Source: Lentisphaerae bacterium ADurb.Bin082 (GTDB lineage Bacteria; Verrucomicrobiota; Lentisphaeria; Oligosphaerales; Oligosphaeraceae). From it: a stretch of DNA of 64,000 nucleotides. The notes under the pieces were generated by a model. The model did no database searches. It was not told the origin of the DNA and was given only the letters and a program-made list of their open reading frames with translations. This document shows positions 1-64,000 of the stretch, one piece after another (the first letter of the stretch is position 1; each line of letters begins with the position of its first letter). Location of the stretch: NCBI GenBank assembly GCA_002070945.1, contig MWEG01000023.1, positions 62,001 to 126,000 of the forward strand, given 5' to 3'. A program made the position numbers and the translations under genes.

Positions 1-1314
1 TTGGTTGAGTATCTCGGCATTCGAGAGGACGTTGATCTCCTGTGCATCATCGGCGAGCTGCTGGCGCCTGCGGAAGAACCGCAGCCAGCGTTGACAGCGC
101 TCAAAGCCGCTCTGCGCAAAGCGTCTTTTCCCGTCCTGATGGCTCCGGCCCGCGGCACAGCCGGCGCCAGACTCTGCTTGGAGATGTTTGGGAAGGAAGC
201 ATTCCGCAACTTCAACGGATTCCGAGTCCAGGCCTGCGATTTTCCGCCCGAAAAGGAACTCACGCTGGGCAACCTGCAAGCCGCCCTTGACGCCGACGCC
301 GGCCCGGCGAACGCCGCCAAAAAGCGCGTCGTCATTTTGCCGACAGCGCAGCCAGGCGTTCTTTCGCCAGACGCCCTGTCGGCGCACAACATCGCCATCG
401 CCACCACCCGCTCGCCGGCGATGACTGGCGAACCACCACCAGCTGGAATCGAGGTGGTGGACGACTTTTCCGCAACGCCGTATTCCTTCACCTTGCTTTC
501 CTTGGCTGACAGCGACCAGGCGCCAACACGCGAAAACATCGCCCTGCGCCTGCCCCTGCCATTGCGCGACCTGCACACGCATTCGCATTTCGCCTATTGC
601 AACGACGACATGGACCTGGCTTGGGAATCACGCCTGATGGACGCCGTCAACCTTTCGGGCACAGCCATCACCGAACATTCCGGACATCTGGTCTTCAGCC
701 AGCAGCAATACTGGGGCAAACTCTGGTACCCGGGCGACTTAGCTCCAGCCCAGCAGCATAACCGAAAAGCGGCGTACCGCGACTTCCTCGCCCAAGCCGC
801 CAAACAAGACCAACGCTTCCAGCCCGGACTCGAAATCGACATTGACCTGACCGGCCGCATCATCGTGGACAAAGACCTGCTCGAAGCCACGCGCTTCCGC
901 ATCGGCGCCGTGCATTTCCTGTCCATGTCCAAGCCCGCTCCGGACACACCCGGCGCCGTCGAGGAATTCATGCGCCTGACCGAACGGCTCATCACCTCCG
1001 GCCTCATCCAGGCCCTGGCGCATCCGTTCCGGGTCTTCTCCTGGGACGGCGCCGGCGAGAAACCGACCAGGGTCTTCAACCGAGTCGTCAAGATGCTCAA
1101 ACAGCACAACGTTGCCGCCGAAATCAACTTCCATCACAACCGTCCCGACCCAGTCTTCACTCGCAAATGCCTAGACGCCGGCGTCAAAATCAGCCTGGGC
1201 AGCGACGCTCATTCGCTCTACGAACTCGGCGCCTTCCTGCCCCACCTCCACTTCCTGCGCGAAATCGGCTATGACGGCGACTGGAGAGACATCCTCATCA
1301 ACGCAGAACCGTGA
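1..1314 (+). CDS. PHP-domain metal-dependent phosphoesterase, C-terminal part
   Basis: The reading frame is open from the first base, so the gene very probably begins outside the window. The C-terminal half is a PHP (polymerase and histidinol phosphatase) domain with the expected metal ligands: DLHTHSHF near residue 190, ITEHSG near 220, GLEIDI near 277, VHFLS near 303, LAHPF near 340 and SDAHS near 405. Such domains hydrolyse phosphoesters. The N-terminal 170 residues look like a calcineurin-type metallophosphoesterase fold. IIGEL sits where GDL is expected, and PVLMAPARGT where PVYxVPGNHD is expected, so its catalytic residues appear lost. I see the motifs directly; the degenerate-domain reading is inference. 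The substrate is unknown. The next gene starts 33 bases downstream. Confidence 0.75.
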   Translation: MVEYLGIREDVDLLCIIGELLAPAEEPQPALTALKAALRKASFPVLMAPARGTAGARLCLEMFGKEAFRNFNGFRVQACDFPPEKELTLGNLQAALDADAGPANAAKKRVVILPTAQPGVLSPDALSAHNIAIATTRSPAMTGEPPPAGIEVVDDFSATPYSFTLLSLADSDQAPTRENIALRLPLPLRDLHTHSHFAYCNDDMDLAWESRLMDAVNLSGTAITEHSGHLVFSQQQYWGKLWYPGDLAPAQQHNRKAAYRDFLAQAAKQDQRFQPGLEIDIDLTGRIIVDKDLLEATRFRIGAVHFLSMSKPAPDTPGAVEEFMRLTERLITSGLIQALAHPFRVFSWDGAGEKPTRVFNRVVKMLKQHNVAAEINFHHNRPDPVFTRKCLDAGVKISLGSDAHSLYELGAFLPHLHFLREIGYDGDWRDILINAEP

Positions 1315-1347
1315 CAGATCGCCGATAAGTTGCCGCCAATCAACACC

Positions 1348-2388
1348 ATGAAGCAACTCCTCATCAAGCTCATTTATCCACTGCTGGACAAGCTGCCGGA
1401 AAATTGGGCCACGAACATCAAGATCATCGGCTGCGTACTCACGGGACGATGGCGGATGCAGCCATTCCTTCTTTTTGACTATAACAGCGTCAAAAATGAA
1501 TCCGAAGCGCTCGCCTTTTTTGCGGACATGGACGGCGAATCCCTGGCAGAAATCAGGCGCATCTACGCTAACGCTGACCTCTATGTCGCCGAGGGACGGC
1601 GTTCCTTCTTCTTCTACAACTGGGGCGCGGTCGAGCATCCCGCTGGGCGTCCCACCAAAAAAGAAACAGCAGCCGTACGCAAGGCTTTCTGCGCCGCTTA
1701 TCACCTGCCCTCGTGCTGTCGGCGTCTTGAGCCAGCTTCATTCTTTTTCCATCACGGCCTGAAAATGCTCCCAACAACGGTGCAAGCCTATCTTCGCGAC
1801 AAAGACGTGATTGATGCCGGCGCCTGCTGGGGCGATTCAACGCTGGTGTTCCGGGAATATTTACCGCGCCGAATCTATGCCTTTGAGCCATTGCCGAAAA
1901 CCGCCGCCATCATGGCCAACATCCTGGCCCGCAATAAAATCACGGCAGCGGAAGTCCAATTGGAACAACTCGGATTAGGCGAATCCACCGCGACCATGAT
2001 GATGTCAGAAGCAAGACAACTGAGCGCCAACCACGAATCCGCAGATGACATCGCAGTCCCGATGACGACGGTGGATGAGTATGCAACGAAAAATCACCTC
2101 CAGGTCGGGCTCATCAAAGCCGACGTGGAAGGCATGGCACTGGACCTGGTCAAAGGCGCAGCCGGCACGATCCTCCGCGACCGCCCGATCCTGAGCATCG
2201 CCATCTATCACAGCGCCGAAGAGTTTTTTGGCGTTTACGAATATCTCCGCAGCCTTGACGCCAATTACCGATTTCTGATTCGCGCCCTGAGCGACTCTGT
2301 TCTATGTGAAGGCGAAACTGTGCTCCTTGCTTATCCGGCCGAGCTGGCGCCGGCGGAAAAGAAGGCGTCTGCTACAGCTCCTTGCTGA
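1348..2388 (+). CDS. FkbM-family SAM-dependent methyltransferase, copy 1
   Basis: This 346-residue protein belongs to the FkbM methyltransferases, which usually O-methylate sugars or secondary metabolites. The SAM-binding core is visible as [15 protein letters not shown] near residue 155, followed by [25 protein letters not shown] and the tail [14 protein letters not shown] are also family features. I chose the ATG at 1348 over the TTG at 1330 because the second copy begins at the same residue ([16 protein letters not shown]). The protein is near-identical to the copy at 2992-4059, except for a shorter, divergent stretch after LGLGES. It is probably a functional duplicate, since no stop or frameshift is seen. 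The acceptor substrate cannot be told from sequence. Confidence 0.85.
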   Translation: MKQLLIKLIYPLLDKLPENWATNIKIIGCVLTGRWRMQPFLLFDYNSVKNESEALAFFADMDGESLAEIRRIYANADLYVAEGRRSFFFYNWGAVEHPAGRPTKKETAAVRKAFCAAYHLPSCCRRLEPASFFFHHGLKMLPTTVQAYLRDKDVIDAGACWGDSTLVFREYLPRRIYAFEPLPKTAAIMANILARNKITAAEVQLEQLGLGESTATMMMSEARQLSANHESADDIAVPMTTVDEYATKNHLQVGLIKADVEGMALDLVKGAAGTILRDRPILSIAIYHSAEEFFGVYEYLRSLDANYRFLIRALSDSVLCEGETVLLAYPAELAPAEKKASATAPC

Positions 2389-2478
2389 TGCGCATGGAGC
2401 AAAAGTCAGGGCCGCATATCGTGCAGTGCTGGGCGCGTTCGTCGTGGTCAGCCGCCTTGCCTGACTCCGCCAGCGCCT
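2372..2478 (-). pseudogene. Duplicated 3' remnant of thiC
   Basis: Read on the minus strand, this 107-base stretch encodes the last 35 or so residues of ThiC, ending in SMRISKEL and a stop. It still has the CTICGPDFC iron-sulfur motif. It matches the intact thiC end at 4043-4150 with scattered substitutions and stops matching at about 2478. It lies at the tail of FkbM copy 1 exactly as the intact thiC end lies at the tail of copy 2. The two were therefore duplicated together. There is no upstream thiC sequence, so this fragment cannot make an enzyme. Confidence 0.88.
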
Positions 2479-2991
2479 ACGACGCAAAGGGGCATAACTG
2501 TAAGCATGATAGATTTTTGCGGCTGAAGGCCTGTGGAGGACACGTGTCTTCGCTCTTCTGTCCACTAAAGTCCACTTCCGTCCACGTCCATTCTCCACTA
2601 ATGTCCACTTCTGTCCACAGTCCATCGTCTACTGATGTCCATAAAAGTCCACTAAAATCCATTGTCCACTGTCCACTAAAGTGCCTTAGCCTGGGTGCCT
2701 GGCTCTGAAGCTCGCCGGTGCCCCAGTATCAATCAGTGACCGATTACGTTCGACATATATTTTTTCGTTGACCCGGGTTGCATTTCCTGGGTTCAGTACT
2801 AACATTAACTGTTGCATAATGGCTCCTTTTTTTGGCTTGTTTCTTGGGCGAAACTGCCAATAAAGTGCCACTGTCTTTTTCACAAGCCAAATTTCAATTA
2901 ATATATTTTTTGCCGAACCTAAGCTATTTCCCAGCAATCAGATAAAAAAACAAAGCTTGTTTTCGCGAACCTGGAGTTCAGTTGTCTGACC
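2479..2991. repeat. Intergenic stretch with degenerate GTCCAC repeats
   Basis: Between the thiC remnant and FkbM copy 2 there is no convincing gene. Bases 2557-2683 hold about ten loosely spaced GTCCACT or GTCCACA words (TGTCCACTAAAGTCCACTT and variants), a family seen again at 25433, 43111 and 46969. Bases 2700-2991 become AT-rich and nothing further was recognised there. Confidence 0.7.
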
Positions 2992-4059
2992 ATGAAGCAA
3001 CTCATCATCAAGCTCATTTATCCGCTACTGGACAAGCTGCCTGAAAAGTGGGCCACGAACATCAAGATCATCGGCTGCGTGCTCACAGGGTACTGGCGGA
3101 TGGACCCATTTCTTCATTTTGACCATCGCGGCGTCAAAAGTGAAGCCGAGGCACTCGCCTTTTTTGCGGACATGGACGACGAATCCCTGGCAGAAATCAA
3201 GCGTATCTACGCTCACGCTGACCTCTATATCGCCGAGGAACGGCGTTCCTTCTTCTTCTACAACTGGGGCGCTGTCAAGCCTCCAGCCTGGTGTCCCACC
3301 AAAAAAGAAACGGCAGCCGCCCGCAAGGCTTTCTGCGCCACTTATCATCTGCCTTCCTGCTGCCGGCGCCTGGGGACGGAGTCGTTCTTTTTCCATCATG
3401 GCCTGAAAATGCTTCCAGCTACGGTGCCAGCCTACCTTCGTGACAGAGACATCATTGATGCCGGAGCATGCTGGGGTGACTCTACCTTGGTATTCCGGGA
3501 ATACTCGCCGCGCCGGGTCTGCGCCTTTGAGCCATCGCCAAAAAACGCCGCCATCATGGCGAAGATTCTGGCTCGCAATAAAATCACAGCGGCGGAAGTC
3601 CAATTGGAACAACTCGGCTTAGGCGAATCCGCCGCGACCATGACGCTGTCCGGGGTAGGCCCCTCAGCCAATCTGTCTGCGGCAGGACAGCAAAGCGCCT
3701 GCCATAATGCCGCAGATAACCTCTGCGTCAAGATCACGACGGTGGATGAGTACGCAAAGCAAAATCGCCTCCAGGTCGGTCTCATCAAAGCCGACGTGGA
3801 AGGCATGGCACTGGACCTGATTAAAGGCGCAGTAGGCACGATCCGCCGCGACCGCCCGGTCCTGAGCATCTCCATCTATCACAGTGCCGAAGAGTTTTTT
3901 GGCGTTTACGAATATCTCCGCAGCCTTGACGCCAATTACCGATTTCTGATTCGCTCGCTGAGCGACTCGGTTCTGCGTTATAGCGAGACTGCGCTCCTTG
4001 CTTATCCGGCCGAGCTGGCGCCGGCGGAAAAGAAGGCGTCTGCTACAGCTCCTTGCTGA
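2992..4059 (+). CDS. FkbM-family SAM-dependent methyltransferase, copy 2
   Basis: This 355-residue paralogue of the gene at 1348 has the same landmarks: [15 protein letters not shown] near residue 155, [25 protein letters not shown] and [12 protein letters not shown]. It carries about nine extra residues after [10 protein letters not shown] (a Ser/Ala/Gln-rich loop), so the copies have begun to diverge in that loop. The gene ends inside the convergent thiC gene: its TGA at 4057-4059 overlaps the last 17 bases of thiC. Because thiC is intact here, this is likely the ancestral arrangement and copy 1 the derived one. The start codon follows ACCTGGAG at a rather long spacing. The substrate is unknown; the glycosyltransferases beyond thiC make a surface glycan plausible but unproven. 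Confidence 0.86.
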
Positions 4060-5347
4060 TGCGCATGGAGCAGAAGTCGGGGCCGCACATCGTGCAGTAC
4101 TGGGCGCGTTCGTCGTGATCGGCCGGCTTGCCTGACTCTGCCAGCGCCTCGGCGCGGAGGGAGCGGGCGCGCTCCGGGTCCAAGGCCAGCTCGAACTGGC
4201 GTTCCCAGTCAAAGTCGGCCCGGGCCCGGCTGATCGCGTCGTCGCGGTCGCGGGCATGCGGCCGCCCCAGGGCCACATCAGCCGCGTGAGCCGCGATCTT
4301 GTAGGCGATCACGCCATTGCGGACGTCCTCGGCATTAGGCAGGCCAAGGTGCTCCTTGGGGGTGACATAACAGAGCATGGACGCGCCATGGAAAGCGCCC
4401 ATAGTAGCGCCAATGGCAGAGGTGATGTGGTCATAGCCGGGAGCGCAGTCGACCACCACCGGTCCGAGAATATAGAACGGCGCGTCATCGCAAAGCTCGA
4501 TTTCGCGCTTCATGTTCATTTCGATTTGATTGAAGGGGATATGTCCGGGGCCTTCGACCATGGCCTGGACGCCGGCCGCACGGCATCGGCGGACCAGTTC
4601 GCCCAGGGTTTTCAACTCAGCGAACTGGGCGTCGTCGCTGGCGTCGGCCAGGCATCCGGGCCGCATGCCGTCGCCTAGCGACAGAGTGACATCGTGCTGC
4701 TGGCAGATATCCAGAATCTCGTCAAAGCGAGTGTAGTACGGATTTTCGCGGTTGTTCTGACGCATCCAGCGAGCTAAGATAGAGCCGCCGCGGCTGACAA
4801 TGCGAAGCAGGCGCTTCTTAGCCAGATCGATGTGGTCATACAGGATTCCGGCGTGAATAGTCATGTAGTCAACGCCTTGCTCCGCCTGTTCTCGGATGAC
4901 CTCAAGGATGAGCTTCTCGTCCAATTCGTCCGCACCGCCAGCGCGCGCCAGGGTCTCATAGACTGGCACCGTGCCGATCGGCGCCGGGCTGTTCTGGACG
5001 ATTTTCTGGCGGATGCCGGCGATATTGCTGCCGGTACTCAAATCCATGACCGTGTCAGCCCCGTAGCGCAAGGCGTGCTGCAATTTTTCCAACTCTTGAC
5101 GCGGGCAGCTCGACAGGGACGAATTGCCGATATTGGCATTGATCTTCGTACGCAAAAGCCGCCCGATGCCTATGGGCCGCAAATGGCGGTGGTTGACATT
5201 GGCGGGAATGACGATGGTTCCGGCCGCGACTCCGGCCCGAATTTCTTCCGGCTGGCGATATTCGCTGGCAGCGACCTGGGCTATCGCCGGCGTGATCTCG
5301 CCAGCAGCAGCGCACTGCATCTGGGTAACAAGCTTCTCTGATGACAT
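4043..5347 (-). CDS. thiC: Phosphomethylpyrimidine synthase ThiC
   Basis: ThiC is a radical-SAM enzyme that rearranges aminoimidazole ribotide into hydroxymethylpyrimidine phosphate for thiamine synthesis in the cytosol. Conserved stretches include [73 protein letters not shown] and SAIGA. The C-terminal cluster motif is [14 protein letters not shown] (C-x2-C-x4-C). At 434 residues it is the short form common in anaerobes, lacking the N-terminal extension of the E. coli enzyme. The start at 5347 (MSSEKLVTQ) is preceded by GGAGGAG at good spacing; a longer frame to 5458 would run through the leader hairpin. The stop overlaps the convergent FkbM gene by 17 bases. thiE lies three genes upstream on the same strand. 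Confidence 0.96.
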
Positions 5348-5411
5348 GAAAAATGCGCTCCTCCATTGAACAAAAATCCCTGCAAAAACAACGACAAAGA
5401 CATAATGTAAC

Positions 5412-5463
5412 CGCGATTGCCCGGTAAAAAAACGCGATGGGGGCAAAGACTGAGGCAATCGCG
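5412..5463 (-). promoter_or_regulatory. Inverted repeat in the thiC leader
   Basis: A perfect 10-base inverted repeat, CGCGATTGCC at 5412-5421 and GGCAATCGCG at 5454-5463, lies 65-116 bases upstream of the thiC start. The RNA could form a stable hairpin in the 5' leader. I do not see the CTGAGA and ACCTGAT boxes of a TPP riboswitch between 5348 and 5567. The structure may be a different attenuator, an operator, or a terminator for the upstream glycosyltransferase gene (although no clear T-run follows). Function is inferred only from position. Confidence 0.45.
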
Positions 5464-5567
5464 ATAATCACCGTGAAAAGCGCTTCGCCCTCACATTCCG
5501 CCTTCGTTTTTTTCTTTCCCGAGGAGTTTGGCGTCTGGGTCTGTTTACCTATGCGGAAATAGCAGCT

Positions 5568-6527
5568 TTATCCGGCTCTGCTTCGCCCCCCGCTCCTGGC
5601 TGGGCGCTTGCGCCATCCTCTCAGCATGTCCAAAAGGCGAATCAGAGCCAGGCGAACAACGCCGGAGACATCAAAAAGCAAAAGACGACAGGCGCCCATG
5701 CCGCGGTAATCACGATAATAGTGCCGGAGGCTTTGCTGATCATGTCGAGCGAATGACGACGCGGTAAGGAATTTCTCCGTCGTTTTCCCGGCATAGTGGG
5801 TTATGCTCACCTCGGGAACGAAATACTCACATCGGCCTATGCGTCGGAACCGTTCAGCCAGAATAGCTTCTTCCCAGTAAAGGAACGTCGCCGGATCGAA
5901 CATGCCGACCTGGCGGAAATCATCGGCCTTGGCGATGAAGAAGCACCCCCGCAGCCAGTAACAGGCGCCGTTGTACGTACTGCCTGCCGGCAAAATGCAC
6001 CCTTGTTCGCGGCTGCCAAAGCGATTAAGGATGGGAAAAAAGGCATTATAGGCCATGGCCCGCACCAGTGGCAATGGCCTCAGCACCTGACACTCCTCGC
6101 TGCCATCAAGGCGCATAATCCGCGGGCCGACCGCCGCAGCATCGGGCATTTCCTCCAGTCGTCGCACCAGCACGTCAATGGCGTCAGGATTAACCAGCTC
6201 GACATCGTTATTGGAAAACAGCAGCCACTTCAGGCCAGGGCAGATTTCAAACAGGAATTCGGCGCCGCGATTATTGCCGCGGGCATAGCCGAGATTTTCC
6301 TGGACGTGAAGCAGATACAGAGAGCTTGGCGTCAGCCTGCTGCTCTGGTTGTCCTCCGTGACCAACGCAGCACCGCAAGCCGCTGCCAAGGCGGCGGCAG
6401 TGTCGACATCATTGCCCAAGTCGACGATGACGGCACGGTAAGGAATGCCGACCTTGGGTAGTACTTGTTTGACAAAGGCGACCGTGTCATCAAAAGACTT
6501 GTAGGTCACCACGACAATTCCGAGCAT
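5568..6527 (-). CDS. Glycosyltransferase family 2
   Basis: This 319-residue GT-A type glycosyltransferase probably transfers a sugar to a surface glycan at the cytoplasmic face of the membrane. It opens with IVVVTYKSFDDTVAFVKQ, a typical nucleotide-sugar binding strand. It continues with NLGYARGNNRGAEF near residue 95 and the metal-binding SNNDVEL near residue 130, a pattern of the rhamnosyltransferase-like GT2 proteins. The GxFDxxxFLYWEEAxLAER acceptor motif is present near residue 215. The last 30 residues are very Arg-rich. It is 31 bases downstream of a second glycosyltransferase and probably co-transcribed with it and thiE. Donor and acceptor cannot be told from sequence. Confidence 0.88.
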   Translation of the reverse strand: MLGIVVVTYKSFDDTVAFVKQVLPKVGIPYRAVIVDLGNDVDTAAALAAACGAALVTEDNQSSRLTPSSLYLLHVQENLGYARGNNRGAEFLFEICPGLKWLLFSNNDVELVNPDAIDVLVRRLEEMPDAAAVGPRIMRLDGSEECQVLRPLPLVRAMAYNAFFPILNRFGSREQGCILPAGSTYNGACYWLRGCFFIAKADDFRQVGMFDPATFLYWEEAILAERFRRIGRCEYFVPEVSITHYAGKTTEKFLTASSFARHDQQSLRHYYRDYRGMGACRLLLFDVSGVVRLALIRLLDMLRGWRKRPARSGGRSRAG

Positions 6528-6558
6528 AAGCCCCTATCCCCCAGTTCATTGCTGTGTA

Positions 6559-7533
6559 TCATCGCAGACGGTTGCGGAGTTGCCAAAGCCACTTAGGCGC
6601 CCACCTCCTGGCGAGCCGGCTCAGCCAGCGTCGCAAAAGACAGGGTGGCTGCGGGAAAATCTCCCTGACAATTTTTCGGTCATGTTCAGAATGACTCATA
6701 ATATAGGGAGGATGTCGCAAAGGAAAAGACATACTTTCGGCAACAAGCCGGCGACGACCAATCTCAGACTGGACCGTATGGGTTGCCTCTCCCGTGACGC
6801 CGAGGTTTTCCACCAGGTTGACGGACGGCACAATGCTCAACCTCGAATTAACCTGGCAGGCGAAGGCCAGCTGATAATCCCAGGTATTGTAGTCACCGAG
6901 CTCAAGCAGGCCGTTAAGCGAAGTGGTCAAAACCCAGCGCTCCCGCTCACCCTGACAGCAGAACAGCTCGTTATTGGCCAGCAGTTCCGGAAACAGCTTC
7001 ACATCAAGATCAAAGTCCCTCCATACCCGCCGCCAACTTGCCCATCCCCACAACCCATAGTCAACCCTGGAAAAATAATAGCTGTGACGAGTGCGAATTG
7101 ACCCGGAGAGAAAATTCAAAGCCGAGATGACGCCAATGCGCTCATCATTGCGAAAACGCTCCAGGAGTTCCGCCGCATAAAGGAAAAAAGACCTGTCAAC
7201 AAGACAGTCGTCTTCCAGGATGACGCCGAGTTCCTCCTGAGAAAAAAACCAGCTGATAGCACTGCTGACGGCCTTGCCGCACCCGAGGTTTTGTTCGCGG
7301 AACAGCGTCTCGACCTGGCATTCCCAGTCAATATGCTTGAGAATGTAATCCCGAACCGCCGCACATCGCTCGGCCTCGCCCTTGCGGTCGGCGCGCGGCC
7401 CATCCGCCGCCACATAAAGGCGCTGCGGCCGAACCTCGCGGATACGCTGAAAAACCTGCTGCAAGCATTCCAGGCGATTGAAAACAATAAGCAATATCGG
7501 AATTGGGTATAGACTGGCTTCAGACATCGACAT
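6559..7533 (-). CDS. GT-A fold glycosyltransferase-like protein
   Basis: This 324-residue protein has a GT-A nucleotide-diphospho-sugar transferase fold. PIPILLIVFNRLECLQQVF opens the domain and AADGPR follows near residue 42. NLGCGKAVSSAISWFF is near 92, and the DxD-like GVILEDDCL is near 112. YGLWGWASWRRVW and NTWDYQLAF are typical of a poorly characterised branch of glycosyltransferases in polysaccharide clusters. It sits 17 bases after thiE and 31 bases before another glycosyltransferase, all on the minus strand. The basic C-terminus (RRWLSRLARRWAPKWLW) may associate with the membrane, which is inference. Initiation may be at the second Met of MSMSEAS. Confidence 0.8.
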   Translation of the reverse strand: MSMSEASLYPIPILLIVFNRLECLQQVFQRIREVRPQRLYVAADGPRADRKGEAERCAAVRDYILKHIDWECQVETLFREQNLGCGKAVSSAISWFFSQEELGVILEDDCLVDRSFFLYAAELLERFRNDERIGVISALNFLSGSIRTRHSYYFSRVDYGLWGWASWRRVWRDFDLDVKLFPELLANNELFCCQGERERWVLTTSLNGLLELGDYNTWDYQLAFACQVNSRLSIVPSVNLVENLGVTGEATHTVQSEIGRRRLVAESMSFPLRHPPYIMSHSEHDRKIVREIFPQPPCLLRRWLSRLARRWAPKWLWQLRNRLR

Positions 7534-7550
7534 TTACCCTGTCGAAAAAA

Positions 7551-8180
7551 TCATTTTCCCAAGTGAGCATCAATTTTCTCCCGCAACTCACGGGCGGCGG
7601 CTTCCGGGTCTGGGGCAGACATGATAGCGGAGACGACTGCGACGCCGTCAACCCCGCAGCGCATGGGCAGCGCCAGGTTGCTGGCATTGATGCCGCCGAT
7701 AGCGACGATTGGGATGCGCACGGTCTGCTTGATGCGCCGCAACTCGTCAGCGCTCACGGGTTTGGCGTCGCTCTTGGTGCCGGTCGGAAACATGGCGCCG
7801 ACGCCGAGGCAGTCAGCGCCATCGCGCTCAGCCTGAACCGCCTGTTCAACGGTCTGGGCAGAAACGCCGAGTTTCATGGCCGGAGGCATCAAACGCCTGG
7901 CCACCGCCGCCGGCAAATCGCTTTGGCCGATATGCAGACCATCCGCCTCGACCGCCAAGGCGATGTCAAGACGGTCGTTGATCCAGAGCGGCACGCCATG
8001 ACTATGCGACAACTCGCGCACCTGGATAGCTAAATCAAAAAACTCGCGCGAACTGGCTTCTTTTTCGCGCAACTGAATCATGGTGACCCCGCCACGCAAG
8101 GCAGCGTCCAGGACAGTCAGAAAATCGCGGCCAGCCAAATGCGACCGGTCAGTGACAAGGTATAAACGCATATCTAACAT
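7551..8180 (-). CDS. thiE: Thiamine-phosphate synthase ThiE
   Basis: ThiE joins hydroxymethylpyrimidine diphosphate to thiazole phosphate, giving thiamine phosphate in the cytosol. The 209-residue TIM barrel shows MRLYLVTDR at the start, MIQLREKEASSREF, LWINDRLDIALAVEADGLHIGQSDLP, LGVSAQTVEQA, DCLGVGAMFPTGTKSDA and IPIVAIGGINASN. All are expected for the family. Translation could begin at MLDMRLY or three residues later at MRLY; neither has a strong ribosome site. It heads a minus-strand run with two glycosyltransferases and then thiC. No thiD, thiG or thiL is in the window. Confidence 0.95.
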   Translation of the reverse strand: MLDMRLYLVTDRSHLAGRDFLTVLDAALRGGVTMIQLREKEASSREFFDLAIQVRELSHSHGVPLWINDRLDIALAVEADGLHIGQSDLPAAVARRLMPPAMKLGVSAQTVEQAVQAERDGADCLGVGAMFPTGTKSDAKPVSADELRRIKQTVRIPIVAIGGINASNLALPMRCGVDGVAVVSAIMSAPDPEAAARELREKIDAHLGK

Positions 8181-8198
8181 GATCAGAAATACCTATCT

Positions 8199-8345
8199 TT
8201 AGGGGCAAGGGGCTGAATGCTGAATGCTGAATGCTAAATGCTGAATGCTGAATGTTGAATGCTGAATGTTGAATGTTGAATGCAGAGGCGCATTTCATAA
8301 TTCATAATTCATAATTCATAATTCATAATTCGTTAGGGGCGAAGG
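8199..8345. repeat. Composite repeat: (TGAATGC)n then (ATTCATA)n, copy 1
   Basis: The spacer between mutS and thiE is filled by ten or so heptamers of TGAATGC/TGAATGT (8213-8283), then GCGCATTTC, then about six ATTCATA heptamers (8291-8333). The block is bounded by TTAGGGGCAAGGG on one side and TTAGGGGCGAAGGG on the other. TGAATG in the first half pairs with CATTCA-like words in the second, so the transcript could fold on itself. The same design occurs at 12748 and 45175. Confidence 0.9.
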
Positions 8346-8362
8346 GCGTTTGCCGCCGCCGT

Positions 8363-10873
8363 TCAAAAATCGAACAGCAGGGGCTGTTCTGGCGAATCTT
8401 TGCTTTTCCTGCGCCTGGTCTGGGCGATTTTAGGTTTGCCTTCTTCTTCAAATTCGTTGCTTTCGAGGTTTTTCAGCACTTCGGTGGCGCGGAGGATGAC
8501 TTCCCGTGGCAATCCTGCCAGGCGGGCGACATGGATGCCGTAGCTCTTGTCAGCACAGCCCGGGACGATTTTGCGCATAAAGGAAATCTGGTCGCCGACC
8601 TCCTTGACGAGGACGTTATAGTTTCGCACCCCGGGCTTGGTCAGGGCCAAGTCAGTCAATTCGTGGTAATGGGTGGCAAACAAGGTCCGCGCCTTCACTT
8701 CGGGGTGGTCGTGCAAGTATTCGGCAACGGCCCAGGCCAGGCTCAGGCCGTCAAACGTGCTGGTTCCGCGACCGATTTCATCCAGGATAATCAGGCTGGC
8801 CGGCGTGGCGTTGTTGAGGATATTGGCGGTTTCGACCATTTCGACCATGAAGGTGCTCTGGCCGCGGCTGATATCGTCCGCCGCGCCGACGCGGGTGAAG
8901 ATGCGGTCAGTGATGCCGATAGTGGCCTGGTCAGCCGGGATGAAGCTGCCCATCTGCGCCATCAGGGTCAGGAGAGCGACCTGGCGGATATACGTCGACT
9001 TACCTGCCATGTTCGGGCCAGTGATGATGGCCAGCTGGTCAGCCCGTGCGTCGAGATGCACGTCGTTAGGCACAAACGTCTCATCTTTCAGGCGCGCTTC
9101 CAGGACGGGGTGGCGACCGCCGCGAATGTCAAGCACCGGCTCAGTCGTAATGCGCGGGCGGACGTAATGGTGGCGCGAGGCGGCCTCGGCCAGCGAGGCC
9201 AGGCAGTCCAGCCGCGCAATCGCCTGGGCATTGCGCTGGATAGCCACCGTATGCACGCAGAGCTTCTCGCGCAAGTCCTGGAAAAGCTCGTACTCCAGAG
9301 CCTTGCTTTTCTCTTCGGCGCCCAGCACCTTGTCTTCGATCTCCTTCAGCTCCGGAGTGATAAAGCGCTCCGCGTTGACCAGGGTCTGCTTGCGCATGTA
9401 GTCTGCCGGCACCATCTCCAAGTTAGTCTTGGTGATCTCGATGTAATAACCGAACACCTTGTTGAAACGCACTTTCAGGGACTTGATGCCAGTGCGTTCC
9501 TGTTCTTTCACCTGGTATCCGGCGATCCAGTCCTTGCCTTCGGTGGAAGCACGGCGGAGTATGTCGAGTTCCTCATGGTAGCCAGTGCGGATGATGCCGC
9601 CTTCCTTGATGGCCAGCGGCGGCTCGTCGACAATGGCGCGAGCGATCAGGCCCGACGCTTCCGGCAATTCCGTCAGCTCAGCGCGCTGGCAGGCCAGCAT
9701 GGGCGCAGCAGCGTCGGCGAGTACGGCCCGCAATCCTGGGATGCCATCCAGGCCGTGCTGCAAGACGAGGAGGTCGCGGGCATTGGCGCCGCCGAAATTA
9801 AGGCGGGCGACAACGCGCTCCAAGTCACGCACCGCAGCCAGCAATTCGCGCAATTCCGCCAGCAGCGTCGGCATTGCCAGCAGATCGCTCACCGCGTCCA
9901 GGCGCCCTTCAATCGCGGCCTGGTCCCGCAATGGCCGCAAAATCCATTCCCGCAGCATCCGCGCCCCCATTGGCGTGACGGTATGGTCCAAAATGGACAT
10001 CAGGGTATTGTCCTTGCTATCAGCGAAGATCGGCTCGACCAGCTCCAGGTTGCGTTGCGAGATGCGGTCGAGGATCATGCCGTCCTCGGCCTGGTAGGTG
10101 CGCAAGGAGGTCACGTGGGAGCTGTCGCGGAGCAAGTTGTTCTTGACATGTCCGAGCATGGCGCCAGCAGCGGCGACAGCGGCGGTCAAGCCGCGGCAGC
10201 CGAAGCCGTCGAGCGAAGCGACGCCGAAATGCCGGCAGAGCGTGTCCTGTGCCATTTCGAAGTCAAAGTTCCAGTCTTCCAGCGGCGTCCAGGTCAAATG
10301 GGGCGGAAAATCCGGAAATCCGTCCCGCCGCCAGCGGTCAAGGCAGCTGATTGGGAGCAGGCATTCGGCTGGCCGATGGCGGTTGATTTCAGTTTCCAGG
10401 GCCGCGACGGTACGCAGTTCTGTGAGGCGGAAATCGCCGGTGCTGAAGTCCAGGAGAGCCAATCCGCAGAGATTGCGGCTGGGGAAGAGCGCAGCCAGGA
10501 AAAGGCTCTGCGCAGCGTCCAGCAAGTTGTCATCGAGCACCGTTCCGGGCGTGATGATCTGGGTCACGTCGCGCTTGACCAGTCCCTTGGCCAGCTTCGG
10601 GTCCTCCATCTGCTCGGCGATGGCGACATTGTAGCCGCCGTCGAGGATTTTGCCGATATAGCCGCGCATGGAATGATAGGGCACGCCGCACATAGGCACA
10701 CCAGCGCGGGCAGTCAGGACAATGTCCATGAGCGGCGCGGCTGTCTTGGCGTCCTCAAAAAACAGCTCATAGAAGTCGCCCATGCGAAACAGCAGGATCG
10801 TCTTGTCCGGCAAGTCCTTTTTGGCCCGAAGGTACTGGCGCATGGCCGGAGTGAGTTCAGAACCGGTAGTCAT
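8363..10873 (-). CDS. mutS: DNA mismatch repair protein MutS
   Basis: MutS recognises base mismatches and small loops in DNA and recruits MutL. The 836-residue protein has the N-terminal mismatch-binding domain with FRMGDFYELFFEDA, the lever and clamp domains (EITKTNLEMVPADYMRKQTL), and the ATPase with Walker A GPNMAGKSTYIRQ, Walker B ILDEIGRGTSTFDG and ATHYHEL. The length matches the family. I chose the ATG at 10873 because MTTGSELTPAMRQYL aligns with the usual MutS N-terminus. The longer frame from TTG 10939 adds 22 untypical residues. It follows the ABC exporter gene by 62 bases on the same strand. mutL is not in the window. Confidence 0.97.
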   Translation of the reverse strand: MTTGSELTPAMRQYLRAKKDLPDKTILLFRMGDFYELFFEDAKTAAPLMDIVLTARAGVPMCGVPYHSMRGYIGKILDGGYNVAIAEQMEDPKLAKGLVKRDVTQIITPGTVLDDNLLDAAQSLFLAALFPSRNLCGLALLDFSTGDFRLTELRTVAALETEINRHRPAECLLPISCLDRWRRDGFPDFPPHLTWTPLEDWNFDFEMAQDTLCRHFGVASLDGFGCRGLTAAVAAAGAMLGHVKNNLLRDSSHVTSLRTYQAEDGMILDRISQRNLELVEPIFADSKDNTLMSILDHTVTPMGARMLREWILRPLRDQAAIEGRLDAVSDLLAMPTLLAELRELLAAVRDLERVVARLNFGGANARDLLVLQHGLDGIPGLRAVLADAAAPMLACQRAELTELPEASGLIARAIVDEPPLAIKEGGIIRTGYHEELDILRRASTEGKDWIAGYQVKEQERTGIKSLKVRFNKVFGYYIEITKTNLEMVPADYMRKQTLVNAERFITPELKEIEDKVLGAEEKSKALEYELFQDLREKLCVHTVAIQRNAQAIARLDCLASLAEAASRHHYVRPRITTEPVLDIRGGRHPVLEARLKDETFVPNDVHLDARADQLAIITGPNMAGKSTYIRQVALLTLMAQMGSFIPADQATIGITDRIFTRVGAADDISRGQSTFMVEMVETANILNNATPASLIILDEIGRGTSTFDGLSLAWAVAEYLHDHPEVKARTLFATHYHELTDLALTKPGVRNYNVLVKEVGDQISFMRKIVPGCADKSYGIHVARLAGLPREVILRATEVLKNLESNEFEEEGKPKIAQTRRRKSKDSPEQPLLFDF

Positions 10874-10935
10874 AATGCAGAATATGTTTTCGGGGAAGTG
10901 AGCGGCAGCGCAAAGCGCCGCTCGGGCTGGAAGTG

Positions 10936-12738
<1,803 letters not shown>

Positions 12739-12747
12739 CGCAAAGGA

Positions 12748-12870
<123 letters not shown>

Positions 12871-12922
12871 TCATAGCTGCTTAGGCGCTGTTGTTTTACC
12901 TCCGCGCTATGTCTGCGTCGTT

Positions 12923-13819
12923 TCACAGCAGGAGCGGCTCCAGGTATTCTTCGACATCGCCGACAGCGTACAAGTCTGGCAGATCGGAAATGCCCTGCCA
13001 GTGTTCGACATGTTCGCAAAAGTCGTCTGGCGGCAATTCATACAAAGGCGCGACCGTCTCAATTTCGCAGAAATCTGCGCATGAGTATGCTTCCACGTTG
13101 CAGCCGCGGTCAGGATACTTGACGTCGTCGCCGACAAAGGGCTCGAAATACTTGATGAGTGCATAGCCCTGGTTGACGTAGCCGATCCAGCCGTCCTCGC
13201 TGTTGAAGCCGATCTTGCAGGCGCGCTTGCAGTTAGGGTCTTGTTTCAGGCAGATGTAGTTGTCGCTGAAGATCAGGCGCGGGTCGTTGAAGCTGGAGTT
13301 CGGCCACAGCACCAAGGACCGGTCCGGTGTGCAGAAGTCGGCTTCTGTCGAGCGGTACTGGGGGATGACGGCCAGGCCGCCTGGCGCCATGATCGACAAG
13401 GCCCAAGGTGCCAGGGTGACCGGCCACAGGCCGCAGTTGGTCAGGCGGTGCGTCACCTGGAAGGTGCTGTCTTCCTCCAATTCAATCAGGATGCTCTTGC
13501 GGATGCCGGTCATCTCCTCCACCTCGCAGATGAATTCAAAGCCGTCGTCCGTCTCCAGCACTTCGACTGGCGCATTGTCTGGCGCGTAGGTGCGCGGGAC
13601 GGCCTGGGGGGCGTGCCAGAGCCGGTGGCCGCCGTACAGCGTGAAGCCGGTGCCAATCCCCCGCATCGGGATGTTCGGCAGCACCTTGAAGATGTTAGGG
13701 CCGTCATTGATGAAGCCGCCGATGATCCGCGGGCCGAAATCCGTCGTGACCGCCAGGCGGAAGCTGCCATTGGTGATTTCAAGGCAATTCCGATAGATGC
13801 CGACATCACAGGTTTTCAT
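12923..13819 (-). CDS. Aldose-1-epimerase-like (mutarotase-fold) protein, DUF4380 type
   Basis: This 298-residue beta-rich protein resembles the galactose-mutarotase superfamily branch annotated as DUF4380. ITNGSFRLAVTTDFGPRIIGGF near residue 15, LYGGHRLWHAPQ near 63, and VTHRLTNCGLWPVTLAPWALSIMAPGG near 125 are the recognisable stretches. In mutarotases His residues act as acid and base. Here GGHRLWH is a candidate, but I cannot place a full catalytic set. No signal peptide is seen, so it is likely cytoplasmic. A sugar isomerase/epimerase gene lies 88 bases upstream on the same strand, which supports a role in sugar handling. Family assignment is fairly sure; substrate is unknown. Confidence 0.72.
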   Translation of the reverse strand: MKTCDVGIYRNCLEITNGSFRLAVTTDFGPRIIGGFINDGPNIFKVLPNIPMRGIGTGFTLYGGHRLWHAPQAVPRTYAPDNAPVEVLETDDGFEFICEVEEMTGIRKSILIELEEDSTFQVTHRLTNCGLWPVTLAPWALSIMAPGGLAVIPQYRSTEADFCTPDRSLVLWPNSSFNDPRLIFSDNYICLKQDPNCKRACKIGFNSEDGWIGYVNQGYALIKYFEPFVGDDVKYPDRGCNVEAYSCADFCEIETVAPLYELPPDDFCEHVEHWQGISDLPDLYAVGDVEEYLEPLLL

Positions 13820-13907
13820 CCATTCCTCCGTTGATCATTTCCTCGGACTGACCCTCTGGCCGTTCTGACCACGTCCGCCCCCCGAGCCAAAAAGGCGCGG
13901 CAATGTT

Positions 13908-14720
13908 TCAGACAAACACCTTGCGCAGGAAATCAATGCTCTTCTTGGCGATTTCCTCGGGCGGGAACGTGAAGTTGAACACTTCGACCGAGGCATAGTC
14001 GTCATAGCCAATGGCCTTGACGCCGCGGACTATTGGCTCGTAGTCCGTGTCGCCCCAGCCCGGGCCATTGAGGTTCTCGTCGTTGACGTGGAAATGCCCG
14101 ACATAGCCCTTGCCATCGCGGATGACGTCATCCAATGGCCGCAGTTCGCCAGTCATGGCCTTGACGTCAATATGCACCATGAAGTTCGGATGGCAGAGTT
14201 CCTTGCACATACGGACGCCTTCATGGACCGAGGTGATGAAGTTAGTCTCCTTGGTGGTCAGCGGCTCCAGGCAGAGCTTGACCCCGCGGTCCTTGGCCGG
14301 CTGCAAGAGCGACGCGAACGTCTCCAGCGAATAGTCCCACGCCTCCTGGTAGGTCACCCCAGGCATGATGTTGCGGTTTTTCGGGGAGCCGATGACCAGG
14401 CGGTCGCCGCCAAAGTCGGCGCAGCAATGGATCAAAGCCTCGAAATAGTCGCGCGTCCGGCGGCGGACAGCGGCATCCGGGCAGTTGAGATACAGCCCGG
14501 CTGGCTTGACGAGAAGCCAATGCAGGCCAATGATCTCCACGCCATAGCGCTCTGACATCTGGCGGATGTCCTTGCGCTGGGCCGGCGTGATGTCAAGCAC
14601 TGACTCGGCAAGCGTAAACGGCGCGATCTCCATGCCATCATAGCCGGCTTCTGCAGCCAGTTTGAAGCAATCCTCCAGGGGCCAGTCAACGCAAAATTCG
14701 TTGCACATCGCAAATTTCAT
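13908..14720 (-). CDS. Sugar phosphate isomerase/epimerase, TIM-barrel (AP-endonuclease 2 family)
   Basis: This 270-residue xylose-isomerase-like TIM barrel shows AAEAGYDGMEIAPFTLAES near residue 23, GVEIIGLHWLL near 60, GGDRLVIGSPKNR near 105, GVKLCLEPLTTKETNF near 145, MVHIDVKAM near 180, YVGHFHVNDENLNGPG near 210 and YDDYASVEVFNF near 245. The Glu, Asp, His and Glu residues in those strands are the usual divalent-metal ligands. Family members interconvert keto-sugars or inositol derivatives in the cytosol. It is followed by the mutarotase-like gene, so the two may serve one sugar pathway. The exact substrate is unresolved. Confidence 0.88.
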   Translation of the reverse strand: MKFAMCNEFCVDWPLEDCFKLAAEAGYDGMEIAPFTLAESVLDITPAQRKDIRQMSERYGVEIIGLHWLLVKPAGLYLNCPDAAVRRRTRDYFEALIHCCADFGGDRLVIGSPKNRNIMPGVTYQEAWDYSLETFASLLQPAKDRGVKLCLEPLTTKETNFITSVHEGVRMCKELCHPNFMVHIDVKAMTGELRPLDDVIRDGKGYVGHFHVNDENLNGPGWGDTDYEPIVRGVKAIGYDDYASVEVFNFTFPPEEIAKKSIDFLRKVFV

Positions 14721-14823
14721 GATGCAGGTCCTTTCGCCAAGGCGGTTTGATTTCAGCGGCGCGCCGGTAGGTTCCGGCGCACGCAGTGATGATAAGGCAG
14801 GGACAATGTCATTCTTTCTTTAT

Positions 14824-15666
14824 TTAAGGGTCTAGGAAGATATTGTCAATCAGCCGGGTCTTGCCGAAGAAGGCGGCGGCGGCGAGCACAGCCGGCGCAT
14901 TGACCAGCGGCAACGGCCGCAGGGTGGTCCTGGCCATCACGACGACGTAATCGACGCGACCGCCAGCCGCCTCAATAGCCGTGCGCACCGTCGCGGCCAG
15001 GGCTTCGGCGGAACGCTCGCCAGCGTCGAACTGGCTGGCAGCCGAGCGCAGGCCAGCGGAAATGCTCAAGGCGCGCTGCCGTTCATCAGCATTGAGGTAC
15101 TTGTTGCGCGAACTCAGGGCCAGGCCGTCCTCTTCCCGAATCAGCGGCGCCACCACAATCTCCACCGGGATGTTCAGATCGCGCACCATGCGCTGGATGA
15201 TCAGCGCCTGCTGCGCATCCTTGCGCCCAAAGACAGCAACGTCGCAGCCGACGATGTTGAACAGCTTCAAAACCACCGTCGTCACCCCGCGAAAATGCGT
15301 TGGCCGCGACAACCCGCACATAGTCTGTGACAGGCTTTCCTCGACCACCCAGGTGGAATGGTCAGGCGCGTACATGACGGCGTTGTCAGGATAGAACACC
15401 GCGTCAACGCCGTGTTCGCGGCAGGACGCCTCGTCCCGGGCGAAATCTCGCGGATACTTGTCCAGGTCTTCATTTGGCCCGAACTGGGTCGGGTTCACAT
15501 AGATGCTCACCACCGTCCGCTCGGCGCGCTGCTTAGCTTCCTTGACCAGCGACAAATGCCCGGCGTGCAGATAGCCCATAGTCGGAACCAGGGCGATCCG
15601 CTCGCCTGCCTGCCGCCACCTAGCCGCGAGCTTCCGAACCTCTTCAATTGTCCGCAATATCTCCAT
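14824..15666 (-). CDS. panC: Pantoate-beta-alanine ligase PanC
   Basis: PanC condenses pantoate and beta-alanine with ATP, giving pantothenate, the coenzyme A precursor. The 280-residue protein has PTMGYLHAGHLSLVKEA near residue 28 (the HxGH nucleotidyltransferase signature), SIYVNPTQFGPNEDL, YPRDFARDEA, FRGVTTVVLKLFNIV, AVFGRKDAQQALIIQRM and LALSSRNKYLN. All are standard. It starts 31 bases after panB ends, and both follow the Sel1-repeat gene, so a three-gene operon is likely. No panD or panE was found here. Confidence 0.97.
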   Translation of the reverse strand: MEILRTIEEVRKLAARWRQAGERIALVPTMGYLHAGHLSLVKEAKQRAERTVVSIYVNPTQFGPNEDLDKYPRDFARDEASCREHGVDAVFYPDNAVMYAPDHSTWVVEESLSQTMCGLSRPTHFRGVTTVVLKLFNIVGCDVAVFGRKDAQQALIIQRMVRDLNIPVEIVVAPLIREEDGLALSSRNKYLNADERQRALSISAGLRSAASQFDAGERSAEALAATVRTAIEAAGGRVDYVVVMARTTLRPLPLVNAPAVLAAAAFFGKTRLIDNIFLDP

Positions 15667-15697
15667 CTATCGCTTCTTTCCTAACCTGAAGCTCACA

Positions 15698-16507
15698 TCA
15701 ATTCTCCGGCCGTCCTGGCGTGAAGTTTCCCTTGGTGACTTCCTGGACGTACTGCTTGAGGCCGTTGAGAGCCGCCTCGCCGAGTTGGGCATAAATCTTG
15801 GCATGTTTAGGTACAAAGTCGCCGCCCAGGCCGAGGATGTCGGTGATAACCTGCACCTGGCCGTCGCACCGCGGCCCGGCGCCGATGCCGATAGTCGGAA
15901 TCGTCAGGCGGCCTGTGATCTCCTCGGCCAAGGTCTCTGGCACGCCTTCCAGAACCACGGCGAACGCGCCGGCTTCCTGGACAGCGAGGGCGTCGTCCAA
16001 AATAGCGTCGGCTTCTTCTTGGGTCTTGCCATGCATCCGGTAGCCGCCGTCTTTGAGCACGGACTGCGGCAGCAGGCCGATGTGCCCCATGACCGGAATG
16101 CCGACGTCCACTAAGCGGCTGATGACGCCATGCATGACCCGTCCGCCTTCCAGCTTGACCCCGTCCGCCCCGACTTCCTTCAAGTAGCGTCCAGCGTTCG
16201 CGACAGCCTCTTCCAGGGAGACCTGGTAGCTCATGAACGGCATGTCGCCGATCACCATGGCGTGACGTGCGCCGCGCCGGACAGCCGCAGTCAGGGCCAG
16301 GGATTCCTCCATCGTCACCGGGATAGTATTTTCATAGCCCAGCACCGTGTTTCCCATGGAGTCGCCGACCAGCAAAATGTGTACGCCGGCCTCGTCAGCC
16401 AGCCTGGCCATGATCGCGTCGTATGCCGTCACCATGACAATCTGGCGGCAAGCCCCCTTCATCTTCGCCAAGTCGCGCACCGTGTATCGTCGTTCCGCTA
16501 CTCCCAT
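15698..16507 (-). CDS. panB: 3-methyl-2-oxobutanoate hydroxymethyltransferase PanB
   Basis: PanB adds a hydroxymethyl group from methylene-tetrahydrofolate to 2-oxoisovalerate, the first committed step to pantothenate. The 269-residue barrel shows IVMVTAYDAIMARLADEAGVHILLVGDSMG at the N-terminus, then PVTMEESL, VIGDMPFMSYQ, DGVKLEGG, PVMGHIGLLPQSV, VLEGVPETLAEEIT and PTIGIGAGPRCDGQVQVI. Metal-binding Asp and Glu lie in these segments. It lies 18 bases after the Sel1-repeat gene and 31 before panC. Confidence 0.97.
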   Translation of the reverse strand: MGVAERRYTVRDLAKMKGACRQIVMVTAYDAIMARLADEAGVHILLVGDSMGNTVLGYENTIPVTMEESLALTAAVRRGARHAMVIGDMPFMSYQVSLEEAVANAGRYLKEVGADGVKLEGGRVMHGVISRLVDVGIPVMGHIGLLPQSVLKDGGYRMHGKTQEEADAILDDALAVQEAGAFAVVLEGVPETLAEEITGRLTIPTIGIGAGPRCDGQVQVITDILGLGGDFVPKHAKIYAQLGEAALNGLKQYVQEVTKGNFTPGRPEN

Positions 16508-16525
16508 AGCTATTCCGTCCTTCCA

Positions 16526-17929
16526 TTATTTCTCTGACTGCGCCGTCGCCTTTGCCGACACGGCGAGCTGTTCCAGAGCCGCCAAAGCGCCGCGATGCCC
16601 AAGCGAAGCGGCCTGGACAAAGCTGTCCCGCGCCGCCTGCCGGTCAGGCGGCGTCCCCCGGCCTTGCAGCAGGCACATCCCGAGCTTGAAAAGCGCTTCC
16701 GGCTCCGCCTGGGCAGCGGCGCGGCGGTACCATCCGACCGCAGCAGCCAGGTCGACGGCCGTGCCGACGCCTTCCTCGTACATCATGCCCAAGCGCAATT
16801 CAGCCGGAGCGTAAGCCTGCCGGGCAGAACGCTCAATCCAGCGCCACGCCTCGGCAGCGCTCTTAGGCACGGCCCGGCCTTCCAGGTAAGCCATTCCCAA
16901 GTTGTATTCGCCCAGCGAATCGCCCTGGTCAGCGGCCTGGCGGTAGTATTCCGCCGCCTTGGCCAAGTCGCGGGCAACGCCGGCGCCGTCGCGATAGCAA
17001 GTGGCGAGGGCGACTAGGGCCGGCGCATAGCCAGCCTTGGCAGCGGTCGCGTACCAGGTGACCGCCACGTCGGTGTTGCGCACAGCTCCCATGCCGGTCT
17101 GATAGCAATAGCCCAGCTTGGCCTGGGCTTCGGGATCGCCGTCCTGCGCCGCCATGTTCAGCCAGGAGAACATCTCGTTGTAGTCGCGTTCAATGCCAAC
17201 GCCGCGCTGGTAGCAGTCCGCCAGCCGAACCTGCGCACGGATGTCGCCCTGGAGTGCGGCCTGCGACAGCAAACTGACCGCTTCCGAAGCCGGAGCCGAG
17301 GTGCCCAAGCCATTCAAAATGAACAAGGCGACCTTGCGCATGCAAGTGGTGTTGCCAGCGTCCGCAAGCTGACGCAGATATTTCATGGCTTGGACGTAGT
17401 CGCCCTCATCCTCGGCGATGACGGCCACTTTCATCTGGGCCTCCGGCACCCCGACGTCCGCAGCCTTGACATACCATTGCCGAGCCTGATCCAAGGACTT
17501 GTTGACGCCGAAGCCGCCGTCATAGCACAAGCCTAAGTTGAACATAGCCTGGCCGTTGCCGAGTTCAGCCGCTTTTTCAAACCACTGCACGGCCTTGCGG
17601 TAATTCTGCTTCACCTTGGCACGGCCAGTGAAATAAAGGTCCCCCAAAGCCAGCATCGCCTGATGGTTGCCCTCCTTGGCCAGCTTCTCCAGCCGCTCCA
17701 CTGAGACAGTGTCTTCCTTCCTAGGCGTCGTCTTCGTCTTCTGACGCGGAATCCCGGGCTGCTCGTCCGCCCCAAACGTCGGCTCAGACTTCGCTTCCGA
17801 CGGCACCGACTTGATCTTGGGCCGACCGCCAAAAGGCCAGTACCAAGCCCCGAAAAGACAGGCCGACGACAGCAAAATGCAAACCGCCGCCAGGCGAAGC
17901 ACCGTCGCTGTTATATGCTTGTAACCCAT
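16526..17929 (-). CDS. Membrane-anchored Sel1/TPR-repeat protein
   Basis: The 467-residue protein begins with a hydrophobic segment (residues 10-32, VLRLAAVCILLSSACLFGAW) that looks like an uncleaved signal anchor. A Lys/Pro-rich linker and about ten 36-residue Sel1-like repeats follow from residue 78 onward, each of the pattern A...LG..Y..G.GV..D...A..WY.KAA..G. Such repeats form superhelical scaffolds for protein-protein contacts, often in envelope stress or assembly. The start is supported by GAGGAG eight bases upstream. It precedes panB by only 18 bases. A direct link to pantothenate synthesis is unlikely; co-transcription may be incidental. The partner is unknown. Confidence 0.85.
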   Translation of the reverse strand: MGYKHITATVLRLAAVCILLSSACLFGAWYWPFGGRPKIKSVPSEAKSEPTFGADEQPGIPRQKTKTTPRKEDTVSVERLEKLAKEGNHQAMLALGDLYFTGRAKVKQNYRKAVQWFEKAAELGNGQAMFNLGLCYDGGFGVNKSLDQARQWYVKAADVGVPEAQMKVAVIAEDEGDYVQAMKYLRQLADAGNTTCMRKVALFILNGLGTSAPASEAVSLLSQAALQGDIRAQVRLADCYQRGVGIERDYNEMFSWLNMAAQDGDPEAQAKLGYCYQTGMGAVRNTDVAVTWYATAAKAGYAPALVALATCYRDGAGVARDLAKAAEYYRQAADQGDSLGEYNLGMAYLEGRAVPKSAAEAWRWIERSARQAYAPAELRLGMMYEEGVGTAVDLAAAVGWYRRAAAQAEPEALFKLGMCLLQGRGTPPDRQAARDSFVQAASLGHRGALAALEQLAVSAKATAQSEK

Positions 17930-18180
17930 AATGTTGACTCCTCTTCTGAACCTCGCCGCAGCCGAGCCGAAAGAACTACATAATTTATAGCGTAAACTGG
18001 AAATTGATAATCAGAGGGGCTATATTCACCTAAAATGTGATCGGCCAACCGTTGGCAGCAACCATCAAGACAGCCTCTTTTCAGCGCACCTGTTGCCCCG
18101 CTGCTGGGAGACGGGGTGGACAGCATAGCCCAAGCTTGCCCCTCGCCTGCTTTTTTGCCGGGCGATTCCGTCCGGTCAGC

Positions 18181-18213
18181 TTGTTAACTACCAATCTGGT
18201 TGTATGTTATACT
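18181..18213 (+). promoter_or_regulatory. Putative promoter of the HU-type gene
   Basis: TATACT at 18208-18213 is preceded by TG at 18205, making an extended -10 box. TTGTTA at 18181 is a possible -35 box but at a long 21-base spacing. It lies about 90 bases upstream of the HU start. The rest of the 17930-18299 divergent spacer shows no gene or repeat. Confidence 0.4.
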
Positions 18214-18299
18214 TTCAACAGTACGCAAAACCGCTTAATGTCAGCTTTTTTCAATTTTCACAAACATCTTCAATCCCAAGGATACCTTTTGGAGGCAAC

Positions 18300-18605
18300 A
18301 TGGCCATGACGAAACGTGATTTGGTCGTGCGCGTCGCACGACAGACCAACTTGAAGCAAAGCGATGTGATGGACGTTGTCCAGCTCACTCTCGATACGAT
18401 AACCGAAGAACTCGCCGCGGGCCGCAGCATTGAATTCCGCAATTTCGGCGTGTTTGAAATCATGCGCCGCAAAGAGCGCGTCGGCCGCAACCCCAACGAA
18501 CCAGCCACCGAAGTCAAGATTCCGGAGCGCGCCGTGGTCAAGTTCAAGCCCGGCAAAGAAATGCGCAAGCTGGTCATGCAGATCAATCCCCAGGACATCA
18601 AGTAA
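18300..18605 (+). CDS. HU/IHF-family DNA-binding protein
   Basis: This small (about 101 residues) histone-like protein bends and compacts DNA as a dimer. MTKRDLVVRVARQTNLKQSDV forms the helical dimerisation part. IEFRNFGVFEIMRRKERVGRNPNEP carries the conserved F-G-F core and the intercalating RNP tip of the beta arm. VVKFKPGKEMRKLV closes the fold. GGAGG at 18291-18295 serves either the ATG at 18300 (4-base gap) or the ATG at 18306 (10-base gap); the true start is one of these. It could be HU or an IHF subunit; the sequence alone does not settle which. A hairpin terminator follows. Confidence 0.92.
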   Translation: MAMTKRDLVVRVARQTNLKQSDVMDVVQLTLDTITEELAAGRSIEFRNFGVFEIMRRKERVGRNPNEPATEVKIPERAVVKFKPGKEMRKLVMQINPQDIK

Positions 18606-18657
18606 GACGAGGCAGCCGCGCCGATTCGTCATGTCCCTGAGCGGACAGGCATACGCC

Positions 18658-18690
18658 GAAGCCAGCCCCAGAGCTGGCTTCTCTTGTTTG
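18658..18690 (+). terminator. Hairpin terminator after the HU-type gene
   Basis: A perfect 9-base stem GAAGCCAGC / GCTGGCTTC encloses a 6-base loop, and the T-rich TCTTGTTT follows. It lies 53 bases after the HU stop and before hisS. The T-run is interrupted, so termination may be partial. Confidence 0.6.
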
Positions 18691-18803
18691 CCGCTTTCCC
18701 GAAACCGCACTCCGCACTCCGCCGACTTTGCTCTCAAATCTAGTTCTCTCCGGCCCAGAAGACCTTGCGCCGAGACTCTAGAAGCCAGGAAAGGAACTTC
18801 GTC

Positions 18804-20084
18804 ATGTCATCCGCGACCGAACCTCTGCCCGGGACCTCTGATTGCTGGGAACCCGAGGTGCTGGACTGGATCGAGCTGGAAACTGCTGCGCGCGAAATCT
18901 TCCACCGCTATGGCTACGCCGAAGTGCGGACTCCGATCTTTGAGCGCACCGAGGTCTTCGTCCGCAGCCTGGGTGATGAGACCGACGTCGTGCAAAAGGA
19001 GATGTACACCTTCACCGACCGCGGCGGTCGCAGCTTGACCTTGCGGCCTGAGGGCACGGCCGGCGTCATCCGCGCCGTGGCCGATCGCGGCCTGGAGCAA
19101 GGCGAAGAAGCGCGCGTGTTCTATTTCGGGCCGATGTTCCGCGGCGAACGGCCTGCCGCTGGCCGCCGCCGGCAGTTCCACCAAGTCGGCGTCGAGGCCG
19201 TGGGCAATGACTCGCCGTGGATGGACGCTGAATGCATCGCCATGCTGAGCCATTTCCTGGACCAGATCGGCGTCACCGGCGGCAAGATCAAAATCAATTC
19301 CCGCGGCTTGCCGGAAGACCGGCCGCAGGTCAGCGCCGCCCTGGCCGAGTATTTCACGCCGCACGCTCCTGGTATGTGCGAAGACTGCCAGCGCCGGCTC
19401 ACCACCAACATCTGGCGCATGCTGGACTGCAAAAACCCAGCCTGCCAGGAAGTCGCTGCCGGAGCGCCCGACCTGGTCAGCCTGATGGGCGACGACACCC
19501 GGGCCTTCTTCGCCCGCGTCTGCCAGTCCCTGGACAGCCTCGGCGTCGACTACGAAGTCGCCCCGCGGCTGGTGCGCGGCCTTGACTACTACATCCACAC
19601 CGTCTTCGAAATCACCCACCCTGGCCTAGGCGCACAAGACGCCCTGGCCGGTGGCGGCCGCTACCGAATCGTGCTGCCCGGCGCTAAAAAGCCGGTCGAA
19701 GGCATCGGCTTTGCCGCTGGCATGGAACGCCTGCTGCTCGCACGAGCCAGCCTGGGGCGGCAGACGACGGCCGTCGCCGAGGCGGACATCGCCATCATCA
19801 GCCTCGGCGAAAACGCCATCCTGCCCGGCCTGCGCCTGGCCCAGGAACTGCGCGCAACGCTGTCTGGCCTGCGGGTGAAAGCCGACTTCACTGGCCGCAG
19901 CCTGAAAGCGCAAATGCGCGGCGCCAACCGCTCCGGCGCACGCCTGGCCCTGATCCGGGGCGACAACGAATTAGCCGAAAACGTCGTCCTCTGCCGCGAC
20001 ATGACGACTTCCGAGCAGCAGTCCGTCCCTGCCGCCGACCTGATGGCCTGGATTGACGAACGCCGCACAACCCTGTTTGCCTAA
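18804..20084 (+). CDS. hisS: Histidine-tRNA ligase
   Basis: HisRS charges tRNA-His with histidine. The 426-residue class II synthetase shows motif 1 around YGYAEVRTPIFERTEVFVRSLG, SLTLRPEGTAGVIRA, motif 2 ARVFYFGPMFRGERPAAGRRRQFHQVGVEA, the histidine-binding LVRGLDYYIHTVFEI, and motif 3 PVEGIGFAAGMERLLLAR. A C-terminal anticodon-binding domain is present (LRVKADFTGRSLKAQMRGANRSGA). The start at 18804 (MSSATEPLPG) follows AGGAAAGGAA, and a longer frame to 18765 has no such support. aspS starts 37 bases downstream, an arrangement common in bacteria. Confidence 0.96.
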   Translation: MSSATEPLPGTSDCWEPEVLDWIELETAAREIFHRYGYAEVRTPIFERTEVFVRSLGDETDVVQKEMYTFTDRGGRSLTLRPEGTAGVIRAVADRGLEQGEEARVFYFGPMFRGERPAAGRRRQFHQVGVEAVGNDSPWMDAECIAMLSHFLDQIGVTGGKIKINSRGLPEDRPQVSAALAEYFTPHAPGMCEDCQRRLTTNIWRMLDCKNPACQEVAAGAPDLVSLMGDDTRAFFARVCQSLDSLGVDYEVAPRLVRGLDYYIHTVFEITHPGLGAQDALAGGGRYRIVLPGAKKPVEGIGFAAGMERLLLARASLGRQTTAVAEADIAIISLGENAILPGLRLAQELRATLSGLRVKADFTGRSLKAQMRGANRSGARLALIRGDNELAENVVLCRDMTTSEQQSVPAADLMAWIDERRTTLFA

Positions 20085-20121
20085 GTCCACACCGCGCCTC
20101 CCAGCCCCTGAAGGAACCGCC

Positions 20122-21903
20122 ATGTCTTATCCGCGCACGCATCATTGCAATGAACTTGGCCTGGCTCACATCGGCCAGCAGGTGTCTCTGTGCGGCTGGG
20201 TCAATTCCAGCCGCAATCTCGGCGGCCTGGTCTTCATCGACCTCCGCGACCGCGAAGGCATCACCCAGCTGTTCATTGACCCAGCCGAAAAACCAGACCT
20301 GGCTGCCATCGCCAAGGACATCCGCGAAGAGTGGGTCCTGGCCGCCGAAGGCATCGTCCGCCCCAGGCCAGACAACATGGTCAACAAGAACCGCGCCACG
20401 GGCGCCATCGAAGTCGAAGTCACCAGCCTGACTGTCCTCAACCCAGCGCTGCCCATGCCCTATCACCTGGAAGACCCGGCTGCCAGCGACGATATGCGCC
20501 TGAAATACCGCTATCTTGACATGCGCCGCTCCAACATCGTCAACAACCTCCGCCTCCGCCATCGCATCACTAAAATCTGCCGTGACTGCCTGGACGCGCA
20601 TGGCTTTGTCGAGGTGGAGACGCCGATTCTGAGCAAGAGCACGCCAGAAGGCGCGCGCGACTACTTAGTCCCCAGCCGAGTCCACCCAGGGAACTTCTAT
20701 GCCCTGCCCCAAGCGCCGCAGCAGTACAAGCAAATCCTGATGGTCGGCGGCCTGGAGCGCTATTTCCAGATCGCACGCTGTTTCCGCGACGAGGACCTGC
20801 GCGCTGACCGGCAGCCGGAATTCACCCAAATCGACCTGGAAATGAGCTTTGTCGACCAAGACGATATCATGGCCCTGGTGGAAAACATGATCGCAGCGGT
20901 GGTGAAAGACGTTCACGGCCTCGAGGTCCAGCTCCCCTTCCCGCGCCTGACCTACCAGGAAGCCATGAACCGCTATGGCTCGGACAAGCCTGACCTGCGC
21001 TTCGGACTCGAAATCCACGACCTCACTAACGTCCTGAAGGACACGGCCTTCCAAGCTCTGCGCGGCACCCTTGACAGCGGCGGCGTCATCAAAGCCATCA
21101 ACGCCGTTGGCATGGCGACAACATGCAGCCGCAAACAGCTCGATGAACTGACCGCTACCGCCAAGCTCTTCGGAGCTAAGGGCCTGGTCTGGCTGAAAGT
21201 CGAAGACGACGGCGCCTGGTCGGGCAGCGCCGCCAAATTCTTCACCGATGCGGAGAAGTCAGCGGTGAACGCCGCAATGGCAGCCAAGCCCGGCGATTTG
21301 CTGCTGATGGCGGCTGACTCCTGGCGCTGCGCCTGCGAAGTCATGGGACGACTCCGCCTGGAACTGGCCGCAAAGGACGGCCTGAACGAGACGCCTGGCT
21401 TCAAATTCCTCTGGGTAGTGAACTTCCCGCTGCTGGAATGGGACGAGGAAACCAAGCGCTTCGCTGCCGTGCACCATCCGTTCACTAGCCCGCTGGACGA
21501 AGACGTGGCGCTGCTGACTACCGATCCCGGCAAAGTCCGGGCCAAAGCCTACGACGTGGTACTCAACGGAGTTGAACTCGGCGGCGGCTCCATCCGGATT
21601 CACCAGGCCGAGCGCCAGGCACTGATGTTCAAGACGCTCGGCATCAGCGAAGACGAAGCTAAGCTGCGCTTCGGCCACATCCTGGAAGCCTTCTCGTTCG
21701 GAGCGCCGCCGCACGGCGGCCTGGCTATCGGCCTTGACCGCTTTGTCATGCTGATGTGCGGAGCCAAGTCGATCCGAGACGTGATCGCATTCCCCAAAAC
21801 CGCCAAGGCCTCATGCCTGATGACGGATTCCCCTAGCACGGTCGACCAAGCCCAACTGGACGAATTGGGAATTGCTATATGTTCTTCGCCGCGCTCGATT
21901 TAG
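20122..21903 (+). CDS. aspS: Aspartate-tRNA ligase, bacterial type
   Basis: AspRS charges tRNA-Asp. The 593-residue protein has the N-terminal OB-fold anticodon domain (VSLCGWVNSSRNLGGLVFIDLRDREGITQLF). The catalytic core shows FVEVETPILSKSTPEGARDYLVPSR, FYALPQAPQQYKQILMVGG and motif 2 YFQIARCFRDEDLRADRQPEFTQIDLEMSF. The bacterial GAD insertion lies in the middle, and motif 3 is GLAIGLDRFVMLM followed by VIAFPKTAKASCLM. The start at 20122 follows AAGGAA. The last 25 bases overlap the start of the Ppx/GppA-like gene, so the two are probably translationally coupled. Confidence 0.97.
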   Translation: MSYPRTHHCNELGLAHIGQQVSLCGWVNSSRNLGGLVFIDLRDREGITQLFIDPAEKPDLAAIAKDIREEWVLAAEGIVRPRPDNMVNKNRATGAIEVEVTSLTVLNPALPMPYHLEDPAASDDMRLKYRYLDMRRSNIVNNLRLRHRITKICRDCLDAHGFVEVETPILSKSTPEGARDYLVPSRVHPGNFYALPQAPQQYKQILMVGGLERYFQIARCFRDEDLRADRQPEFTQIDLEMSFVDQDDIMALVENMIAAVVKDVHGLEVQLPFPRLTYQEAMNRYGSDKPDLRFGLEIHDLTNVLKDTAFQALRGTLDSGGVIKAINAVGMATTCSRKQLDELTATAKLFGAKGLVWLKVEDDGAWSGSAAKFFTDAEKSAVNAAMAAKPGDLLLMAADSWRCACEVMGRLRLELAAKDGLNETPGFKFLWVVNFPLLEWDEETKRFAAVHHPFTSPLDEDVALLTTDPGKVRAKAYDVVLNGVELGGGSIRIHQAERQALMFKTLGISEDEAKLRFGHILEAFSFGAPPHGGLAIGLDRFVMLMCGAKSIRDVIAFPKTAKASCLMTDSPSTVDQAQLDELGIAICSSPRSI

Positions 21904-22859
21904 GCAGCAACACCGTCGCCACGCTGGTGCGGCAGGCCACGCCCAACGGCCTGGTCGCCGTCGCCAAAATCAACGAATGCACCCGGCTGGGCGAAAACCT
22001 GGCCGCGACCGGCAACTTGCAGCCATTAGCGATGCAACGCACCATTGCCGCCGCCGCAAGGCAGCTGGAACAGGTCCGCCGAGACTTCACGCCGCTCAAG
22101 CTGACGGCAATCGGCGCCGGCGCTGTGAGAGACGCTGGCAACGGCGCAGACTTCTTAGCGCAATGCCGCCAGGAACTCGGCCTGCACCACGCTCCAGCCG
22201 TGCTTTCGGGCCAAATGGAAGCAGAGCTGACTTTCCGCGGCGCGACCGACGGCTTTCCAACGACGACGCCAGTCATCAACCTCGACGCCGGCGGCGCCAG
22301 CACCGAAATCGCCCTCGGCTTCCCAGGTGACCTGCGCCTCGCCGCCAGCTTCCCAGCCGGATGCGTGCGCTGGTGCGACCGCTTTGGCCTGGGAGACGTC
22401 TTCACAGAGAAAGACGCCGAAGCAGCGGCGACGGCCACGCTCGGCCTGCTGGCGCCAAGGCTCGATGAATTCCGCGACGCCCTGGCAACGCTGACGCTCC
22501 AGTCGTCGACGCCGCCGGTTTGCAGCGCCACCGGCGGCACCGCGACCGCACTGGCAGCCATTCTGCTAAAGTGCGCTGAAGGGAACCCGTCCCTGCATGG
22601 GAATCGTTTTGCGCGTGCGGACATCCTAGCCTTGCGGCGCCGCCTGATGCGCCTGTCGGCAACCGAGCGGGAAGCTCTCCCAGGATTGCAGCCAGGCCGC
22701 GGCTCGGTTCTGCCTGCCGGCCTGATCATCCTGCTGACGATTATGGACGCCTTGGGCCTGCCTGAAGCGATGGCCAACACCCACGGCCTGCGCTATGGCC
22801 TGACCGCCGCCCTGCATGATTGCGACCCGCGCCTCCCCGTCTGCCTCGCCCTGCCCTAA
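21879..22859 (+). CDS. Exopolyphosphatase / pppGpp phosphohydrolase-like protein
   Basis: The 326-residue protein belongs to the actin-like ASKHA ATPase fold of Ppx/GppA, which removes phosphate from polyphosphate or pppGpp. ALDLGSNTVATLV at residue 5 is the phosphate-1 loop. AIGAGAVRDAGNGADF, VLSGQMEAELTFRGA and VINLDAGGASTEIALG (phosphate-2 loop) follow in order. It is the short form without the C-terminal HD domain. The start overlaps aspS by 25 bases and the 5'-nucleotidase gene starts 15 bases after its end. Which substrate is preferred cannot be told. Confidence 0.85.
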   Translation: MFFAALDLGSNTVATLVRQATPNGLVAVAKINECTRLGENLAATGNLQPLAMQRTIAAAARQLEQVRRDFTPLKLTAIGAGAVRDAGNGADFLAQCRQELGLHHAPAVLSGQMEAELTFRGATDGFPTTTPVINLDAGGASTEIALGFPGDLRLAASFPAGCVRWCDRFGLGDVFTEKDAEAAATATLGLLAPRLDEFRDALATLTLQSSTPPVCSATGGTATALAAILLKCAEGNPSLHGNRFARADILALRRRLMRLSATEREALPGLQPGRGSVLPAGLIILLTIMDALGLPEAMANTHGLRYGLTAALHDCDPRLPVCLALP

Positions 22860-22874
22860 ATCCACGCCCTGCCC

Positions 22875-24431
22875 ATGCTGTCACCAAAGCCAACATCACT
22901 TCCCGACGCCTGCCGTCAGCTCGCCCTAACCCTGCTCGCAGCAGCGCTCCTCTGCCTCCCGCCTACCAGCCAATCCGCCGAATTCCGGAAAGTCCATCTG
23001 CTCCAGACTACCGACATCCACGGGACGTTCACAGAAGACGACGGCGCGGCTAACGGCGCCTGGCTGCGCCTGGCCACGGTCATCCAAGCGCAGCGTCAAC
23101 GGCTCGGCCCCGACGCTTCCCTGCTGATCGACTGCGGCGACACCTGCCAAGGCAGCATCACCGCCACCGTGTCCCGAGGCGAGGCATCTATCGCCGCGCT
23201 CCGCCATCTCGCCTACGACGTCTGGGTCCCTGGCAATCATGAACTCGACTTCGGCCATCGCCAATTCGCGCATCTGACCGAACAAGCGGCTGACCTCATC
23301 CTCTGCGGCAACCTCCGCCTCGTCGACGGCCCGCCCTTGCCCGCCTGGAAGATGTTCACCCGCAACGGCGTTGACATCGCCGTCATTGGCGCGACCGCCT
23401 CCTACATGAAGAACTGGCTGCTGCCCACCGAAGCCAAGCAGTACCACGTTGAAACCGCAGCTGCGCAACTGACCCGCATCCTGCCGGAAATCCATCGCGC
23501 CAAGCCAGACGTCATCGTGCTGGCAGCTCACCAAGCCTGGTTCGAAGGTCGAGACCCGCGCAACATCAATGAAATAGCCAGCCTGGCCGAACGCTTCCCT
23601 GACCTGGACCTGATCCTCGGCGCGCACAGCCACCGACTGATTCCAGGAATGCGCATCGGGCACCGCACCTGGTACGTGCAAACCGGCTGCTACGCCCAGT
23701 ATCTCGGCATCGTCACTTTGACCGTCAACACCGAGGCCAACGAAGTGGTTGACATCGCCTCCCACACCCGTCAAATCACGCACGTCGACGCCGAGGACGC
23801 TGGCTTAGCTCAGGCTCTGCGCCCCTGGCTGGAGAAGGCCCGAGCCGAACGCGCCCGCGTCATCGCCCCTGCGCTGGCTGCGCCCATTTCGGCAGTCGGC
23901 AGGCCAGGCAGCACCTGTGCAACCAGCGAGCTGCTTTGCGCCGCCATCGCTGCGGCAGCCCAAGCGCCCATCGTGATGCACGGACGCCTCACCCAGAAAT
24001 CCCTAGGCCGCCAAGTCACTGGCGCCGACCTCTTCGCCCTCGTGCCCTACGAGAACACGATCATCCTCGCCGATGTCACCCGCGCCGAACTGGAAGACAT
24101 CATCAGCGAACAATGGAAATATCGTGACAGCTACCGGTTCAGCGGCCTCTACGGAGCGCGGGCGCAGCTCAACGCCAACGGCAAGGCCACGGTCCTGGGA
24201 ATCGGCAAAGACGAACCGCCCCCGGCTGACGACAAGCGCCTGACGCTCGCCATGAACAGCCACACCGCCGCTGGCACCGGCACCTTCCCAATGCTCCTGG
24301 CCATCCTGCAAAAACAGGAAACGCGCATGCGCGATACCGGCATTTCAACCCGACAAGCCGTCGAAGACTTCCTGCGCCAGCACCCTGACCAGGCAATCAC
24401 GCCATTTCCGTGGATGACGACCGAGCCGTGA
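22875..24431 (+). CDS. Exported 5'-nucleotidase / 2',3'-cyclic phosphodiesterase family protein
   Basis: This 518-residue two-domain enzyme of the UshA/CpdB type strips phosphate from nucleotides outside the cytoplasm. Residues 12-36 look like a signal peptide ending near TSQSA. The metallophosphatase domain has LLQTTDIHGTF, LLIDCGDTCQGS, VWVPGNHELDFGHRQF, VIVLAAHQAW and LILGAHSHRLIPG, which together supply the metal ligands. The C-terminal nucleotide-specificity domain begins near residue 340 (GADLFALVPYENTIILADVTRAELEDII). It ends 111 bases before a convergent gene. Substrate preference is not determined. Confidence 0.9.
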   Translation: MLSPKPTSLPDACRQLALTLLAAALLCLPPTSQSAEFRKVHLLQTTDIHGTFTEDDGAANGAWLRLATVIQAQRQRLGPDASLLIDCGDTCQGSITATVSRGEASIAALRHLAYDVWVPGNHELDFGHRQFAHLTEQAADLILCGNLRLVDGPPLPAWKMFTRNGVDIAVIGATASYMKNWLLPTEAKQYHVETAAAQLTRILPEIHRAKPDVIVLAAHQAWFEGRDPRNINEIASLAERFPDLDLILGAHSHRLIPGMRIGHRTWYVQTGCYAQYLGIVTLTVNTEANEVVDIASHTRQITHVDAEDAGLAQALRPWLEKARAERARVIAPALAAPISAVGRPGSTCATSELLCAAIAAAAQAPIVMHGRLTQKSLGRQVTGADLFALVPYENTIILADVTRAELEDIISEQWKYRDSYRFSGLYGARAQLNANGKATVLGIGKDEPPPADDKRLTLAMNSHTAAGTGTFPMLLAILQKQETRMRDTGISTRQAVEDFLRQHPDQAITPFPWMTTEP

Positions 24432-24445
24432 AGCGCGGCGAGGAA

Positions 24446-24530
24446 CTGTTATTTTATCCGCAGATTACGCTGATGACGCAGATTTTTTTAGGGTAGGCCG
24501 TACGGATAAACCAGCCGCGAAGCGACAAAA
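24446..24530. repeat. ATCCGCAGATTACGC dispersed element, copy 1
   Basis: The element starts 15 bases after a stop codon. GGCGAGGAACTG precedes TTTTATCCGCAGATTACGC, then TGATGACGCAG, a T-run, AGGGTAGGCCGTACGGA and AAACCAGCCGCGAAGCG. Related copies occur at 32066, 45135 and, inverted, 47105. It occupies most of the spacer between two convergent genes. The T-run could help terminate transcription, but no classical hairpin precedes it. Confidence 0.85.
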
Positions 24531-24542
24531 GGCCCCTGCTGC

Positions 24543-25244
24543 TCACCGCACGGCTTTGTATAGCTCGAAGAATCTATCTTCGTAGTCGTCAAACAGCCCG
24601 TAGTCGCGCAGTTTTTTGCCGAGATCATCGGCTTTGGCGCGGGTATTCGCTGCGGCGAAATCCGCCTCAATTTCCTGGTGGATGGCCCGTGGGATGCCTT
24701 GGTCCAGGTTGAACAGGCCGTGACGCGACATTTCGCGGGCGTTATAGGGCGCCGACCGTTTGATCAAGTCATTGGCGAATCCGAGCAAAGACACCTCCCA
24801 GAATTGGTCCATGCCGATGATGACGCCACGCACCTCGGTCAAGTTGTCCTGGGCCTCCCGTGCGATTTGATCAGCCGTCTCAAGAATCTCGCCGCCGATG
24901 ATTTCCTCGCTGTGTTCCTCTTTCTGCAATGTCAGCCCATATTGCAAGATGCGGGTACCGTCTTTCCGTTGCAGAAGATCAGCAAAATACTTCCTGGCAT
25001 CAGGGCCGAAATTTTCCAGAGCCTGGTTAAGGAGGAAATGCGGGGTGATGACTTTGGGCCTGGCAGCTCGGATAACGCCGTTGCGCAGGCGGATTTTGCT
25101 TTCATCTGAAACAAAAATTTCCGACAGCACAGAGTAGAAGACGGATGTTTCACCAAACGTCTCCAAAAGGCGTGGCGGCCGATAGACGACCCTAGTCATC
25201 CTGGCTGCATACCAGAGTTCATTCTGTGATGGCTGTGATGGCAT
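24543..25244 (-). CDS. Conserved-looking protein of unknown function (233 aa)
   Basis: I do not recognise this family. The 233-residue protein is soluble with no signal peptide and looks mostly helical and acidic. Notable segments are MTRVVYRPPRLLETFGETSVFYSVLSEIF near the N-terminus, HFLLNQALENFGPDARKYFADLL near residue 75, IIGGEILETADQIAREAQDNLTEVRGVIIGMDQFWEVSLLGFANDLI in the middle, and EIEADFAAANTRAKADDLGKKLRDYGLFDDYEDRFFELYKAV at the end. AAGGA lies upstream of the start. It is convergent with the 5'-nucleotidase gene and upstream of nothing obvious. Codon use matches its neighbours, so it is a real gene rather than a shadow. Confidence 0.75.
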   Translation of the reverse strand: MPSQPSQNELWYAARMTRVVYRPPRLLETFGETSVFYSVLSEIFVSDESKIRLRNGVIRAARPKVITPHFLLNQALENFGPDARKYFADLLQRKDGTRILQYGLTLQKEEHSEEIIGGEILETADQIAREAQDNLTEVRGVIIGMDQFWEVSLLGFANDLIKRSAPYNAREMSRHGLFNLDQGIPRAIHQEIEADFAAANTRAKADDLGKKLRDYGLFDDYEDRFFELYKAVR

Positions 25245-25635
25245 TATGATGAATCCTTAAACTATTTCAGGGAAAGAAGCACTCAATCCCAGGCATTGTC
25301 AAATATATGGGCGAAAAAATCTTTTTCAATGCCAACGCAAAAAAACCGCCAGGCTTGCGTAATCGGCCCGCCATTGATAACGGCCTTCCCGACAGCATGT
25401 TTTCAGCGCCACATTCGCTCCACTGCGGCGGACGGTGTGGACATGGTGGACATGGTGGACATGGTGGACGGCGGCTGCGGCATCGTATGTAGTTCAAGCT
25501 TTAGCTTGCAGTATGTGCCGCACGTAGTTCAAGCTTTAGCTTGCAGTACGTTTCGCGCTTTTCGCGCTTTTGCCGCTATGCGTCGGTGAACGCAATGGAC
25601 CTAGCGGACAGCGCCATCCGAGGCTCAATCTACAC
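25245..25635. repeat. Intergenic stretch with GTGGACATG and AAGCTTTAGCTTG repeats
   Basis: No gene is seen. Bases 25436-25471 are four tandem 9-base GTGGACATG units. Bases 25489-25551 contain two copies of GTAGTTCAAGCTTTAGC followed by TTGCAGTAYG, a near-palindromic word that forms arrays at 33985 and 37695. Bases 25260-25435 show nothing recognisable. Confidence 0.8.
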
Positions 25636-27276
25636 CTACTCCAGCAGTGCGCTTCCTTCGCGCAGCAGCTGCCGGAGGTGGTTCCTGTCTCGTCGGCTTT
25701 CGGCATAGACTTTGCAGACGTCCTCGGTGCCTGATGGCCTCACCGCGATCCAGCCGTAATCCGTACACAGCTTCAGGCCGCCCAGCGACGCCCCATTGCC
25801 AGGGGCGTGCGTCAGCGCCGACGTGATCGGGTCGCCGCCCAACTGTTCCAGGCCGACGTTTTCCGGGTGCAACGCCTGCAAAGCCGCCTTCTGGGCGCTG
25901 GTGGCCGGTGTGTCCTGGCGCGCATAGTGGAACGTCCCAAACGTCTTTTCCAGGTTGCGATAGTAGGCAGCCGGGTCTGCCCCGGTCCGTGCAGTGATTT
26001 CAGCGGCCAGGAGACAGAGGATGATGCCGTCCTTGTCCGTACTCCAGACCGTTCCGTCCCGGCGCAGGAAGCTGGCGCCAGCGCTTTCCTCGCCGCCAAA
26101 GCCGAGACTGCCCTCCAGCAAGCCTGACACAAACCACTTGAAGCCAACCGGCACCTCGACAAGCCGCCGCCCCAGCCGCGCTGCCACCTGGTCAATCAAC
26201 CCGCTGCTGACAGCCGTCTTGCCGACCCCAGCCGTCGCCGGCCATTGCGACCGATGCCGGAAAAGATAGTCTATCGCCACCGCTAAGTAATGATTCGGAT
26301 TCATCAGTCCGGCTGACGGCGTGACAATGCCGTGGCGGTCAAAGTCAGGGTCGTTGCCAAAAGCGATGTCATAATCCTTCTTGAGGCGAATCAGGCCAGC
26401 CATGGCAAAGGGCGACGAGCAGTCCATGCGGATGCGGCCGTCATGGTCAAAGCGCATGAAGCGGAACGTCGCATCGGCATGGGCGTTGTGAATAGTGATA
26501 TCAAGGCCATAGCGTTCTGCTATCGGCCGCCAATACGCCAGCCCGGCGCCGCCGAGAGCATCAGCGCCCAGGCGGATGCCAGCGTCGCGGATAACCGCGA
26601 AATCAATGACTTGCTCCAAGTCAGCCACGTAGGGGCCGATGTAGTCGTACTCCTGCACGTGCGGACTGGCCAAGGCGTCCGCCAGCGGCAGGCGCCGCAC
26701 GGCGCGGTTGCCGTCTGCCAATAGGCGGTTTGCCCGCTCCGCAATCCATTGCGTCACATCCGTGTCTGCTGGCCCGCCATGCGGTGGATTGTACTTGAAG
26801 CCGCCGTCTTCCGGGGGATTGTGCGACGGGGTGATGACAATGCCGTCCGCCGCCTGCGCGAAATCTCCTTCTGGCAGGCCGCGATTGCTGGTCAGGATGG
26901 CATGGGAAATAACCGGGGTCGGCGTATAGCCGCGACCGGCTGCCAGCCGAACCTGCACCTCGTTGGCGGCAAGCACGGAAATCGCCGTGGCCTGCGCTGC
27001 TTCTGACAGCCCATGCGTATCCATGCCCAGGTAGAGCGGCCCGCCAATGCCAGCCTCCTGCCGATAATCGCAAATCGCCTGCGTAATCGCTAAAACATGG
27101 CTTTCGGTGAAAGTCCCGCTGCCAGGAGTGCCGCGGTGGCCCGACGTGCCAAAAGACACCAGCTGGCCAGGATCATCGACATCAGGGACGACAGTAAAAT
27201 ACTCGGTCAGCAGACGCGGCACATTGATCAAGGACTCCAACGGGATGGCCTTGCCGGCAGAAGCGTGATGTCTCAT
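25636..27276 (-). CDS. pgm: Phosphoglucomutase (alpha-D-glucose specific)
   Basis: Pgm interconverts glucose-1-phosphate and glucose-6-phosphate, linking glycolysis to glycan and glycogen synthesis. The 546-residue protein shows [20 protein letters not shown] near residue 40, [27 protein letters not shown], and the catalytic phosphoserine loop [27 protein letters not shown] near 145. The metal-binding loop [13 protein letters not shown] is near 285 and the sugar-binding [17 protein letters not shown] near 375. The phosphate-binding tail is [19 protein letters not shown]. The start at 27276 follows GAGGAG. It could supply sugar nucleotides to the glycosyltransferases at 5.5-7.5 kb, though it is distant from them. 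Confidence 0.96.
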
Positions 27277-27328
27277 CAAAATACTCCTCATTCAACTCAA
27301 ACAGGGTGACAGATGGCGTCCAGGCCAG

Positions 27329-28216
27329 TCATCTGACCAGAGCCTGGCGAATGGCGGCAATGTGTTCTGGCGTCGTGCCGCAGCAGCCGCCAACGATGGA
27401 GGCGCCCGCCGCCACTACCTCGGGCGCAAGACGCGCCATGTCTGCCGGAGAATCCGAGAAGACATCGACGCCGTCCACCAGCTTAGGCATGCCCGCGTTG
27501 GCATGCACGAGAATCGGCACACCAGGAAGAGCGGCCCGGATTTCCCGCACAATCGGAATCATGCGCTCCATCCCATTGCCGCAATTCGTGCCGACGACGC
27601 TCGCGCCAGCGGCATGCACCGCCTTGGCTGCCTCGGCCGGCCCGACTCCCATCATGGTGCGATACTCTCCTTTGACAGTCAATTCAAAGCTAAAGGTGCA
27701 AAGGACCGGCAACGAAGTGTTTTCGCAAGCAGCGCGAACCGCGATTTCGGCTTCCTCGACATCCTGCATAGTCTCAATGCAGATAGCGTCCGCCCCCCCT
27801 GCTGCCAAGGCCACGACCTGCTCCTTGAAGGCTTCGTACAGCTGTTCGCCGGTGACATCGCCCATCAAAAGCAGGATGCCAGTGGGGCCGACCGAGGCGA
27901 TGACTAAAGCGTCGTCGCCAGCCGCCTGCCGCGACAGTTCTGCGGCCGCCCGGTTGATCTCAGCCGCCCGGTCAGCCAACCCATAATGCTCCAGCTTAAA
28001 TGATGACCCGCCAAAACTATTCGTCTCAATCACATCAGCGCCAGCAGCGACATAACTGCTGGCGATTGCCAACACCTCCTGCGGCCGCTCCAAGCACCAC
28101 AATTCAGGACACTCGCCAGGACGCAAGCCCTTTTTCTGCAAAAAAGTCCCCCAAGCGCCGTCAGATACCAAAATGCCTTGTCGCTGAAGACGTGAAAGCA
28201 AGGACTCGCGAATCAT
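27329..28216 (-). CDS. Homocysteine S-methyltransferase-family protein
   Basis: The 295-residue barrel matches the homocysteine/betaine methyltransferase domain, alone and without the corrinoid domains of MetH. ILVSDGAWGTFLQKKGL opens the domain, followed by ADVIETNSFGGSSFKL and IASVGPTGILL. AICIETMQDVEEAEIAV, VVGTNCGNG near residue 210 and VGGCCGTTPEHIAAI near 275 hold the Cys residues that bind zinc and activate the thiol. The protein may serve as the substrate-binding module of a cobalamin-dependent system or use S-methylmethionine; I cannot distinguish these. It lies 52 bases before pgm on the same strand. Confidence 0.85.
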   Translation of the reverse strand: MIRESLLSRLQRQGILVSDGAWGTFLQKKGLRPGECPELWCLERPQEVLAIASSYVAAGADVIETNSFGGSSFKLEHYGLADRAAEINRAAAELSRQAAGDDALVIASVGPTGILLLMGDVTGEQLYEAFKEQVVALAAGGADAICIETMQDVEEAEIAVRAACENTSLPVLCTFSFELTVKGEYRTMMGVGPAEAAKAVHAAGASVVGTNCGNGMERMIPIVREIRAALPGVPILVHANAGMPKLVDGVDVFSDSPADMARLAPEVVAAGASIVGGCCGTTPEHIAAIRQALVR

Positions 28217-28459
28217 TTTTCATCCTCCCGTTCAATAAAATTAATATTGCGGCTATGTACAATTTGGTAGCAAATCAATCACCGATTGATACTCGTTGTT
28301 CCCACAACTACGGAGCATAACGCCATACGTCAAGGAACTTGAGTGGACATATAGACAATAAAGCGTCTGAGCCAAAGAGCCATGCGGCGAAACTTGACGG
28401 AACTCTGAAGGCCAATCGCTGTCAATTACGGCGCCGCTTTTCGCATACTAACAAAAAAT

Positions 28460-28487
28460 TTGATTTTCCTAACAAATGAGTTATAAT
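28460..28487 (+). promoter_or_regulatory. Promoter of the small basic-protein gene
   Basis: TTGATT at 28460-28465 and TATAAT at 28482-28487 are separated by 16 bases, close to a housekeeping sigma factor consensus. The gene at 28624 starts about 130 bases downstream, leaving a leader of about that length. Bases 28217-28459 upstream show no gene or recognised repeat. Confidence 0.65.
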
Positions 28488-28623
28488 ATACATCAACATT
28501 CGAAAAATTTATTTCCGCATCCTTGATTTAGTACTAGAGACGAATCATTCACGGACGACGATTTCGTTGCTCAAGGCAGCCGTCGTCAACAAAGCCCAGA
28601 AAGCATTGAAACAGGAGAAAAAA

Positions 28624-28902
28624 ATGGCAAAACGCATGATGGATGATGCCTTGAAGGCCAAGCTGGCTAAAGGCCGTACTGACGCAAAGGAAATGCGCAC
28701 CCTGGCGCCTAAGCTGATGGAAGAATACGGCACTTTCTTGCAGTCGTGGAAATTCTGGAAGGCTCTCCCTGCGGCTGACCGTGAAGCCATCGCCGCTGCA
28801 ATCCGCAAGGCGGATGTCTCGCTCCTAAACGAAGACATCAAGAAAATGCAGGCCCAGCTCGAAGCCAAAATGGCGGCCAAGGAAACCCTCGCAAAACGCT
28901 GA
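28624..28902 (+). CDS. Small charged helical protein of unknown function (92 aa)
   Basis: I chose the ATG at 28624 because AGGAGAAAAAAATG gives an excellent ribosome site, while the longer frame to 28567 lacks one. The 92-residue product is very rich in Lys, Ala, Met and Glu (MAKRMMDDALKAKLAKGRTD at the start, LEAKMAAKETLAKR at the end) and is predicted to be helical. A central TFLQSWKFWKALP is the only aromatic patch. No signal peptide is present. A near-consensus promoter and a textbook terminator suggest a monocistronic, well-expressed gene. The family is not recognised; a nucleoid-associated or chaperone-like role is possible but unsupported. Confidence 0.8.
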   Translation: MAKRMMDDALKAKLAKGRTDAKEMRTLAPKLMEEYGTFLQSWKFWKALPAADREAIAAAIRKADVSLLNEDIKKMQAQLEAKMAAKETLAKR

Positions 28903-28929
28903 CTCCCTTTTGCACCTAAAGTCATAAAC

Positions 28930-28972
28930 AAAACCCGGACGGCGAAGACACACAACGCCGACCGGGTTTTTT
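28930..28972 (+). terminator. Rho-independent terminator
   Basis: AAACCCGG and CGGCG pair with CGCCG and CCGGGTTT (one A bulge on each side) around a short loop, ending in six T residues. It lies 28 bases after the stop of the small basic-protein gene. Confidence 0.92.
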
Positions 28973-28984
28973 AGCTATCAGACA

Positions 28985-29008
28985 GCCATAGCCCCTCGCC
29001 CCTAAAAA
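28985..29008. repeat. Solo boundary box GGGGCGAGGGGC (minus orientation)
   Basis: GCCCCTCGCCCCTAAAAAAA is the reverse complement of the TTAGGGGCGAGGGGC box that bounds the composite heptamer repeats at 8199 and 12748. Here it stands alone, without heptamers, between convergent genes. Confidence 0.6.
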
Positions 29009-29019
29009 AAGCCCCTCGC

Positions 29020-29652
29020 TCAGGCAATTGCCGTCTGAAAAACGCCATCTTTGTCGGCTACGGCGCACGCTGCGGAGACCGGCTTTTCGAAGTCAGCGAA
29101 CACGCCTCGTCCCAGGATATAGTCGCAGGCATCGGCAGCCGAGGCGACATCAAAGCTGCTGTCTTCCTGGGCCAGCGACGGCTCATTGCGCTCATACGTG
29201 CAGACATAAAAAGCCTGGCCTGGCCGCAGGGCGAATTCGCGCACCAGCAAAGCGTCTTTGCGCACGATTGCCAGCCAGCCTGCGGCTCCATCCGGAGTCA
29301 CTATCCCGGCGATGCGCGGCGTGTCCAGGCTGTCATGCTCGTAGTCCATAGCCAGCATCACCCCTGCCAGCGCGTCGCGCGGCGGCAGTCCGGCATCGAT
29401 TTTTTCCGCTATCGGGTCTGTATGCGAGCCATTGCTCACAATCGCGAAGCCGCGCGCCAGCCGCAGGCAATGATACGCGATGTACGGATTCTTCTGAATG
29501 TCGTTTTCAAAGCCCGGTTTCGGGACAATCGCAATCGCCCGCTCCAGGTTCTTTGCCTCGCGGTTGGGAAAAGACCGCGACGACACCCGATACAGCCCAG
29601 CCCCGCGGCCAGAACAAGTCCGCCCCACGGCAACGATGCGTCCTACATACAT
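29020..29652 (-). CDS. purO: IMP cyclohydrolase, archaeal PurO type
   Basis: PurO closes the purine ring, turning FAICAR into IMP, the last step of purine synthesis. The 210-residue protein begins MYVGRIVAVGRTCSGRGAGLYRVSSRSFPNREAKNL, the hallmark N-terminus of this archaeal-type enzyme, which is unrelated to the usual bacterial PurH. FAIVSNGSHTDPIAEKIDAG near 75 and GIVTPDGAAGWLAIVR near 125 are also typical. The start at 29652 is preceded by AGGAGG. The gene stands alone, convergent with the small basic-protein gene. Whether a separate bacterial PurH exists in this genome cannot be seen here. Confidence 0.9.
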   Translation of the reverse strand: MYVGRIVAVGRTCSGRGAGLYRVSSRSFPNREAKNLERAIAIVPKPGFENDIQKNPYIAYHCLRLARGFAIVSNGSHTDPIAEKIDAGLPPRDALAGVMLAMDYEHDSLDTPRIAGIVTPDGAAGWLAIVRKDALLVREFALRPGQAFYVCTYERNEPSLAQEDSSFDVASAADACDYILGRGVFADFEKPVSAACAVADKDGVFQTAIA

Positions 29653-29729
29653 GTCATCCTCCTGCACGTACCTTAAATCTCAAAGCATGAAAATCACCTA
29701 ACGCCATCCTGTCCCTGCCTGAATCTGAC

Positions 29730-29757
29730 TTGCAATCGACCGGATGAGACATATACT
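29730..29757 (+). promoter_or_regulatory. Putative promoter of the 723-residue exported protein gene
   Basis: TTGCAA at 29730-29735 and TATACT at 29752-29757 are spaced by 16 bases. The gene start is about 105 bases downstream. The region is divergent from purO. Confidence 0.45.
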
Positions 29758-29865
29758 AATATAATTGTCTGAACCTAATTTGACACCCGGTCGCTTAGGC
29801 GTTCACTGCCAGGCCGTTCCGGCTGACAAAAACATTTTGCCGTCATTCTAAGGAATCCCGCCTCC

Positions 29866-32037
29866 ATGAACATCTTGCCACGCCATCTTTTCTCCTGCCC
29901 AGCCGTTGTTTTGCTGGCCTTCCTGCTGTGGCTGCCATGCCGCCCAGCAACGGCCGCCACTATAGCGCAGGTCGCCGCCGCCCTGGACAACCCAGCCGGC
30001 GTCACCTTCACGAAAATGGAATACTGGAAATACAAGATGGAAAAAATAACCGAGGACGGCGAAATTTCTTACGAGCTTGACGAAAATACCTACACTGTCA
30101 GCTCCGGCGACAGCAAATGGGCCGTGCAAACGAAAACCGCAAACACCACCACCCCGGTCTGGGGAGGCTCCTGCATCTACAGCACCGGCGTCGAGGACGG
30201 CGCCGCCGCACGACTCTATCTCAAAGTCCGCGGCCCAGGCACCCTCACCTTCCTATATAAGACCTCCTGCGATGACTCCGACGCATTCAATGTCTATGTC
30301 GACGGCGAGCTGGTGCAGAATTACTCCGGCTTTGGCGACGACATCGACTGGGAAGAAGAAGAAATCACGCTCAATGGCGGACGCAGCTCCAATGAGGTAT
30401 ATAACCACGAAATCGTCTTCGAATACTTTAAAAATGAACCGGAATACGACGGCAAAACAAAAATTCCTGACGGGCCGCGCCGAGACGACTATGATACCAC
30501 CGCCGAATACAACGCCGCTAAAGCATATTTCCATGACTGCATCTGGCTCGACCTCGTCGTCTGGGCACCAGCGCCAGTGGACATCGATCTGGACCCCAAC
30601 CCCAATCCGATCAATGACGAGGAGCCGCCCGAGGTTGCGGCCCTCCGCGGCGTATTCATTGACTCCCTAGTCGTCAACGTGCCCAGCAATAGCGAAGAAT
30701 TCGGCTATCACATCCGCTACACGACCGACGGCACGACGCCGACGGCCAACAGCCCTGCCTACGTCATCGAAGACGGCATCCTCCTCACCAGCACCTGCAC
30801 AGTCAAGGCCAAAGTGTTTGACACCACTGCTGGCGGCGCGCCATTCGCAGTGGTGCCGGAAATCATGGCCTCCGGCACCTTCCAGGCCAAGGCTGCAACG
30901 CCGAACCTGGCCATTGACGAAGACGCCTCAACGCCGAACCGCATTCTCTGCACCGCAGCCACGACTACGCCTGACGCCGTCATCTTCTACACCTTAACCC
31001 CAGACGCCGTCCCGAACCTGCCGTGGCCTGCAGGCGGCCTAGTCGTCACCAAGCCAAGCCAAATCCGCGCCATCGCCAAAAGAGCCAACACCTTGGACAG
31101 CGAACTCGCCAGCCTCGCGGTCACCCAAGCCACAGCGCCGAACCTGGCCATTGACGAAGACGCCTCAACGCCAGACAGCATTGTCTGCACCGCAGCCACG
31201 ACCACGCCTGACGCCGCCATCTTCTACACCTTGACTCCTGGCGCCGTCCCAAACCTGCCGTGGCCCGCAGGCGGCCTAATCGTCACCAAACCAAGCCAAA
31301 TCCGCGCCCTAGCCCGAAGCGCCAGCACCTTGGACAGCGCCATCGCCAGCCTCGCGATCTCCCAAGCCAAGCCGCCGGTCATCACTGCCCAGGCCGACGG
31401 ACAGCCGCTATCCCCGCAAGCCAAAGCCTACACGCCCGGAGCCACCCTGACCATCACCATCGCCGCGCCCAGCGGCAACGCACTTTACGCGACCTCAGCC
31501 GCCCCTGGAGCTGCCTGGACGCCCTACACCATACCGCTCGTCTTCCGCAACAGCGTCGACGCGGTCACCATCTTAGCCCGCAGCATCACCCCGGGCGGCC
31601 TGGCCAGCGCCATCGTGCAGGTGGCCTTCTACCCTGCTGACACCACCTTTACCTTCGGCGACCTTGGCAGCGGCTTCGCTCTCCACGACGGCTGGAACCT
31701 GCTCGGAATGCCAATCAGCCCGACCCAGGAAACCATGGCCGCGCTCCTGGCGGCGTGGCCAATAGTGTTTGCCATCGAGCCAACGACCGAAACCCTCTGC
31801 CGCCCAAACTGGATCGCGCAGGGCGAGGGATTCTGGCTCTATTGCGACCAGGACGCCCCGCGAACCCTGGCCATCCGTGGAGCCATCCTCCCAGACACGG
31901 TCAGCCAAGGCTGGCGCCTGCTCACGCCGACCTTCGGAGCCGAACGTGTCGAAGCCTGGCACTGGTCCACACCCGAAGGAGCCTACCGCCAACAAAAACT
32001 GTTCCCAGGCCAAGGCGGATGGAAATACCTGCCATGA
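29866..32037 (+). CDS. Exported repeat protein with chitobiase-like C-terminal domains
   Basis: The 723-residue protein starts with a clear signal peptide (VVLLAFLLWLPCRPATA, cleavage after about residue 30). Residues 90-210 are an acidic beta-sandwich-like domain with LYLKVRGPGTLTFLYKTSC. From about residue 270 there are CHB_HEX_C-like domains (YHIRYTTDGTTPTANSPAY). Then comes a 79-residue unit present twice in tandem (30904 and 31141, TPDAxIFYTLTPxAVPNLPW), nearly identical in DNA. The last 115 residues begin DGWNLLGMPISP, with FWLYCDQD and WRLLTPTFGAERVEAWHW. That module is shared with the two giant proteins of this window. Probably surface-located and carbohydrate- or protein-binding; no catalytic residues are seen. 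Confidence 0.82.
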   Translation: MNILPRHLFSCPAVVLLAFLLWLPCRPATAATIAQVAAALDNPAGVTFTKMEYWKYKMEKITEDGEISYELDENTYTVSSGDSKWAVQTKTANTTTPVWGGSCIYSTGVEDGAAARLYLKVRGPGTLTFLYKTSCDDSDAFNVYVDGELVQNYSGFGDDIDWEEEEITLNGGRSSNEVYNHEIVFEYFKNEPEYDGKTKIPDGPRRDDYDTTAEYNAAKAYFHDCIWLDLVVWAPAPVDIDLDPNPNPINDEEPPEVAALRGVFIDSLVVNVPSNSEEFGYHIRYTTDGTTPTANSPAYVIEDGILLTSTCTVKAKVFDTTAGGAPFAVVPEIMASGTFQAKAATPNLAIDEDASTPNRILCTAATTTPDAVIFYTLTPDAVPNLPWPAGGLVVTKPSQIRAIAKRANTLDSELASLAVTQATAPNLAIDEDASTPDSIVCTAATTTPDAAIFYTLTPGAVPNLPWPAGGLIVTKPSQIRALARSASTLDSAIASLAISQAKPPVITAQADGQPLSPQAKAYTPGATLTITIAAPSGNALYATSAAPGAAWTPYTIPLVFRNSVDAVTILARSITPGGLASAIVQVAFYPADTTFTFGDLGSGFALHDGWNLLGMPISPTQETMAALLAAWPIVFAIEPTTETLCRPNWIAQGEGFWLYCDQDAPRTLAIRGAILPDTVSQGWRLLTPTFGAERVEAWHWSTPEGAYRQQKLFPGQGGWKYLP

Positions 32038-32744
32038 ATGCCATTCCTAACGGAGAGCGGAGAGGAACCGTCGTTTTATCCGCAGATGACGCAGATGACG
32101 CAGATTTTTTAGGGTATGTCATACGGAAAAACCAGCCGTGCAGCGGCGAAGGCACGCAGGGCTGAAACATAAAAGCCCAGGGTGAGCGAAGCGAAGCCCT
32201 GGGTAGGGTGGAATAAATTTGATGGTTGTCGCGCTGCATAACGTGATTTCATGAGCGAACGGCGAGCCGCAGCTGCTTGGGCGCTGTTGCCTCATCTCCG
32301 TCCAGTGCCCGGGCTTGAGCCTAGGGCGATGCCCCACTACCCAAAAAAACGTGCTATAGACAAAAAAAGCCAAAAGTTCGCTTGCATTGCCTGATATATA
32401 GGGTAAAGTATTTATTTGTACTAAAAAATTCATGGCAGCCGTTGGTCTCAAGGTCGCGCATCCCCTGTCTTTTTTTGCTTTTCAGCGTGATTTTTTTCCC
32501 AATCGACGTTTGACATTCATTTTTAGGTGTGTATTGTATTTGTGTTTTTCCTGAACGCTGGTGCTCTTGGCCTAGCTGGGGCATACACTTCCCCGCAGCG
32601 CCAAGGGGATCACAGGCACGAAAGGAGGAATAGGGAAGGACAAATTGCAAAATCAGATGATTTTTTAGTATCTAAAATTAAGGTTCCAAGGGAATGGCCG
32701 GTCAAACGGCCAGAGTAAAAAGGTCGAAGAAAGGATTTAAAACA
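32038..32744. repeat. Intergenic stretch with ATCCGCAG element and a palindrome
   Basis: Bases 32066-32160 are the second copy of the ATCCGCAGATGACGC element, again just after a stop codon and running into AGGGTATGTCATACGGA and CCAGCCGTG. Bases 32176-32203 form a hairpin, CCCAGGG ... CCCTGGG, of the 'CCCAGGGTGAGCGAAGCG' family. Bases 32210-32505 show no gene. A candidate promoter for the next gene lies at 32510-32537. Confidence 0.75.
32510..32537 (+). promoter_or_regulatory. Putative promoter of the 371-residue exported protein gene
   Basis: A perfect TTGACA (32510-32515) and TATTGT (32532-32537) are 16 bases apart. This would leave a leader of about 200 bases before the start at 32745. Confidence 0.5.
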
Positions 32745-33860
32745 ATGAAGAAACTTCTCGCAACCATGTTAGTGGCCGTGGTAGGCATCGCCGCCATTGC
32801 CCAAACTGTAGTCTATGACTACAAAGCAACATTCAAACGCATAGACCCAGTCTACAAACTGCGCACACTGGATCCGGTTACCGTGAGGGTGCCAGAGACC
32901 CCGCCAAACCCCGTCTATCCTAAGGGTCAATACGTCACGGAAAGCTATCGGGTCAAGAGAGACACCATTTACGGCTATGTGGTTCTTCCCCTCTGCACAT
33001 CCTGCGGCGGTGACATGGCAAGCTCCTTGGACTACGCTGCTACGCCTACTACCGCGAACCAGTCCTTCGCCTACCTGGCTCGCAAAGGCGACACCCTGAC
33101 CAAGAAAAAATGGCCTGGCGACTTGGTTTTCGCCCCCTACGTCATCAAGGTACCGGTCGAGGCCAAGTCAGCCATCTTCAAGTCAACAGTGTACAACGTG
33201 CCAATGACCCGCGAAGCCACTCCTCAAGTCAAGCTGGCCAAGACCATGGATGCGTGGATGACCCTTGACTTCGCGATTCCCGATACGCCCGACGCCAAAG
33301 ACGCGAATGGCCAACCAATACCTGATCCATGGATTGCAGGTAACAACTTGCCTTATAGCCTTGATCCCGGCCATGTCATCGCCAAAGCCCAAAGCTCCGA
33401 CCCTCGTAATCTCTTGGTTTATGGTTTCCTTGGTTTGGATCATAATGGAGGCAACTTCGAAGCGGGGCTCGCGGGTTATGGCGAAGGCTATGTTGTTAAC
33501 AAGGGCTTTGGCAAAGCTAAGGTGATTACCTCCTCTACTCCAGGTTCAATTGGCATTTGCATCGGCTCTACCGGTTCCTCTTACAGCTGCAACATCATAT
33601 CCAGCATTTCCGGCTCTGTTGTTGGTGAGTTCCTCTATCGGGGCGGCTGCGGCGTCAACCCCATGTGGGATATCTGCAATGTTGGCCCAACTGGTGTAGA
33701 TGGTGCCCCGATTTCTGGCACGTGGACGCTGAAGTACAACAAACGCATGACCGACAAAGGCGACACGAACGCCCAGGAAACCGCTATCCAGGCAAAACTC
33801 GGTTGGAGCAAAGCCACGTGGATTGACGAGATGCCTGTCTACGAATCAATTCCAGAATAA
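32745..33860 (+). CDS. Exported protein of unknown function with CxxC motif (371 aa)
   Basis: The start at 32745 gives a signal peptide (MKKLLATMLVAVVGIAAIAQ, likely cut near AIAQ). The mature protein has YGYVVLPLCTSCGGDMASS with a CxxC pair near residue 80, an alternating Lys/Thr-rich beta-like middle, a Gly-rich section near residue 240 (NFEAGLAGYGEGYVVNKGFG) and two more Cys pairs (GICIGSTGSSYSC and GGCGVNPMWDIC). WTLKYNKRMTDKG is near the end. I do not recognise the family. A consensus -35 box, a long leader and a very strong terminator suggest high, independent expression of a structural or surface protein. Neighbouring genes are also exported proteins. Confidence 0.75.
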   Translation: MKKLLATMLVAVVGIAAIAQTVVYDYKATFKRIDPVYKLRTLDPVTVRVPETPPNPVYPKGQYVTESYRVKRDTIYGYVVLPLCTSCGGDMASSLDYAATPTTANQSFAYLARKGDTLTKKKWPGDLVFAPYVIKVPVEAKSAIFKSTVYNVPMTREATPQVKLAKTMDAWMTLDFAIPDTPDAKDANGQPIPDPWIAGNNLPYSLDPGHVIAKAQSSDPRNLLVYGFLGLDHNGGNFEAGLAGYGEGYVVNKGFGKAKVITSSTPGSIGICIGSTGSSYSCNIISSISGSVVGEFLYRGGCGVNPMWDICNVGPTGVDGAPISGTWTLKYNKRMTDKGDTNAQETAIQAKLGWSKATWIDEMPVYESIPE

Positions 33861-33907
33861 TAATCCAGTACTTCGTACTGTATTAACCGCGTAGAGTAAA
33901 AAACCCG

Positions 33908-33947
33908 GTGAAAGGGGGGATCTTCCGATCCCCCCTTTCACTTTTTT
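33908..33947 (+). terminator. Strong rho-independent terminator
   Basis: A perfect 15-base stem (GTGAAAGGGGGGATC / GATCCCCCCTTTCAC) closes a TTCC tetraloop and is followed by six T residues. It lies 48 bases after the stop of the 371-residue exported protein. Confidence 0.96.
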
Positions 33948-33960
33948 ATTACGTTTAACA

Positions 33961-34380
33961 ATATATCCAGGCTCCAGCCCGCCGTACGTAGTCGCACGTA
34001 GTACAGGCCTCAGCTTGCAGCATGTACCACGCTTGCAGGAGCATGTAGTTCAAGCTTTAGCTTGCAGTATGTAGTTCAGTCCGTACTTCGTTCAGGATTA
34101 TGTCTCGCCCTTTCAGGGCTCAAAATTATACATCGCCACACCCAGGGCGTCGCCGACCCTGGCGGGTCGGCTCGCCACAAAAAAAAACAAAAATCACTCG
34201 CGCAGCCAGCCCAGGGCGTCGCCGACCCTGGCGGGTCGGCTCGCCCTGGGCTGGTATGTCTCGCCCCTTCAGGGCATTTGCAGCTCTGCCGCTGCTGACG
34301 TTGGTGGACGGTAGAGCGAAAACATGCGTCCTCCACAGGCTTCCACAGGCTTCCAGCCGGGACAGATGCACATACTTAAA
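33961..34380. repeat. Palindromic repeat mosaic, part 1
   Basis: No gene is seen. Bases 33985-34080 carry GTACGTAGT, CAAGCTTTAGCTTG and related palindromes. Two 37-base direct repeats starting CAGGGCGTCGCCGACCCTGG lie at 34142-34178 and 34212-34248; each can fold on itself. TATGTCTCGCCCTTTCAGGGC occurs twice (34098 and 34255, the second as CCCCTTCAGGG). Such short palindromic elements are widespread in this group of bacteria without a known function. Confidence 0.8.
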
Positions 34381-34575
34381 GTCACATTCCTTTGCGCCGT
34401 AGGCGCTTAACCATGCTTAACCCCAGGCTTTAGCCTGGGGGAAGCATACCCCCTAAACTGGTGCCCCGTAGGGGCACTACAGTTAGTGCTGAAAACATGT
34501 TGTCGGGGCTTCGTGCAGAATTATTGTTACGTATTGTATACCAATGACTTGAAGATTTGTTTTCCGGAAATCTTT
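34381..34575 (+). repeat. Outer inverted repeat, left arm
   Basis: This arm matches the reverse complement of 43344-43540 at roughly 90 percent by eye. Landmarks in order are CCTTTGCGCCGTAGGCGCTTA, CCCCAGGCTTTAGCCTGGGG, GTGCCCCGTAGGGGCACTAC, GAAAACATGTTGTCGG and TATTGTATACCAATGACTTG. It contains three hairpins of its own. The arms enclose the HEAT-like, parvulin and first giant genes. Confidence 0.88.
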
Positions 34576-34664
34576 CACAAAAAACAAGATTTTGGCCGAT
34601 AGTAGTACAAATGCTGACTCGAAAAAAATCTTTCCCCCAAAAAGAAGTTAGCCGATAGTAGTAC
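34568..34664 (+). repeat. Two copies of a 41-base ATCTTTC...GATAGTAGTAC element
   Basis: AAATCTTTC, a short A/C-rich run, AAGAAGTT or AAGATTTT, then GGCCGATAGTAGTAC (34568-34608) and again with AGCCGATAGTAGTAC (34624-34664). Three more copies lie at 42664-42704 and 42857-42900 (inverted) and 43814-43857 (direct). Bases 34665-34941 hold no recognised feature. Confidence 0.8.
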
Positions 34665-34941
34665 GCTGCCGGGCTTCATCCAGCCATATTCCATTGCACT
34701 GTGCCATCTTAACCCACCTTCTCCCTCCCCCCTTGGTGCCATCTGCGCGACATGTTCTCTTTCGCGTCCAGGCGTCCTGGCTATTGTTCACAAACCTATT
34801 TGTTCTCTCAAAACCTCCCAGTTTTGCCCAACAATTGTCACTCGTCGCGCAACTTTCATCCTGGCTGCGCGGTCATAAAAACATATTCATTATACCATCA
34901 CACCCACGACCTACCATTGTTGATTCAAGGTAAAAACCACA

Positions 34942-35991
34942 ATGCGTCTGCAAAAAAATACTTTTATCGGCCTTGGCCTAATGGTTTTGGCTGTGGCGGC
35001 AATTTGCGTGGCATGGCGCCTAACCGCCGTACGAGACCCGAATACACCTCCAGAGACGCATCAAGGTGCTACGGCGCCTTCCACCCTTCAAGACAATAAC
35101 CTGCCCCAAGGAGGCAGCCGACCCGATCTGGCGACCCCCTTGTCCGCCACTCCTCCAGCTGACAAAACTCCGCCGCCTATTGCTGCCACAACGCCTGCGC
35201 CCAACAAGGAACATGCCACCGCAAGCGCTTTGCAGGAGCTTTTAGATGACGACGCCAAGCACACTCAGGCGCGCGTCATGGCTATGACCATGGCCGTCAC
35301 CGGTTCCGACTATGAGCAGCTTGAGGCTGTAAATGCGCTCCGCTGGCTGGGCGGCCAGGACGCCCAAAAAACCTTAGTTAAAGTCATGGCCTCAGCCGGC
35401 GAGGAAGCCGCCACCGAAGCGCGTCATGTACTCATGCATCTCCTGACCGAAGACTTGATCACAGACAGCCCTGCCCCCTTTGATCCCTCCCTCTGGAAGG
35501 AGGCCATCGAGGCTGCTGGCGATGAATCAGAGCAGGAGGCCTTCATGGTCTTGCTCGGCGCTCATCCGCCCAGACATGCCGTGCCAGTCTTGCTTGACCT
35601 GCTCGAATCTGACGACGATAATTTAAAGCAATTGGCACAGGAACACCTGGAAGCCAATACCAGCGGAGAAGAAATCACTACCCGCGAACAAGGCGAAGAA
35701 TGGCTGACAGAACACCTGGAAGAACAAGAAAAAATACAACTTGAAGAAGAACAAGAGCTGGCAGCCGCTGAGGAAGGAGCCGTTGACCTGCCGCGCTTCG
35801 CAGAATTGAAAAAACTCGAGGAAGAAGAAGCTCAAAAGACCGCCGCAGCCGAAGAAGAAGAAAAAGAAGACCAAAAAGCCACCGAGGAAAAAGAAGAAGA
35901 AGAAGAAGAAGAAGAGGAAGAGGAAGAGGAAGAGGAAGAGGAAGAGGAAGCCCAAAAGGCCGAGGAAGAAAAGGCCACTGAGGAGAATTGA
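34942..35991 (+). CDS. Membrane-anchored HEAT-like protein with long Glu-rich tail
   Basis: The 349-residue protein has an N-terminal hydrophobic anchor (TFIGLGLMVLAVAAICVAWRL, residues 7-27) and a Pro/Thr-rich linker. Residues 85-235 form alpha-helical repeats resembling HEAT repeats (EAVNALRWLGGQDAQKTLVKVM; AVPVLLDLLESDDDNLKQLAQEHL). The C-terminal 100 residues are mostly Glu with some Lys and Ala, encoded by GAA/GAG repeats at 35830-35985. This should be a highly charged flexible or coiled segment outside the membrane, able to bind metals or basic partners. The parvulin gene starts 5 bases after the stop, so the pair is likely one operon. Its function is not known. Confidence 0.78.
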   Translation: MRLQKNTFIGLGLMVLAVAAICVAWRLTAVRDPNTPPETHQGATAPSTLQDNNLPQGGSRPDLATPLSATPPADKTPPPIAATTPAPNKEHATASALQELLDDDAKHTQARVMAMTMAVTGSDYEQLEAVNALRWLGGQDAQKTLVKVMASAGEEAATEARHVLMHLLTEDLITDSPAPFDPSLWKEAIEAAGDESEQEAFMVLLGAHPPRHAVPVLLDLLESDDDNLKQLAQEHLEANTSGEEITTREQGEEWLTEHLEEQEKIQLEEEQELAAAEEGAVDLPRFAELKKLEEEEAQKTAAAEEEEKEDQKATEEKEEEEEEEEEEEEEEEEEEEAQKAEEEKATEEN

Positions 35992-35996
35992 CGACC

Positions 35997-37190
35997 ATGG
36001 CGACGCTTTCTGCTTATCAACATTATGACAATGCCAGGCGTTCTGCCCGCTATTGTCTGCTACCTGCGGCCATGCTTTTTTTCCTGCTGGCTGTTACTGC
36101 AGCCTACTGCCAGCCATCAGCAGCCAAGGCCGAACTCGCTGAGGCCCATGCAGAGCAGGCTGATGCCGCGGAAGCGCCTCCCAATACGGAACCAGCGCCC
36201 GCGCCTGCCGCCGAAACAGCGCCTGCGCCCATCGGCCCCACCGCCACTCAAATCATGGCGATGCTGCAAGATGATGACATTGCCTTGCAAGTCGGCGACA
36301 TGTCCGCAACCTGGCGGCAGTTGAAGCCATTGCTGCAATCGTCCCCAACATCCGAAACCGAAGGCGCGGTTTCCGCCCAGGACACCAAGGAGCAATGGGC
36401 GCGGGCCACCTTGCAGCGCCTGGCGACGCGAGGCATGTTCCTGCTGGAAGTACGCGCCCGCAACATCACCATCACCGAAGAAGAAAAACAAGCCTATATG
36501 CAGGAATTGACCAAAAGCCTGGAAAACGACCCTTCGGGCATGACTGCGGAAAGCTATCTTGCACAATTCACAGCCAAGGAAAGCACCCTCCTGGAATTGA
36601 CTGCTGATGACGCCCAAAAATTAGTGAAATTCGGCAACCAGATGTTTGCCTTGATCACTATTGACGACGCCGAAGTGGAACAGCGGAGACAACGCGACCA
36701 GGGACTGCGAAACATGCTGAAACAGCAGAATGAACAGCGAAGACAACAACTCAAAGACCTGCTGAAAGACCCGGCCATCAAGACTGACGACGGGTTTGCC
36801 CGCCTGGCAAGACGCCATTCCGAAGGCACCGAAGCGCGCCAAGGCGGTGAACTGGACATGAACTTCACCCGCGAACAAATGGCCGAAGTCAACCACTTGG
36901 AAGAATTCACCCTGCAACCAGGAGAAACCTCCGGAATCATGGAGACGCCGACAGCCTTTCGCATCATGCGGGTGCTGCGAGCCATCCCACCAACAAAAGA
37001 CGGCGAACCAGAACGACTGCGAGTCGCACAAATGCTGTTTGGAAAATTGCCCGAAAAAGACATTTCCTTCGAAGAAGCCAAAAATAACATCATGCTTGAC
37101 AGGCAAAGACAGGTTATGGACATCGCAGCCCGCGGACTGACCCAGCGCTATCACGTGTCAACACCTATTTTCCCCCAGGGACTGTGGTAA
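35997..37190 (+). CDS. Exported peptidyl-prolyl isomerase, parvulin (PpiC/SurA) type
   Basis: The 397-residue protein has a hydrophobic signal segment (YCLLPAAMLFFLLAVTAAYCQ), an Ala/Pro/Glu linker, a helical SurA-like N-domain (residues 90-230) and a parvulin domain near 245-350. DDGFARLARRHSEGTEARQGGELDMNFTREQM and LEEFTLQPGETSGIMETPTAFRIMRVL are the diagnostic stretches. Such enzymes help outer-membrane and secreted proteins fold by isomerising Xaa-Pro bonds. Start: the ATG at 35997, 5 bases after the upstream stop, is favoured over an in-frame TTG at 35988. Its place between an anchored acidic protein and a giant secreted protein suggests a role in folding exported proteins here. Confidence 0.85.
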   Translation: MATLSAYQHYDNARRSARYCLLPAAMLFFLLAVTAAYCQPSAAKAELAEAHAEQADAAEAPPNTEPAPAPAAETAPAPIGPTATQIMAMLQDDDIALQVGDMSATWRQLKPLLQSSPTSETEGAVSAQDTKEQWARATLQRLATRGMFLLEVRARNITITEEEKQAYMQELTKSLENDPSGMTAESYLAQFTAKESTLLELTADDAQKLVKFGNQMFALITIDDAEVEQRRQRDQGLRNMLKQQNEQRRQQLKDLLKDPAIKTDDGFARLARRHSEGTEARQGGELDMNFTREQMAEVNHLEEFTLQPGETSGIMETPTAFRIMRVLRAIPPTKDGEPERLRVAQMLFGKLPEKDISFEEAKNNIMLDRQRQVMDIAARGLTQRYHVSTPIFPQGLW

Positions 37191-37477
37191 AAATGCGCTT
37201 TTGACATTATATTCCTTAAGCTGAATTACCCGCCCACAACCTATTTCAAAACTACCGAATACCTAGGGTGGACTATCCGCCCACAGCCTATTTTTTAACC
37301 ACGGATGGACACAGATGAACACTGATTTTTTGTAGGGTTGTTGTCTTGACGAATGAGATTGTCAGCAGACGTGCGATCTGGCCTGTTGGTTTCTTTAGCT
37401 GTCCTGTCTGGCGACTCGGACAGGGTGGGGATCAGGTAGCCTCCCGTTTGGCCCGAATGACCTGAGAGCCACCCCAA
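37191..37477. repeat. Intergenic stretch with ACCACGGATGGACACAGATG element
   Basis: Bases 37297-37330 read TTAACCACGGATGGACACAG, ATGAACACTGATT and a T-run. This is one copy of a repeat type seen in many environmental bacterial genomes and built like the ATCCGCAG element found elsewhere in the window. No gene was found in this stretch; bases 37331-37477 show nothing further. Confidence 0.7.
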
Positions 37478-37619
37478 CCTCGTAGAGGTGGCACCATGAG
37501 TAACCCCAGGTGAAGCGGAGCGGAACCTGGGGTGGAGTCCCCCCCCAAGCCTGAGCCTCGGAGAGGCGGCACTAGGAATAACCCCGGGTGAAGCGAAGCG
37601 GAACCCGGGGTGGAGTGAG
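37478..37619 (+). repeat. Inner inverted repeat, left arm
   Basis: The arm contains two tandem units of CCTCGTAGAGGTGGCACC (second unit CCTCGGAGAGGCGGCACT), GTAACCCCAGGTGAAGCG and GGAACCTGGGGTGGAGT. Each unit holds two palindromes (CCTCGTAGAGG; ACCCCAGGT...ACCTGGGGT). The reverse complement recurs at 42926-43065. The two arms closely flank the first giant gene. Confidence 0.88.
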
Positions 37620-37694
37620 GGTGAGATGGAACATAATTGGGAGTCCTCCTGTATAAGGGCGACACATAAAGCCTGAACCAAGGATAGCCTGACA

Positions 37695-37824
37695 TACAGC
37701 AAGCTGAAGCTTGAACTACGTACGGCAAGCTAAAGCTTGAACTACGTACGGCAAGCTGAAGCTTGAACTACGTACGGCAAGCTGAAGCTTGAACTACATA
37801 CAGCAAGCTAAAGCTTGAACTACA
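37695..37824. repeat. Five tandem 26-base palindromic units
   Basis: Units of TACGGCAAGCTGAAGCTT plus GAACTACG are repeated five times with only G/A changes. Each contains the inverted repeat CAAGCT-NA-AGCTTG, and unit junctions often form TACGTA. A partial sixth unit follows to about 37840. There are no unique spacers, so this is not a CRISPR array. Related single words occur at 25489, 33985 and 47055. Confidence 0.9.
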
Positions 37825-37987
37825 TACGACAGCTTGAAGGCAGTCCTGCCAGTGTTCATCACCACTTTTTGCCCATTAACCATTTCACACATTAATAAGG
37901 AAGAACGCTATTCTTCCAATTCGAGAAAACACTGTACAGCCAAAGCAAACTTCACCATAGCGATCTCACCACCGCGGGAGGGACCAG

Positions 37988-40900
37988 ATGCGCCAATTGT
38001 TTCCTTGCAAAAAAATACAAGCAGGTATCGCTGCTTTGTTTTTTGTTTTTTTCACTGCAGCCAGCCTGCCTGCCCAAAATGGCGAAGGAATATGGACAGG
38101 ATGGTTCATCGGTGTTGCACAAGTGAATAATGTCAAACTAAGGGCAATAGAAACCAAGCGCCCACTGCTGGCTGTGGTCGGGTCGGGTCCTTGCGCACAT
38201 TGCAACTCTTTATATCACCAGGTACTACTTACCGACACATTTAGAGCGTTTGCGGAGCAACACCAAATCGTCCTTTTTTCATGCCACAACTCCGCCTCCC
38301 TGCCCATTATCTTCAAGCGTCTTTACGGTGCCCAATGCAACATAACGTCTGTTTTTCCACATGTCTATATATTCGAGATCCTGGAAGGGGCGGACACGAC
38401 AACGCCAAATGCCAGCGCCTTTGATGACCCAGCTTATGTCCACTTGCTGGACGCTGGCGCATCCAAGCCTAACCGATACAGCGGCTTTAACTACACACCA
38501 GGCGAAAGAATAAACAATATACAAATTGAGGGGGAGGAAGACAAATGGACGCCCGAAACGTTTATCCAGATCTTCAAGTCCTTTTTCCCGAACGCTAACG
38601 GAGTAGAACTCGTGCCGGGCCCCACCCACACCGGCTACGAAAATGCCATTGACTTCGGGAGAATACCCAATACAGCCAACCCGCCGCCCAGCGCCGAAGA
38701 GTGGATAAAGAACTCAGGTCCAAATCGCCTCACCCCGACAGCGACGCAGAACTGGTTCAAATTCCAAGGCGACTTGGGCAAACGCTATGTGTTTTCCGCC
38801 ACGGGCATCGGGAACAGCAACCCCGGGGCGGAGGTCACCTTCGAGCTGTTCGGCAGCGAGCTGAAAGTTAACGAGTGGGTGCCGCTCAAAAATGCGCACC
38901 AAGCTATCACGTCGCCAGGCTTCGACGCCCTGGAACGCGGCATCCAAGTCGATATGCCGGCTGGCACGGCAACCAACCAGACCTACTTCGTCAGGATCAG
39001 CACCACCAAAAGCATCAATGCAACCTACACCCTAAGAATACACGAGGCACCACGTGCGCCTGCGGCCGGCTCGGTCACCAATCCGCATTGGAACGACGCC
39101 AAGCCTGGGCAGTGGACCATGAACCGCGGCGCCGCCGAAGCCGCAGCCAAAGCCAACGACAAGCCTATCCTCTACTTGTTCGGCGGCTTGCTGTGGAACT
39201 CGGAAACCGTCTGCATGGTTCACAAAGTTTTGGAAACGGAAAACTTCGCGAAGGTGATCGGCAATCAAGCCAACGTCGACAACAAAGCCTACTTGGTCGT
39301 CCTGGACAACCGCGAGCGCGACGGCACAGGGCCGTCCCTCCCCAGAGCCGATCTGGACGACAACATCGAGGTGCAGGATGCCTTGGCCTTGCCAGGCGCC
39401 GGGGGAAAAATCGACTATCCGACGCTGGTCTATCGCGTCCGAAAAGCAAATGACCTGGTCTCTGTCGGACGGATTTCCAAAGACTACAACGCCGCCACCG
39501 TCGTCGCCAAGCTGAACGACCTGAAAGCCATGGCGGCGGACGGCTTTGTCGAGGACAACAACTATGCCGACCTGACCACCCAAGTGCTGGAAGACGGCGT
39601 CCAGGAACACTCCCGCATTGGCGGCAGCCTGATCACAGCTGACTGGTGGCGATTCACCGTCCCCGATGATGATAACACGTTCGCGACAATCACCGCGACC
39701 GGCGCCCCAGACGGCGCCATAATCAACCTGGCCGTCTATGCCGCGGACAATACGGAGACGCCCCTCAAGACAGCCACCGGCACAGCGGGCAAATCAGTCA
39801 GCCTCGACTTTGTGCCAGCCGAGAACCCAGGGGGCACTAGGAACCCGACGGCTCCAGAATATCTCCTGCAAGTCACTTCGACCGGCGCCAACGCCAGCTT
39901 CCCATACACTCTGAAGCTTGAGGAAAAAACCAAGTCCTACGTGCTGGCCATGGCCGACAAGGAAATTAAGGTTTCCAAACAAAATGTCATGGATGGCCGC
40001 CCGGTCGACCTCCGCCTGAACATTGATACTTTTACCGGCAATAATGATGATATCACGTTCAACTGCCGCCTGCTCTCCCAAGACGGCACGGTCTTGAGAT
40101 TGCTGCCAATCACTATCCCTCATGGCGACAAGGCAACCCCATACACCTTCAACATCACTTTGCCTAAGAACATCGAGTACCCCAATGGCGCAATCACAGA
40201 ATTAACCGCCGAACTCATCGAATCGGATGAAGATGGCAACTGCCAGATCGACCCGAAACAGTACAGGACGACCATCAACGTATACGGCTATGCCACGTTC
40301 GATTATCCTCAAGAGGCTACGATTGATCTCTACAAAAATGTAGCGATCACCCCGGGAACGCTCTGCTTCCCGATTATCGGCGGTGCAGCGGATGAGAACT
40401 CGTTAGCCTATAATCCAACCGGTGTCCCCCTAGGCCTGAAAGTAGAGTACAAAACCAACGACGAAAATAATCCGTACGTTGAAATCACCGGTACACCAGA
40501 GAATGAGGCCAAACACGAATACAAACTTCGGTTGATCCTGATACAATCATCGATGCAATACACCGACCTGACTTTTAACATTGAAGATTTGCCCCAGGTC
40601 AAAAATACCTTTGCCGGCTACCTCGTCAAAAGTGCCCCCGTGAACCAGCAACCTGGCAGTACCAGGAACGACGTCATCGCCGCTGCCCAGGACATTCTCG
40701 GTGATATCAAGATAGACAACGAGTTGGACAAAATCAATAAAAAAATCCTGGTTCGCGTCGCCACCCAGGACACCATAGCCCCCAGCTTATTTAAGTTCAC
40801 TGCCTGGTCAAGCTACTCCCCTGGCTCCCCAGGCAAGCAGGGCTCGGTTACATTAACAGGTAAAGCCATTTATGATGATTCCACCCTGGAGTTGCAGGTC

Positions 40901-42619
40901 TGCCTCGACGACGGAACCTGCACCGGGACCTACACGTTGCCCCTGGGCAATTCCTTGGCCATCCATGCCAAGGCCGTTACCGAAGAACCCGAGCAGTACG
41001 CAGGCTACTACACGGTCGCCTTGCGGGAAGCGGATACCACCACTCGCTCCCTCCGAGGCTGGCTGCAAGTCTGGGTGGACGACGACGGCCTCGCCACCTA
41101 CTCGGGCGAACTGATTGACGGCACCGCATTTGGCCCCAAGACGACGTATATCACACCCGGCGAACTCCTCTTTGGCCACCAGAGCGACGTGCCTAATGGC
41201 GAGTTGACCTTCTTCCTGCCGCTTGGAGAGTGGACGGAACAAAACCCGTACCCCGGCCGCCTGGCTGGCCGACTCTCCATCGTCTCGTTAGCGGAACGCC
41301 AACAACAACCAATCGTTTTCCCCTGGATTTCCGTCTGCGACGACGATTATTATTCGGTCTGGGAGAAATCTGCTAACGACTCTATCCTTCTTGCCCCTTG
41401 CGGAACCGTCTTTGAGTCGACGCTCCCGGTTGCCGAGCAAGTCAATCCACCCAACCCGCCAAACTTCTACATTAAGGTTGAGCCTGCTCCGCCAGAGACA
41501 TCATTCCCGCCGGGAACCGCCCTGCCCAACTATGTCAAGCTGAAGGAAAACCGCGATGCATCCACGATGGAAGTCGTCGATGAAGGTGGCATCATTTCCG
41601 CCGAACTTGATAATTTGGAGTACGACGCCGGCCAAGGAACGTTCATCGGCGCCATCAAGGTCCTGAAAACAGCCGACGGCAGCGCCAACGGGAAACTCAC
41701 ACGAACCCCATGCACCATCCGCGGCATCCTGACGCCGAACACGAGCTGCTGCACTGTTGATACTCTCGAAGTCGGCTACGGCTACTTCATCGACGATGGC
41801 ACGACCTATCTGGTCACCATCCTCAATCCGTCCTACGATGAACAACGTCCGAAAAAAACAGCTGCACCGACCATTAGCGCATTTACCCCAGGCGGTACGC
41901 GCGCTGCTGCGCCGGACCAGGCTTGTTACATCAGTGATTCGGACGACAACACGGTTCAGCTCGGCGTTCCCCGCAATGCGCAAATCTTCCGCCGACAAGT
42001 CGGCACCCAAGAGATATTTTTGCATACCGCTGCTGCTGGCGCCAATGAACTCACCATTGATTCGATTCCAGCTTCGCGGCAGGAATTCACGGCTCAAGAG
42101 GCCGGAAAGGCAGAAAGCGACAAGGCCATCCTCCGCCTCTACCGGCAAAACGAGTCCCTGGTCACTTTCAAGAAGCCGGGAGACGACCCGGAGGAGAACC
42201 CCTTAGCGGAAGTCGTGCAGTTGCACTTAGGCTGGAATCTCATCGGCATACCGCAAAATTTCCGTCACAACAACGCAGGGGTTGCCGCAGCCAGCTTCGA
42301 CGCCCCTGCCAATGTCGACTTGTTCACCACATACGACCCGGATAAAACCGCCTATATACTTGCAAAAATATTAACCGCTGGCAATGCCTACTGGATATTC
42401 GTCCACAACGACACCGAGAGCTTCCCCCTTCCTGGCGTACTTTTGCTTGAAGAGGATTACAACAAGAAGTCCCCGGGCGACAACGCCTGGCAATTCATCG
42501 TCGCCCCTGGTGAGGCTCAAGGCACGCGCTGGTTCTGGGAGGACGGGAAGTTCAGCACCGACCCGCCGGAACAGCCGACTTGGCGAGGCGTGTGGTATTA
42601 TTACCAAAAACAACCGTAG
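37988..42619 (+). CDS. Giant exported thioredoxin-like / PPC-domain protein, paralogue A (1543 aa)
   Basis: A signal peptide (IAALFFVFFTAASLPAQ) is followed by a thioredoxin-like domain with CAHC at residues 69-72. The conserved GASKPNRYSGFNY lies near 165. A PPC-like beta-sandwich follows (NWFKFQGDLGKRYVFSATG, residues 250-355). A second thioredoxin-like domain near 385-520 reads KPILYLFGGLLWNSETVC: the CxxC of the paralogue (WCPHC) is lost here. A second PPC-like domain (DWWRFTVPDDD, about 555-660), a series of Ig- or cadherin-like beta domains (NIEDLPQVKNTFAGYL near 870) and the C-terminal LGWNLIGIPQNF module complete it. The start follows GGGAGGG. No catalytic hydrolase site is seen. Probably cell-surface or periplasmic. 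The inverted repeats on both sides are unusual. Confidence 0.82.
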   Translation: MRQLFPCKKIQAGIAALFFVFFTAASLPAQNGEGIWTGWFIGVAQVNNVKLRAIETKRPLLAVVGSGPCAHCNSLYHQVLLTDTFRAFAEQHQIVLFSCHNSASLPIIFKRLYGAQCNITSVFPHVYIFEILEGADTTTPNASAFDDPAYVHLLDAGASKPNRYSGFNYTPGERINNIQIEGEEDKWTPETFIQIFKSFFPNANGVELVPGPTHTGYENAIDFGRIPNTANPPPSAEEWIKNSGPNRLTPTATQNWFKFQGDLGKRYVFSATGIGNSNPGAEVTFELFGSELKVNEWVPLKNAHQAITSPGFDALERGIQVDMPAGTATNQTYFVRISTTKSINATYTLRIHEAPRAPAAGSVTNPHWNDAKPGQWTMNRGAAEAAAKANDKPILYLFGGLLWNSETVCMVHKVLETENFAKVIGNQANVDNKAYLVVLDNRERDGTGPSLPRADLDDNIEVQDALALPGAGGKIDYPTLVYRVRKANDLVSVGRISKDYNAATVVAKLNDLKAMAADGFVEDNNYADLTTQVLEDGVQEHSRIGGSLITADWWRFTVPDDDNTFATITATGAPDGAIINLAVYAADNTETPLKTATGTAGKSVSLDFVPAENPGGTRNPTAPEYLLQVTSTGANASFPYTLKLEEKTKSYVLAMADKEIKVSKQNVMDGRPVDLRLNIDTFTGNNDDITFNCRLLSQDGTVLRLLPITIPHGDKATPYTFNITLPKNIEYPNGAITELTAELIESDEDGNCQIDPKQYRTTINVYGYATFDYPQEATIDLYKNVAITPGTLCFPIIGGAADENSLAYNPTGVPLGLKVEYKTNDENNPYVEITGTPENEAKHEYKLRLILIQSSMQYTDLTFNIEDLPQVKNTFAGYLVKSAPVNQQPGSTRNDVIAAAQDILGDIKIDNELDKINKKILVRVATQDTIAPSLFKFTAWSSYSPGSPGKQGSVTLTGKAIYDDSTLELQVCLDDGTCTGTYTLPLGNSLAIHAKAVTEEPEQYAGYYTVALREADTTTRSLRGWLQVWVDDDGLATYSGELIDGTAFGPKTTYITPGELLFGHQSDVPNGELTFFLPLGEWTEQNPYPGRLAGRLSIVSLAERQQQPIVFPWISVCDDDYYSVWEKSANDSILLAPCGTVFESTLPVAEQVNPPNPPNFYIKVEPAPPETSFPPGTALPNYVKLKENRDASTMEVVDEGGIISAELDNLEYDAGQGTFIGAIKVLKTADGSANGKLTRTPCTIRGILTPNTSCCTVDTLEVGYGYFIDDGTTYLVTILNPSYDEQRPKKTAAPTISAFTPGGTRAAAPDQACYISDSDDNTVQLGVPRNAQIFRRQVGTQEIFLHTAAAGANELTIDSIPASRQEFTAQEAGKAESDKAILRLYRQNESLVTFKKPGDDPEENPLAEVVQLHLGWNLIGIPQNFRHNNAGVAAASFDAPANVDLFTTYDPDKTAYILAKILTAGNAYWIFVHNDTESFPLPGVLLLEEDYNKKSPGDNAWQFIVAPGEAQGTRWFWEDGKFSTDPPEQPTWRGVWYYYQKQP

Positions 42620-42925
42620 CTGTAAAAGTGCGAAAACCTGTGGTTGAAAGAGAGACTTGACCTAGTACTATCCGCCAAAATCTTGTTTTTTGCGAAAGAT
42701 TTTCTCCAAGTCAGTACTTATGTGTCGCCCTTTCAGGGCTCCCAATATTATTATACGCCTCACCCAGGGCGTAGCTCGCCCTTGGCGGGCTCGCTTGCCC
42801 TGGGCTGGTATGTCTCGCCCTTTCAGGGCATTTGCAGCTCTGCAGCTGCGGACGTTGTACTACTATCGGCCAACTTCTTGTTTTTTGGGAAAGATTTTTC
42901 AGGGAAACTTATCGCCAAGCCGCTA
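42620..42925. repeat. Palindromic repeat mosaic, part 2
   Basis: No gene is seen. Two inverted copies of the GATAGTAGTAC element (42664-42704 and 42857-42900) surround TATGTGTCGCCCTTTCAGGG, CACCCAGGGCGTAGC and a GCCCTGGGC palindrome (42728-42830). Part of it matches 34098-34290. Confidence 0.8.
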
Positions 42926-43065
42926 CTCACTCCACCCCAGGTTCCGCTTCGCTTCACCTGGGGTTACTCATGGTGCCGCCTCTACGAGGCTCAGGCTTGG
43001 GGGGACTCCACCCCAGGTTCCGCTTCGCTTCACCTGGGGTTACTCATGGTGCCGCCTCTACGAGG
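42926..43065 (-). repeat. Inner inverted repeat, right arm
   Basis: The reverse complement matches 37478-37619 closely (only a few differences by eye). It has two units of ACTCCACCCCAGGTTCC, GCTTCGCTTCACCTGGGG, TTACTCATGGTGCCGCC and CCTCTACGAGG. It starts 306 bases after the first giant gene ends. Confidence 0.88.
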
Positions 43066-43343
43066 CTAGGGGCGGCCTTCCGGCCGCCAGTACGACGCAC
43101 ATCAGCCGCCGTCCACAACGTCCACCCAGTCCACCACGTCCACAACAGCCGCAAAGCGGCAAAAGCCCGGAGGGTGACACATAAAAGCCCAGGGTAAGCC
43201 GGGCCGCCAGGCCCGGCGCAGCCCTGGGTGAGGTGGCATATCATTTTGAGTCCTGAAAGGGCAACACATAAACGCCGCTGTGGTCAAAGGACACATAAAG
43301 GCATACAAGTATTCATCACGAAACTTAGCACATTAACTTTTTC
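43066..43343. repeat. Palindromic repeat mosaic, part 3
   Basis: No gene is seen. Bases 43111-43147 carry five GTCCAC-type words (GTCCACAACGTCCACCCAG and so on). Bases 43188-43230 form a palindromic block, AGCCCAGGGTAAGCC ... GCAGCCCTGGG. Bases 43232-43270 hold GGCATATCATTTTGAGTCC and CTGAAAGGGCAACACATAAA. The last block recurs at 43760-43802. Confidence 0.75.
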
Positions 43344-43540
43344 GGGGAAAATTTCTGGAAAGCAAATACTCAAGTCATTGGTATACAATAAGTAACAATA
43401 ACTATAAACAAAATTCCGACAACATGTTTTCAGCGCTAACAGTAGTGCCCCTACGGGGCACCAGTTTGGGGGGCATACCTCCCCCAGGCTAAAGCCTGGG
43501 GTTAAGCATGGTTAAGCGCCTACGGCGCAAAGGAATATGA
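43344..43540 (-). repeat. Outer inverted repeat, right arm
   Basis: This is the reverse complement of the arm at 34381-34575, with about 20 mismatches over roughly 180 bases counted by eye. Hairpins CCCCAGGCTAAAGCCTGGGG and GTGCCCCTACGGGGCAC are shared. A shorter third copy of the central hairpins occurs at 52918-52983. Confidence 0.88.
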
Positions 43541-43885
43541 CGTTAAGCATGGTGCCTCTGCACCGGCTGGAAGCCTGTGGAAGCCTGTGCAAGACACGCA
43601 TCTTCGCGCCTGAACTTTAATAAGTCAATAGTCTTTACTGTATAGCCTGTGCAAGACACGTGTCTTCACGCCAACGTCCACTAACATCCGCAGCTACAGA
43701 GCTGCCAAAGCCCCAACGGGGCGCGACATACCCGCCCAGGGCGAGCGACGCCCTGGGTGAGATGGCATATCATTTTGAGCCCTGAAAGGGCGACACATAA
43801 ACGTTGACTTGCAGAAAATCTTCCCCTCAAAAACAAGAAGTTAATCGATAGCAGTACCATAACCATAACTTAAGGAACCACTACG
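43541..43885. repeat. Palindromic repeat mosaic, part 4
   Basis: No gene is seen. Two GTGCAAGACACG words (43585 and 43647), a CGCCCAGGGCGAGCGACGCC palindrome with CCTGGGTGAGATGGCATATC (43733-43775), CCCTGAAAGGGCGACACATA (43780-43800) and a direct copy of the GATAGCAGTAC element (43814-43857). The DUF1573 gene starts directly after it. Confidence 0.75.
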
Positions 43886-45112
43886 ATGCCTCCTGCCATG
43901 TCGCGCTTGCTGACCAGTCTTATCGCTTTGCCTCTGCTGGTTGCCGTTGTCTTAGCCCAGGACAAACCGCTGGCGCCGCCTGCGGGCGCCCAAGACCTTG
44001 CCGAGCAACAGGAGCAAGCCGCCCAAGAGCCGACGGAAGAGCCGGATTCCACCAAAAAACCGCCTTTGCAGCTGCTGGACAACGCTGCCGAAGTCAACCT
44101 CGGTACGCTGATGGATCGGGAACGCCGCCAGTTCACGGTAAAATTGCGCCATGCTGGCGACAAGCCGCTGGCGATTAGCTTAGTCCGCAGCACTTGTCCT
44201 TGCCTTGAAATCGTCAATGCCCCTCAGCCATTCACCCTGGCGCCTGGTGCTGAGATGACGATAGAGGCCATTCTCAAGGCCAATACCCTGCCGGTGAAGC
44301 CGTTCGCTCGCCTGATACTGGTCAATGTCGCGGATTACGATCCCTATTTCATCAAAGTCGTCGGCGACATTGCCAAAAACGTCAGTTTTGCTCCTGCTCC
44401 GGTGATTCAGCTGGGCAGCTTCGTTGGCCTGAAGACATCCTGGACCCGCACCATCACCTTGAAGTTCGACTTTCCCGAGGGCAAGCAGATTGTGCTGGAG
44501 CAGCCTGCGGAAAACAAGCTTCTCACCTTGGCCGTATCGTCTCCCGAACCCAACACCTTTGTAGTCGCGGCCACGCCTAAGCTGCCTCTGCCGGCCGGCA
44601 AGCTGGATGAAGTCATCACCCTGCCTACGCGGGGCGTTGACGGCTATGGCTCGGTTCAGATCGCGTTCCGCGGCACGGTCACCGGCTGGGACTTGGCCGT
44701 CGTGGAACGCATCATCACCATTGACACGGCCCAAATCGAACCAGGCAAAGGCGCTGCCGCTGAACTGACCATCGTCCCACGCAGCGAAGCGCCGCCAGCC
44801 CGCAGGCTCGCACGGCGCTTTAAAGGCGGCCATAGCCATGCCCAAAACGACGACCGAGTGGCGGAAAAACACGTCGAAAACGACGAACAAGCGGCCGGAG
44901 AGCTGAAAAGAAAAGAAACGTGGCAAGACATCGCCAAGGCCATCACGGTAAACATCCCTGAAGGCAGCACCATGGACATCGTCCCGGAAGACACCTGCAT
45001 CAAACTGCGCCTGAGCTTTCCAGAACAGTTCTTCGCACAACGAAACAGGTATTCGGCCAGCGTCATGCACAACAAGAAAATCATCGGACGCCTGAATATC
45101 GTCGCCAAATGA
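43886..45112 (+). CDS. Exported DUF1573-domain protein (408 aa)
   Basis: Residues 1-24 look like a signal peptide (LLTSLIALPLLVAVVLA). After a Gln/Glu/Pro linker, residues 58-160 are a DUF1573 Ig-like domain: NLGTLMDRERRQFTVKLRHAGDKPLAISLVRSTCPCLEIV, where CPC is the family's conserved Cys region, then FTLAPGAEMTIEAIL. A second beta domain follows (residues 165-300) and a charged His/Asp/Glu stretch (residues 310-345). The last part has NIPEGSTMDIVPEDTC. DUF1573 proteins are exported and often sit near thioredoxin-like or CcdA genes; here the CcdA-like gene starts 209 bases downstream. AAGGA lies upstream of the start. The exact job is unknown. Confidence 0.82.
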   Translation: MPPAMSRLLTSLIALPLLVAVVLAQDKPLAPPAGAQDLAEQQEQAAQEPTEEPDSTKKPPLQLLDNAAEVNLGTLMDRERRQFTVKLRHAGDKPLAISLVRSTCPCLEIVNAPQPFTLAPGAEMTIEAILKANTLPVKPFARLILVNVADYDPYFIKVVGDIAKNVSFAPAPVIQLGSFVGLKTSWTRTITLKFDFPEGKQIVLEQPAENKLLTLAVSSPEPNTFVVAATPKLPLPAGKLDEVITLPTRGVDGYGSVQIAFRGTVTGWDLAVVERIITIDTAQIEPGKGAAAELTIVPRSEAPPARRLARRFKGGHSHAQNDDRVAEKHVENDEQAAGELKRKETWQDIAKAITVNIPEGSTMDIVPEDTCIKLRLSFPEQFFAQRNRYSASVMHNKKIIGRLNIVAK

Positions 45113-45134
45113 AGCCCGCCCAGGCGGCGAGGAG

Positions 45135-45282
45135 CTGCTGTTTTATCCGCAGATGACGCTGATGACGCAGATTTTTTTTGGGGGGGCTGAATGCTGAATG
45201 CTGAATGCTGAATGCTGAAGCGCATTTCATAATTCATCATTCATCATTCATCATTCATAATTCGTTAGGAGTCCGGGGCGAC
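45135..45282. repeat. Compound: ATCCGCAG element joined to a heptamer composite
   Basis: Bases 45135-45180 are an ATCCGCAGATGACGC element (third copy), preceded by GGCGAGGAGCTG. It runs straight into the third TGAATGC composite: about four TGAATGC heptamers at 45187-45219, GCGCATTTC, then six ATTCATA/ATTCATC heptamers to 45265, closing in CGTTAGGAG. The join shows that the two families can sit end to end. Confidence 0.88.
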
Positions 45283-45320
45283 ATTCCGTCCGTGGTTCTT
45301 TTTCTGTAAATTCTCTAATT

Positions 45321-46910
45321 ATGCTACGTTCATTGACAAAACTTCTCCTTTGCCTTGTTTTGGTCTTTTTTTCTCTTTCCGGCTTTTCTGGCCTGGCGGC
45401 TGAGCGCAGCTGGGTGGCTATATTTGGCACGGCTGATTGCGACGACTGCGCGGCGGTCAAACGCCAATGGCGCGAGGAACTCACCGCGCCGGAAGACCCG
45501 GTGCTCCTTTTCCTGGACATCGCGCATCCGCCCAACTATCGGCGCCTGGAACAGATCGAAGCCGCCTTGAAAATTCCGGCCAAGGGCGCGTCGTTTCCCA
45601 TCTTCTTGGTCGGCAACCGGCTGATTGACAACATCGACGCTTTCTATGAGCTGGGAGACGAACTGTTCGAGCTGGCCGCTGCCCAGCCGTCAGACCCAGC
45701 GGTTCAGGCAGTCACCAAGCCGCTGGCCACGGCTGCCGCGACGGCCAGCACCCCGGTCGTTGACCTGCTCTGCCCAGAGGAAGCTTCCCCGCCAACAGCG
45801 ACAACTGCGACGACGACCATAGCCACCCCGCGCCTCCTCTATTTCTTCCAGAAAAACTGCCAGAAATGCTCGCGCCAGGAAAAAGAGCTGGAGCTTCTCT
45901 TAGCCGATTTGCCGGGATTGACGATAGACCGTTTTGACGTTGCCACGCTCGATGGCCTGGCCATTCTGCGCCGCGCCATGAATCATTTCCTGCTTCCCGC
46001 TGACAGCACCCGCAATTTAGCGCCGATGGTCTGCTGGCAGGATGGCTTCATCACCGGTCGACTGGCCGATGCCGCTGAACTCAAAAAAGCCCTGGCGCAC
46101 TACCGCGAACCCTACGAGACCTTCTGGCAAGCGCCTGTCACCGACACGGAACGACAGGCCGAAAAGACCCGCCAGCAACGACGCCTAGGCAAGGGCGCCA
46201 TCGGACTCATCATCAGCGCTGGCCTCCTCGACGGCTTCAACCCCTGCGCCTTTGCCACCTCCATCTTCCTGCTCAGCTACCTGCTGTACCTGAAACGCCG
46301 TCCACGCGACATCGCCCTGGTCGGGGCATTCTTCTGCCTGGGCGTCTTCCTGACCTACGTCCTGTTCGGCATTGGCCTGTCCTTCCTCATCGATGCCCTC
46401 AACCAGGCCGCCTGGATGAAAACCATCATCTATGGCGGGCTGGGAATCGTCGGCGTCATCCTCGCCATCGGCCACCTGCGCGATGCGCTGCGCTACCGGC
46501 GCACCGGAAAAGCAGGCGACATGGCTTTAGGACTGGACAAGCAAACCCACCAGCGCATCCACACTTGGATCAAGCGCCTGACCGACCATAAATCCTGGCT
46601 GATGATACCGGCTGCCCTGCTGCTCGGCGCGATCGTCTCCAGCATGGAGCTGGCCTGCACCGGTCAAATCTACCTGCCTACCCTCGCCGCCATCAATGCT
46701 GACGGCATCGACCTCCGCGCCGTGCTGCTGTTGCTGCTCTACAATTTCTTCTTCATTCTGCCGCTGGCCGTCATCACAACCTTGGCGGTGCTGGGCGTAG
46801 GCGCACAGCCAGTCGCGGCCTGGGCGCGCAAGAACGTCGTTGCCACTAAAGTCGCCATGGCGGTCTTATTTGCCTGCCTGGCTGTGCTGATGTTCTCGCT
46901 GATCGGATAG
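45321..46910 (+). CDS. CcdA/DsbD-like membrane reductant transporter with two thioredoxin-like domains
   Basis: The 529-residue protein carries a signal segment (LLLCLVLVFFSLSGFSGLAA). A first redox domain has FGTADCDDCAAV (CxxC at 40-43) and a second has FFQKNCQKCSRQEKELELLL (CxxC near 181). About six membrane helices follow from residue 290. The CcdA landmark LLDGFNPCAFATSIFLLSYLL and the second Cys in SSMELACTGQIYLPTL are both present, so the electron-transfer cysteines are intact. CcdA/DsbD proteins pass electrons from cytoplasmic thioredoxin across the membrane. The two N-terminal domains are the probable exported acceptors. Fusion order (two domains before the transporter) is unusual. 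It is downstream of DUF1573 and between the two giant genes. Confidence 0.88.
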   Translation: MLRSLTKLLLCLVLVFFSLSGFSGLAAERSWVAIFGTADCDDCAAVKRQWREELTAPEDPVLLFLDIAHPPNYRRLEQIEAALKIPAKGASFPIFLVGNRLIDNIDAFYELGDELFELAAAQPSDPAVQAVTKPLATAAATASTPVVDLLCPEEASPPTATTATTTIATPRLLYFFQKNCQKCSRQEKELELLLADLPGLTIDRFDVATLDGLAILRRAMNHFLLPADSTRNLAPMVCWQDGFITGRLADAAELKKALAHYREPYETFWQAPVTDTERQAEKTRQQRRLGKGAIGLIISAGLLDGFNPCAFATSIFLLSYLLYLKRRPRDIALVGAFFCLGVFLTYVLFGIGLSFLIDALNQAAWMKTIIYGGLGIVGVILAIGHLRDALRYRRTGKAGDMALGLDKQTHQRIHTWIKRLTDHKSWLMIPAALLLGAIVSSMELACTGQIYLPTLAAINADGIDLRAVLLLLLYNFFFILPLAVITTLAVLGVGAQPVAAWARKNVVATKVAMAVLFACLAVLMFSLIG

Positions 46911-47364
46911 AACTCCCACGGGGCTTGGCGACGGGATAATTCAGCGCTTCTGCTGCTGCTCCGCTGCTGTGGACATGGTGAGCGGGGTGAGCGGGGTGGA
47001 CGGGGTGAGCGGGGTGGGCGGGGTGAACGTGGTGGACAGAGGCTGCGGCATCGTACGTAGTTCAGCTTCAGCTTGCCGTAATTTTAGCGTTTCTGCCGCT
47101 GCGCTGCTGGCTTCCCCGTACAACTCACCCTAAAAAAATCTGCGTCATCTGCGTCATCTGCGGATAAAACAACAGCCTTCGCTTCTTGCCCTCATTTCGC
47201 CGCTTTTCCATGCAACCAGCGCAAAGTTCGTGACTCTGTATGCAACACAATGATAGTGAGCTTGTTACAGATATTTTTCCTTTGCTCTTCCGTCTGTTTG
47301 CGCTATATTTTACGTATTGTTTGTCTGTAGTTTTTGAATTCACGTGTTGCACGGCAGGCGGTCT
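46911..47364. repeat. Intergenic stretch with GGGGTGAGC tandem and inverted ATCCGCAG element
   Basis: Bases 46969-47041 hold about eight 9-base units such as GGGGTGAGC and GGGGTGGAC. A GTACGTAGTTCAGCTTCAGC word lies at 47053-47080. Bases 47105-47178 are the fourth ATCCGCAG element in the inverse direction. Bases 47180-47364 show nothing clear. Confidence 0.8.
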
Positions 47365-48081
47365 ATGGAAGCTGGCCTCGGCTCAGAGTATGGATGCAGT
47401 TATTATTTGCTTCGCAGCGCGGCGTTGGCAACGGTCCTTCATTTAGGCACGTTGTCATTTTGCCAGCGTTTTATGCCGCCTTCGGACGCTGCTCGGTCTC
47501 GGTCTTTGACGTCATCGGCCCGGCAGGCTTGGCAATCCGTGCTGGAGGTCATCCAGCGCCAGCTGTCTGATGCTGACGCCGAAGTTATGTGCCTCGCTGC
47601 CGGCTATCGCCAGATGACTTTGCTGCTTGGCGAGTGGGAGATGTTTCTTATTGACGGCGGCGCGCTGCCGTGGAGCTGCCAGTCGGCCGGCTACATGCGG
47701 CTGGCCTCATCGACGTATGCGCCTGTCTGCGACGACGGCGAATTGCCTGAGCAGGTTTGTTGGCGCTACGTGCAGGTTTTGCGCAGTCGCCTGGCCTTTT
47801 GGCTGGATAACGAAGATCGGCTTGAAGTCGCCAATGCCTTGCTGGTGCTGACTAAGCAGGGGCTGGCCGCGCTGGCCACGGAATTGGCCGGCTATCGTCA
47901 ACGTCACGTCGGCGCCGCCTTGACCGTGGTGGAGGACTGGTTGGAGACGAGTCGTGGCGAATGGCTGCGGGTCGCCTGCGTCGTGCCTCCGTGTCCAGCC
48001 TGCGGCAAGCCTATGCGGCGTTATTGGGAGCAATGGCAGTGCCAGGACTTCCCTGATTGCATCGGAATCGCCAAGGGGTGA
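47365..48081 (+). CDS. Four-helix-bundle protein with topoisomerase-type zinc ribbon (238 aa)
   Basis: The N-terminal 150 residues follow the pattern of the four-helix-bundle family related to 23S rRNA intervening-sequence proteins. YYLLRSAALATVLHLGTLSFCQRF, SSARQAWQSVLEVIQRQLSDADAEV, LLLGEWEMFLIDGGALPW and ANALLVLTKQGLAALATELA align by eye with its successive helices. The C-terminal CPACGKPMRRYWEQWQCQDFPDC is a four-Cys zinc ribbon of the topoisomerase type. The combination suggests nucleic-acid binding in the cytoplasm. I prefer the ATG at 47365 (MEAGLGSEYG) because the first helix then stays whole. The gene is convergent with the second giant gene. Function is not established. Confidence 0.68.
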   Translation: MEAGLGSEYGCSYYLLRSAALATVLHLGTLSFCQRFMPPSDAARSRSLTSSARQAWQSVLEVIQRQLSDADAEVMCLAAGYRQMTLLLGEWEMFLIDGGALPWSCQSAGYMRLASSTYAPVCDDGELPEQVCWRYVQVLRSRLAFWLDNEDRLEVANALLVLTKQGLAALATELAGYRQRHVGAALTVVEDWLETSRGEWLRVACVVPPCPACGKPMRRYWEQWQCQDFPDCIGIAKG

Positions 48082-48136
48082 CACCCGCTGCGGTTGCTGG
48101 CGCATTCAGCGCTAATCGTGGCGGCTGAAAGCAGTT

Positions 48137-51100
48137 TTATTTATAAAACCACACGCCTTGCCAAGCCGGCTGCTCCGGTGGTTCGATGGTAAACCGCCCA
48201 TTCACCCAGAACCAGTGTGCGCCTTGAGCCTCATCCCCGGGGTCGGCAATGAATTGCCAGGCATCGTCGACCAGAGACTCCTTGGCGTAGTCCTCTTCAA
48301 GCAAAAGCACGCCTGGGAGGGTGAAGTTCTCCGTGTCGTTGCCAACGTACATCCAGTAGGCTTTGCCGGCGGTTAGTGTTTCCGCAGTTATATAGGCGGC
48401 TTTATCCTGGTCGTATGTGAACAAGGCGACGCCAGCAGAGACGTTGAGGGCGGCTATGGCAATCTCTCTGCTGACATCATGCCCAGTGCGGAAATTTTGC
48501 GGTATGCCGATGAGATTCCAGCCTCGGCGCAACCGCGCCAAGCCCTCGTCGGGGGCGCCTTCCGGAAGAAACTTGAAAGTGACCAGGGAGTCATTTTGCC
48601 GATAGAGGCGGAGGGTGGCCTTGTCGCTCTCGGCCTTGCCGTCCTCTATGGCCGTGAATTCATGCCTCAAGGCTGGAAGCGAATCAAGGATGAGTACATC
48701 GGCGCCTGCCGCGGAATGCAAAAATATCTCTCCAGTGGCGACTTGCCGGCAGAGGATTTGCGCATTGGGGGGCACCGAGAGCTGAACCGTGTTGTTGTCC
48801 GAATCGCTGATGTAGCAAGTCACGTCCGACGCGATGCGTGTGCCTGCATGGTCGCCATGCGTCCATGCGTCAATGGCCGGCGGGGCTGTTTTTCCCGGCG
48901 CCTGGTTGAAGATGGTGACGAGACAGGTCGCGCCATCGAGGGTGAAATAGCCGTGACCATCCGCGAGATTCGGAGTCTGGCCGCAACAATTCTTGGTGAT
49001 CGGAGTCAGGATGCCGCGGATGGGACATTCGGTTCGTGCGAGTTCACCGTTGGCGCTGCCATCGGCTGTCTTCAGGACATTGATGCGCCCGGTGAACGTT
49101 CCTTGGTATGCGTCATACGTCAAAGCACTCAGTTCGGCGGATAGGATGCCGTTGGTGGCGACGAGCAGCGCCAATGCATCGCGGTTTTCTTCCAGCTTGA
49201 CACAGTTGGGCAGGACGCTTCCCGGCGCAAATGCCGTCTCTGGCGGAGTGGGCTGAACGCTGATATAGAAGTATGGCTGTTCGAAGTCTGGATCGACTTG
49301 CTCGGTAACCGAGCGTGTCGAGTCAAAAGTCGTCCCGCAGGGGTCAATCAGAACCAGGTCGTCAGCTGCTTTTTCCCAGGCCGAATTGCCGCCACTGGCT
49401 AACACCCAGGCGTCATTGACGTTGTCGCCAGCGGTTGCTTCGCGTTCCGCCTTCGCGACGATGGCGAGCTGGCCGGCCAAGCGGCCGATATAGCTGTTTT
49501 GTTCCGCTGACCACCCAAGCGGCAGGAAGAAGGCCATTTCGCCATCAGGCATGCCGCTCTTGTTGCTGGCGGTGATTTTTCCGGGGGTGACATACGTGTC
49601 CTTGGGGCCGAATGTGGCGCCGTCAATCAGTTCGCCCTGGTAGGTGACGCATCCGGCATCATCCACCCAGACTTGCAGCCAGCCCTGGCAGGAATATGTG
49701 CCGTTATCCAGCCAATGCCGCAAAGCAACCGTGTAGTAGCCTGCGTACTGCCCCGGAACTTTGGTGACGGCCGAGGCGCGGATGGCAAAGGAATTGCCCA
49801 AGGGGGACGTATAGGCGCCAGTGCAGGTGCCGTCCTGGCTGATCTGCAAGCTCAAGGCGGAACCATCCTGGGTAGTGCTTGCTAATCCTATCAAGTTAAG
49901 CGCGCCAAGGTCAGGGGAGTAGCTTGACCAGGCAGCGAACTCAAAAAAGCTGGGGGCTTCGGCGTCCTGGGTGGCGACGCGAACCAAGATTATACCGGTC
50001 AGGCCATCCAAGTCGTTGTCTATCTTGATGTCGCCGCGCATGGCCTGGGCAGCGGTGACGTCGTTATCTTCGACGAGATAGCCGGCAAAGGCATTGCTGA
50101 CCTGGGGCAAATCCTCAATATTAAAAGTCAGGTCGATGTATTGCTGCGATTGCAACAGGACCAACAGGAGTTTGTATTGAGCATTGGCTTCGCCCTCTGG
50201 CGTGCCAATGATTTCAACGCACGGACTATCTGGGTCGCTAGTAAAATCCCGCAGTTCTAGGCCTAGCGGGATGCCGTCTGGATTATAGTCTATCGGTTCC
50301 CCTTCCGGGTCGCCAATGACCGGGAAGGAGAGCGACCCCGGGGCGAGCGCGATATTTCTGTAAAGGGTGAATGTGGCCTCGGCAGGATAATTGAACGCGG
50401 CATAGCCAAGCACGTTGACGGTCGTGGTGGATTGCTCCGGGTCGATCTGGCAGCTGTTGTCACCCGATTCGGTGATTTCGGCGACTAATTCTGTGCTTTC
50501 GCCGTCGGGGTACGTACCGTCTGGCAATGCCATGCTGAAGGTATATGGGGTTGCCTTGTCGTCGTGAGCAATAGTCATTTCCCGCCATGGTGCGCCAGTG
50601 TCGCCTGCGCGCCGCAGGCGGCATTTGAACGTGAGCGGCTTCGCATGGGCGTTGACAGTCTCAATGTTCAGGCGGAGCTTGACTTCAGCGGCTTTGCTGG
50701 AAACGCGACTTTCCTGGTCTGCCATGGCCAGCACGTAGGACTTGGCAGTGACTTCAAGCTCCAGTTCGTATAGGAAGCTGGCGGTGGTGTCGCTCGCGGT
50801 GACTTGCAGGAGATATTCCGTGTCCTCCGCGTTTCCGGCTGGCGCAAAGACGAGGCGGACGGGGTCGGTCGCAGGGCTGGTGGCTGTCTTGAGGAGCGTC
50901 ACGCCGTCTGCGGCATAGACAGCCAGGCTGATTGCGGCGCCAGCCGGGGCAGCGACCCCGGTCGCAGTGATGGTCGCAGCCTTGCCTGCCGGGACGGTAA
51001 ATCGCCACCAGTCAGCCGTGATCAGGCGGCCGCCAATGCGGGAGTTTTGCAGGTCGCCGTCCTTCAGCATTTGGGTGGTCAGGTCGGCACAGTTGTTGTC

Positions 51101-52744
51101 TTCGACAAAGCCGGCTGCCGCCATGAGCGCCAAGTCGTCCAGCTTAGCGATGACCGAGGCGATGTCATAGTCTCCGGCAATCCGTCCGACCGAGGTTAGT
51201 CCATTGAGCGTTGCGCGGGTAGGCGCTGCTGCCGGGACGCAGTAGACCAGCGTCGGATAGCCGATTTTCTTCCAGGCTTTGTCTGGCCCCCAGGTGTCGG
51301 CGCCAGGCAAGGCCAAGGCATCCTGTGCCGCGATGTTGTCAACCAGCTTGGCCTCGGCGGCTACAACGCTGATGTTATTCGTTTTCAAGTAGCCATTGGC
51401 TGTGTTGTCGCGGAGCGGGGATGGGCCGTTGCCGTAGCGGTCGCGGTTGTCGAGGGCGACTAAATAGGCGTCTGCGGTCGCCGCCTTGAATTCAGGCGCT
51501 TGCAGTATCTTGTGCTCTAGGCAGACGCAGTGCGGGCACCACAGCAGGCCGCTGAACAAATAGATGACAGGCTTGCCAGCGGCTTTGGCCGCTTCCTCGG
51601 CGGCGGCGCGGTCCATAGTCCACTTTCCGGGCCTGGCGCCGTTCCAATGCGGGTTGGTAGGCGTGCCGGCAGCAGGGGCCCGCTGAGCCTCGTGCGCCTT
51701 CAAGGTGTATGTCATCTTACTGACGTCGCCAGCGGCATGGCTGAGCCTGACGAAGTAGGTCTTATTGGTTGCCGTGCCAATCGGCATGTCGATTTGGACA
51801 CCGCGGTCCAAGGCGTCAAAGCCTAGGGCGGTGATTGTCTTGTACGCATCCTCAAGCGGCGCAAGCAGGCCGTTGTTCCACTCGCTGCCGAACAGCTCAA
51901 ACGTAATTTCCACCTCGGGATTGTTGTTCGTGATGTCCTTGGCCGAAAACACATAGCGCTTGCCCAGGTCGCCGACGAATTTGAACCAGTTCTGCGCCGC
52001 TGCCGAGTCCAGGACCTTTGCACCTGAATACATGATCCATTCTTTGCTGTTGGGCTGCGGGTTGTCCATGTTGGGTATTCGTCCGAAGTCATGGGCGTTT
52101 TCAAAGCCGGTGTGGGTGGGAACGGGCGGTGGAGTAGTATTTGCCCAGAACTGATTCGGGAAAAAGGTCTGGAAGACGCTGATAAACGTTTCCGGCGTCC
52201 AGGCGAGTTCAGTCTCAATTTGGACATGGTTTATCTTTATATTAGACAAGTAGTTGAAGCCGCTGTATCGGTTGGGCTTGGATGCGCCAGCGTCCAGCAA
52301 GGTGACTTGCTTGTCATGAAGCGACGTGGAATCTGAAGTGGCCAAGTCTGCGCCGTCATTGACCTTGAAAATGTAAATAAATGGGTATGAGGGAGTCATG
52401 CCGCATTTCTTTGAATAAAGGTTGTGCAGTGCCCCATTAAGCTCTTTTGAATCGCGGCATTCAAAAACAACGATTTTGTTGGCATCGACGTAGTTCTGAA
52501 ATGCCGGCGTATGCAGAACAAGATTTTCAAATTTGTTGCAATGATCGCAATCCGCGCCGCCGGCTATGACCAGCAAGGGCCGATTGTAGCTGTATGCGAG
52601 CCTTTTGGCGTCCGCTACCTGCGCAATGCCGGTGAACCATCCTTCCCATGCTACTTGCGCAGGCAGACTGGACGCGAGCAAGCAAACAAAGGCCAAAACT
52701 GCGGCGCGCACAAGAAAATTTCGGGCATGAGCAGATAGAAGCAT
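48137..52744 (-). CDS. Giant exported thioredoxin-like / PPC-domain protein, paralogue B (1535 aa)
   Basis: This is a full-length paralogue of the gene at 37988, on the opposite strand, with the same domain order. A signal peptide (VLAFVCLLASSLPAQ), then a thioredoxin-like domain with CDHC at residues 66-69. GASKPNRYSGFNYL and a PPC-like domain (NWFKFVGDLGKRYVFSAKD) follow. The second thioredoxin-like domain has GLLWCPHCVCLEHK, with its CxxC kept, unlike paralogue A. A second PPC-like domain (DWWRFTVPAGK), Ig/cadherin-like domains (NIEDLPQVSNAFAGYL) and a C-terminal GWNLIGIPQNF module complete it. The start follows GGAG. This copy may be the catalytically competent one for its second domain. 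No protease or glycosidase site was seen. Confidence 0.83.
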   Translation of the reverse strand: MLLSAHARNFLVRAAVLAFVCLLASSLPAQVAWEGWFTGIAQVADAKRLAYSYNRPLLVIAGGADCDHCNKFENLVLHTPAFQNYVDANKIVVFECRDSKELNGALHNLYSKKCGMTPSYPFIYIFKVNDGADLATSDSTSLHDKQVTLLDAGASKPNRYSGFNYLSNIKINHVQIETELAWTPETFISVFQTFFPNQFWANTTPPPVPTHTGFENAHDFGRIPNMDNPQPNSKEWIMYSGAKVLDSAAAQNWFKFVGDLGKRYVFSAKDITNNNPEVEITFELFGSEWNNGLLAPLEDAYKTITALGFDALDRGVQIDMPIGTATNKTYFVRLSHAAGDVSKMTYTLKAHEAQRAPAAGTPTNPHWNGARPGKWTMDRAAAEEAAKAAGKPVIYLFSGLLWCPHCVCLEHKILQAPEFKAATADAYLVALDNRDRYGNGPSPLRDNTANGYLKTNNISVVAAEAKLVDNIAAQDALALPGADTWGPDKAWKKIGYPTLVYCVPAAAPTRATLNGLTSVGRIAGDYDIASVIAKLDDLALMAAAGFVEDNNCADLTTQMLKDGDLQNSRIGGRLITADWWRFTVPAGKAATITATGVAAPAGAAISLAVYAADGVTLLKTATSPATDPVRLVFAPAGNAEDTEYLLQVTASDTTASFLYELELEVTAKSYVLAMADQESRVSSKAAEVKLRLNIETVNAHAKPLTFKCRLRRAGDTGAPWREMTIAHDDKATPYTFSMALPDGTYPDGESTELVAEITESGDNSCQIDPEQSTTTVNVLGYAAFNYPAEATFTLYRNIALAPGSLSFPVIGDPEGEPIDYNPDGIPLGLELRDFTSDPDSPCVEIIGTPEGEANAQYKLLLVLLQSQQYIDLTFNIEDLPQVSNAFAGYLVEDNDVTAAQAMRGDIKIDNDLDGLTGIILVRVATQDAEAPSFFEFAAWSSYSPDLGALNLIGLASTTQDGSALSLQISQDGTCTGAYTSPLGNSFAIRASAVTKVPGQYAGYYTVALRHWLDNGTYSCQGWLQVWVDDAGCVTYQGELIDGATFGPKDTYVTPGKITASNKSGMPDGEMAFFLPLGWSAEQNSYIGRLAGQLAIVAKAEREATAGDNVNDAWVLASGGNSAWEKAADDLVLIDPCGTTFDSTRSVTEQVDPDFEQPYFYISVQPTPPETAFAPGSVLPNCVKLEENRDALALLVATNGILSAELSALTYDAYQGTFTGRINVLKTADGSANGELARTECPIRGILTPITKNCCGQTPNLADGHGYFTLDGATCLVTIFNQAPGKTAPPAIDAWTHGDHAGTRIASDVTCYISDSDNNTVQLSVPPNAQILCRQVATGEIFLHSAAGADVLILDSLPALRHEFTAIEDGKAESDKATLRLYRQNDSLVTFKFLPEGAPDEGLARLRRGWNLIGIPQNFRTGHDVSREIAIAALNVSAGVALFTYDQDKAAYITAETLTAGKAYWMYVGNDTENFTLPGVLLLEEDYAKESLVDDAWQFIADPGDEAQGAHWFWVNGRFTIEPPEQPAWQGVWFYK

Positions 52745-53055
52745 ATAGTCACTCCGTAGTTAGGTCTCGACAGAGAAAAGCCATCAACGACATGGACTTG
52801 AATCCGGGAATTGTGACGATCTGGGAAAAATGTAAAATGCAGACATTAATAGACAAATGCGCTTTTGTCAAATACCAGGTCTGCCTTACGGTGGACTGCG
52901 CCAGTCCACAACGCAACCTATCCCCCAGGCTTTAGCCTGGGGATATGTGGTCCCCCCAAAATGGTGCCCAGTAGGGGCACTACCTGGCGTCTACCAGCAC
53001 AATCACTGTGCCAAATCTCTCTTTTTGTCACAGGATTTCGCAGATTGACCCTATT
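52745..53055. repeat. Intergenic stretch with hairpins related to the outer inverted repeat
   Basis: Bases 52918-52983 contain CCCCCAGGCTTTAGCCTGGGG, a few mismatched bases and GTGCCCAGTAGGGGCACTAC. This is the same core as 34421-34481 in the same orientation. The remainder shows no gene; the flanking minus-strand gene at 53056 ends here. Confidence 0.75.
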
Positions 53056-53277
53056 TTAGACGTCATCCAAATATTCCCACATTTCATTTTGAAGCAGCCA
53101 GATCGGGTCGGCATTGCGGCGGATGAAATCCTCGATTTCCGCTTCCTCTTTTGCCGAGGGTACGCGCCTCACCCTTTTTTGCTTACCGTTCAAAAAGACA
53201 ATCATGAATTCTTGGCGGTATTTATCTCTGGCAGCGCGCTGTTCGGCAGTTAATTTCCTTTTCGGTTTTTTGCTCAT
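53056..53277 (-). CDS. Small basic protein of unknown function (73 aa)
   Basis: MSKKPKRKLTAEQRAARDKY opens a 73-residue helical, strongly basic N-terminus. IVFLNGKQKRVRRVP follows, then an acidic tail (EAEIEDFIRRNADPIWLLQNEMWEYLDDV). The start is the ATG at 53277 after GGTGGGT, 15 bases downstream of the giant ATPase gene's stop, so the two are probably co-transcribed. The split basic/acidic design suggests binding to nucleic acid or to the ATPase, which is inference. The family is not recognised. Confidence 0.72.
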   Translation of the reverse strand: MSKKPKRKLTAEQRAARDKYRQEFMIVFLNGKQKRVRRVPSAKEEAEIEDFIRRNADPIWLLQNEMWEYLDDV

Positions 53278-53292
53278 ACCCACCGTCCTGCC

Positions 53293-56200
53293 TCAACCTC
53301 GTTTTTGGAGGAATTCCTGGAATCTGGCGAATGATTCTCCTTGTTCGCGGACAGCGTCCAACAGGGGAATAAGAGCTTCCAGGATCAGAATCTGGCGTTC
53401 CCAGGCTTTGGCGTATTCTGGCGGCATGATTGCTTTGAGTTCAGTCGGGGCTTCCGTGTTGTCCTTCTTGGCGCTTTGCATTGCCTGCGCTAAAGACGCC
53501 AAGTCCACGCGCTGATTCTGCAAAGCCTCAGTCAACGGCGCCAGGTCAATCCGCTGGTTCTGCAGAGCCTCGGTCAACGGCGCCAGGTCAATCCGCTGGT
53601 TCTGCAAGGCTTCGGCTAACGGCGCCAGGTCAATCCGCTGGTTCTGCAAAGCAGCCACCAGCGGCGTCAAGTCGATTTTCACATTGCCCTCGTCCCGCGC
53701 CTTAGGTTGGCGCGTAGCCAGGACTTCGCCTAGGCGGTCTGCGGCCTGGGCAAAGCCGCTGTCCAACGAACTGCGCACCTGCCCCAGGCCAGCGCTGAAC
53801 GCCGACAATTGCGCTAGGAGCCGTCCGAAATCATTAGCGTCATCCAGGCCGGAGAGATTCTTCCGCCTCGTGAATTCGGCCTTGATGTCATCCCAGCGGA
53901 GTTTTTCTGCGGGCGTCAGGCACTGCATGATTTCCTTGGCCTTGAGCAGGTTGCTTTCCGCGCCGGTGGTCAGGGTCTGGGCCTCATTGCGGTAATGGTC
54001 AAGGATGACCTGGTCGACTTCCTGCTCGCTCATGATTGGGAATATCTTTTCCGCCATGCGGTTCATGTTGCGGTAGGAGCCTTGCAGTCGGAACGGCGGT
54101 TCGGTGCGGTACTCGTCTTGCTGCGCCGCTGAATAAATATACTGCTGGTTGACCTTGAGCACGATATCCCGCACCCGGAGCAAATGCCTGACCGTCTTGA
54201 CGACGTCATCAAGCTCGCCCGGGGCATAAAATTCCACGAAGGACACGCCCTCGATGCTGCCGCGCTCGGCGGCCAGTGCGAAGTTGGCCATGTCCGCCAG
54301 GTTGCCGCCCTGGTTGTTCCAGGCCGCCAGAACCGAATTGGACGTCATGGCGTTTTCCAGGAAACTAAGCGCAAAGACCTCGGCATGAGCCTGGCTGATG
54401 TCGCCAAGATTATAGGTGTCAGCGCGGTTCGCCAGCATATCTGGCACCTTGAACACGCCGCCGCTTTCCGTATAGGGATTGCCGGCCATGACGACCGCGA
54501 CCTTCTTGCCGCGCAAATCGTACGTCCTGGCCTGGCCATCCATAACGCCCTCGATCTTGCGCTGGGCGTCACACAGAGAAATGAACTTCTGCAAGAATTC
54601 CGGATTCAGGTGCTGGATATCGTCGAGGTAGATCATCACATTGTTGCCCATGGCAAAGGCGAGGTTCAATTTATGCAATTCTTCACGGGCAGTCGCATTC
54701 GGCGCTTCGGCCGGGTCCAGGGACAGGACGCGGTGGCCGATAGCCGGGCCATTGACTTTCATGAAGGCCAGGCCCAGGCGTTCGGCCACATATTCCATCA
54801 GGGTAGTCTTGCCATAGCCTGGCGGCGAAATAAGCAGCAGAAGCCCCATTTGGTCGCTGCGCCGACGCGGCCCGGCAGCGCCCATCTGCTTAGCGAAATT
54901 GGCTCCGATAAAACGCAGATAGACCTCGCTGAGCAAGCGGTTGCGGACAAAGCCTCCCATGGTGTGCGCCTTGAACTCTGACAAACGCAGGCGCAGGCGG
55001 CGCGCTTCCAGGAGTTTGCCACGAAGGCGCTGGTAGTCGCGGAAGCGGGGCGCCTGCCGGGAACGGAAGTCCTCCAGGCGCAGCAGGAAGGTGTCGAGCT
55101 GCAACGTCAGCTTTCCCTCCTGCAACAGCGGGTGCACCCCGCGCAAGCCGCTGACCGTAGAGCTGACTGCGGCTGACATGCCGTCAGCCAGCAGCATCTT
55201 CGGGCCGGCGCTGGCCAGGGTCGTCATCTCCCAGGCGAAATGACGGTCAGCAGCCTTGTCCCGGTGTTCCAGGAACGCCGTCACCCAGTCGTAGGCCAAG
55301 GCAATGCGCGCACCTGGCGACGACAGCGACGACAACGCCTGCTCAAAGCGCTTTTCCGCATTGCGCTCCCGCAGGACGCGGCGGAATTCTTCGGCCAGGG
55401 CGACTGCCTCCGCCGTCATGGTGAACCGCAGCTCCTCCTGGTCCTGGAGTTCATAAAAAAGATATTCGGCTGCCTGGTCAAGAGCCGCCGCCGGGAACGG
55501 CAGCCGAGCCAGCTCCGAAAACTCGGCCAGCAGCTTTTTCAGGTCTGCGACATAGACCGGATGGATTTCCTGCTGCTGGAACATAGCGGCTCTCTCGCCA
55601 AAGCTTCGCAGGTGTTCACGCCAGGCGTTTTTTCGGTCAGTGTCAGGATGGAAGCACCAGCACAGCACGGCCCAGGAGCGTCCTGCGCTGGCATAGCGCA
55701 GCAGCCCGCAGCGGTCGTGCAAAACGATCAGCTCGCGCAGAATCAGCGCGGCGTCATAGTCATGGACACCGCGTTCGTAGCCCTCGTCGTAGCGTTGCGC
55801 TGCTTCGACGCGCATCAGTTCAACCAGCTCTCCCAGTGTACCGGCGTCTGTCGTGCGCTGGCTTGGCGCTGCCAGCTGCCGCAAGCTGTCCAGGGTCAAG
55901 CCGCGTTCGCCATGCTGGGCGCGGCGGAAGATATCGTAGGCGAGGAATTCGGCGCGATAGACGTCTGGCGCTTCGCTCGGGAGCGTCCTGGTCCACATAT
56001 CTTGGCAGGCGGCCAGCTCCGCGTCGCGCACCGGCTCGCTGAAGTCCGTACCTGTCAAATGCAGGCAGAGTTCGCCTTCGCGCACGATTGTGGTCAATTC
56101 CAGGGGCTGCTTGTTGACATGGAATTGGTGTTCGCCCAAGGTCACGGCTGAACCGTCAGGCGTGAAGATATCTTGCCGGTCGCGTTGTTGCCGCAGCAGG

Positions 56201-58716
56201 GCTTCCCTGGCGGCCTTGAACTGCCCTTCGAGATCGTCGGCCTTGACTGATTCCTCCATCTGGCGCAGCCTAGTCACGCAGTCGATGAATTTCATCGCCA
56301 TGGCGTCAGTCTGGAAGCAGGCCGAGATGGCTGCTGGCTCGCTCAGCGACTCGGCCCGGGCCTGAATCCCCTTGAGGATGCGGAGGGCGGTCGTCTGGAG
56401 GCGCTGGGCATGGGCCTGGCGTTCGTCGTCCAGCTGCTGCTTGCGGGCATTGAAGGCTGCGACGATTTCCTCGCGCTTGTCCGTCAAGCGAGTCAAAAAT
56501 TCATCGTACTCGGAAAACCGTCCTTCCAGTTCCTCCAGGGTGATCATGACCCTGGTCAGGAATTCATCGCATTTGGCCGGGGTGTCGGACATGCCGATGA
56601 AGTTGGCGACGCTCTGGGACAGGAGCTTGAACTGCGCCGCGAATTCCACCCGGGCTTCCTCCTGGCCGAGTTCGCGGAAGCGATGGAGCTGGGCTGCGCG
56701 CAGGCGGTTGACGCCGGCATAGACGTCAGTGATGTTGTTGATAATGGCGGCTGACCTCACCGGGTCATCCACCTGCAAGTTGTTGACGACTTCGGTAAGC
56801 AAGTCCAAGCGCACGGCCAGCGCATCCAATTCCTCCTGGATGGGCTTGAGGTCAGCTCCGCGAGCGGCGTTTTTCTGTCGCCCGTCCAATTCTGCCAGTG
56901 CTTCGGCATAGACCCGCAGGGCGTCGTCATCGCCGAGGCAATCAAGGCAGGCTGCGGCAATCTGCTGATGGAGTTCTGCCAGCCGCGTCTCCAGCTCGCT
57001 CACCTTGTCCTGGTCAGCATAGCGAAGGTTGCGCAGCGCCACTATCTGCCCGCGCTGGATTCGCAGTCGGTCAAGGGCGCGGATATAGTCGTCAATGCCG
57101 CTGCTGGCGGCGCTGGCAGCCAGCTCTGATTCCAGGCTGCGCACGGCTTCGGCGCTGGCTTCCAGCTGGCGCGCATGGTCAGCGCTGATGCGCAGCACTT
57201 TTTCGTATTCGCCGACAGCGGCGATGGCAGTGGCGCGGATATCCTGGACGACGTTCTGCAAGTCGCCGGCTTCGTCGTGCCCGAGCCAGTGATACGCATC
57301 CAGCATACGGCGGGAGGCGCGAATCAGCTCTTGGTAGACCCCGAGGGTGATAGTGTCATGGCGAATCAGTCGGCTCAGGCCATAGCCTTCGGCAATGCCG
57401 CGCACCAGGTCGCGGTTGCCGATTTTCGACAGATAGCACTCGGCCTTGGTTGGCGCCTGGAAGCTGTCAGCGCAGTACGGCGTTTGCCAGAACTGCATGG
57501 GGTGATGCTGCCGCGGCTCGCCGTCTGGCGCTGAAAACACGACCATCCGGCCATTGTCAAACAGGCAATAGCCGTGGCAGTTCAACGGCGCTGACAGATG
57601 CTTGGCAATGATGTTGTAGGACAGCATGACATGCCATCCTTGCTGCGGCTCGTAGAACACATACAGGAAATCCTCGCCGTTCGGGGAGCGGATGCATTCC
57701 AGGAACTGCATGTCCTCGGCTGGCCCGTCAAATTCCCGCAGCGTTCCCTCGGCCAGATAGCAGCCGCGCGGGAAGACCAAGCCCTGGTTTTCCGGCAGGC
57801 GCACGCATGTGTATGCGATGGCGTCAACGCGCCGCACCTTGCCGGTATGCTTGTTGTAGATGAAATGGCGCCAGTGTTCCTCCCGGTACGGGCGGATGCG
57901 CAGCAGCAGCAGCGCGTCGACCCAGGCGAATTGGATGACGGCGTCGTCCAGGCCCTGGTCGCGATCCTCGACCGGTTCGGCCAAGATGCCCTCGCTGGTG
58001 TCGGTATTGTTCTCGGCCTTGATCGTCAAATCGCCGCCGATGCACTCCACGTACAGCGTGTTGTCGATGTTGACATGCGGATGCGCACCGGTGACATGGT
58101 GTTCGCGCGTCGCTGTCTGCCAGACCTGGGCCTGCTGCGGCGGAAGCTGGTAGTCGACGTCGCCATGATCATCCAAGTAAGTCAGCCCGCCCTGGTCGCT
58201 CAAGGCAAAACGGAAGACCTTGACATCCTGGAAAGACGCCCCGCTCTGGAAAACGAGGAGAAGCCGCCCTGGACGCTTCCAGAATTGCAGGAAGCGCGCC
58301 GTCTTGTAGTAGCGGTACAGCTCCTTGAAATCCTTGACAAAGCGCGGGTCGTCAAACAGCTGCGAGGGCGCGGGGCGCAGCGCCTCGCCGTCAAACAGAT
58401 GGGTGCTGAAAACGTCCTCGAGTTCGATGTCGGCACCGCGCCTGACAGTGACGTTGTAGCCGAGGACGAGCTGCTCGCCGATGCTGACAAGGTCGCGGGG
58501 CACGCAGTTTTGAGCCGTGGTCACGCGGTCGTCGCCGACGAGCTGGCTGTCCTGGCCGCCGAACAACTCTCGGCGGCGGCTGTTAAGGCCGCTCAAACGC
58601 CGATTCAGTTCGGCGTCAAGATTGAGCAGGCGTTGGCGCAGGATATCGTAGGAGCCGCTGGACAGGTCCACGTCTTCAGCGGCGACCTGGGCGGCGGTCT
58701 GGTTTTGCTCGGTCAT
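53293..58716 (-). CDS. Giant AAA ATPase of the 'DNA repair ATPase' type (1807 aa)
   Basis: The first 500 residues form a beta-rich domain (SYDILRQRLLNLDAELNRRL; ATREHHVTGAHPHVNIDNTLYVECIGGDLTIKAEN), as in proteins databases call DNA repair ATPase. Long coiled-coil segments follow (about 530-880). The AAA module near residues 1300-1500 has Walker A ISPPGYGKTTLMEYVAERLGL, Walker B NVMIYLDDIQHLNPEFLQKF and sensor VVMAGNPYTESGG, then NMNRMAEKIFPIM. Near the C-terminus a 15-residue unit (ALQNQRIDLAPLxE) is repeated about five times, corresponding to 45-base repeats at 53511-53681. The start at 58716 follows GGGGGAG. The activity is not well characterised; the DNA repair name is inherited from annotation and not proven here. 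Confidence 0.85.
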   Translation of the reverse strand: MTEQNQTAAQVAAEDVDLSSGSYDILRQRLLNLDAELNRRLSGLNSRRRELFGGQDSQLVGDDRVTTAQNCVPRDLVSIGEQLVLGYNVTVRRGADIELEDVFSTHLFDGEALRPAPSQLFDDPRFVKDFKELYRYYKTARFLQFWKRPGRLLLVFQSGASFQDVKVFRFALSDQGGLTYLDDHGDVDYQLPPQQAQVWQTATREHHVTGAHPHVNIDNTLYVECIGGDLTIKAENNTDTSEGILAEPVEDRDQGLDDAVIQFAWVDALLLLRIRPYREEHWRHFIYNKHTGKVRRVDAIAYTCVRLPENQGLVFPRGCYLAEGTLREFDGPAEDMQFLECIRSPNGEDFLYVFYEPQQGWHVMLSYNIIAKHLSAPLNCHGYCLFDNGRMVVFSAPDGEPRQHHPMQFWQTPYCADSFQAPTKAECYLSKIGNRDLVRGIAEGYGLSRLIRHDTITLGVYQELIRASRRMLDAYHWLGHDEAGDLQNVVQDIRATAIAAVGEYEKVLRISADHARQLEASAEAVRSLESELAASAASSGIDDYIRALDRLRIQRGQIVALRNLRYADQDKVSELETRLAELHQQIAAACLDCLGDDDALRVYAEALAELDGRQKNAARGADLKPIQEELDALAVRLDLLTEVVNNLQVDDPVRSAAIINNITDVYAGVNRLRAAQLHRFRELGQEEARVEFAAQFKLLSQSVANFIGMSDTPAKCDEFLTRVMITLEELEGRFSEYDEFLTRLTDKREEIVAAFNARKQQLDDERQAHAQRLQTTALRILKGIQARAESLSEPAAISACFQTDAMAMKFIDCVTRLRQMEESVKADDLEGQFKAAREALLRQQRDRQDIFTPDGSAVTLGEHQFHVNKQPLELTTIVREGELCLHLTGTDFSEPVRDAELAACQDMWTRTLPSEAPDVYRAEFLAYDIFRRAQHGERGLTLDSLRQLAAPSQRTTDAGTLGELVELMRVEAAQRYDEGYERGVHDYDAALILRELIVLHDRCGLLRYASAGRSWAVLCWCFHPDTDRKNAWREHLRSFGERAAMFQQQEIHPVYVADLKKLLAEFSELARLPFPAAALDQAAEYLFYELQDQEELRFTMTAEAVALAEEFRRVLRERNAEKRFEQALSSLSSPGARIALAYDWVTAFLEHRDKAADRHFAWEMTTLASAGPKMLLADGMSAAVSSTVSGLRGVHPLLQEGKLTLQLDTFLLRLEDFRSRQAPRFRDYQRLRGKLLEARRLRLRLSEFKAHTMGGFVRNRLLSEVYLRFIGANFAKQMGAAGPRRRSDQMGLLLLISPPGYGKTTLMEYVAERLGLAFMKVNGPAIGHRVLSLDPAEAPNATAREELHKLNLAFAMGNNVMIYLDDIQHLNPEFLQKFISLCDAQRKIEGVMDGQARTYDLRGKKVAVVMAGNPYTESGGVFKVPDMLANRADTYNLGDISQAHAEVFALSFLENAMTSNSVLAAWNNQGGNLADMANFALAAERGSIEGVSFVEFYAPGELDDVVKTVRHLLRVRDIVLKVNQQYIYSAAQQDEYRTEPPFRLQGSYRNMNRMAEKIFPIMSEQEVDQVILDHYRNEAQTLTTGAESNLLKAKEIMQCLTPAEKLRWDDIKAEFTRRKNLSGLDDANDFGRLLAQLSAFSAGLGQVRSSLDSGFAQAADRLGEVLATRQPKARDEGNVKIDLTPLVAALQNQRIDLAPLAEALQNQRIDLAPLTEALQNQRIDLAPLTEALQNQRVDLASLAQAMQSAKKDNTEAPTELKAIMPPEYAKAWERQILILEALIPLLDAVREQGESFARFQEFLQKRG

Positions 58717-58829
58717 AGCTCCCCCCATCTATTCACGCCGGGCTGCTCATCGGCAAGGCGCGGCGGCTCACATCCAGGTTCATGTAGCTCTGCTCCTTTT
58801 GCTCTGCGCCCGACCGCGCCTACCATTGT

Positions 58830-59669
58830 TCACGGCGATGCGGCAATCAGCGCCTCCCACAGCGTATCCACCGTGTAGGACGTGCATCGGTTGTGCTTCA
58901 GGTAGTGTTCGCAGTACTCTTTGATTTCCTGCGTCGTGGGGCGCAGGTCAATGAACAAGGTCACTAAGTCAAGGGCGATGGCCTTCCGCATCGATATTTT
59001 CGGCTTGAACTGGCAGTGGGAGACATCCAGCCAGTAAAGCTGCGGATTATCCTCTGGACTGTCCTTGTCAATCAAAATCTTACGCGCATGAAAGGCGGAA
59101 TGATAGCAGCCGCAGGCATGCGCCTTGCCGATGTGCTCCATGCATTTGAGACTGAAGCCACGCCGCAGCTGCGACCGCTCCCACCAGTCTTTGCCAGGAA
59201 CCAAGATCGATGCGTCCACCGTGTTAGGGATGAACTTCGTTACGATGTAGCCGCCAGTCAACCTGCCCCATCGGCGCGTCTCACCGCAGGCCAGGACGTC
59301 TGGCACTGGAATCTCCAGGCGGCGCAACGCAGCGAAATTCGCAGCCTCCAAGACGGCCGGAGAACGAACGCCGAAATTTTCGCTGAAGGACGGCGTGGAA
59401 ATAAAGGATTTGTGCAGGATGTCGGTTCCGCCGAGATAGTCGGGAATCGGGAGATGCCAGACTTCTTTGCCTGGCGTGTCGGAAAGATATTGTCCACGGC
59501 GGATTTCGGCTTGATTGTCGAGCAGCCATTGCTGTCCCTGCCGGAACGTCGGCACCGACCAATGCCAGGTGAAAAAGCGCGACGGACGCATGACCTGCAC
59601 CTGTTCGGCCCGGCTGGCACGACCCAGGCGGTTCATACGCTTCGTGTCATATTGATGCAGCTCGCTCAT
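58830..59669 (-). CDS. Lipopolysaccharide-kinase-fold (InaA/WaaP-like) protein, possibly inactive
   Basis: The 279-residue protein follows the protein-kinase fold of Kdo/heptose kinases. SPAVLEAANFAALRRLEIPVPDVLACG holds the helix and hinge, GGYIVTKFIPNT follows, and the catalytic loop region reads HACGCYHSAFHARKILID. The expected H-x-D-L/x5-N is replaced by H-S-A-F and K, so the catalytic Asp and metal-binding Asn seem missing. LYWLDVSHCQFKP corresponds to the metal-binding DFD-type motif and still has the Asp. It lies 113 bases before the giant ATPase gene and 34 after the DUF493 gene on the same strand. A regulatory pseudokinase or an unusual kinase are both possible. Confidence 0.72.
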   Translation of the reverse strand: MSELHQYDTKRMNRLGRASRAEQVQVMRPSRFFTWHWSVPTFRQGQQWLLDNQAEIRRGQYLSDTPGKEVWHLPIPDYLGGTDILHKSFISTPSFSENFGVRSPAVLEAANFAALRRLEIPVPDVLACGETRRWGRLTGGYIVTKFIPNTVDASILVPGKDWWERSQLRRGFSLKCMEHIGKAHACGCYHSAFHARKILIDKDSPEDNPQLYWLDVSHCQFKPKISMRKAIALDLVTLFIDLRPTTQEIKEYCEHYLKHNRCTSYTVDTLWEALIAASP

Positions 59670-59703
59670 AAAAACAAAGCTAAACGCCTGTCTTTTCGTT
59701 TGG

Positions 59704-59967
59704 TTAAATAAGCATTTTCAATCCAGGCAGGCTCTCCAGCATGGTGAAAAGCTGTCGCAGAGTCGCCAGGTCTGGGACGACGGCGCTCACCTGCCAAGTC
59801 ACATAACGCGCACTGGACGACTTTCGCCCCGGGGTAATGGTGGCACCGTCCACCAGGCCCAAGACAATGTATATCCGCTTCACTGCGGCCTCGACGTCCG
59901 CAGCCTCGGCGTGCATCAGCAGTCGGCCGTGCCACTGCACGGGAAATTGCATCAACTCCGAATCCAT
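59704..59967 (-). CDS. DUF493 (YbeD-like) small regulatory-fold protein
   Basis: The 87-residue protein matches the DUF493 fold of YbeD, a ferredoxin-like ACT-type domain of unclear function. MQFPVQWHGRLLMHA carries the family's FP-x-x-W/F-x-x-x-I start. SARYVTWQVSAVVPDLATLRQLFTMLESLPGLKMLI matches the YxSvxvxvxvxs...LYxxLxxxPGVKMVL end. The chosen ATG at 59967 follows GGTGAG; the ATG at 59982 is another option. The next gene, the kinase-fold protein, begins 34 bases later. In other bacteria YbeD-like genes lie near lipoate genes; here gcvH, a lipoylated protein, is 1.4 kb away on the other strand. Confidence 0.75.
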   Translation of the reverse strand: MDSELMQFPVQWHGRLLMHAEAADVEAAVKRIYIVLGLVDGATITPGRKSSSARYVTWQVSAVVPDLATLRQLFTMLESLPGLKMLI

Positions 59968-60028
59968 CGTTAGACTCACCATATCTGAAAAACAACGCCT
60001 TGAGCCGAAAGGGATGCAGGTAGCGCAA

Positions 60029-60063
60029 GGGGGAGGAAGGGGCCCGCAGCCCTTTCCTCCCCC
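60029..60063 (-). other. Long GC-rich inverted repeat
   Basis: GGGGGAGGAA at 60029-60038 pairs with TTCCTCCCCC at 60054-60063 around a GC-rich loop. It lies between the orphan gene at 60171 and DUF493 on the same strand. Without a T-run it may be a processing or attenuation structure rather than a simple terminator. Confidence 0.6.
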
Positions 60064-60170
60064 TCGCAAAAACCTGACTAAGCTTTTTGGCTGGACTCCA
60101 ACAAGGCGCATTGGCGCACGTCGACGCTGCTGCGCGAGCCCTGAGATGAAATCTGTCTGCTCGGGTGCGT

Positions 60171-60941
60171 TTATTTTTTCTCGAACAGCTCGGCATACTT
60201 GCCAGCGACTTCGGCCAGGTTTTCGGGCGTCACCAGCAGATAGCGCTTGTTGAAGGCTTCTTCCATGTTCGACGGAACTGGCTTGTCATCGTAAACTGCA
60301 TCCGGCTTGTAGGTGACAGCGGCGACAATCACCTTGCCCTGGATAGCCGCGCCGTATTCATAGACGCTGCCGCCGGCAATGGCGACTTTCTTGCCTTTCA
60401 GGCGGAGGAGGCCGCCGGCCGGCAGCCCAATGCAGGTGATGACCATGTCATAATCGGCATTGGCGCCTTTCAGGATGTCATCCATCGCCTTGGCTGTGTA
60501 CCAGGTTTCCATAGGCGCCATCATTTCGCCCTCGGGGCCTTCCGCATTCTCTATCTTGGGCACTGGTGGAGCGACTTCGGCAACAACAGTAATAGCGCTG
60601 CCCAGGCCATCCTTCAGGCCTTCGAGCATGGGGTTCGGACGGGTTCCGTCGTTGAAGGGGTCATTGATGATGATGGCCTTGGCGCCAGCGTGATTCTGCG
60701 CGAGATACTGGCCCAGCTTGCGGGTCTGAATCTTCTGGAACTCGACTTCTCGATCCTGGGCTTTCTTGGCGCCCGAGCCGCTCAGGTTGCTCACCGTACT
60801 CCATAGAGCAGCTACAATGGCGACAATGGCGCAAATAATGGCCACCGGCTGACCCCAGGCCGCGCCTGACTTCTGCTTGTTCATGGCTACAAAAGCAATG
60901 ATCCCAGCGACAATCATGACAATGATTTGAATAATACTCAT
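60171..60941 (-). CDS. Membrane-anchored protein of unknown function (256 aa)
   Basis: Two hydrophobic segments (IIQIIVMIVAGIIAFVAM and PVAIICAIVAIVAALWSTV, residues 3-52) place the rest outside or inside the membrane. The following domain has KAIIINDPFNDGTRPNPMLEGLKDGLG near residue 87, TAKAMDDILKGANADYDMVITCIGLPAGG near 148 and GKKVAIAGGSVYEYGAAIQGKVIVAAV near 185. It resembles an alternating alpha/beta fold (periplasmic-binding or Rossmann-like) in overall style, but I cannot name the family. GGGAG lies upstream of the start. A promoter is predicted 76-103 bases upstream. Confidence 0.7.
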   Translation of the reverse strand: MSIIQIIVMIVAGIIAFVAMNKQKSGAAWGQPVAIICAIVAIVAALWSTVSNLSGSGAKKAQDREVEFQKIQTRKLGQYLAQNHAGAKAIIINDPFNDGTRPNPMLEGLKDGLGSAITVVAEVAPPVPKIENAEGPEGEMMAPMETWYTAKAMDDILKGANADYDMVITCIGLPAGGLLRLKGKKVAIAGGSVYEYGAAIQGKVIVAAVTYKPDAVYDDKPVPSNMEEAFNKRYLLVTPENLAEVAGKYAELFEKK

Positions 60942-61407
60942 GGCAGAGGCTCCCTTTCAATCTGTTGGTTCAACATTGCCCGGCGCATGCTCGCACACGG
61001 CGCCGGATACCTTAACAACATAACAAGACAATTTTTTATTGCAAGAAAACTTTCAAACTAATAGAAGTTACATCATATTAGATGGAGCGCAAGCGGCTGG
61101 CAGCAAAAAAATGCTGCCCTCGCCCCAGTTTCTCCTTTCATTTTCCCCCGCTGGGCGACGGCAGGAGTCCCTTCCTTTCTTGCAATGCATTGAAAGAAAG
61201 TAAGTTACAAGAAAAAAGACCTCTTTGCGCCTCCTTCCCGACGCTGGCAACAGCCGAGAGTGTATCCAACGGCATACTAAATACAATGATTTCACTAAAC
61301 CAAATTGCAAGCAGAAAAATTTATTCTTTCTGAAATTATTGCGGCATTTTCGACGTTTTTTCACTTCTGCGCCGGAAAACGCCCTGTTTTTAAGGAGGAG
61401 TCACGTG
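60942..61407. other. Divergent spacer between the orphan gene and gcvH
   Basis: It holds the minus-strand promoter described separately and a 7-base stem GGCAGCA/TGCTGCC with an A6 loop at 61099-61118. No gene or dispersed repeat was recognised. The gcvH ribosome site lies at its end (AGGAGGAG at 61393-61400). Confidence 0.5.
61017..61044 (-). promoter_or_regulatory. Putative promoter for the anchored orphan gene
   Basis: On the minus strand TTGCAA (61044-61039) and TATGTT (61022-61017) are 16 bases apart, and the start of the 60171-60941 gene is 76 bases downstream. Confidence 0.45.
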
Positions 61408-61782
61408 ATGAAGCATTACAGCGAAGAACACCAGTGGGTGCAGGTCGACGGCGACACGGTCATGGTCGGCGTCTCGTCCTTTGCCGCCGAAGAGCTTGGC
61501 GAGGTCAATTTCGTCGAACTGCCCGAATTAGGCGCCATGATTGCTGCTGGCGGCGCACTCTGCGTGGTGGAATCCGTCAAGGCCGCCTCTGACGTCATCG
61601 CGCCGGTCAGCGGGCGGGTCGTCGAAGTGAACGCCAGCCTGGCCGAAAACCCTGGCCTGCTGAACGACAGCCCGGAAAAAGACGGCTGGATTTGCAAGCT
61701 TAGCCAAGTCCCAGCCGCCGAACTGGCCGCCTTGATGGACGAAAAAAGCTACCAGCGCTTCCTGCACGGCGACAAACCGTGA
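61408..61782 (+). CDS. gcvH: Glycine cleavage system H protein
   Basis: GcvH is the small lipoyl carrier that shuttles the aminomethyl group in glycine cleavage. The 124-residue protein shows YSEEHQWVQVDGDTVMVGVSSFAAEELGEVNFVELPELG, then the lipoylation site VVESVKAASDVIAPVSG with the modified Lys near residue 60, and DGWICKLS. The ATG at 61408 is preceded by AGGAGGAG; a GTG sits one codon upstream. No gcvT, gcvP or lpd is beside it, so it may serve a distant operon or act in lipoate relay, as some stand-alone H proteins do (known for the family, not shown here). Confidence 0.95.
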   Translation: MKHYSEEHQWVQVDGDTVMVGVSSFAAEELGEVNFVELPELGAMIAAGGALCVVESVKAASDVIAPVSGRVVEVNASLAENPGLLNDSPEKDGWICKLSQVPAAELAALMDEKSYQRFLHGDKP

Positions 61783-61891
61783 CCTAACGCAGATAGACGG
61801 ACGACGAGCAGGCGCCCGAAGGGACACGGCGGGCAATAACAGAGCTGCGGGTGCTTCGCAATGCCACCGCCCTAAAGCCGACCTGAAGACC

Positions 61892-64000
61892 TTATTGAAC
61901 AGGAGGCAGCGCACTCGCGAGGCGGAAGCCATCCTCCTTATCACGCAAACCCGGAAATGTTCCTCCGCGATTCGCCGAGCGACAGTACATCGCGTCCCAT
62001 ACGAAGGCACCACCGCGACGCGCACGCCAGGTGGCGGCATCCAGCCCGATTGGGTCAGTCACCGCTTCCGATGAGTAATCAATAGCTTCATACCAATCAA
62101 GGCAAATCTCCCACACATTCCCGTGCATATCATACAATCCCCACTGATTCGCCGAATAACTGCCGACTGCAGCGGTGTACGCATACTCTGACATGCTATA
62201 GTAGTACCGCCCGACCTTGGTCATGTTCGGACACTTTTTCTTAGCGGTCAAATTTTTCCCGGAGTTCAGGGCTGTCGTCGTGCCTGCCCGGCATGCGTAT
62301 TCCCACTGGGCCTCGGTGGGCAAATCAAGGGTCAGGCCGGTCTTGGCTCGCAGCCGTCCCAGGAAGGAGTTTGCGTCCACGTCATTGCTGGCAGGCCAGC
62401 CAGAGCCGGCGTCAGGCCCGCGAATGTCATCATAGCTGACCTGCTCCACCGGCCGAGTCTGACGATAAGAGGCGTTTGCATAATAACTCGGCCAATTTCC
62501 CATCACCAGCTCCCACTGCTTCTGGGTCACCTCAAACACGCCAATGTAATAATCCTTGGTAAGAGTCACTAGGTGTCTAGTCTCGTCCTCTTCCCGCCCC
62601 AGTTCATTGGCAGGCGACCCCATGTAAAAAGTCCCGGCGGAAATCTTGCGCAGGACCAGCTTGGTAGTCTTGTAGACATCTGTCCAGCCGCTGGCGGGTG
62701 GTGCGGACAGCGTGCTTAACGGGTAGCTCGTCGCCGTTGGCCCGCCTGACAGGTCAATGACCAGGTACTGCTCAGCCTTCACCTCGAACTCATACTGCGC
62801 CTTGTAGGCCACCGATGTGTTCACTGACGCCAAGTCCAAGTCCGGGGACCAGCCGACAAACCGCCAGCCCGGGGCAGGCTTCACCTGTGGCGCGACAGCC
62901 GAACCACCGTGCTTGACTTCCTGGACGAGTTGCCCGCCGCCAGTCCGGGTGCCGTGTTCGCCAAGATCAAATTCGACGGTGTGCTTGACCGGCGTCACTG
63001 CTGGCGCTGTCAGGACGATTCGGAGGCCGTGATCCCAGGAAGAGCCATCCTGCAACCCTCCGATACGGGCTGCGGAGCGGCAGTTTCCGGCGCCGTCACA
63101 CCAGCCGCCGCCGCGAATCATGCGCACTTCGCCCCGCTCCAGGCCCTTTGGGTCGGTTACTGCCTGCGGTGAGTGGTCATTCCAATCCCACCAATCCAAG
63201 CACCATTCCCGCACATTCCCGTGCATGTCATACAGCCCCCACTGATTCGGCTGATAGCTGCCGACCTTGGCGGTGCCGCCGGTGGTATTGACATCCCGCG
63301 ACGTGTTTTCTACGCGATTAAAAGCATACCTGCCGACCTCAGACATGTTCGGGCAACCCCAATCATTGGTCAAATCCTTTCCTGAGTTCAGGGCGGTGGT
63401 CGTACCGGCTCGGCAGGCGTATTCCCACTGGGCTTCGGTCGGCAAATCAAAGGCCTGGCCGGCCTTGGCCCGCAGCCGCCCCAGGAAGGAATCCGCGTCC
63501 ACGGCATCGCTGGCTGGCCAGCCCGCGCCGACGCCAGCCCCGCGAATGTCATGGTAGCTGACCTGCTCGACCGGTCGGGTGTCACGATAGGCGGGATTGG
63601 CGCAATGACTCGGCCAATTCCCCATCACCCGCTCCCATTGCCACTGGGTCACCTCGAAAACGCCCACGTAAAGGTCCTGCGTCAAGGCCGCTGGATGCAG
63701 AGCTTCGACATCATGCCAGACGCCCAGCTCATTTTCCGGCGACCCCATGTCAAAGGCGCCGGCGGGAATTCGGCGCAGAACCAATTTATCTTTCTTGTAG
63801 TCGTCGGTCCAGCCTCCCGCTGGCGCTACGGAAAGAAAACTGCAAGGATACGCTTTTGCCGATGGCCCGCCAGACAAGTCTATGACCAGGTACTTCCGGC
63901 TGGGATCATCCGCGACCACGGCTTTGACCTTGATTTTGACGTCAAAGGCCGCCGAACTGAATTCCGGGCAATCCTTGTCCGCCGCCCAGACGACCCGATA
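61892..64000 (-). CDS. Formylglycine-generating-enzyme-like protein, two modules plus InlB repeat; 5' end missing
   Basis: The frame is open to the right edge (VVWAADKDCPEF upstream of residue 1 of the listed frame), so the N-terminus lies outside the window. Two SUMF1/FGE-type domains are seen: FDMGSPENELG ... VGVFEVTQWQWERVMGNWPS ... FDLPTEAQWEYACRAGT ... NQWGLYDMHGNVREWCLDWW, and a second set ending GFRLASALPP. An InlB B-repeat lies between them (VEFDLGEHGTRTGGG ... PGWRFVGWSPDL). The pair of active-site cysteines of true formylglycine-generating enzyme is not seen: CRSA is kept but the upstream Cys is Trp or Gly. The protein is therefore probably a binding or scaffolding protein at the cell surface. 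Exported proteins of this kind are common in the suspected phyla. Confidence 0.85.
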   Translation of the reverse strand, partial: YRVVWAADKDCPEFSSAAFDVKIKVKAVVADDPSRKYLVIDLSGGPSAKAYPCSFLSVAPAGGWTDDYKKDKLVLRRIPAGAFDMGSPENELGVWHDVEALHPAALTQDLYVGVFEVTQWQWERVMGNWPSHCANPAYRDTRPVEQVSYHDIRGAGVGAGWPASDAVDADSFLGRLRAKAGQAFDLPTEAQWEYACRAGTTTALNSGKDLTNDWGCPNMSEVGRYAFNRVENTSRDVNTTGGTAKVGSYQPNQWGLYDMHGNVREWCLDWWDWNDHSPQAVTDPKGLERGEVRMIRGGGWCDGAGNCRSAARIGGLQDGSSWDHGLRIVLTAPAVTPVKHTVEFDLGEHGTRTGGGQLVQEVKHGGSAVAPQVKPAPGWRFVGWSPDLDLASVNTSVAYKAQYEFEVKAEQYLVIDLSGGPTATSYPLSTLSAPPASGWTDVYKTTKLVLRKISAGTFYMGSPANELGREEDETRHLVTLTKDYYIGVFEVTQKQWELVMGNWPSYYANASYRQTRPVEQVSYDDIRGPDAGSGWPASNDVDANSFLGRLRAKTGLTLDLPTEAQWEYACRAGTTTALNSGKNLTAKKKCPNMTKVGRYYYSMSEYAYTAAVGSYSANQWGLYDMHGNVWEICLDWYEAIDYSSEAVTDPIGLDAATWRARRGGAFVWDAMYCRSANRGGTFPGLRDKEDGFRLASALPPVQ

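Follow-up and report, generated by a model that had tools for sequence, protein, structure and literature searches.

A duplicated giant thioredoxin-domain protein as the probable centre of an envelope thiol-disulfide pathway in Oligosphaeraceae

Giant exported proteins compared with described thiol-disulfide systems

What is known of disulfide chemistry in the bacterial envelope comes mostly from Proteobacteria, whose Dsb proteins are small, and membrane proteins such as DsbD, CcdA and ScsB act as electron suppliers. In eukaryotic protein disulfide isomerases (PDIs), several thioredoxin (Trx) domains are joined in one exported chain and only some of them carry a CxxC motif. Chlamydial DsbH (2ju5; NF043050), a single small exported Trx domain of the Thioredoxin_7 type with a CxxC motif, has been suggested to contribute to maintaining a reducing periplasm (PMC5193440).

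The window, by which we mean the whole stretch of DNA that was analysed (64,000 nucleotides of contig MWEG01000023.1 from Lentisphaerae bacterium ADurb.Bin082), encodes two giant exported proteins, A and B, which are the only two giant copies in the 5.1 Mb genome:

37988..42619, + strand: giant exported protein A, intact open reading frame of 1543 residues at the ancestral cluster position; Trx1 CxxC kept, Trx2 motif lost
38192..38203, + strand: A, Trx1 active site CAHC (residues 69-72)
39197..39208, + strand: A, degenerate Trx2 site NSET (residues 404-407), aligned to CPHC/CPYC of homologues
41747..41752, + strand: A, invariant CC pair (residues 1254-1255)
48137..52744, - strand: giant exported protein B, intact open reading frame of 1535 residues; CxxC kept in both Trx domains
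52538..52549, - strand: B, Trx1 active site CDHC (residues 66-69)
51527..51538, - strand: B, Trx2 active site CPHC (residues 403-406), DsbH-like by profile
48983..48988, - strand: B, invariant CC pair (residues 1253-1254)

A preliminary description had recognised two large exported paralogues and assigned these CxxC states, and both points hold; the proteins are 55% identical end to end (BLASTP 1505 bits, E = 0), and a signal-peptide-like stretch ending in ..SLPAQ, read by eye at each N terminus, suggests export. The domain order that it gave was also recovered: Trx1 is followed by a jelly-roll/PPC-like domain and Trx2 by another of PPC-like type, and the C-terminal half is all beta, with a GWNLIGIP module at its end; the description had overlooked an additional conserved all-beta stretch at residues ~886-1365, which contains the CC pair. 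GWNLIGIP was rejected as a family-specific signature, the module being found also in a neighbouring 723-residue protein and its relatives. That exported protein (29866..32037) has CHB_HEX_C/Fn3_assoc repeats and a C-terminal GWNLLGMP (at 31690) resembling the module of the giants, and its relatives lie near the gene cluster treated below in several genomes.

An AlphaFold2 model of residues 31-670 of B, built with 23 homologues, reached a mean pLDDT of 90.9 and consisted of two thioredoxin-type domains, both with the thioredoxin beta-alpha order, alternating with two beta-sandwich domains; the thioredoxin folds that had been proposed at both positions are therefore borne out by structure prediction. 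The C-terminal half was predicted to be all beta (pLDDT 82.6). Thioredoxin_7 (PF13899) matched B in two stretches, the best being residues 375-439, and passed its gathering cut-off (E = 1.2e-14; 54.7 bits against 27); the match to A stayed under it (E = 0.003; 18.2 bits). The PPC model (PF04151) matched B weakly, below its gathering cut-off (0.008; 17.4 bits against 25.9), and the PPC fold was matched by Foldseek (5sv5, TM 0.74 of target). PDB sequence and Foldseek searches led to Chlamydia DsbH and to PPC/collagen-binding domains, Trx2 of B giving a profile match to 2ju5 at 1.3e-7. Foldseek matches of the C-terminal half to Ig-rich proteins, complement and macroglobulins, and some matches of the N-terminal half (BcsB, Cry, enterotoxin C domain), were generic beta-sandwich matches (TM <=0.17 of query in each case) and were set aside.

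DsbH is the best match, in sequence and in fold, to the Trx region of the giants, with which it shares an exported Thioredoxin_7-type domain carrying CxxC; in the giants, however, that domain sits in a multidomain chain of ~1540 residues, and their whole-protein scores against NF043050 (B, 30.1 bits; A, 17.2 bits) lie below the curated cut-off of 190. The likeness to eukaryotic PDIs, which is one by analogy alone, consists in several Trx domains, with or without CxxC, in one chain, whereas in the giants beta modules separate the Trx domains and a membrane electron supplier is encoded nearby. The whole architecture is spanned by no Pfam or NCBIfam model, which agrees with the earlier remark that no described family has this design.

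A six-gene cluster with a CcdA/DsbD-like transporter

Giant homologues are present in most Oligosphaeraceae genomes; outside this family, long matches were found only in one genus of one other family within the order, and matches in the remainder of the order were to short generic Trx proteins only. The relatives have 2-5 Trx domains, arranged as one to four tandem Trx1 units followed by Trx2, with CxxC in every tandem Trx1 unit (CSKC x4, CTVC x3, CAHC x2). In the alignment, the Trx1 CxxC is kept in 21 of 21 homologues and the Trx2 CxxC in 20 of 24 rows; the CC pair of the C-terminal half is kept in 22 of 22 homologues (CMDC in two rows).

Loci were collected with an alignment of the CcdA-like protein as query, a contig scan with the giant pair having given no match, and gene order was taken from profile searches of six-frame translations. 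Six genes recur in one order on one strand, encoding a six-cysteine exported protein, a HEAT-like protein, a PpiC prolyl isomerase, the giant, a DUF1573 protein and a CcdA/DsbD-like protein; this order is found in many genera, in Oligosphaeraceae and partly in one other family. In the window the cluster spans 32694..46910, and the genes other than that of giant A are:

32694..33860, + strand: six-cysteine exported protein of ~370 residues, its six cysteines conserved; likely true start 32745; upstream of the cluster in relatives too
34942..35991, + strand: HEAT-repeat-like protein whose N terminus carries a hydrophobic anchor; weak HEAT_2 match, position conserved in relatives
35988..37190, + strand: exported PpiC/parvulin-type prolyl isomerase (PF00639, E 8e-10), directly upstream of the giant gene, a conserved position
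43886..45112, + strand: exported DUF1573 protein with a CPC motif (PF07610, 5e-7)
45321..46910, + strand: CcdA/DsbD-like membrane protein; its N-terminal portion holds two Trx-like domains (CDDC, CQKC), and the cysteines of its membrane part lie in NPC and CTGQ motifs

The cluster is complete in the window and at six further loci (L024, L025, L030, L038, L040 and L042) and partial at contig ends; the cultured species Oligosphaera ethanolica DSM 24202 carries the full module, and the first four genes are present, in order, in a genome of the other family (G042; L183). Two giant genes flank DUF1573 in L035, L040, L041 and L178, L034 and L039 have their six-cysteine and HEAT genes in inverted orientation, and the CcdA-like gene lies upstream in L180; the giant stands alone in L036 and L037, and at these two loci and L034 there is no CcdA-like gene near it. 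No published description of the six-gene module was found in open-licence full text. The interval that separates giant A from the prolyl isomerase gene contains a 26-bp tandem repeat (37695..37828; 5.2 copies, 93%), and a 30-bp stretch downstream of B resembles it.

The transporter resembles DsbD, CcdA and ScsB in having a pair of membrane cysteines at corresponding positions as well as outward-facing Trx-like domains; unlike them, it falls below detection by Pfam DsbD_TM, carries both Trx-like domains N-terminally and is coupled to a giant protein and DUF1573. By hhalign, both membrane cysteines are in register with the two of DsbD, at a low probability (12-14%), and neither DsbD_TM nor DsbD_2 of Pfam gave a match over the cut-off, which a distant relative (L057) passes for DsbD_2. 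The NPC and CTGQ cysteines are kept in 105 of 105 relatives from many phyla. The DUF1573 protein passes the gathering cut-off of PF07610 (30.0 bits against 26.1), and its CxC is present in 13 of 13 cluster orthologues; selenoprotein forms of DUF1573 with a UGC motif have been tabulated (PMC9312934), which suggests a redox-active thiol.

In Lentisphaerae/Verrucomicrobia, single chains of 1474-1554 residues have the order Trx-HEAT-Trx-CcdA-like, with the CcdA-like membrane part C-terminal, and are not covered whole by Pfam:

L091:6479-11101: Trx-HEAT-Trx-CcdA-like fusion
L098:977-5641: Trx-HEAT-Trx-CcdA-like fusion
L102:1881-6437: Trx-HEAT-Trx-CcdA-like fusion
L120:6737-11161: Trx-HEAT-Trx-CcdA-like fusion

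Such chains (L091 and L098, for example) unite functional parts similar to those of the module but are without the PPC, Ig and GWNLIGIP beta modules, and no description of them as a system was found in the papers searched. DUF1573-CcdA-like fusions occur in other phyla, and both kinds of fusion argue that Trx, HEAT, DUF1573 and the transporter cooperate. A thiol-handling role for the giants, which had been suggested at the outset, is strengthened by these neighbours, namely the CcdA/DsbD-like protein, the DUF1573 protein with its invariant CxC and the prolyl isomerase. A canonical DsbD is encoded elsewhere in the genome, so the pathway of the module would not be its sole reductant. Cytochrome c maturation was rejected as a role, being an unlikely purpose since PF01578 (Cytochrom_C_asm) had no match in the genome, which is 91.5% complete.

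Duplication of the giant gene and loss of the Trx2 motif

The pair had been presented as a unit; most relatives, by contrast, have one copy in the conserved cluster, and the pairing is a lineage-specific duplication with inversion, B being the duplicate and lying inside an inverted block beyond the CcdA-like gene. The arrangement in the window fits duplication with inversion of a block made up of B and the gene of a 245-residue protein, since G001 and G002 keep the order CcdA gene (+), 245-residue gene (-), DUF3686-AAA gene (-). The latter two genes are represented in the window as follows:

47344..48081: 245-residue protein with a zinc-finger-like CPAC...C end, 85-91% conserved in two genomes of the same genus, but inverted along with B in the window
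53293..58728: DUF3686/AAA ATPase of 1811 residues, with a 42-bp tandem repeat near the 3' end of its gene (53497..53673)

The tree places A and B as sisters (100/99). Of the two, A changes faster, with 163 against 111 unique residues when G002 is the outgroup (chi-square 9.9) and 173 against 111 when it is G001 (chi-square 13.5), and this faster change is concentrated in Trx1 and partly in Trx2. The overall dN/dS between A and B is below 1 (about 0.6), which indicates that the pair is constrained, though not tightly. An older duplication followed by gene conversion may also have occurred, given that the synonymous distance between A and B is ~1.1 in Trx1 and 0.3-0.7 elsewhere; the tree still makes the two copies sisters.

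The Trx2 CxxC is absent in A, in L035_1618 and in L040_9483, the last being identical to L041_2 across the compared part. These losses fall in three separate tree lineages, each on a long branch, and each of the genomes concerned has a second giant copy in which the CxxC is retained. In G006, and probably in G020, there are two giant copies that both have the Trx2 CxxC; loss in two-copy genomes is frequent, not a rule. That the motif was lost three times independently, on each occasion from one of the two copies in a genome, suggests that the loss in A means something. The earlier reading of the divergence as split roles is possible; relaxed constraint on A, which changes faster mainly in Trx1 and Trx2, could also produce it. 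That A is a decaying copy without function, a reading that bears on the A/B difference only, we regard as unlikely: the lost Trx2 motif and the faster evolution (163 against 111) would fit, but A is full length, evolves with dN/dS below 1 and retains the CxxC of Trx1 as well as the cis-proline region and the CC pair, and two further lineages underwent the loss in open frames that are intact or cut by contig ends.

A candidate pathway and its alternatives

We reasoned that the duplicated protein represented by A and B is probably the hub of a dedicated thiol-disulfide pathway in the cell envelope, with the six-cysteine protein as the most likely main client of this pathway. Neighbourhood and co-occurrence point to this client: within the order it is found in 18 genomes, always as a single copy and always with a giant protein in the same genome (in G021 the giant is a partial match only). 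No Pfam or PDB relative of the six-cysteine protein was found.

In the direction of transfer that we infer, the CcdA/DsbD-like protein would bring in cytoplasmic electrons via its membrane cysteines and pass them to its own outward-facing CDDC and CQKC domains, which would in turn reduce Trx2 of the giant (CPHC/CPYC, DsbH-like) and its expandable Trx1 units. The giant would then act as a PDI-like reductase or isomerase on a beta-domain scaffold, its Trx domains reducing or isomerising the disulfides of the exported client. The prolyl isomerase, the anchored HEAT-like protein and the DUF1573 CxC protein may work alongside the giant, the first and last of these assisting. In the window genome, with its duplicated giant gene, B would contribute both sites and A that of Trx1 only. 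A narrower proposal, which we put forward tentatively, is a one-client disulfide machine of Oligosphaeraceae, in which a PDI-like giant (2-5 Trx units) with a C-terminal vicinal-cysteine relay and its own CcdA-like transporter would mature the six-cysteine protein, and repeated duplication would yield a Trx1-only copy specialised in part of the reaction (e.g. binding, or isomerisation without reductase input).

The pathway might instead serve general envelope disulfide handling, the giant acting on many exported clients and the six-cysteine protein being merely a neighbour. The prolyl isomerase and DUF1573 protein, which are of general folding or redox types, and the DsbH-like character of Trx2 would suit such a role; it is nonetheless unlikely, as the six-cysteine protein is single-copy, confined to giant-bearing genomes and adjoining the cluster.

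CPHC and CPYC motifs resemble oxidising dipeptides, and neither DsbA nor VKOR had a match in the 91.5% complete genome, both of which would suit a giant that forms disulfides as an oxidant in place of those proteins. This we hold to be improbable, given that the giant is nearly always clustered with a CcdA/DsbD-like electron supplier whose cysteines are conserved, and that its nearest solved relative, DsbH, has been suggested to help keep the periplasm reducing (PMC5193440). More improbable still is a surface adhesin or glycan-binding protein with structural Trx domains: beta modules make up more than half of the protein and include PPC/collagen-binding-like folds, but the Trx1 CxxC is invariant over deep divergence and kept in every tandem copy, and the cluster holds redox neighbours.

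The folds and the logic of electron supply are already known; as far as our searches went, the architecture and the module are undescribed, and the architecture, the tandem expansion and the dedicated cluster set the system apart. A module of giant, repeat-expandable Trx proteins with a membrane electron supplier of their own and, probably, a dedicated client would broaden the picture of envelope disulfide chemistry to include anaerobic gut and digester bacteria. The contribution of each site is testable in relatives whose giants range naturally from 2 to 5 Trx domains and in the three parallel losses of one site.

Follow-up and report, generated by a model that had tools for sequence, protein, structure and literature searches.

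A candidate extracytoplasmic thiol relay of a double-thioredoxin CcdA-like protein, a DUF1573 protein and giant exported proteins in a Lentisphaerae bacterium

The window analyzed here, a 64,000-nucleotide stretch of the genome of Lentisphaerae bacterium ADurb.Bin082, contains a group of genes for exported and membrane proteins that we label A to G. Arranged on the forward strand are A (29866-32037), an exported 723-residue protein with CHB_HEX_C_1 / Fn3_assoc annotation; B (32745-33860), an exported single-copy protein with six conserved cysteines (a CTSC motif and four more) that has 371 residues if translation starts at 32745, within an open reading frame spanning 32694-33860; C (34942-35991), a membrane-anchored HEAT-like protein with a Glu-rich tail and a weak HEAT_2 match; D (35997-37190), an exported or anchored parvulin-type prolyl isomerase; E1 (37988-42619), a giant exported protein of 1543 residues; F (43886-45112), an exported DUF1573 protein; and G (45321-46910), a 529-residue double-thioredoxin CcdA fusion. 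A second giant of 1535 residues, E2, is encoded on the reverse strand (48137-52744). Our re-check reproduced the open reading frames, coordinates and motifs that an earlier sequence-only reading had given for the CcdA fusion, the DUF1573 protein, the giants, the CTSC protein and the parvulin. NCBIfam models gave no over-cut-off match for eight proteins scanned (six from the window and two relatives of G). The 1.27-kb gap between E1 and F (42620-43885) is full of direct and inverted repeats with copies of 63-68 nt, and the equivalent gap in a sister genome (L069) is about 140 bp; short tandem repeats (CTGAATG..., ATTCATC...) also lie between F and G, at 45178-45265. Between G and E2, at 47344-48081, lies a gene kept in sister genomes for a 245-residue protein that has a C-terminal zinc-ribbon-like CPxC...C...C pattern and no Pfam match.

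G begins with a signal-like N-terminus, followed by thioredoxin (Trx)-like domain 1 (45411-45680; CDDC at residues 40-43, cis-proline P93), Trx domain 2 (45813-46115; CQKC at residues 180-183, cis-proline P235) and a CcdA-like membrane part (46143-46904; C309 in FNPCAFA and C446 in ACTGQ). This layout draws on the open reading frame and its motifs, an alignment of homologues and an AF2 model, supplemented by VIA structural comparison for domain 2 and comparison with DsbD profiles for the membrane part. All six cysteines (C40, C43, C180, C183, C309 and C446) are invariant across 23 homologues and thus are not chance features, and both cis-prolines are invariant in the same set. The sequence-only reading correctly held that both membrane cysteines are kept and that two CxxC domains are fused at the N-terminus; the single C-terminal domain that it took as usual is instead the arrangement of DsbD, and N-terminal Trx-CcdA fusions are common. 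The AF2 model (mean pLDDT 82.6) places two Trx-type domains before a helical membrane part. Domain 2 of the model aligns with thioredoxin 3ul3_A over 84 residues (VIA Z 11.2, rmsd 4.0), and is predicted to adopt a Trx fold bearing both the CxxC and the cis-proline. Domain 1 has the strand/helix order b-a-b-a-b-b-a in the model, and none of the structural matches listed covers it. No solved CcdA structure is among those matches, which is not evidence against the fold, and the G profile found only marginal thioredoxin matches among PDB sequences.

The membrane part of G is related to that of DsbD, though distantly. Aligned by hhalign to DsbD proteins of this and related genomes, it gives a match that spans 231 columns and puts both membrane cysteines in register, C309 and C446 falling on the TPC and GAC cysteines that form the pair of TM1 and TM4; the E-value is 0.0018 versus 0.57 for a reversed control, at an hhalign probability of just 6%. 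PF02683 (DsbD_TM) has no over-cut-off match at G while matching elsewhere in the genome, and a relative of G (L032) stays under the cut-off both for DsbD_2 (4e-4) and for DsbD_TM (0.016). Since PF02683 is silent at G and the DsbD alignment nonetheless brings the cysteines into register, G is best called a remote CcdA/DsbD relative that by Pfam's rule is not a member of the family. Like DsbD, an envelope reductant hub built as alpha - membrane beta - gamma, G would pass electrons from its membrane cysteine pair to Trx-type domains of the same polypeptide; unlike DsbD, it has neither an alpha domain nor a C-terminal gamma domain and follows the order Trx-Trx-membrane, which places it outside DsbD proper. 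PF02683 matches one other protein in this genome, and most genomes of the family likewise have one match. The protein at L135:2022-3638 is by sequence a canonical DsbD, with an N-terminal domain carrying CSDGVC, TPCVLP and GACVAP in its membrane part, and a C-terminal CKSC. Because a canonical DsbD is encoded elsewhere in the genome, G appears to be an additional, second carrier beside it.

F lies directly upstream of G, as the sequence-only reading had noted, and is an exported protein of about 400 residues. It matches PF07610 at 30 bits against a cut-off of 26.1, which places it in the DUF1573 family, and its CPC motif (residues 104-106) has both cysteines, C104 and C106, invariant in 22 homologues. 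The literature we searched describes no function for DUF1573; the family turns up there in tables of selenoproteomes and in a single paper on iron response, and nowhere else. Those tables include a form in which the CxC motif is the selenoprotein variant UGC (PMC9312934, PMC13188914). That the CxC is invariant here, and that a UGC form is tabulated, suggests that the motif is redox active. F has this motif in common with other DUF1573 proteins, the UGC form included, and differs from them in being a 400-residue exported protein held in a fixed gene order with a giant and a CcdA gene. Outside the family, DUF1573 stands beside Trx-CcdA in 7 of 21 loci, where the per-genome counts of DUF1573 matches would predict about 0.07 (P about 1e-12); these pairs occur in genomes G029, G032, G036, G043, G049 (two) and G058 (convergent), and further cases within the phylum are found in G162, G166 and G173. 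The linkage of DUF1573 to Trx-CcdA is independent of the giants, and it gives DUF1573 a concrete redox role open to testing.

E1 and E2 are 60% identical and built from the same parts: a signal-like start, two Trx-like domains, a long remainder of beta type and, C-terminally, a 'GWNLIGIP' domain. In E2 both CxxC motifs are intact: CDHC in the first domain (52268-52660) and CPHC in the second (51311-51658), the latter matching Thioredoxin_7. In E1 the first domain (38078-38476) retains CAHC and the second (39077-39400) has lost its CxxC, a loss that, with E2 intact, fits a lineage-specific duplicate that is drifting. The expectation that exported CxxC proteins flank the CcdA gene holds in that a giant lies on each side, and fails for this one domain. 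The giants contain 1-4 copies of the first type of Trx domain plus a second type, reaching a maximum of four plus one (in L086). CxxC is kept in 53 of the 58 Trx-like domains found in the giants, and although mean pairwise identity among the 58 is just 24%, the top three columns by conservation are the cis-proline (58/58) and both cysteines of CxxC (53/57 each), the pattern expected of working active sites. An NCBIfam model gave a weak DsbH-like match for the Trx domain of a giant. Outside the Trx domains, the giants conserve C502, C765, C1117, C1136, C1253 and C1254, and among these cysteines of the beta-rich part the C1253-C1254 pair stands out. Cytochrome c maturation, which we considered as a purpose of the system, appears less likely on the motifs of the two window giants, whose Trx domains carry CxxC rather than CxxCH. 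The C-terminal domain ('GWNLIGIP...W.W..G.F...GVW.Y', about 120 residues) ends A as well as both giants (29866-32037, 37988-42619 and 48137-52744) and occurs in 20 copies in the genome, often closing very long open reading frames; it is possibly a sorting or anchoring domain.

The genes around this locus recur together across genomes. Among 12 genera, F is found in all, E and G in 11 each, D in 8, and A, B and C in 6 each, with H, an IMP cyclohydrolase-like gene, in 4; each remaining neighbor family occurs in just one or two, and the loci were chosen for holding G, E or F, so that the counts for these three arise partly by construction. Independent of that choice are the facts that E, F and G share one stretch and that D, B and C recur where other neighbors do not. 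The linkage of E, F and G exceeds chance. Their tallies are backed by HMM and translated searches, the simple open-reading-frame caller having sometimes picked an antisense frame (for example in L071 and L103). The order B-C-D-E-F-G recurs, whole or in part, across the family, whose members are uncultured bacteria of Lentisphaerae type. F directly adjoins G in 15 family genomes by HMM; elsewhere a giant (genomes G009 and G018) or an A-type gene (G014) lies between them. The parvulin that the earlier reading placed with the system (PF00639, E 8e-10 for the product starting at the ATG at 35997, over cut-off and thus of the PPIC rotamase type) belongs there, recurring with the cluster in those 8 genera. 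A search for co-occurrence of the giants, DUF1573 and this form of CcdA, as that reading had advised, returned a recurrent, family-wide cluster that includes the parvulin and did not refute the idea. One genome of another family, f8 (G041), holds B, D and a giant on one contig, and G045 holds D with a giant. Within the family, this linkage partly reflects shared descent.

The double-Trx CcdA form is not confined to genomes with giants. Of the 29 family genomes 25 have it, as do several other families of the order, among them six (f2, f4, f5, f7, f9 and f10) in which G occurs without giants, which suggests that this CcdA form predates the giants or is more widely spread. Within the family, genomes G006, G011, G012 and G027 have a CcdA gene separate from the giant/DUF1573 cluster, and the last of these, a well-covered genome, has G and no giant. 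The earlier grouping of these proteins as an envelope redox system is accordingly supported as regards linkage and the conserved Trx active sites of the giants, and not as regards a giant-specific CcdA. Taken together, gene linkage and residue conservation make a functional grouping of the cluster well supported.

We propose, at about even odds, that this cluster is a dedicated extracytoplasmic thiol relay, in which G and the giants probably convey reducing power to the outside of the cell membrane. In this scheme the membrane cysteines C309/C446 of G would be reduced by cytoplasmic thioredoxin and would hand electrons to its two tethered Trx domains; these would in turn reduce the CxC motif of F and the CxxC motifs in the giants' thioredoxin arrays, and the giants would reduce target disulfides on the outer side of the cell. 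The parvulin D would aid the folding of the giants or of B. What the data show is the linkage of the genes, the conservation of the redox residues, a predicted Trx fold for domain 2 of G and a housekeeping DsbD encoded separately; we infer each step of electron transfer, its reductive direction, its purpose, and the giants' location and target. A quite improbable alternative is that there is no dedicated relay: G would serve the envelope at large as a reductant, the giants would be surface proteins whose Trx domains are vestigial, and descent would keep the genes together. The presence of G elsewhere without giants, the loss of CxxC from one Trx domain of a window giant and from a few others, and the generic, 20-copy nature of the giants' C-terminal domain would all accord with this view, yet no columns of the giant Trx domains are better conserved than the CxxC and cis-proline, the genes neighboring the cluster are not conserved, and the genome already has a canonical DsbD.

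B is central to a second alternative: that the giants, DUF1573 and the parvulin form a disulfide isomerase or assembly station kept reduced by G, as DsbD does for DsbC, with B as main client and the giants' own cysteines as further clients. Of the 29 family genomes 17 carry B, as a single-copy gene, and so does the f8 genome, and in most B-bearing genomes, the latter included, it is tied to C-D-E; C is found with B in L141-L144. These ties and B's six conserved cysteines, the conserved cysteines of the giants outside their Trx domains, and the regular membership of a parvulin in the cluster would all suit such a station. Against it, 12 of the 29 family genomes lack B, and coverage is good for at least one of these (G007, 95% complete); neither DsbB nor VKOR, which would make the disulfides, turned up in 20 genomes; and the pairing of B's cysteines is an assumption. 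We regard this alternative as rather unlikely. Structural searches with B gave little: an AF2 model from 8 sequences was poor (pLDDT 54), Foldseek with that model returned nothing at E <= 0.001, its top matches being secretins and porins with very low TM-scores, and the B profile matched no PDB sequence.

The absence of DsbB (PF02600) and VKOR (PF07884) matches extends to all 20 genomes of the order that were searched, this genome (G000) and 19 relatives, while the controls did give matches; a divergent oxidase could escape both Pfam models. Exported proteins with conserved cysteines nevertheless exist. Both observations lend themselves to a third alternative, in which the Trx-CcdA unit or the giants would receive the electrons of exported thiols and aid disulfide formation in a lineage without recognized DsbB or VKOR. 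Characterized CcdA/DsbD proteins, however, work reductively, and the membrane cysteines of G are in register with those of DsbD; we consider reverse flow very improbable. For the reductive relay, the lack of a DsbB/VKOR match bears on its purpose, since it places the abundance of envelope disulfides in question, and we count it against the relay together with the presence of G without giants in several families and the separate CcdA gene in four genomes. A more ambitious version, which we find somewhat unlikely, is a self-contained extracytoplasmic thiol machine in which G feeds DUF1573 and the giants, and these build or operate a surface structure containing B in this same lineage. Were this machine real, DUF1573 would be an envelope redox carrier. 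Exported giants with up to five thioredoxin domains would form an unusual end of a CcdA pathway. The giants suggest that some bacteria invest heavily in extracellular thiol chemistry, although no standard disulfide-forming enzyme was detected there.

The literature searched contained no account of a Lentisphaerae thiol system. The proposed relay scheme has a close experimental precedent in the pneumococcal CcdA1/CcdA2 - Etrx1/Etrx2 - MsrAB2 surface pathway, in which electrons leave through CcdA for surface proteins of the Trx fold, and these in turn serve another enzyme at the surface (PMC3914529). In that pathway the Trx proteins are small lipoproteins in their own right and electrons end on a methionine sulfoxide reductase (PMC3914529), whereas the cluster has two Trx domains fused to CcdA and giants as the proposed acceptors, and Pfam detected no Msr domain in proteins A to G, setting the cluster apart from pathways with a terminal Msr. 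N-terminal single-Trx CcdA fusions in Verrucomicrobiota, Bacteroidetes, Nanohaloarchaea and Patescibacteria belong to G's membrane family and carry its Trx domain 2, and some adjoin DUF1573; they differ in having one Trx domain, and those inspected have no giant cluster beside them. Our verdict is that the relay would be a variant of the CcdA/DsbD envelope-reducing pathway.

Trx-HEAT-Trx-CcdA proteins of about 1500 residues, found in other families of the order and in the phylum, resemble G in their N-terminal Trx domain and C-terminal Trx-CcdA unit, but place about 1000 residues of HEAT repeats between them; in place of giants and DUF1573, their neighbors are a DUF4159 protein and a protein of about 950 residues. 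In other families of the order, such a fusion of about 1500 residues forms a recurrent, conserved trio (L088:2-8336, L090:387-8624 and L092:1790-9732) with a protein of about 930-990 residues and one of about 220-300 residues that carries a CCCC stretch and, in L088, matches DUF4159. This trio may be a separate redox system. Further along the window, an 1811-residue DUF3686/DUF7902/AAA ATPase ('ATPase involved in DNA repair') adjoins E2 at 53293-58728, followed by a Kdo/WaaP-like kinase at 58830-59669 and an FGE-sulfatase-domain protein at 61892-63919.
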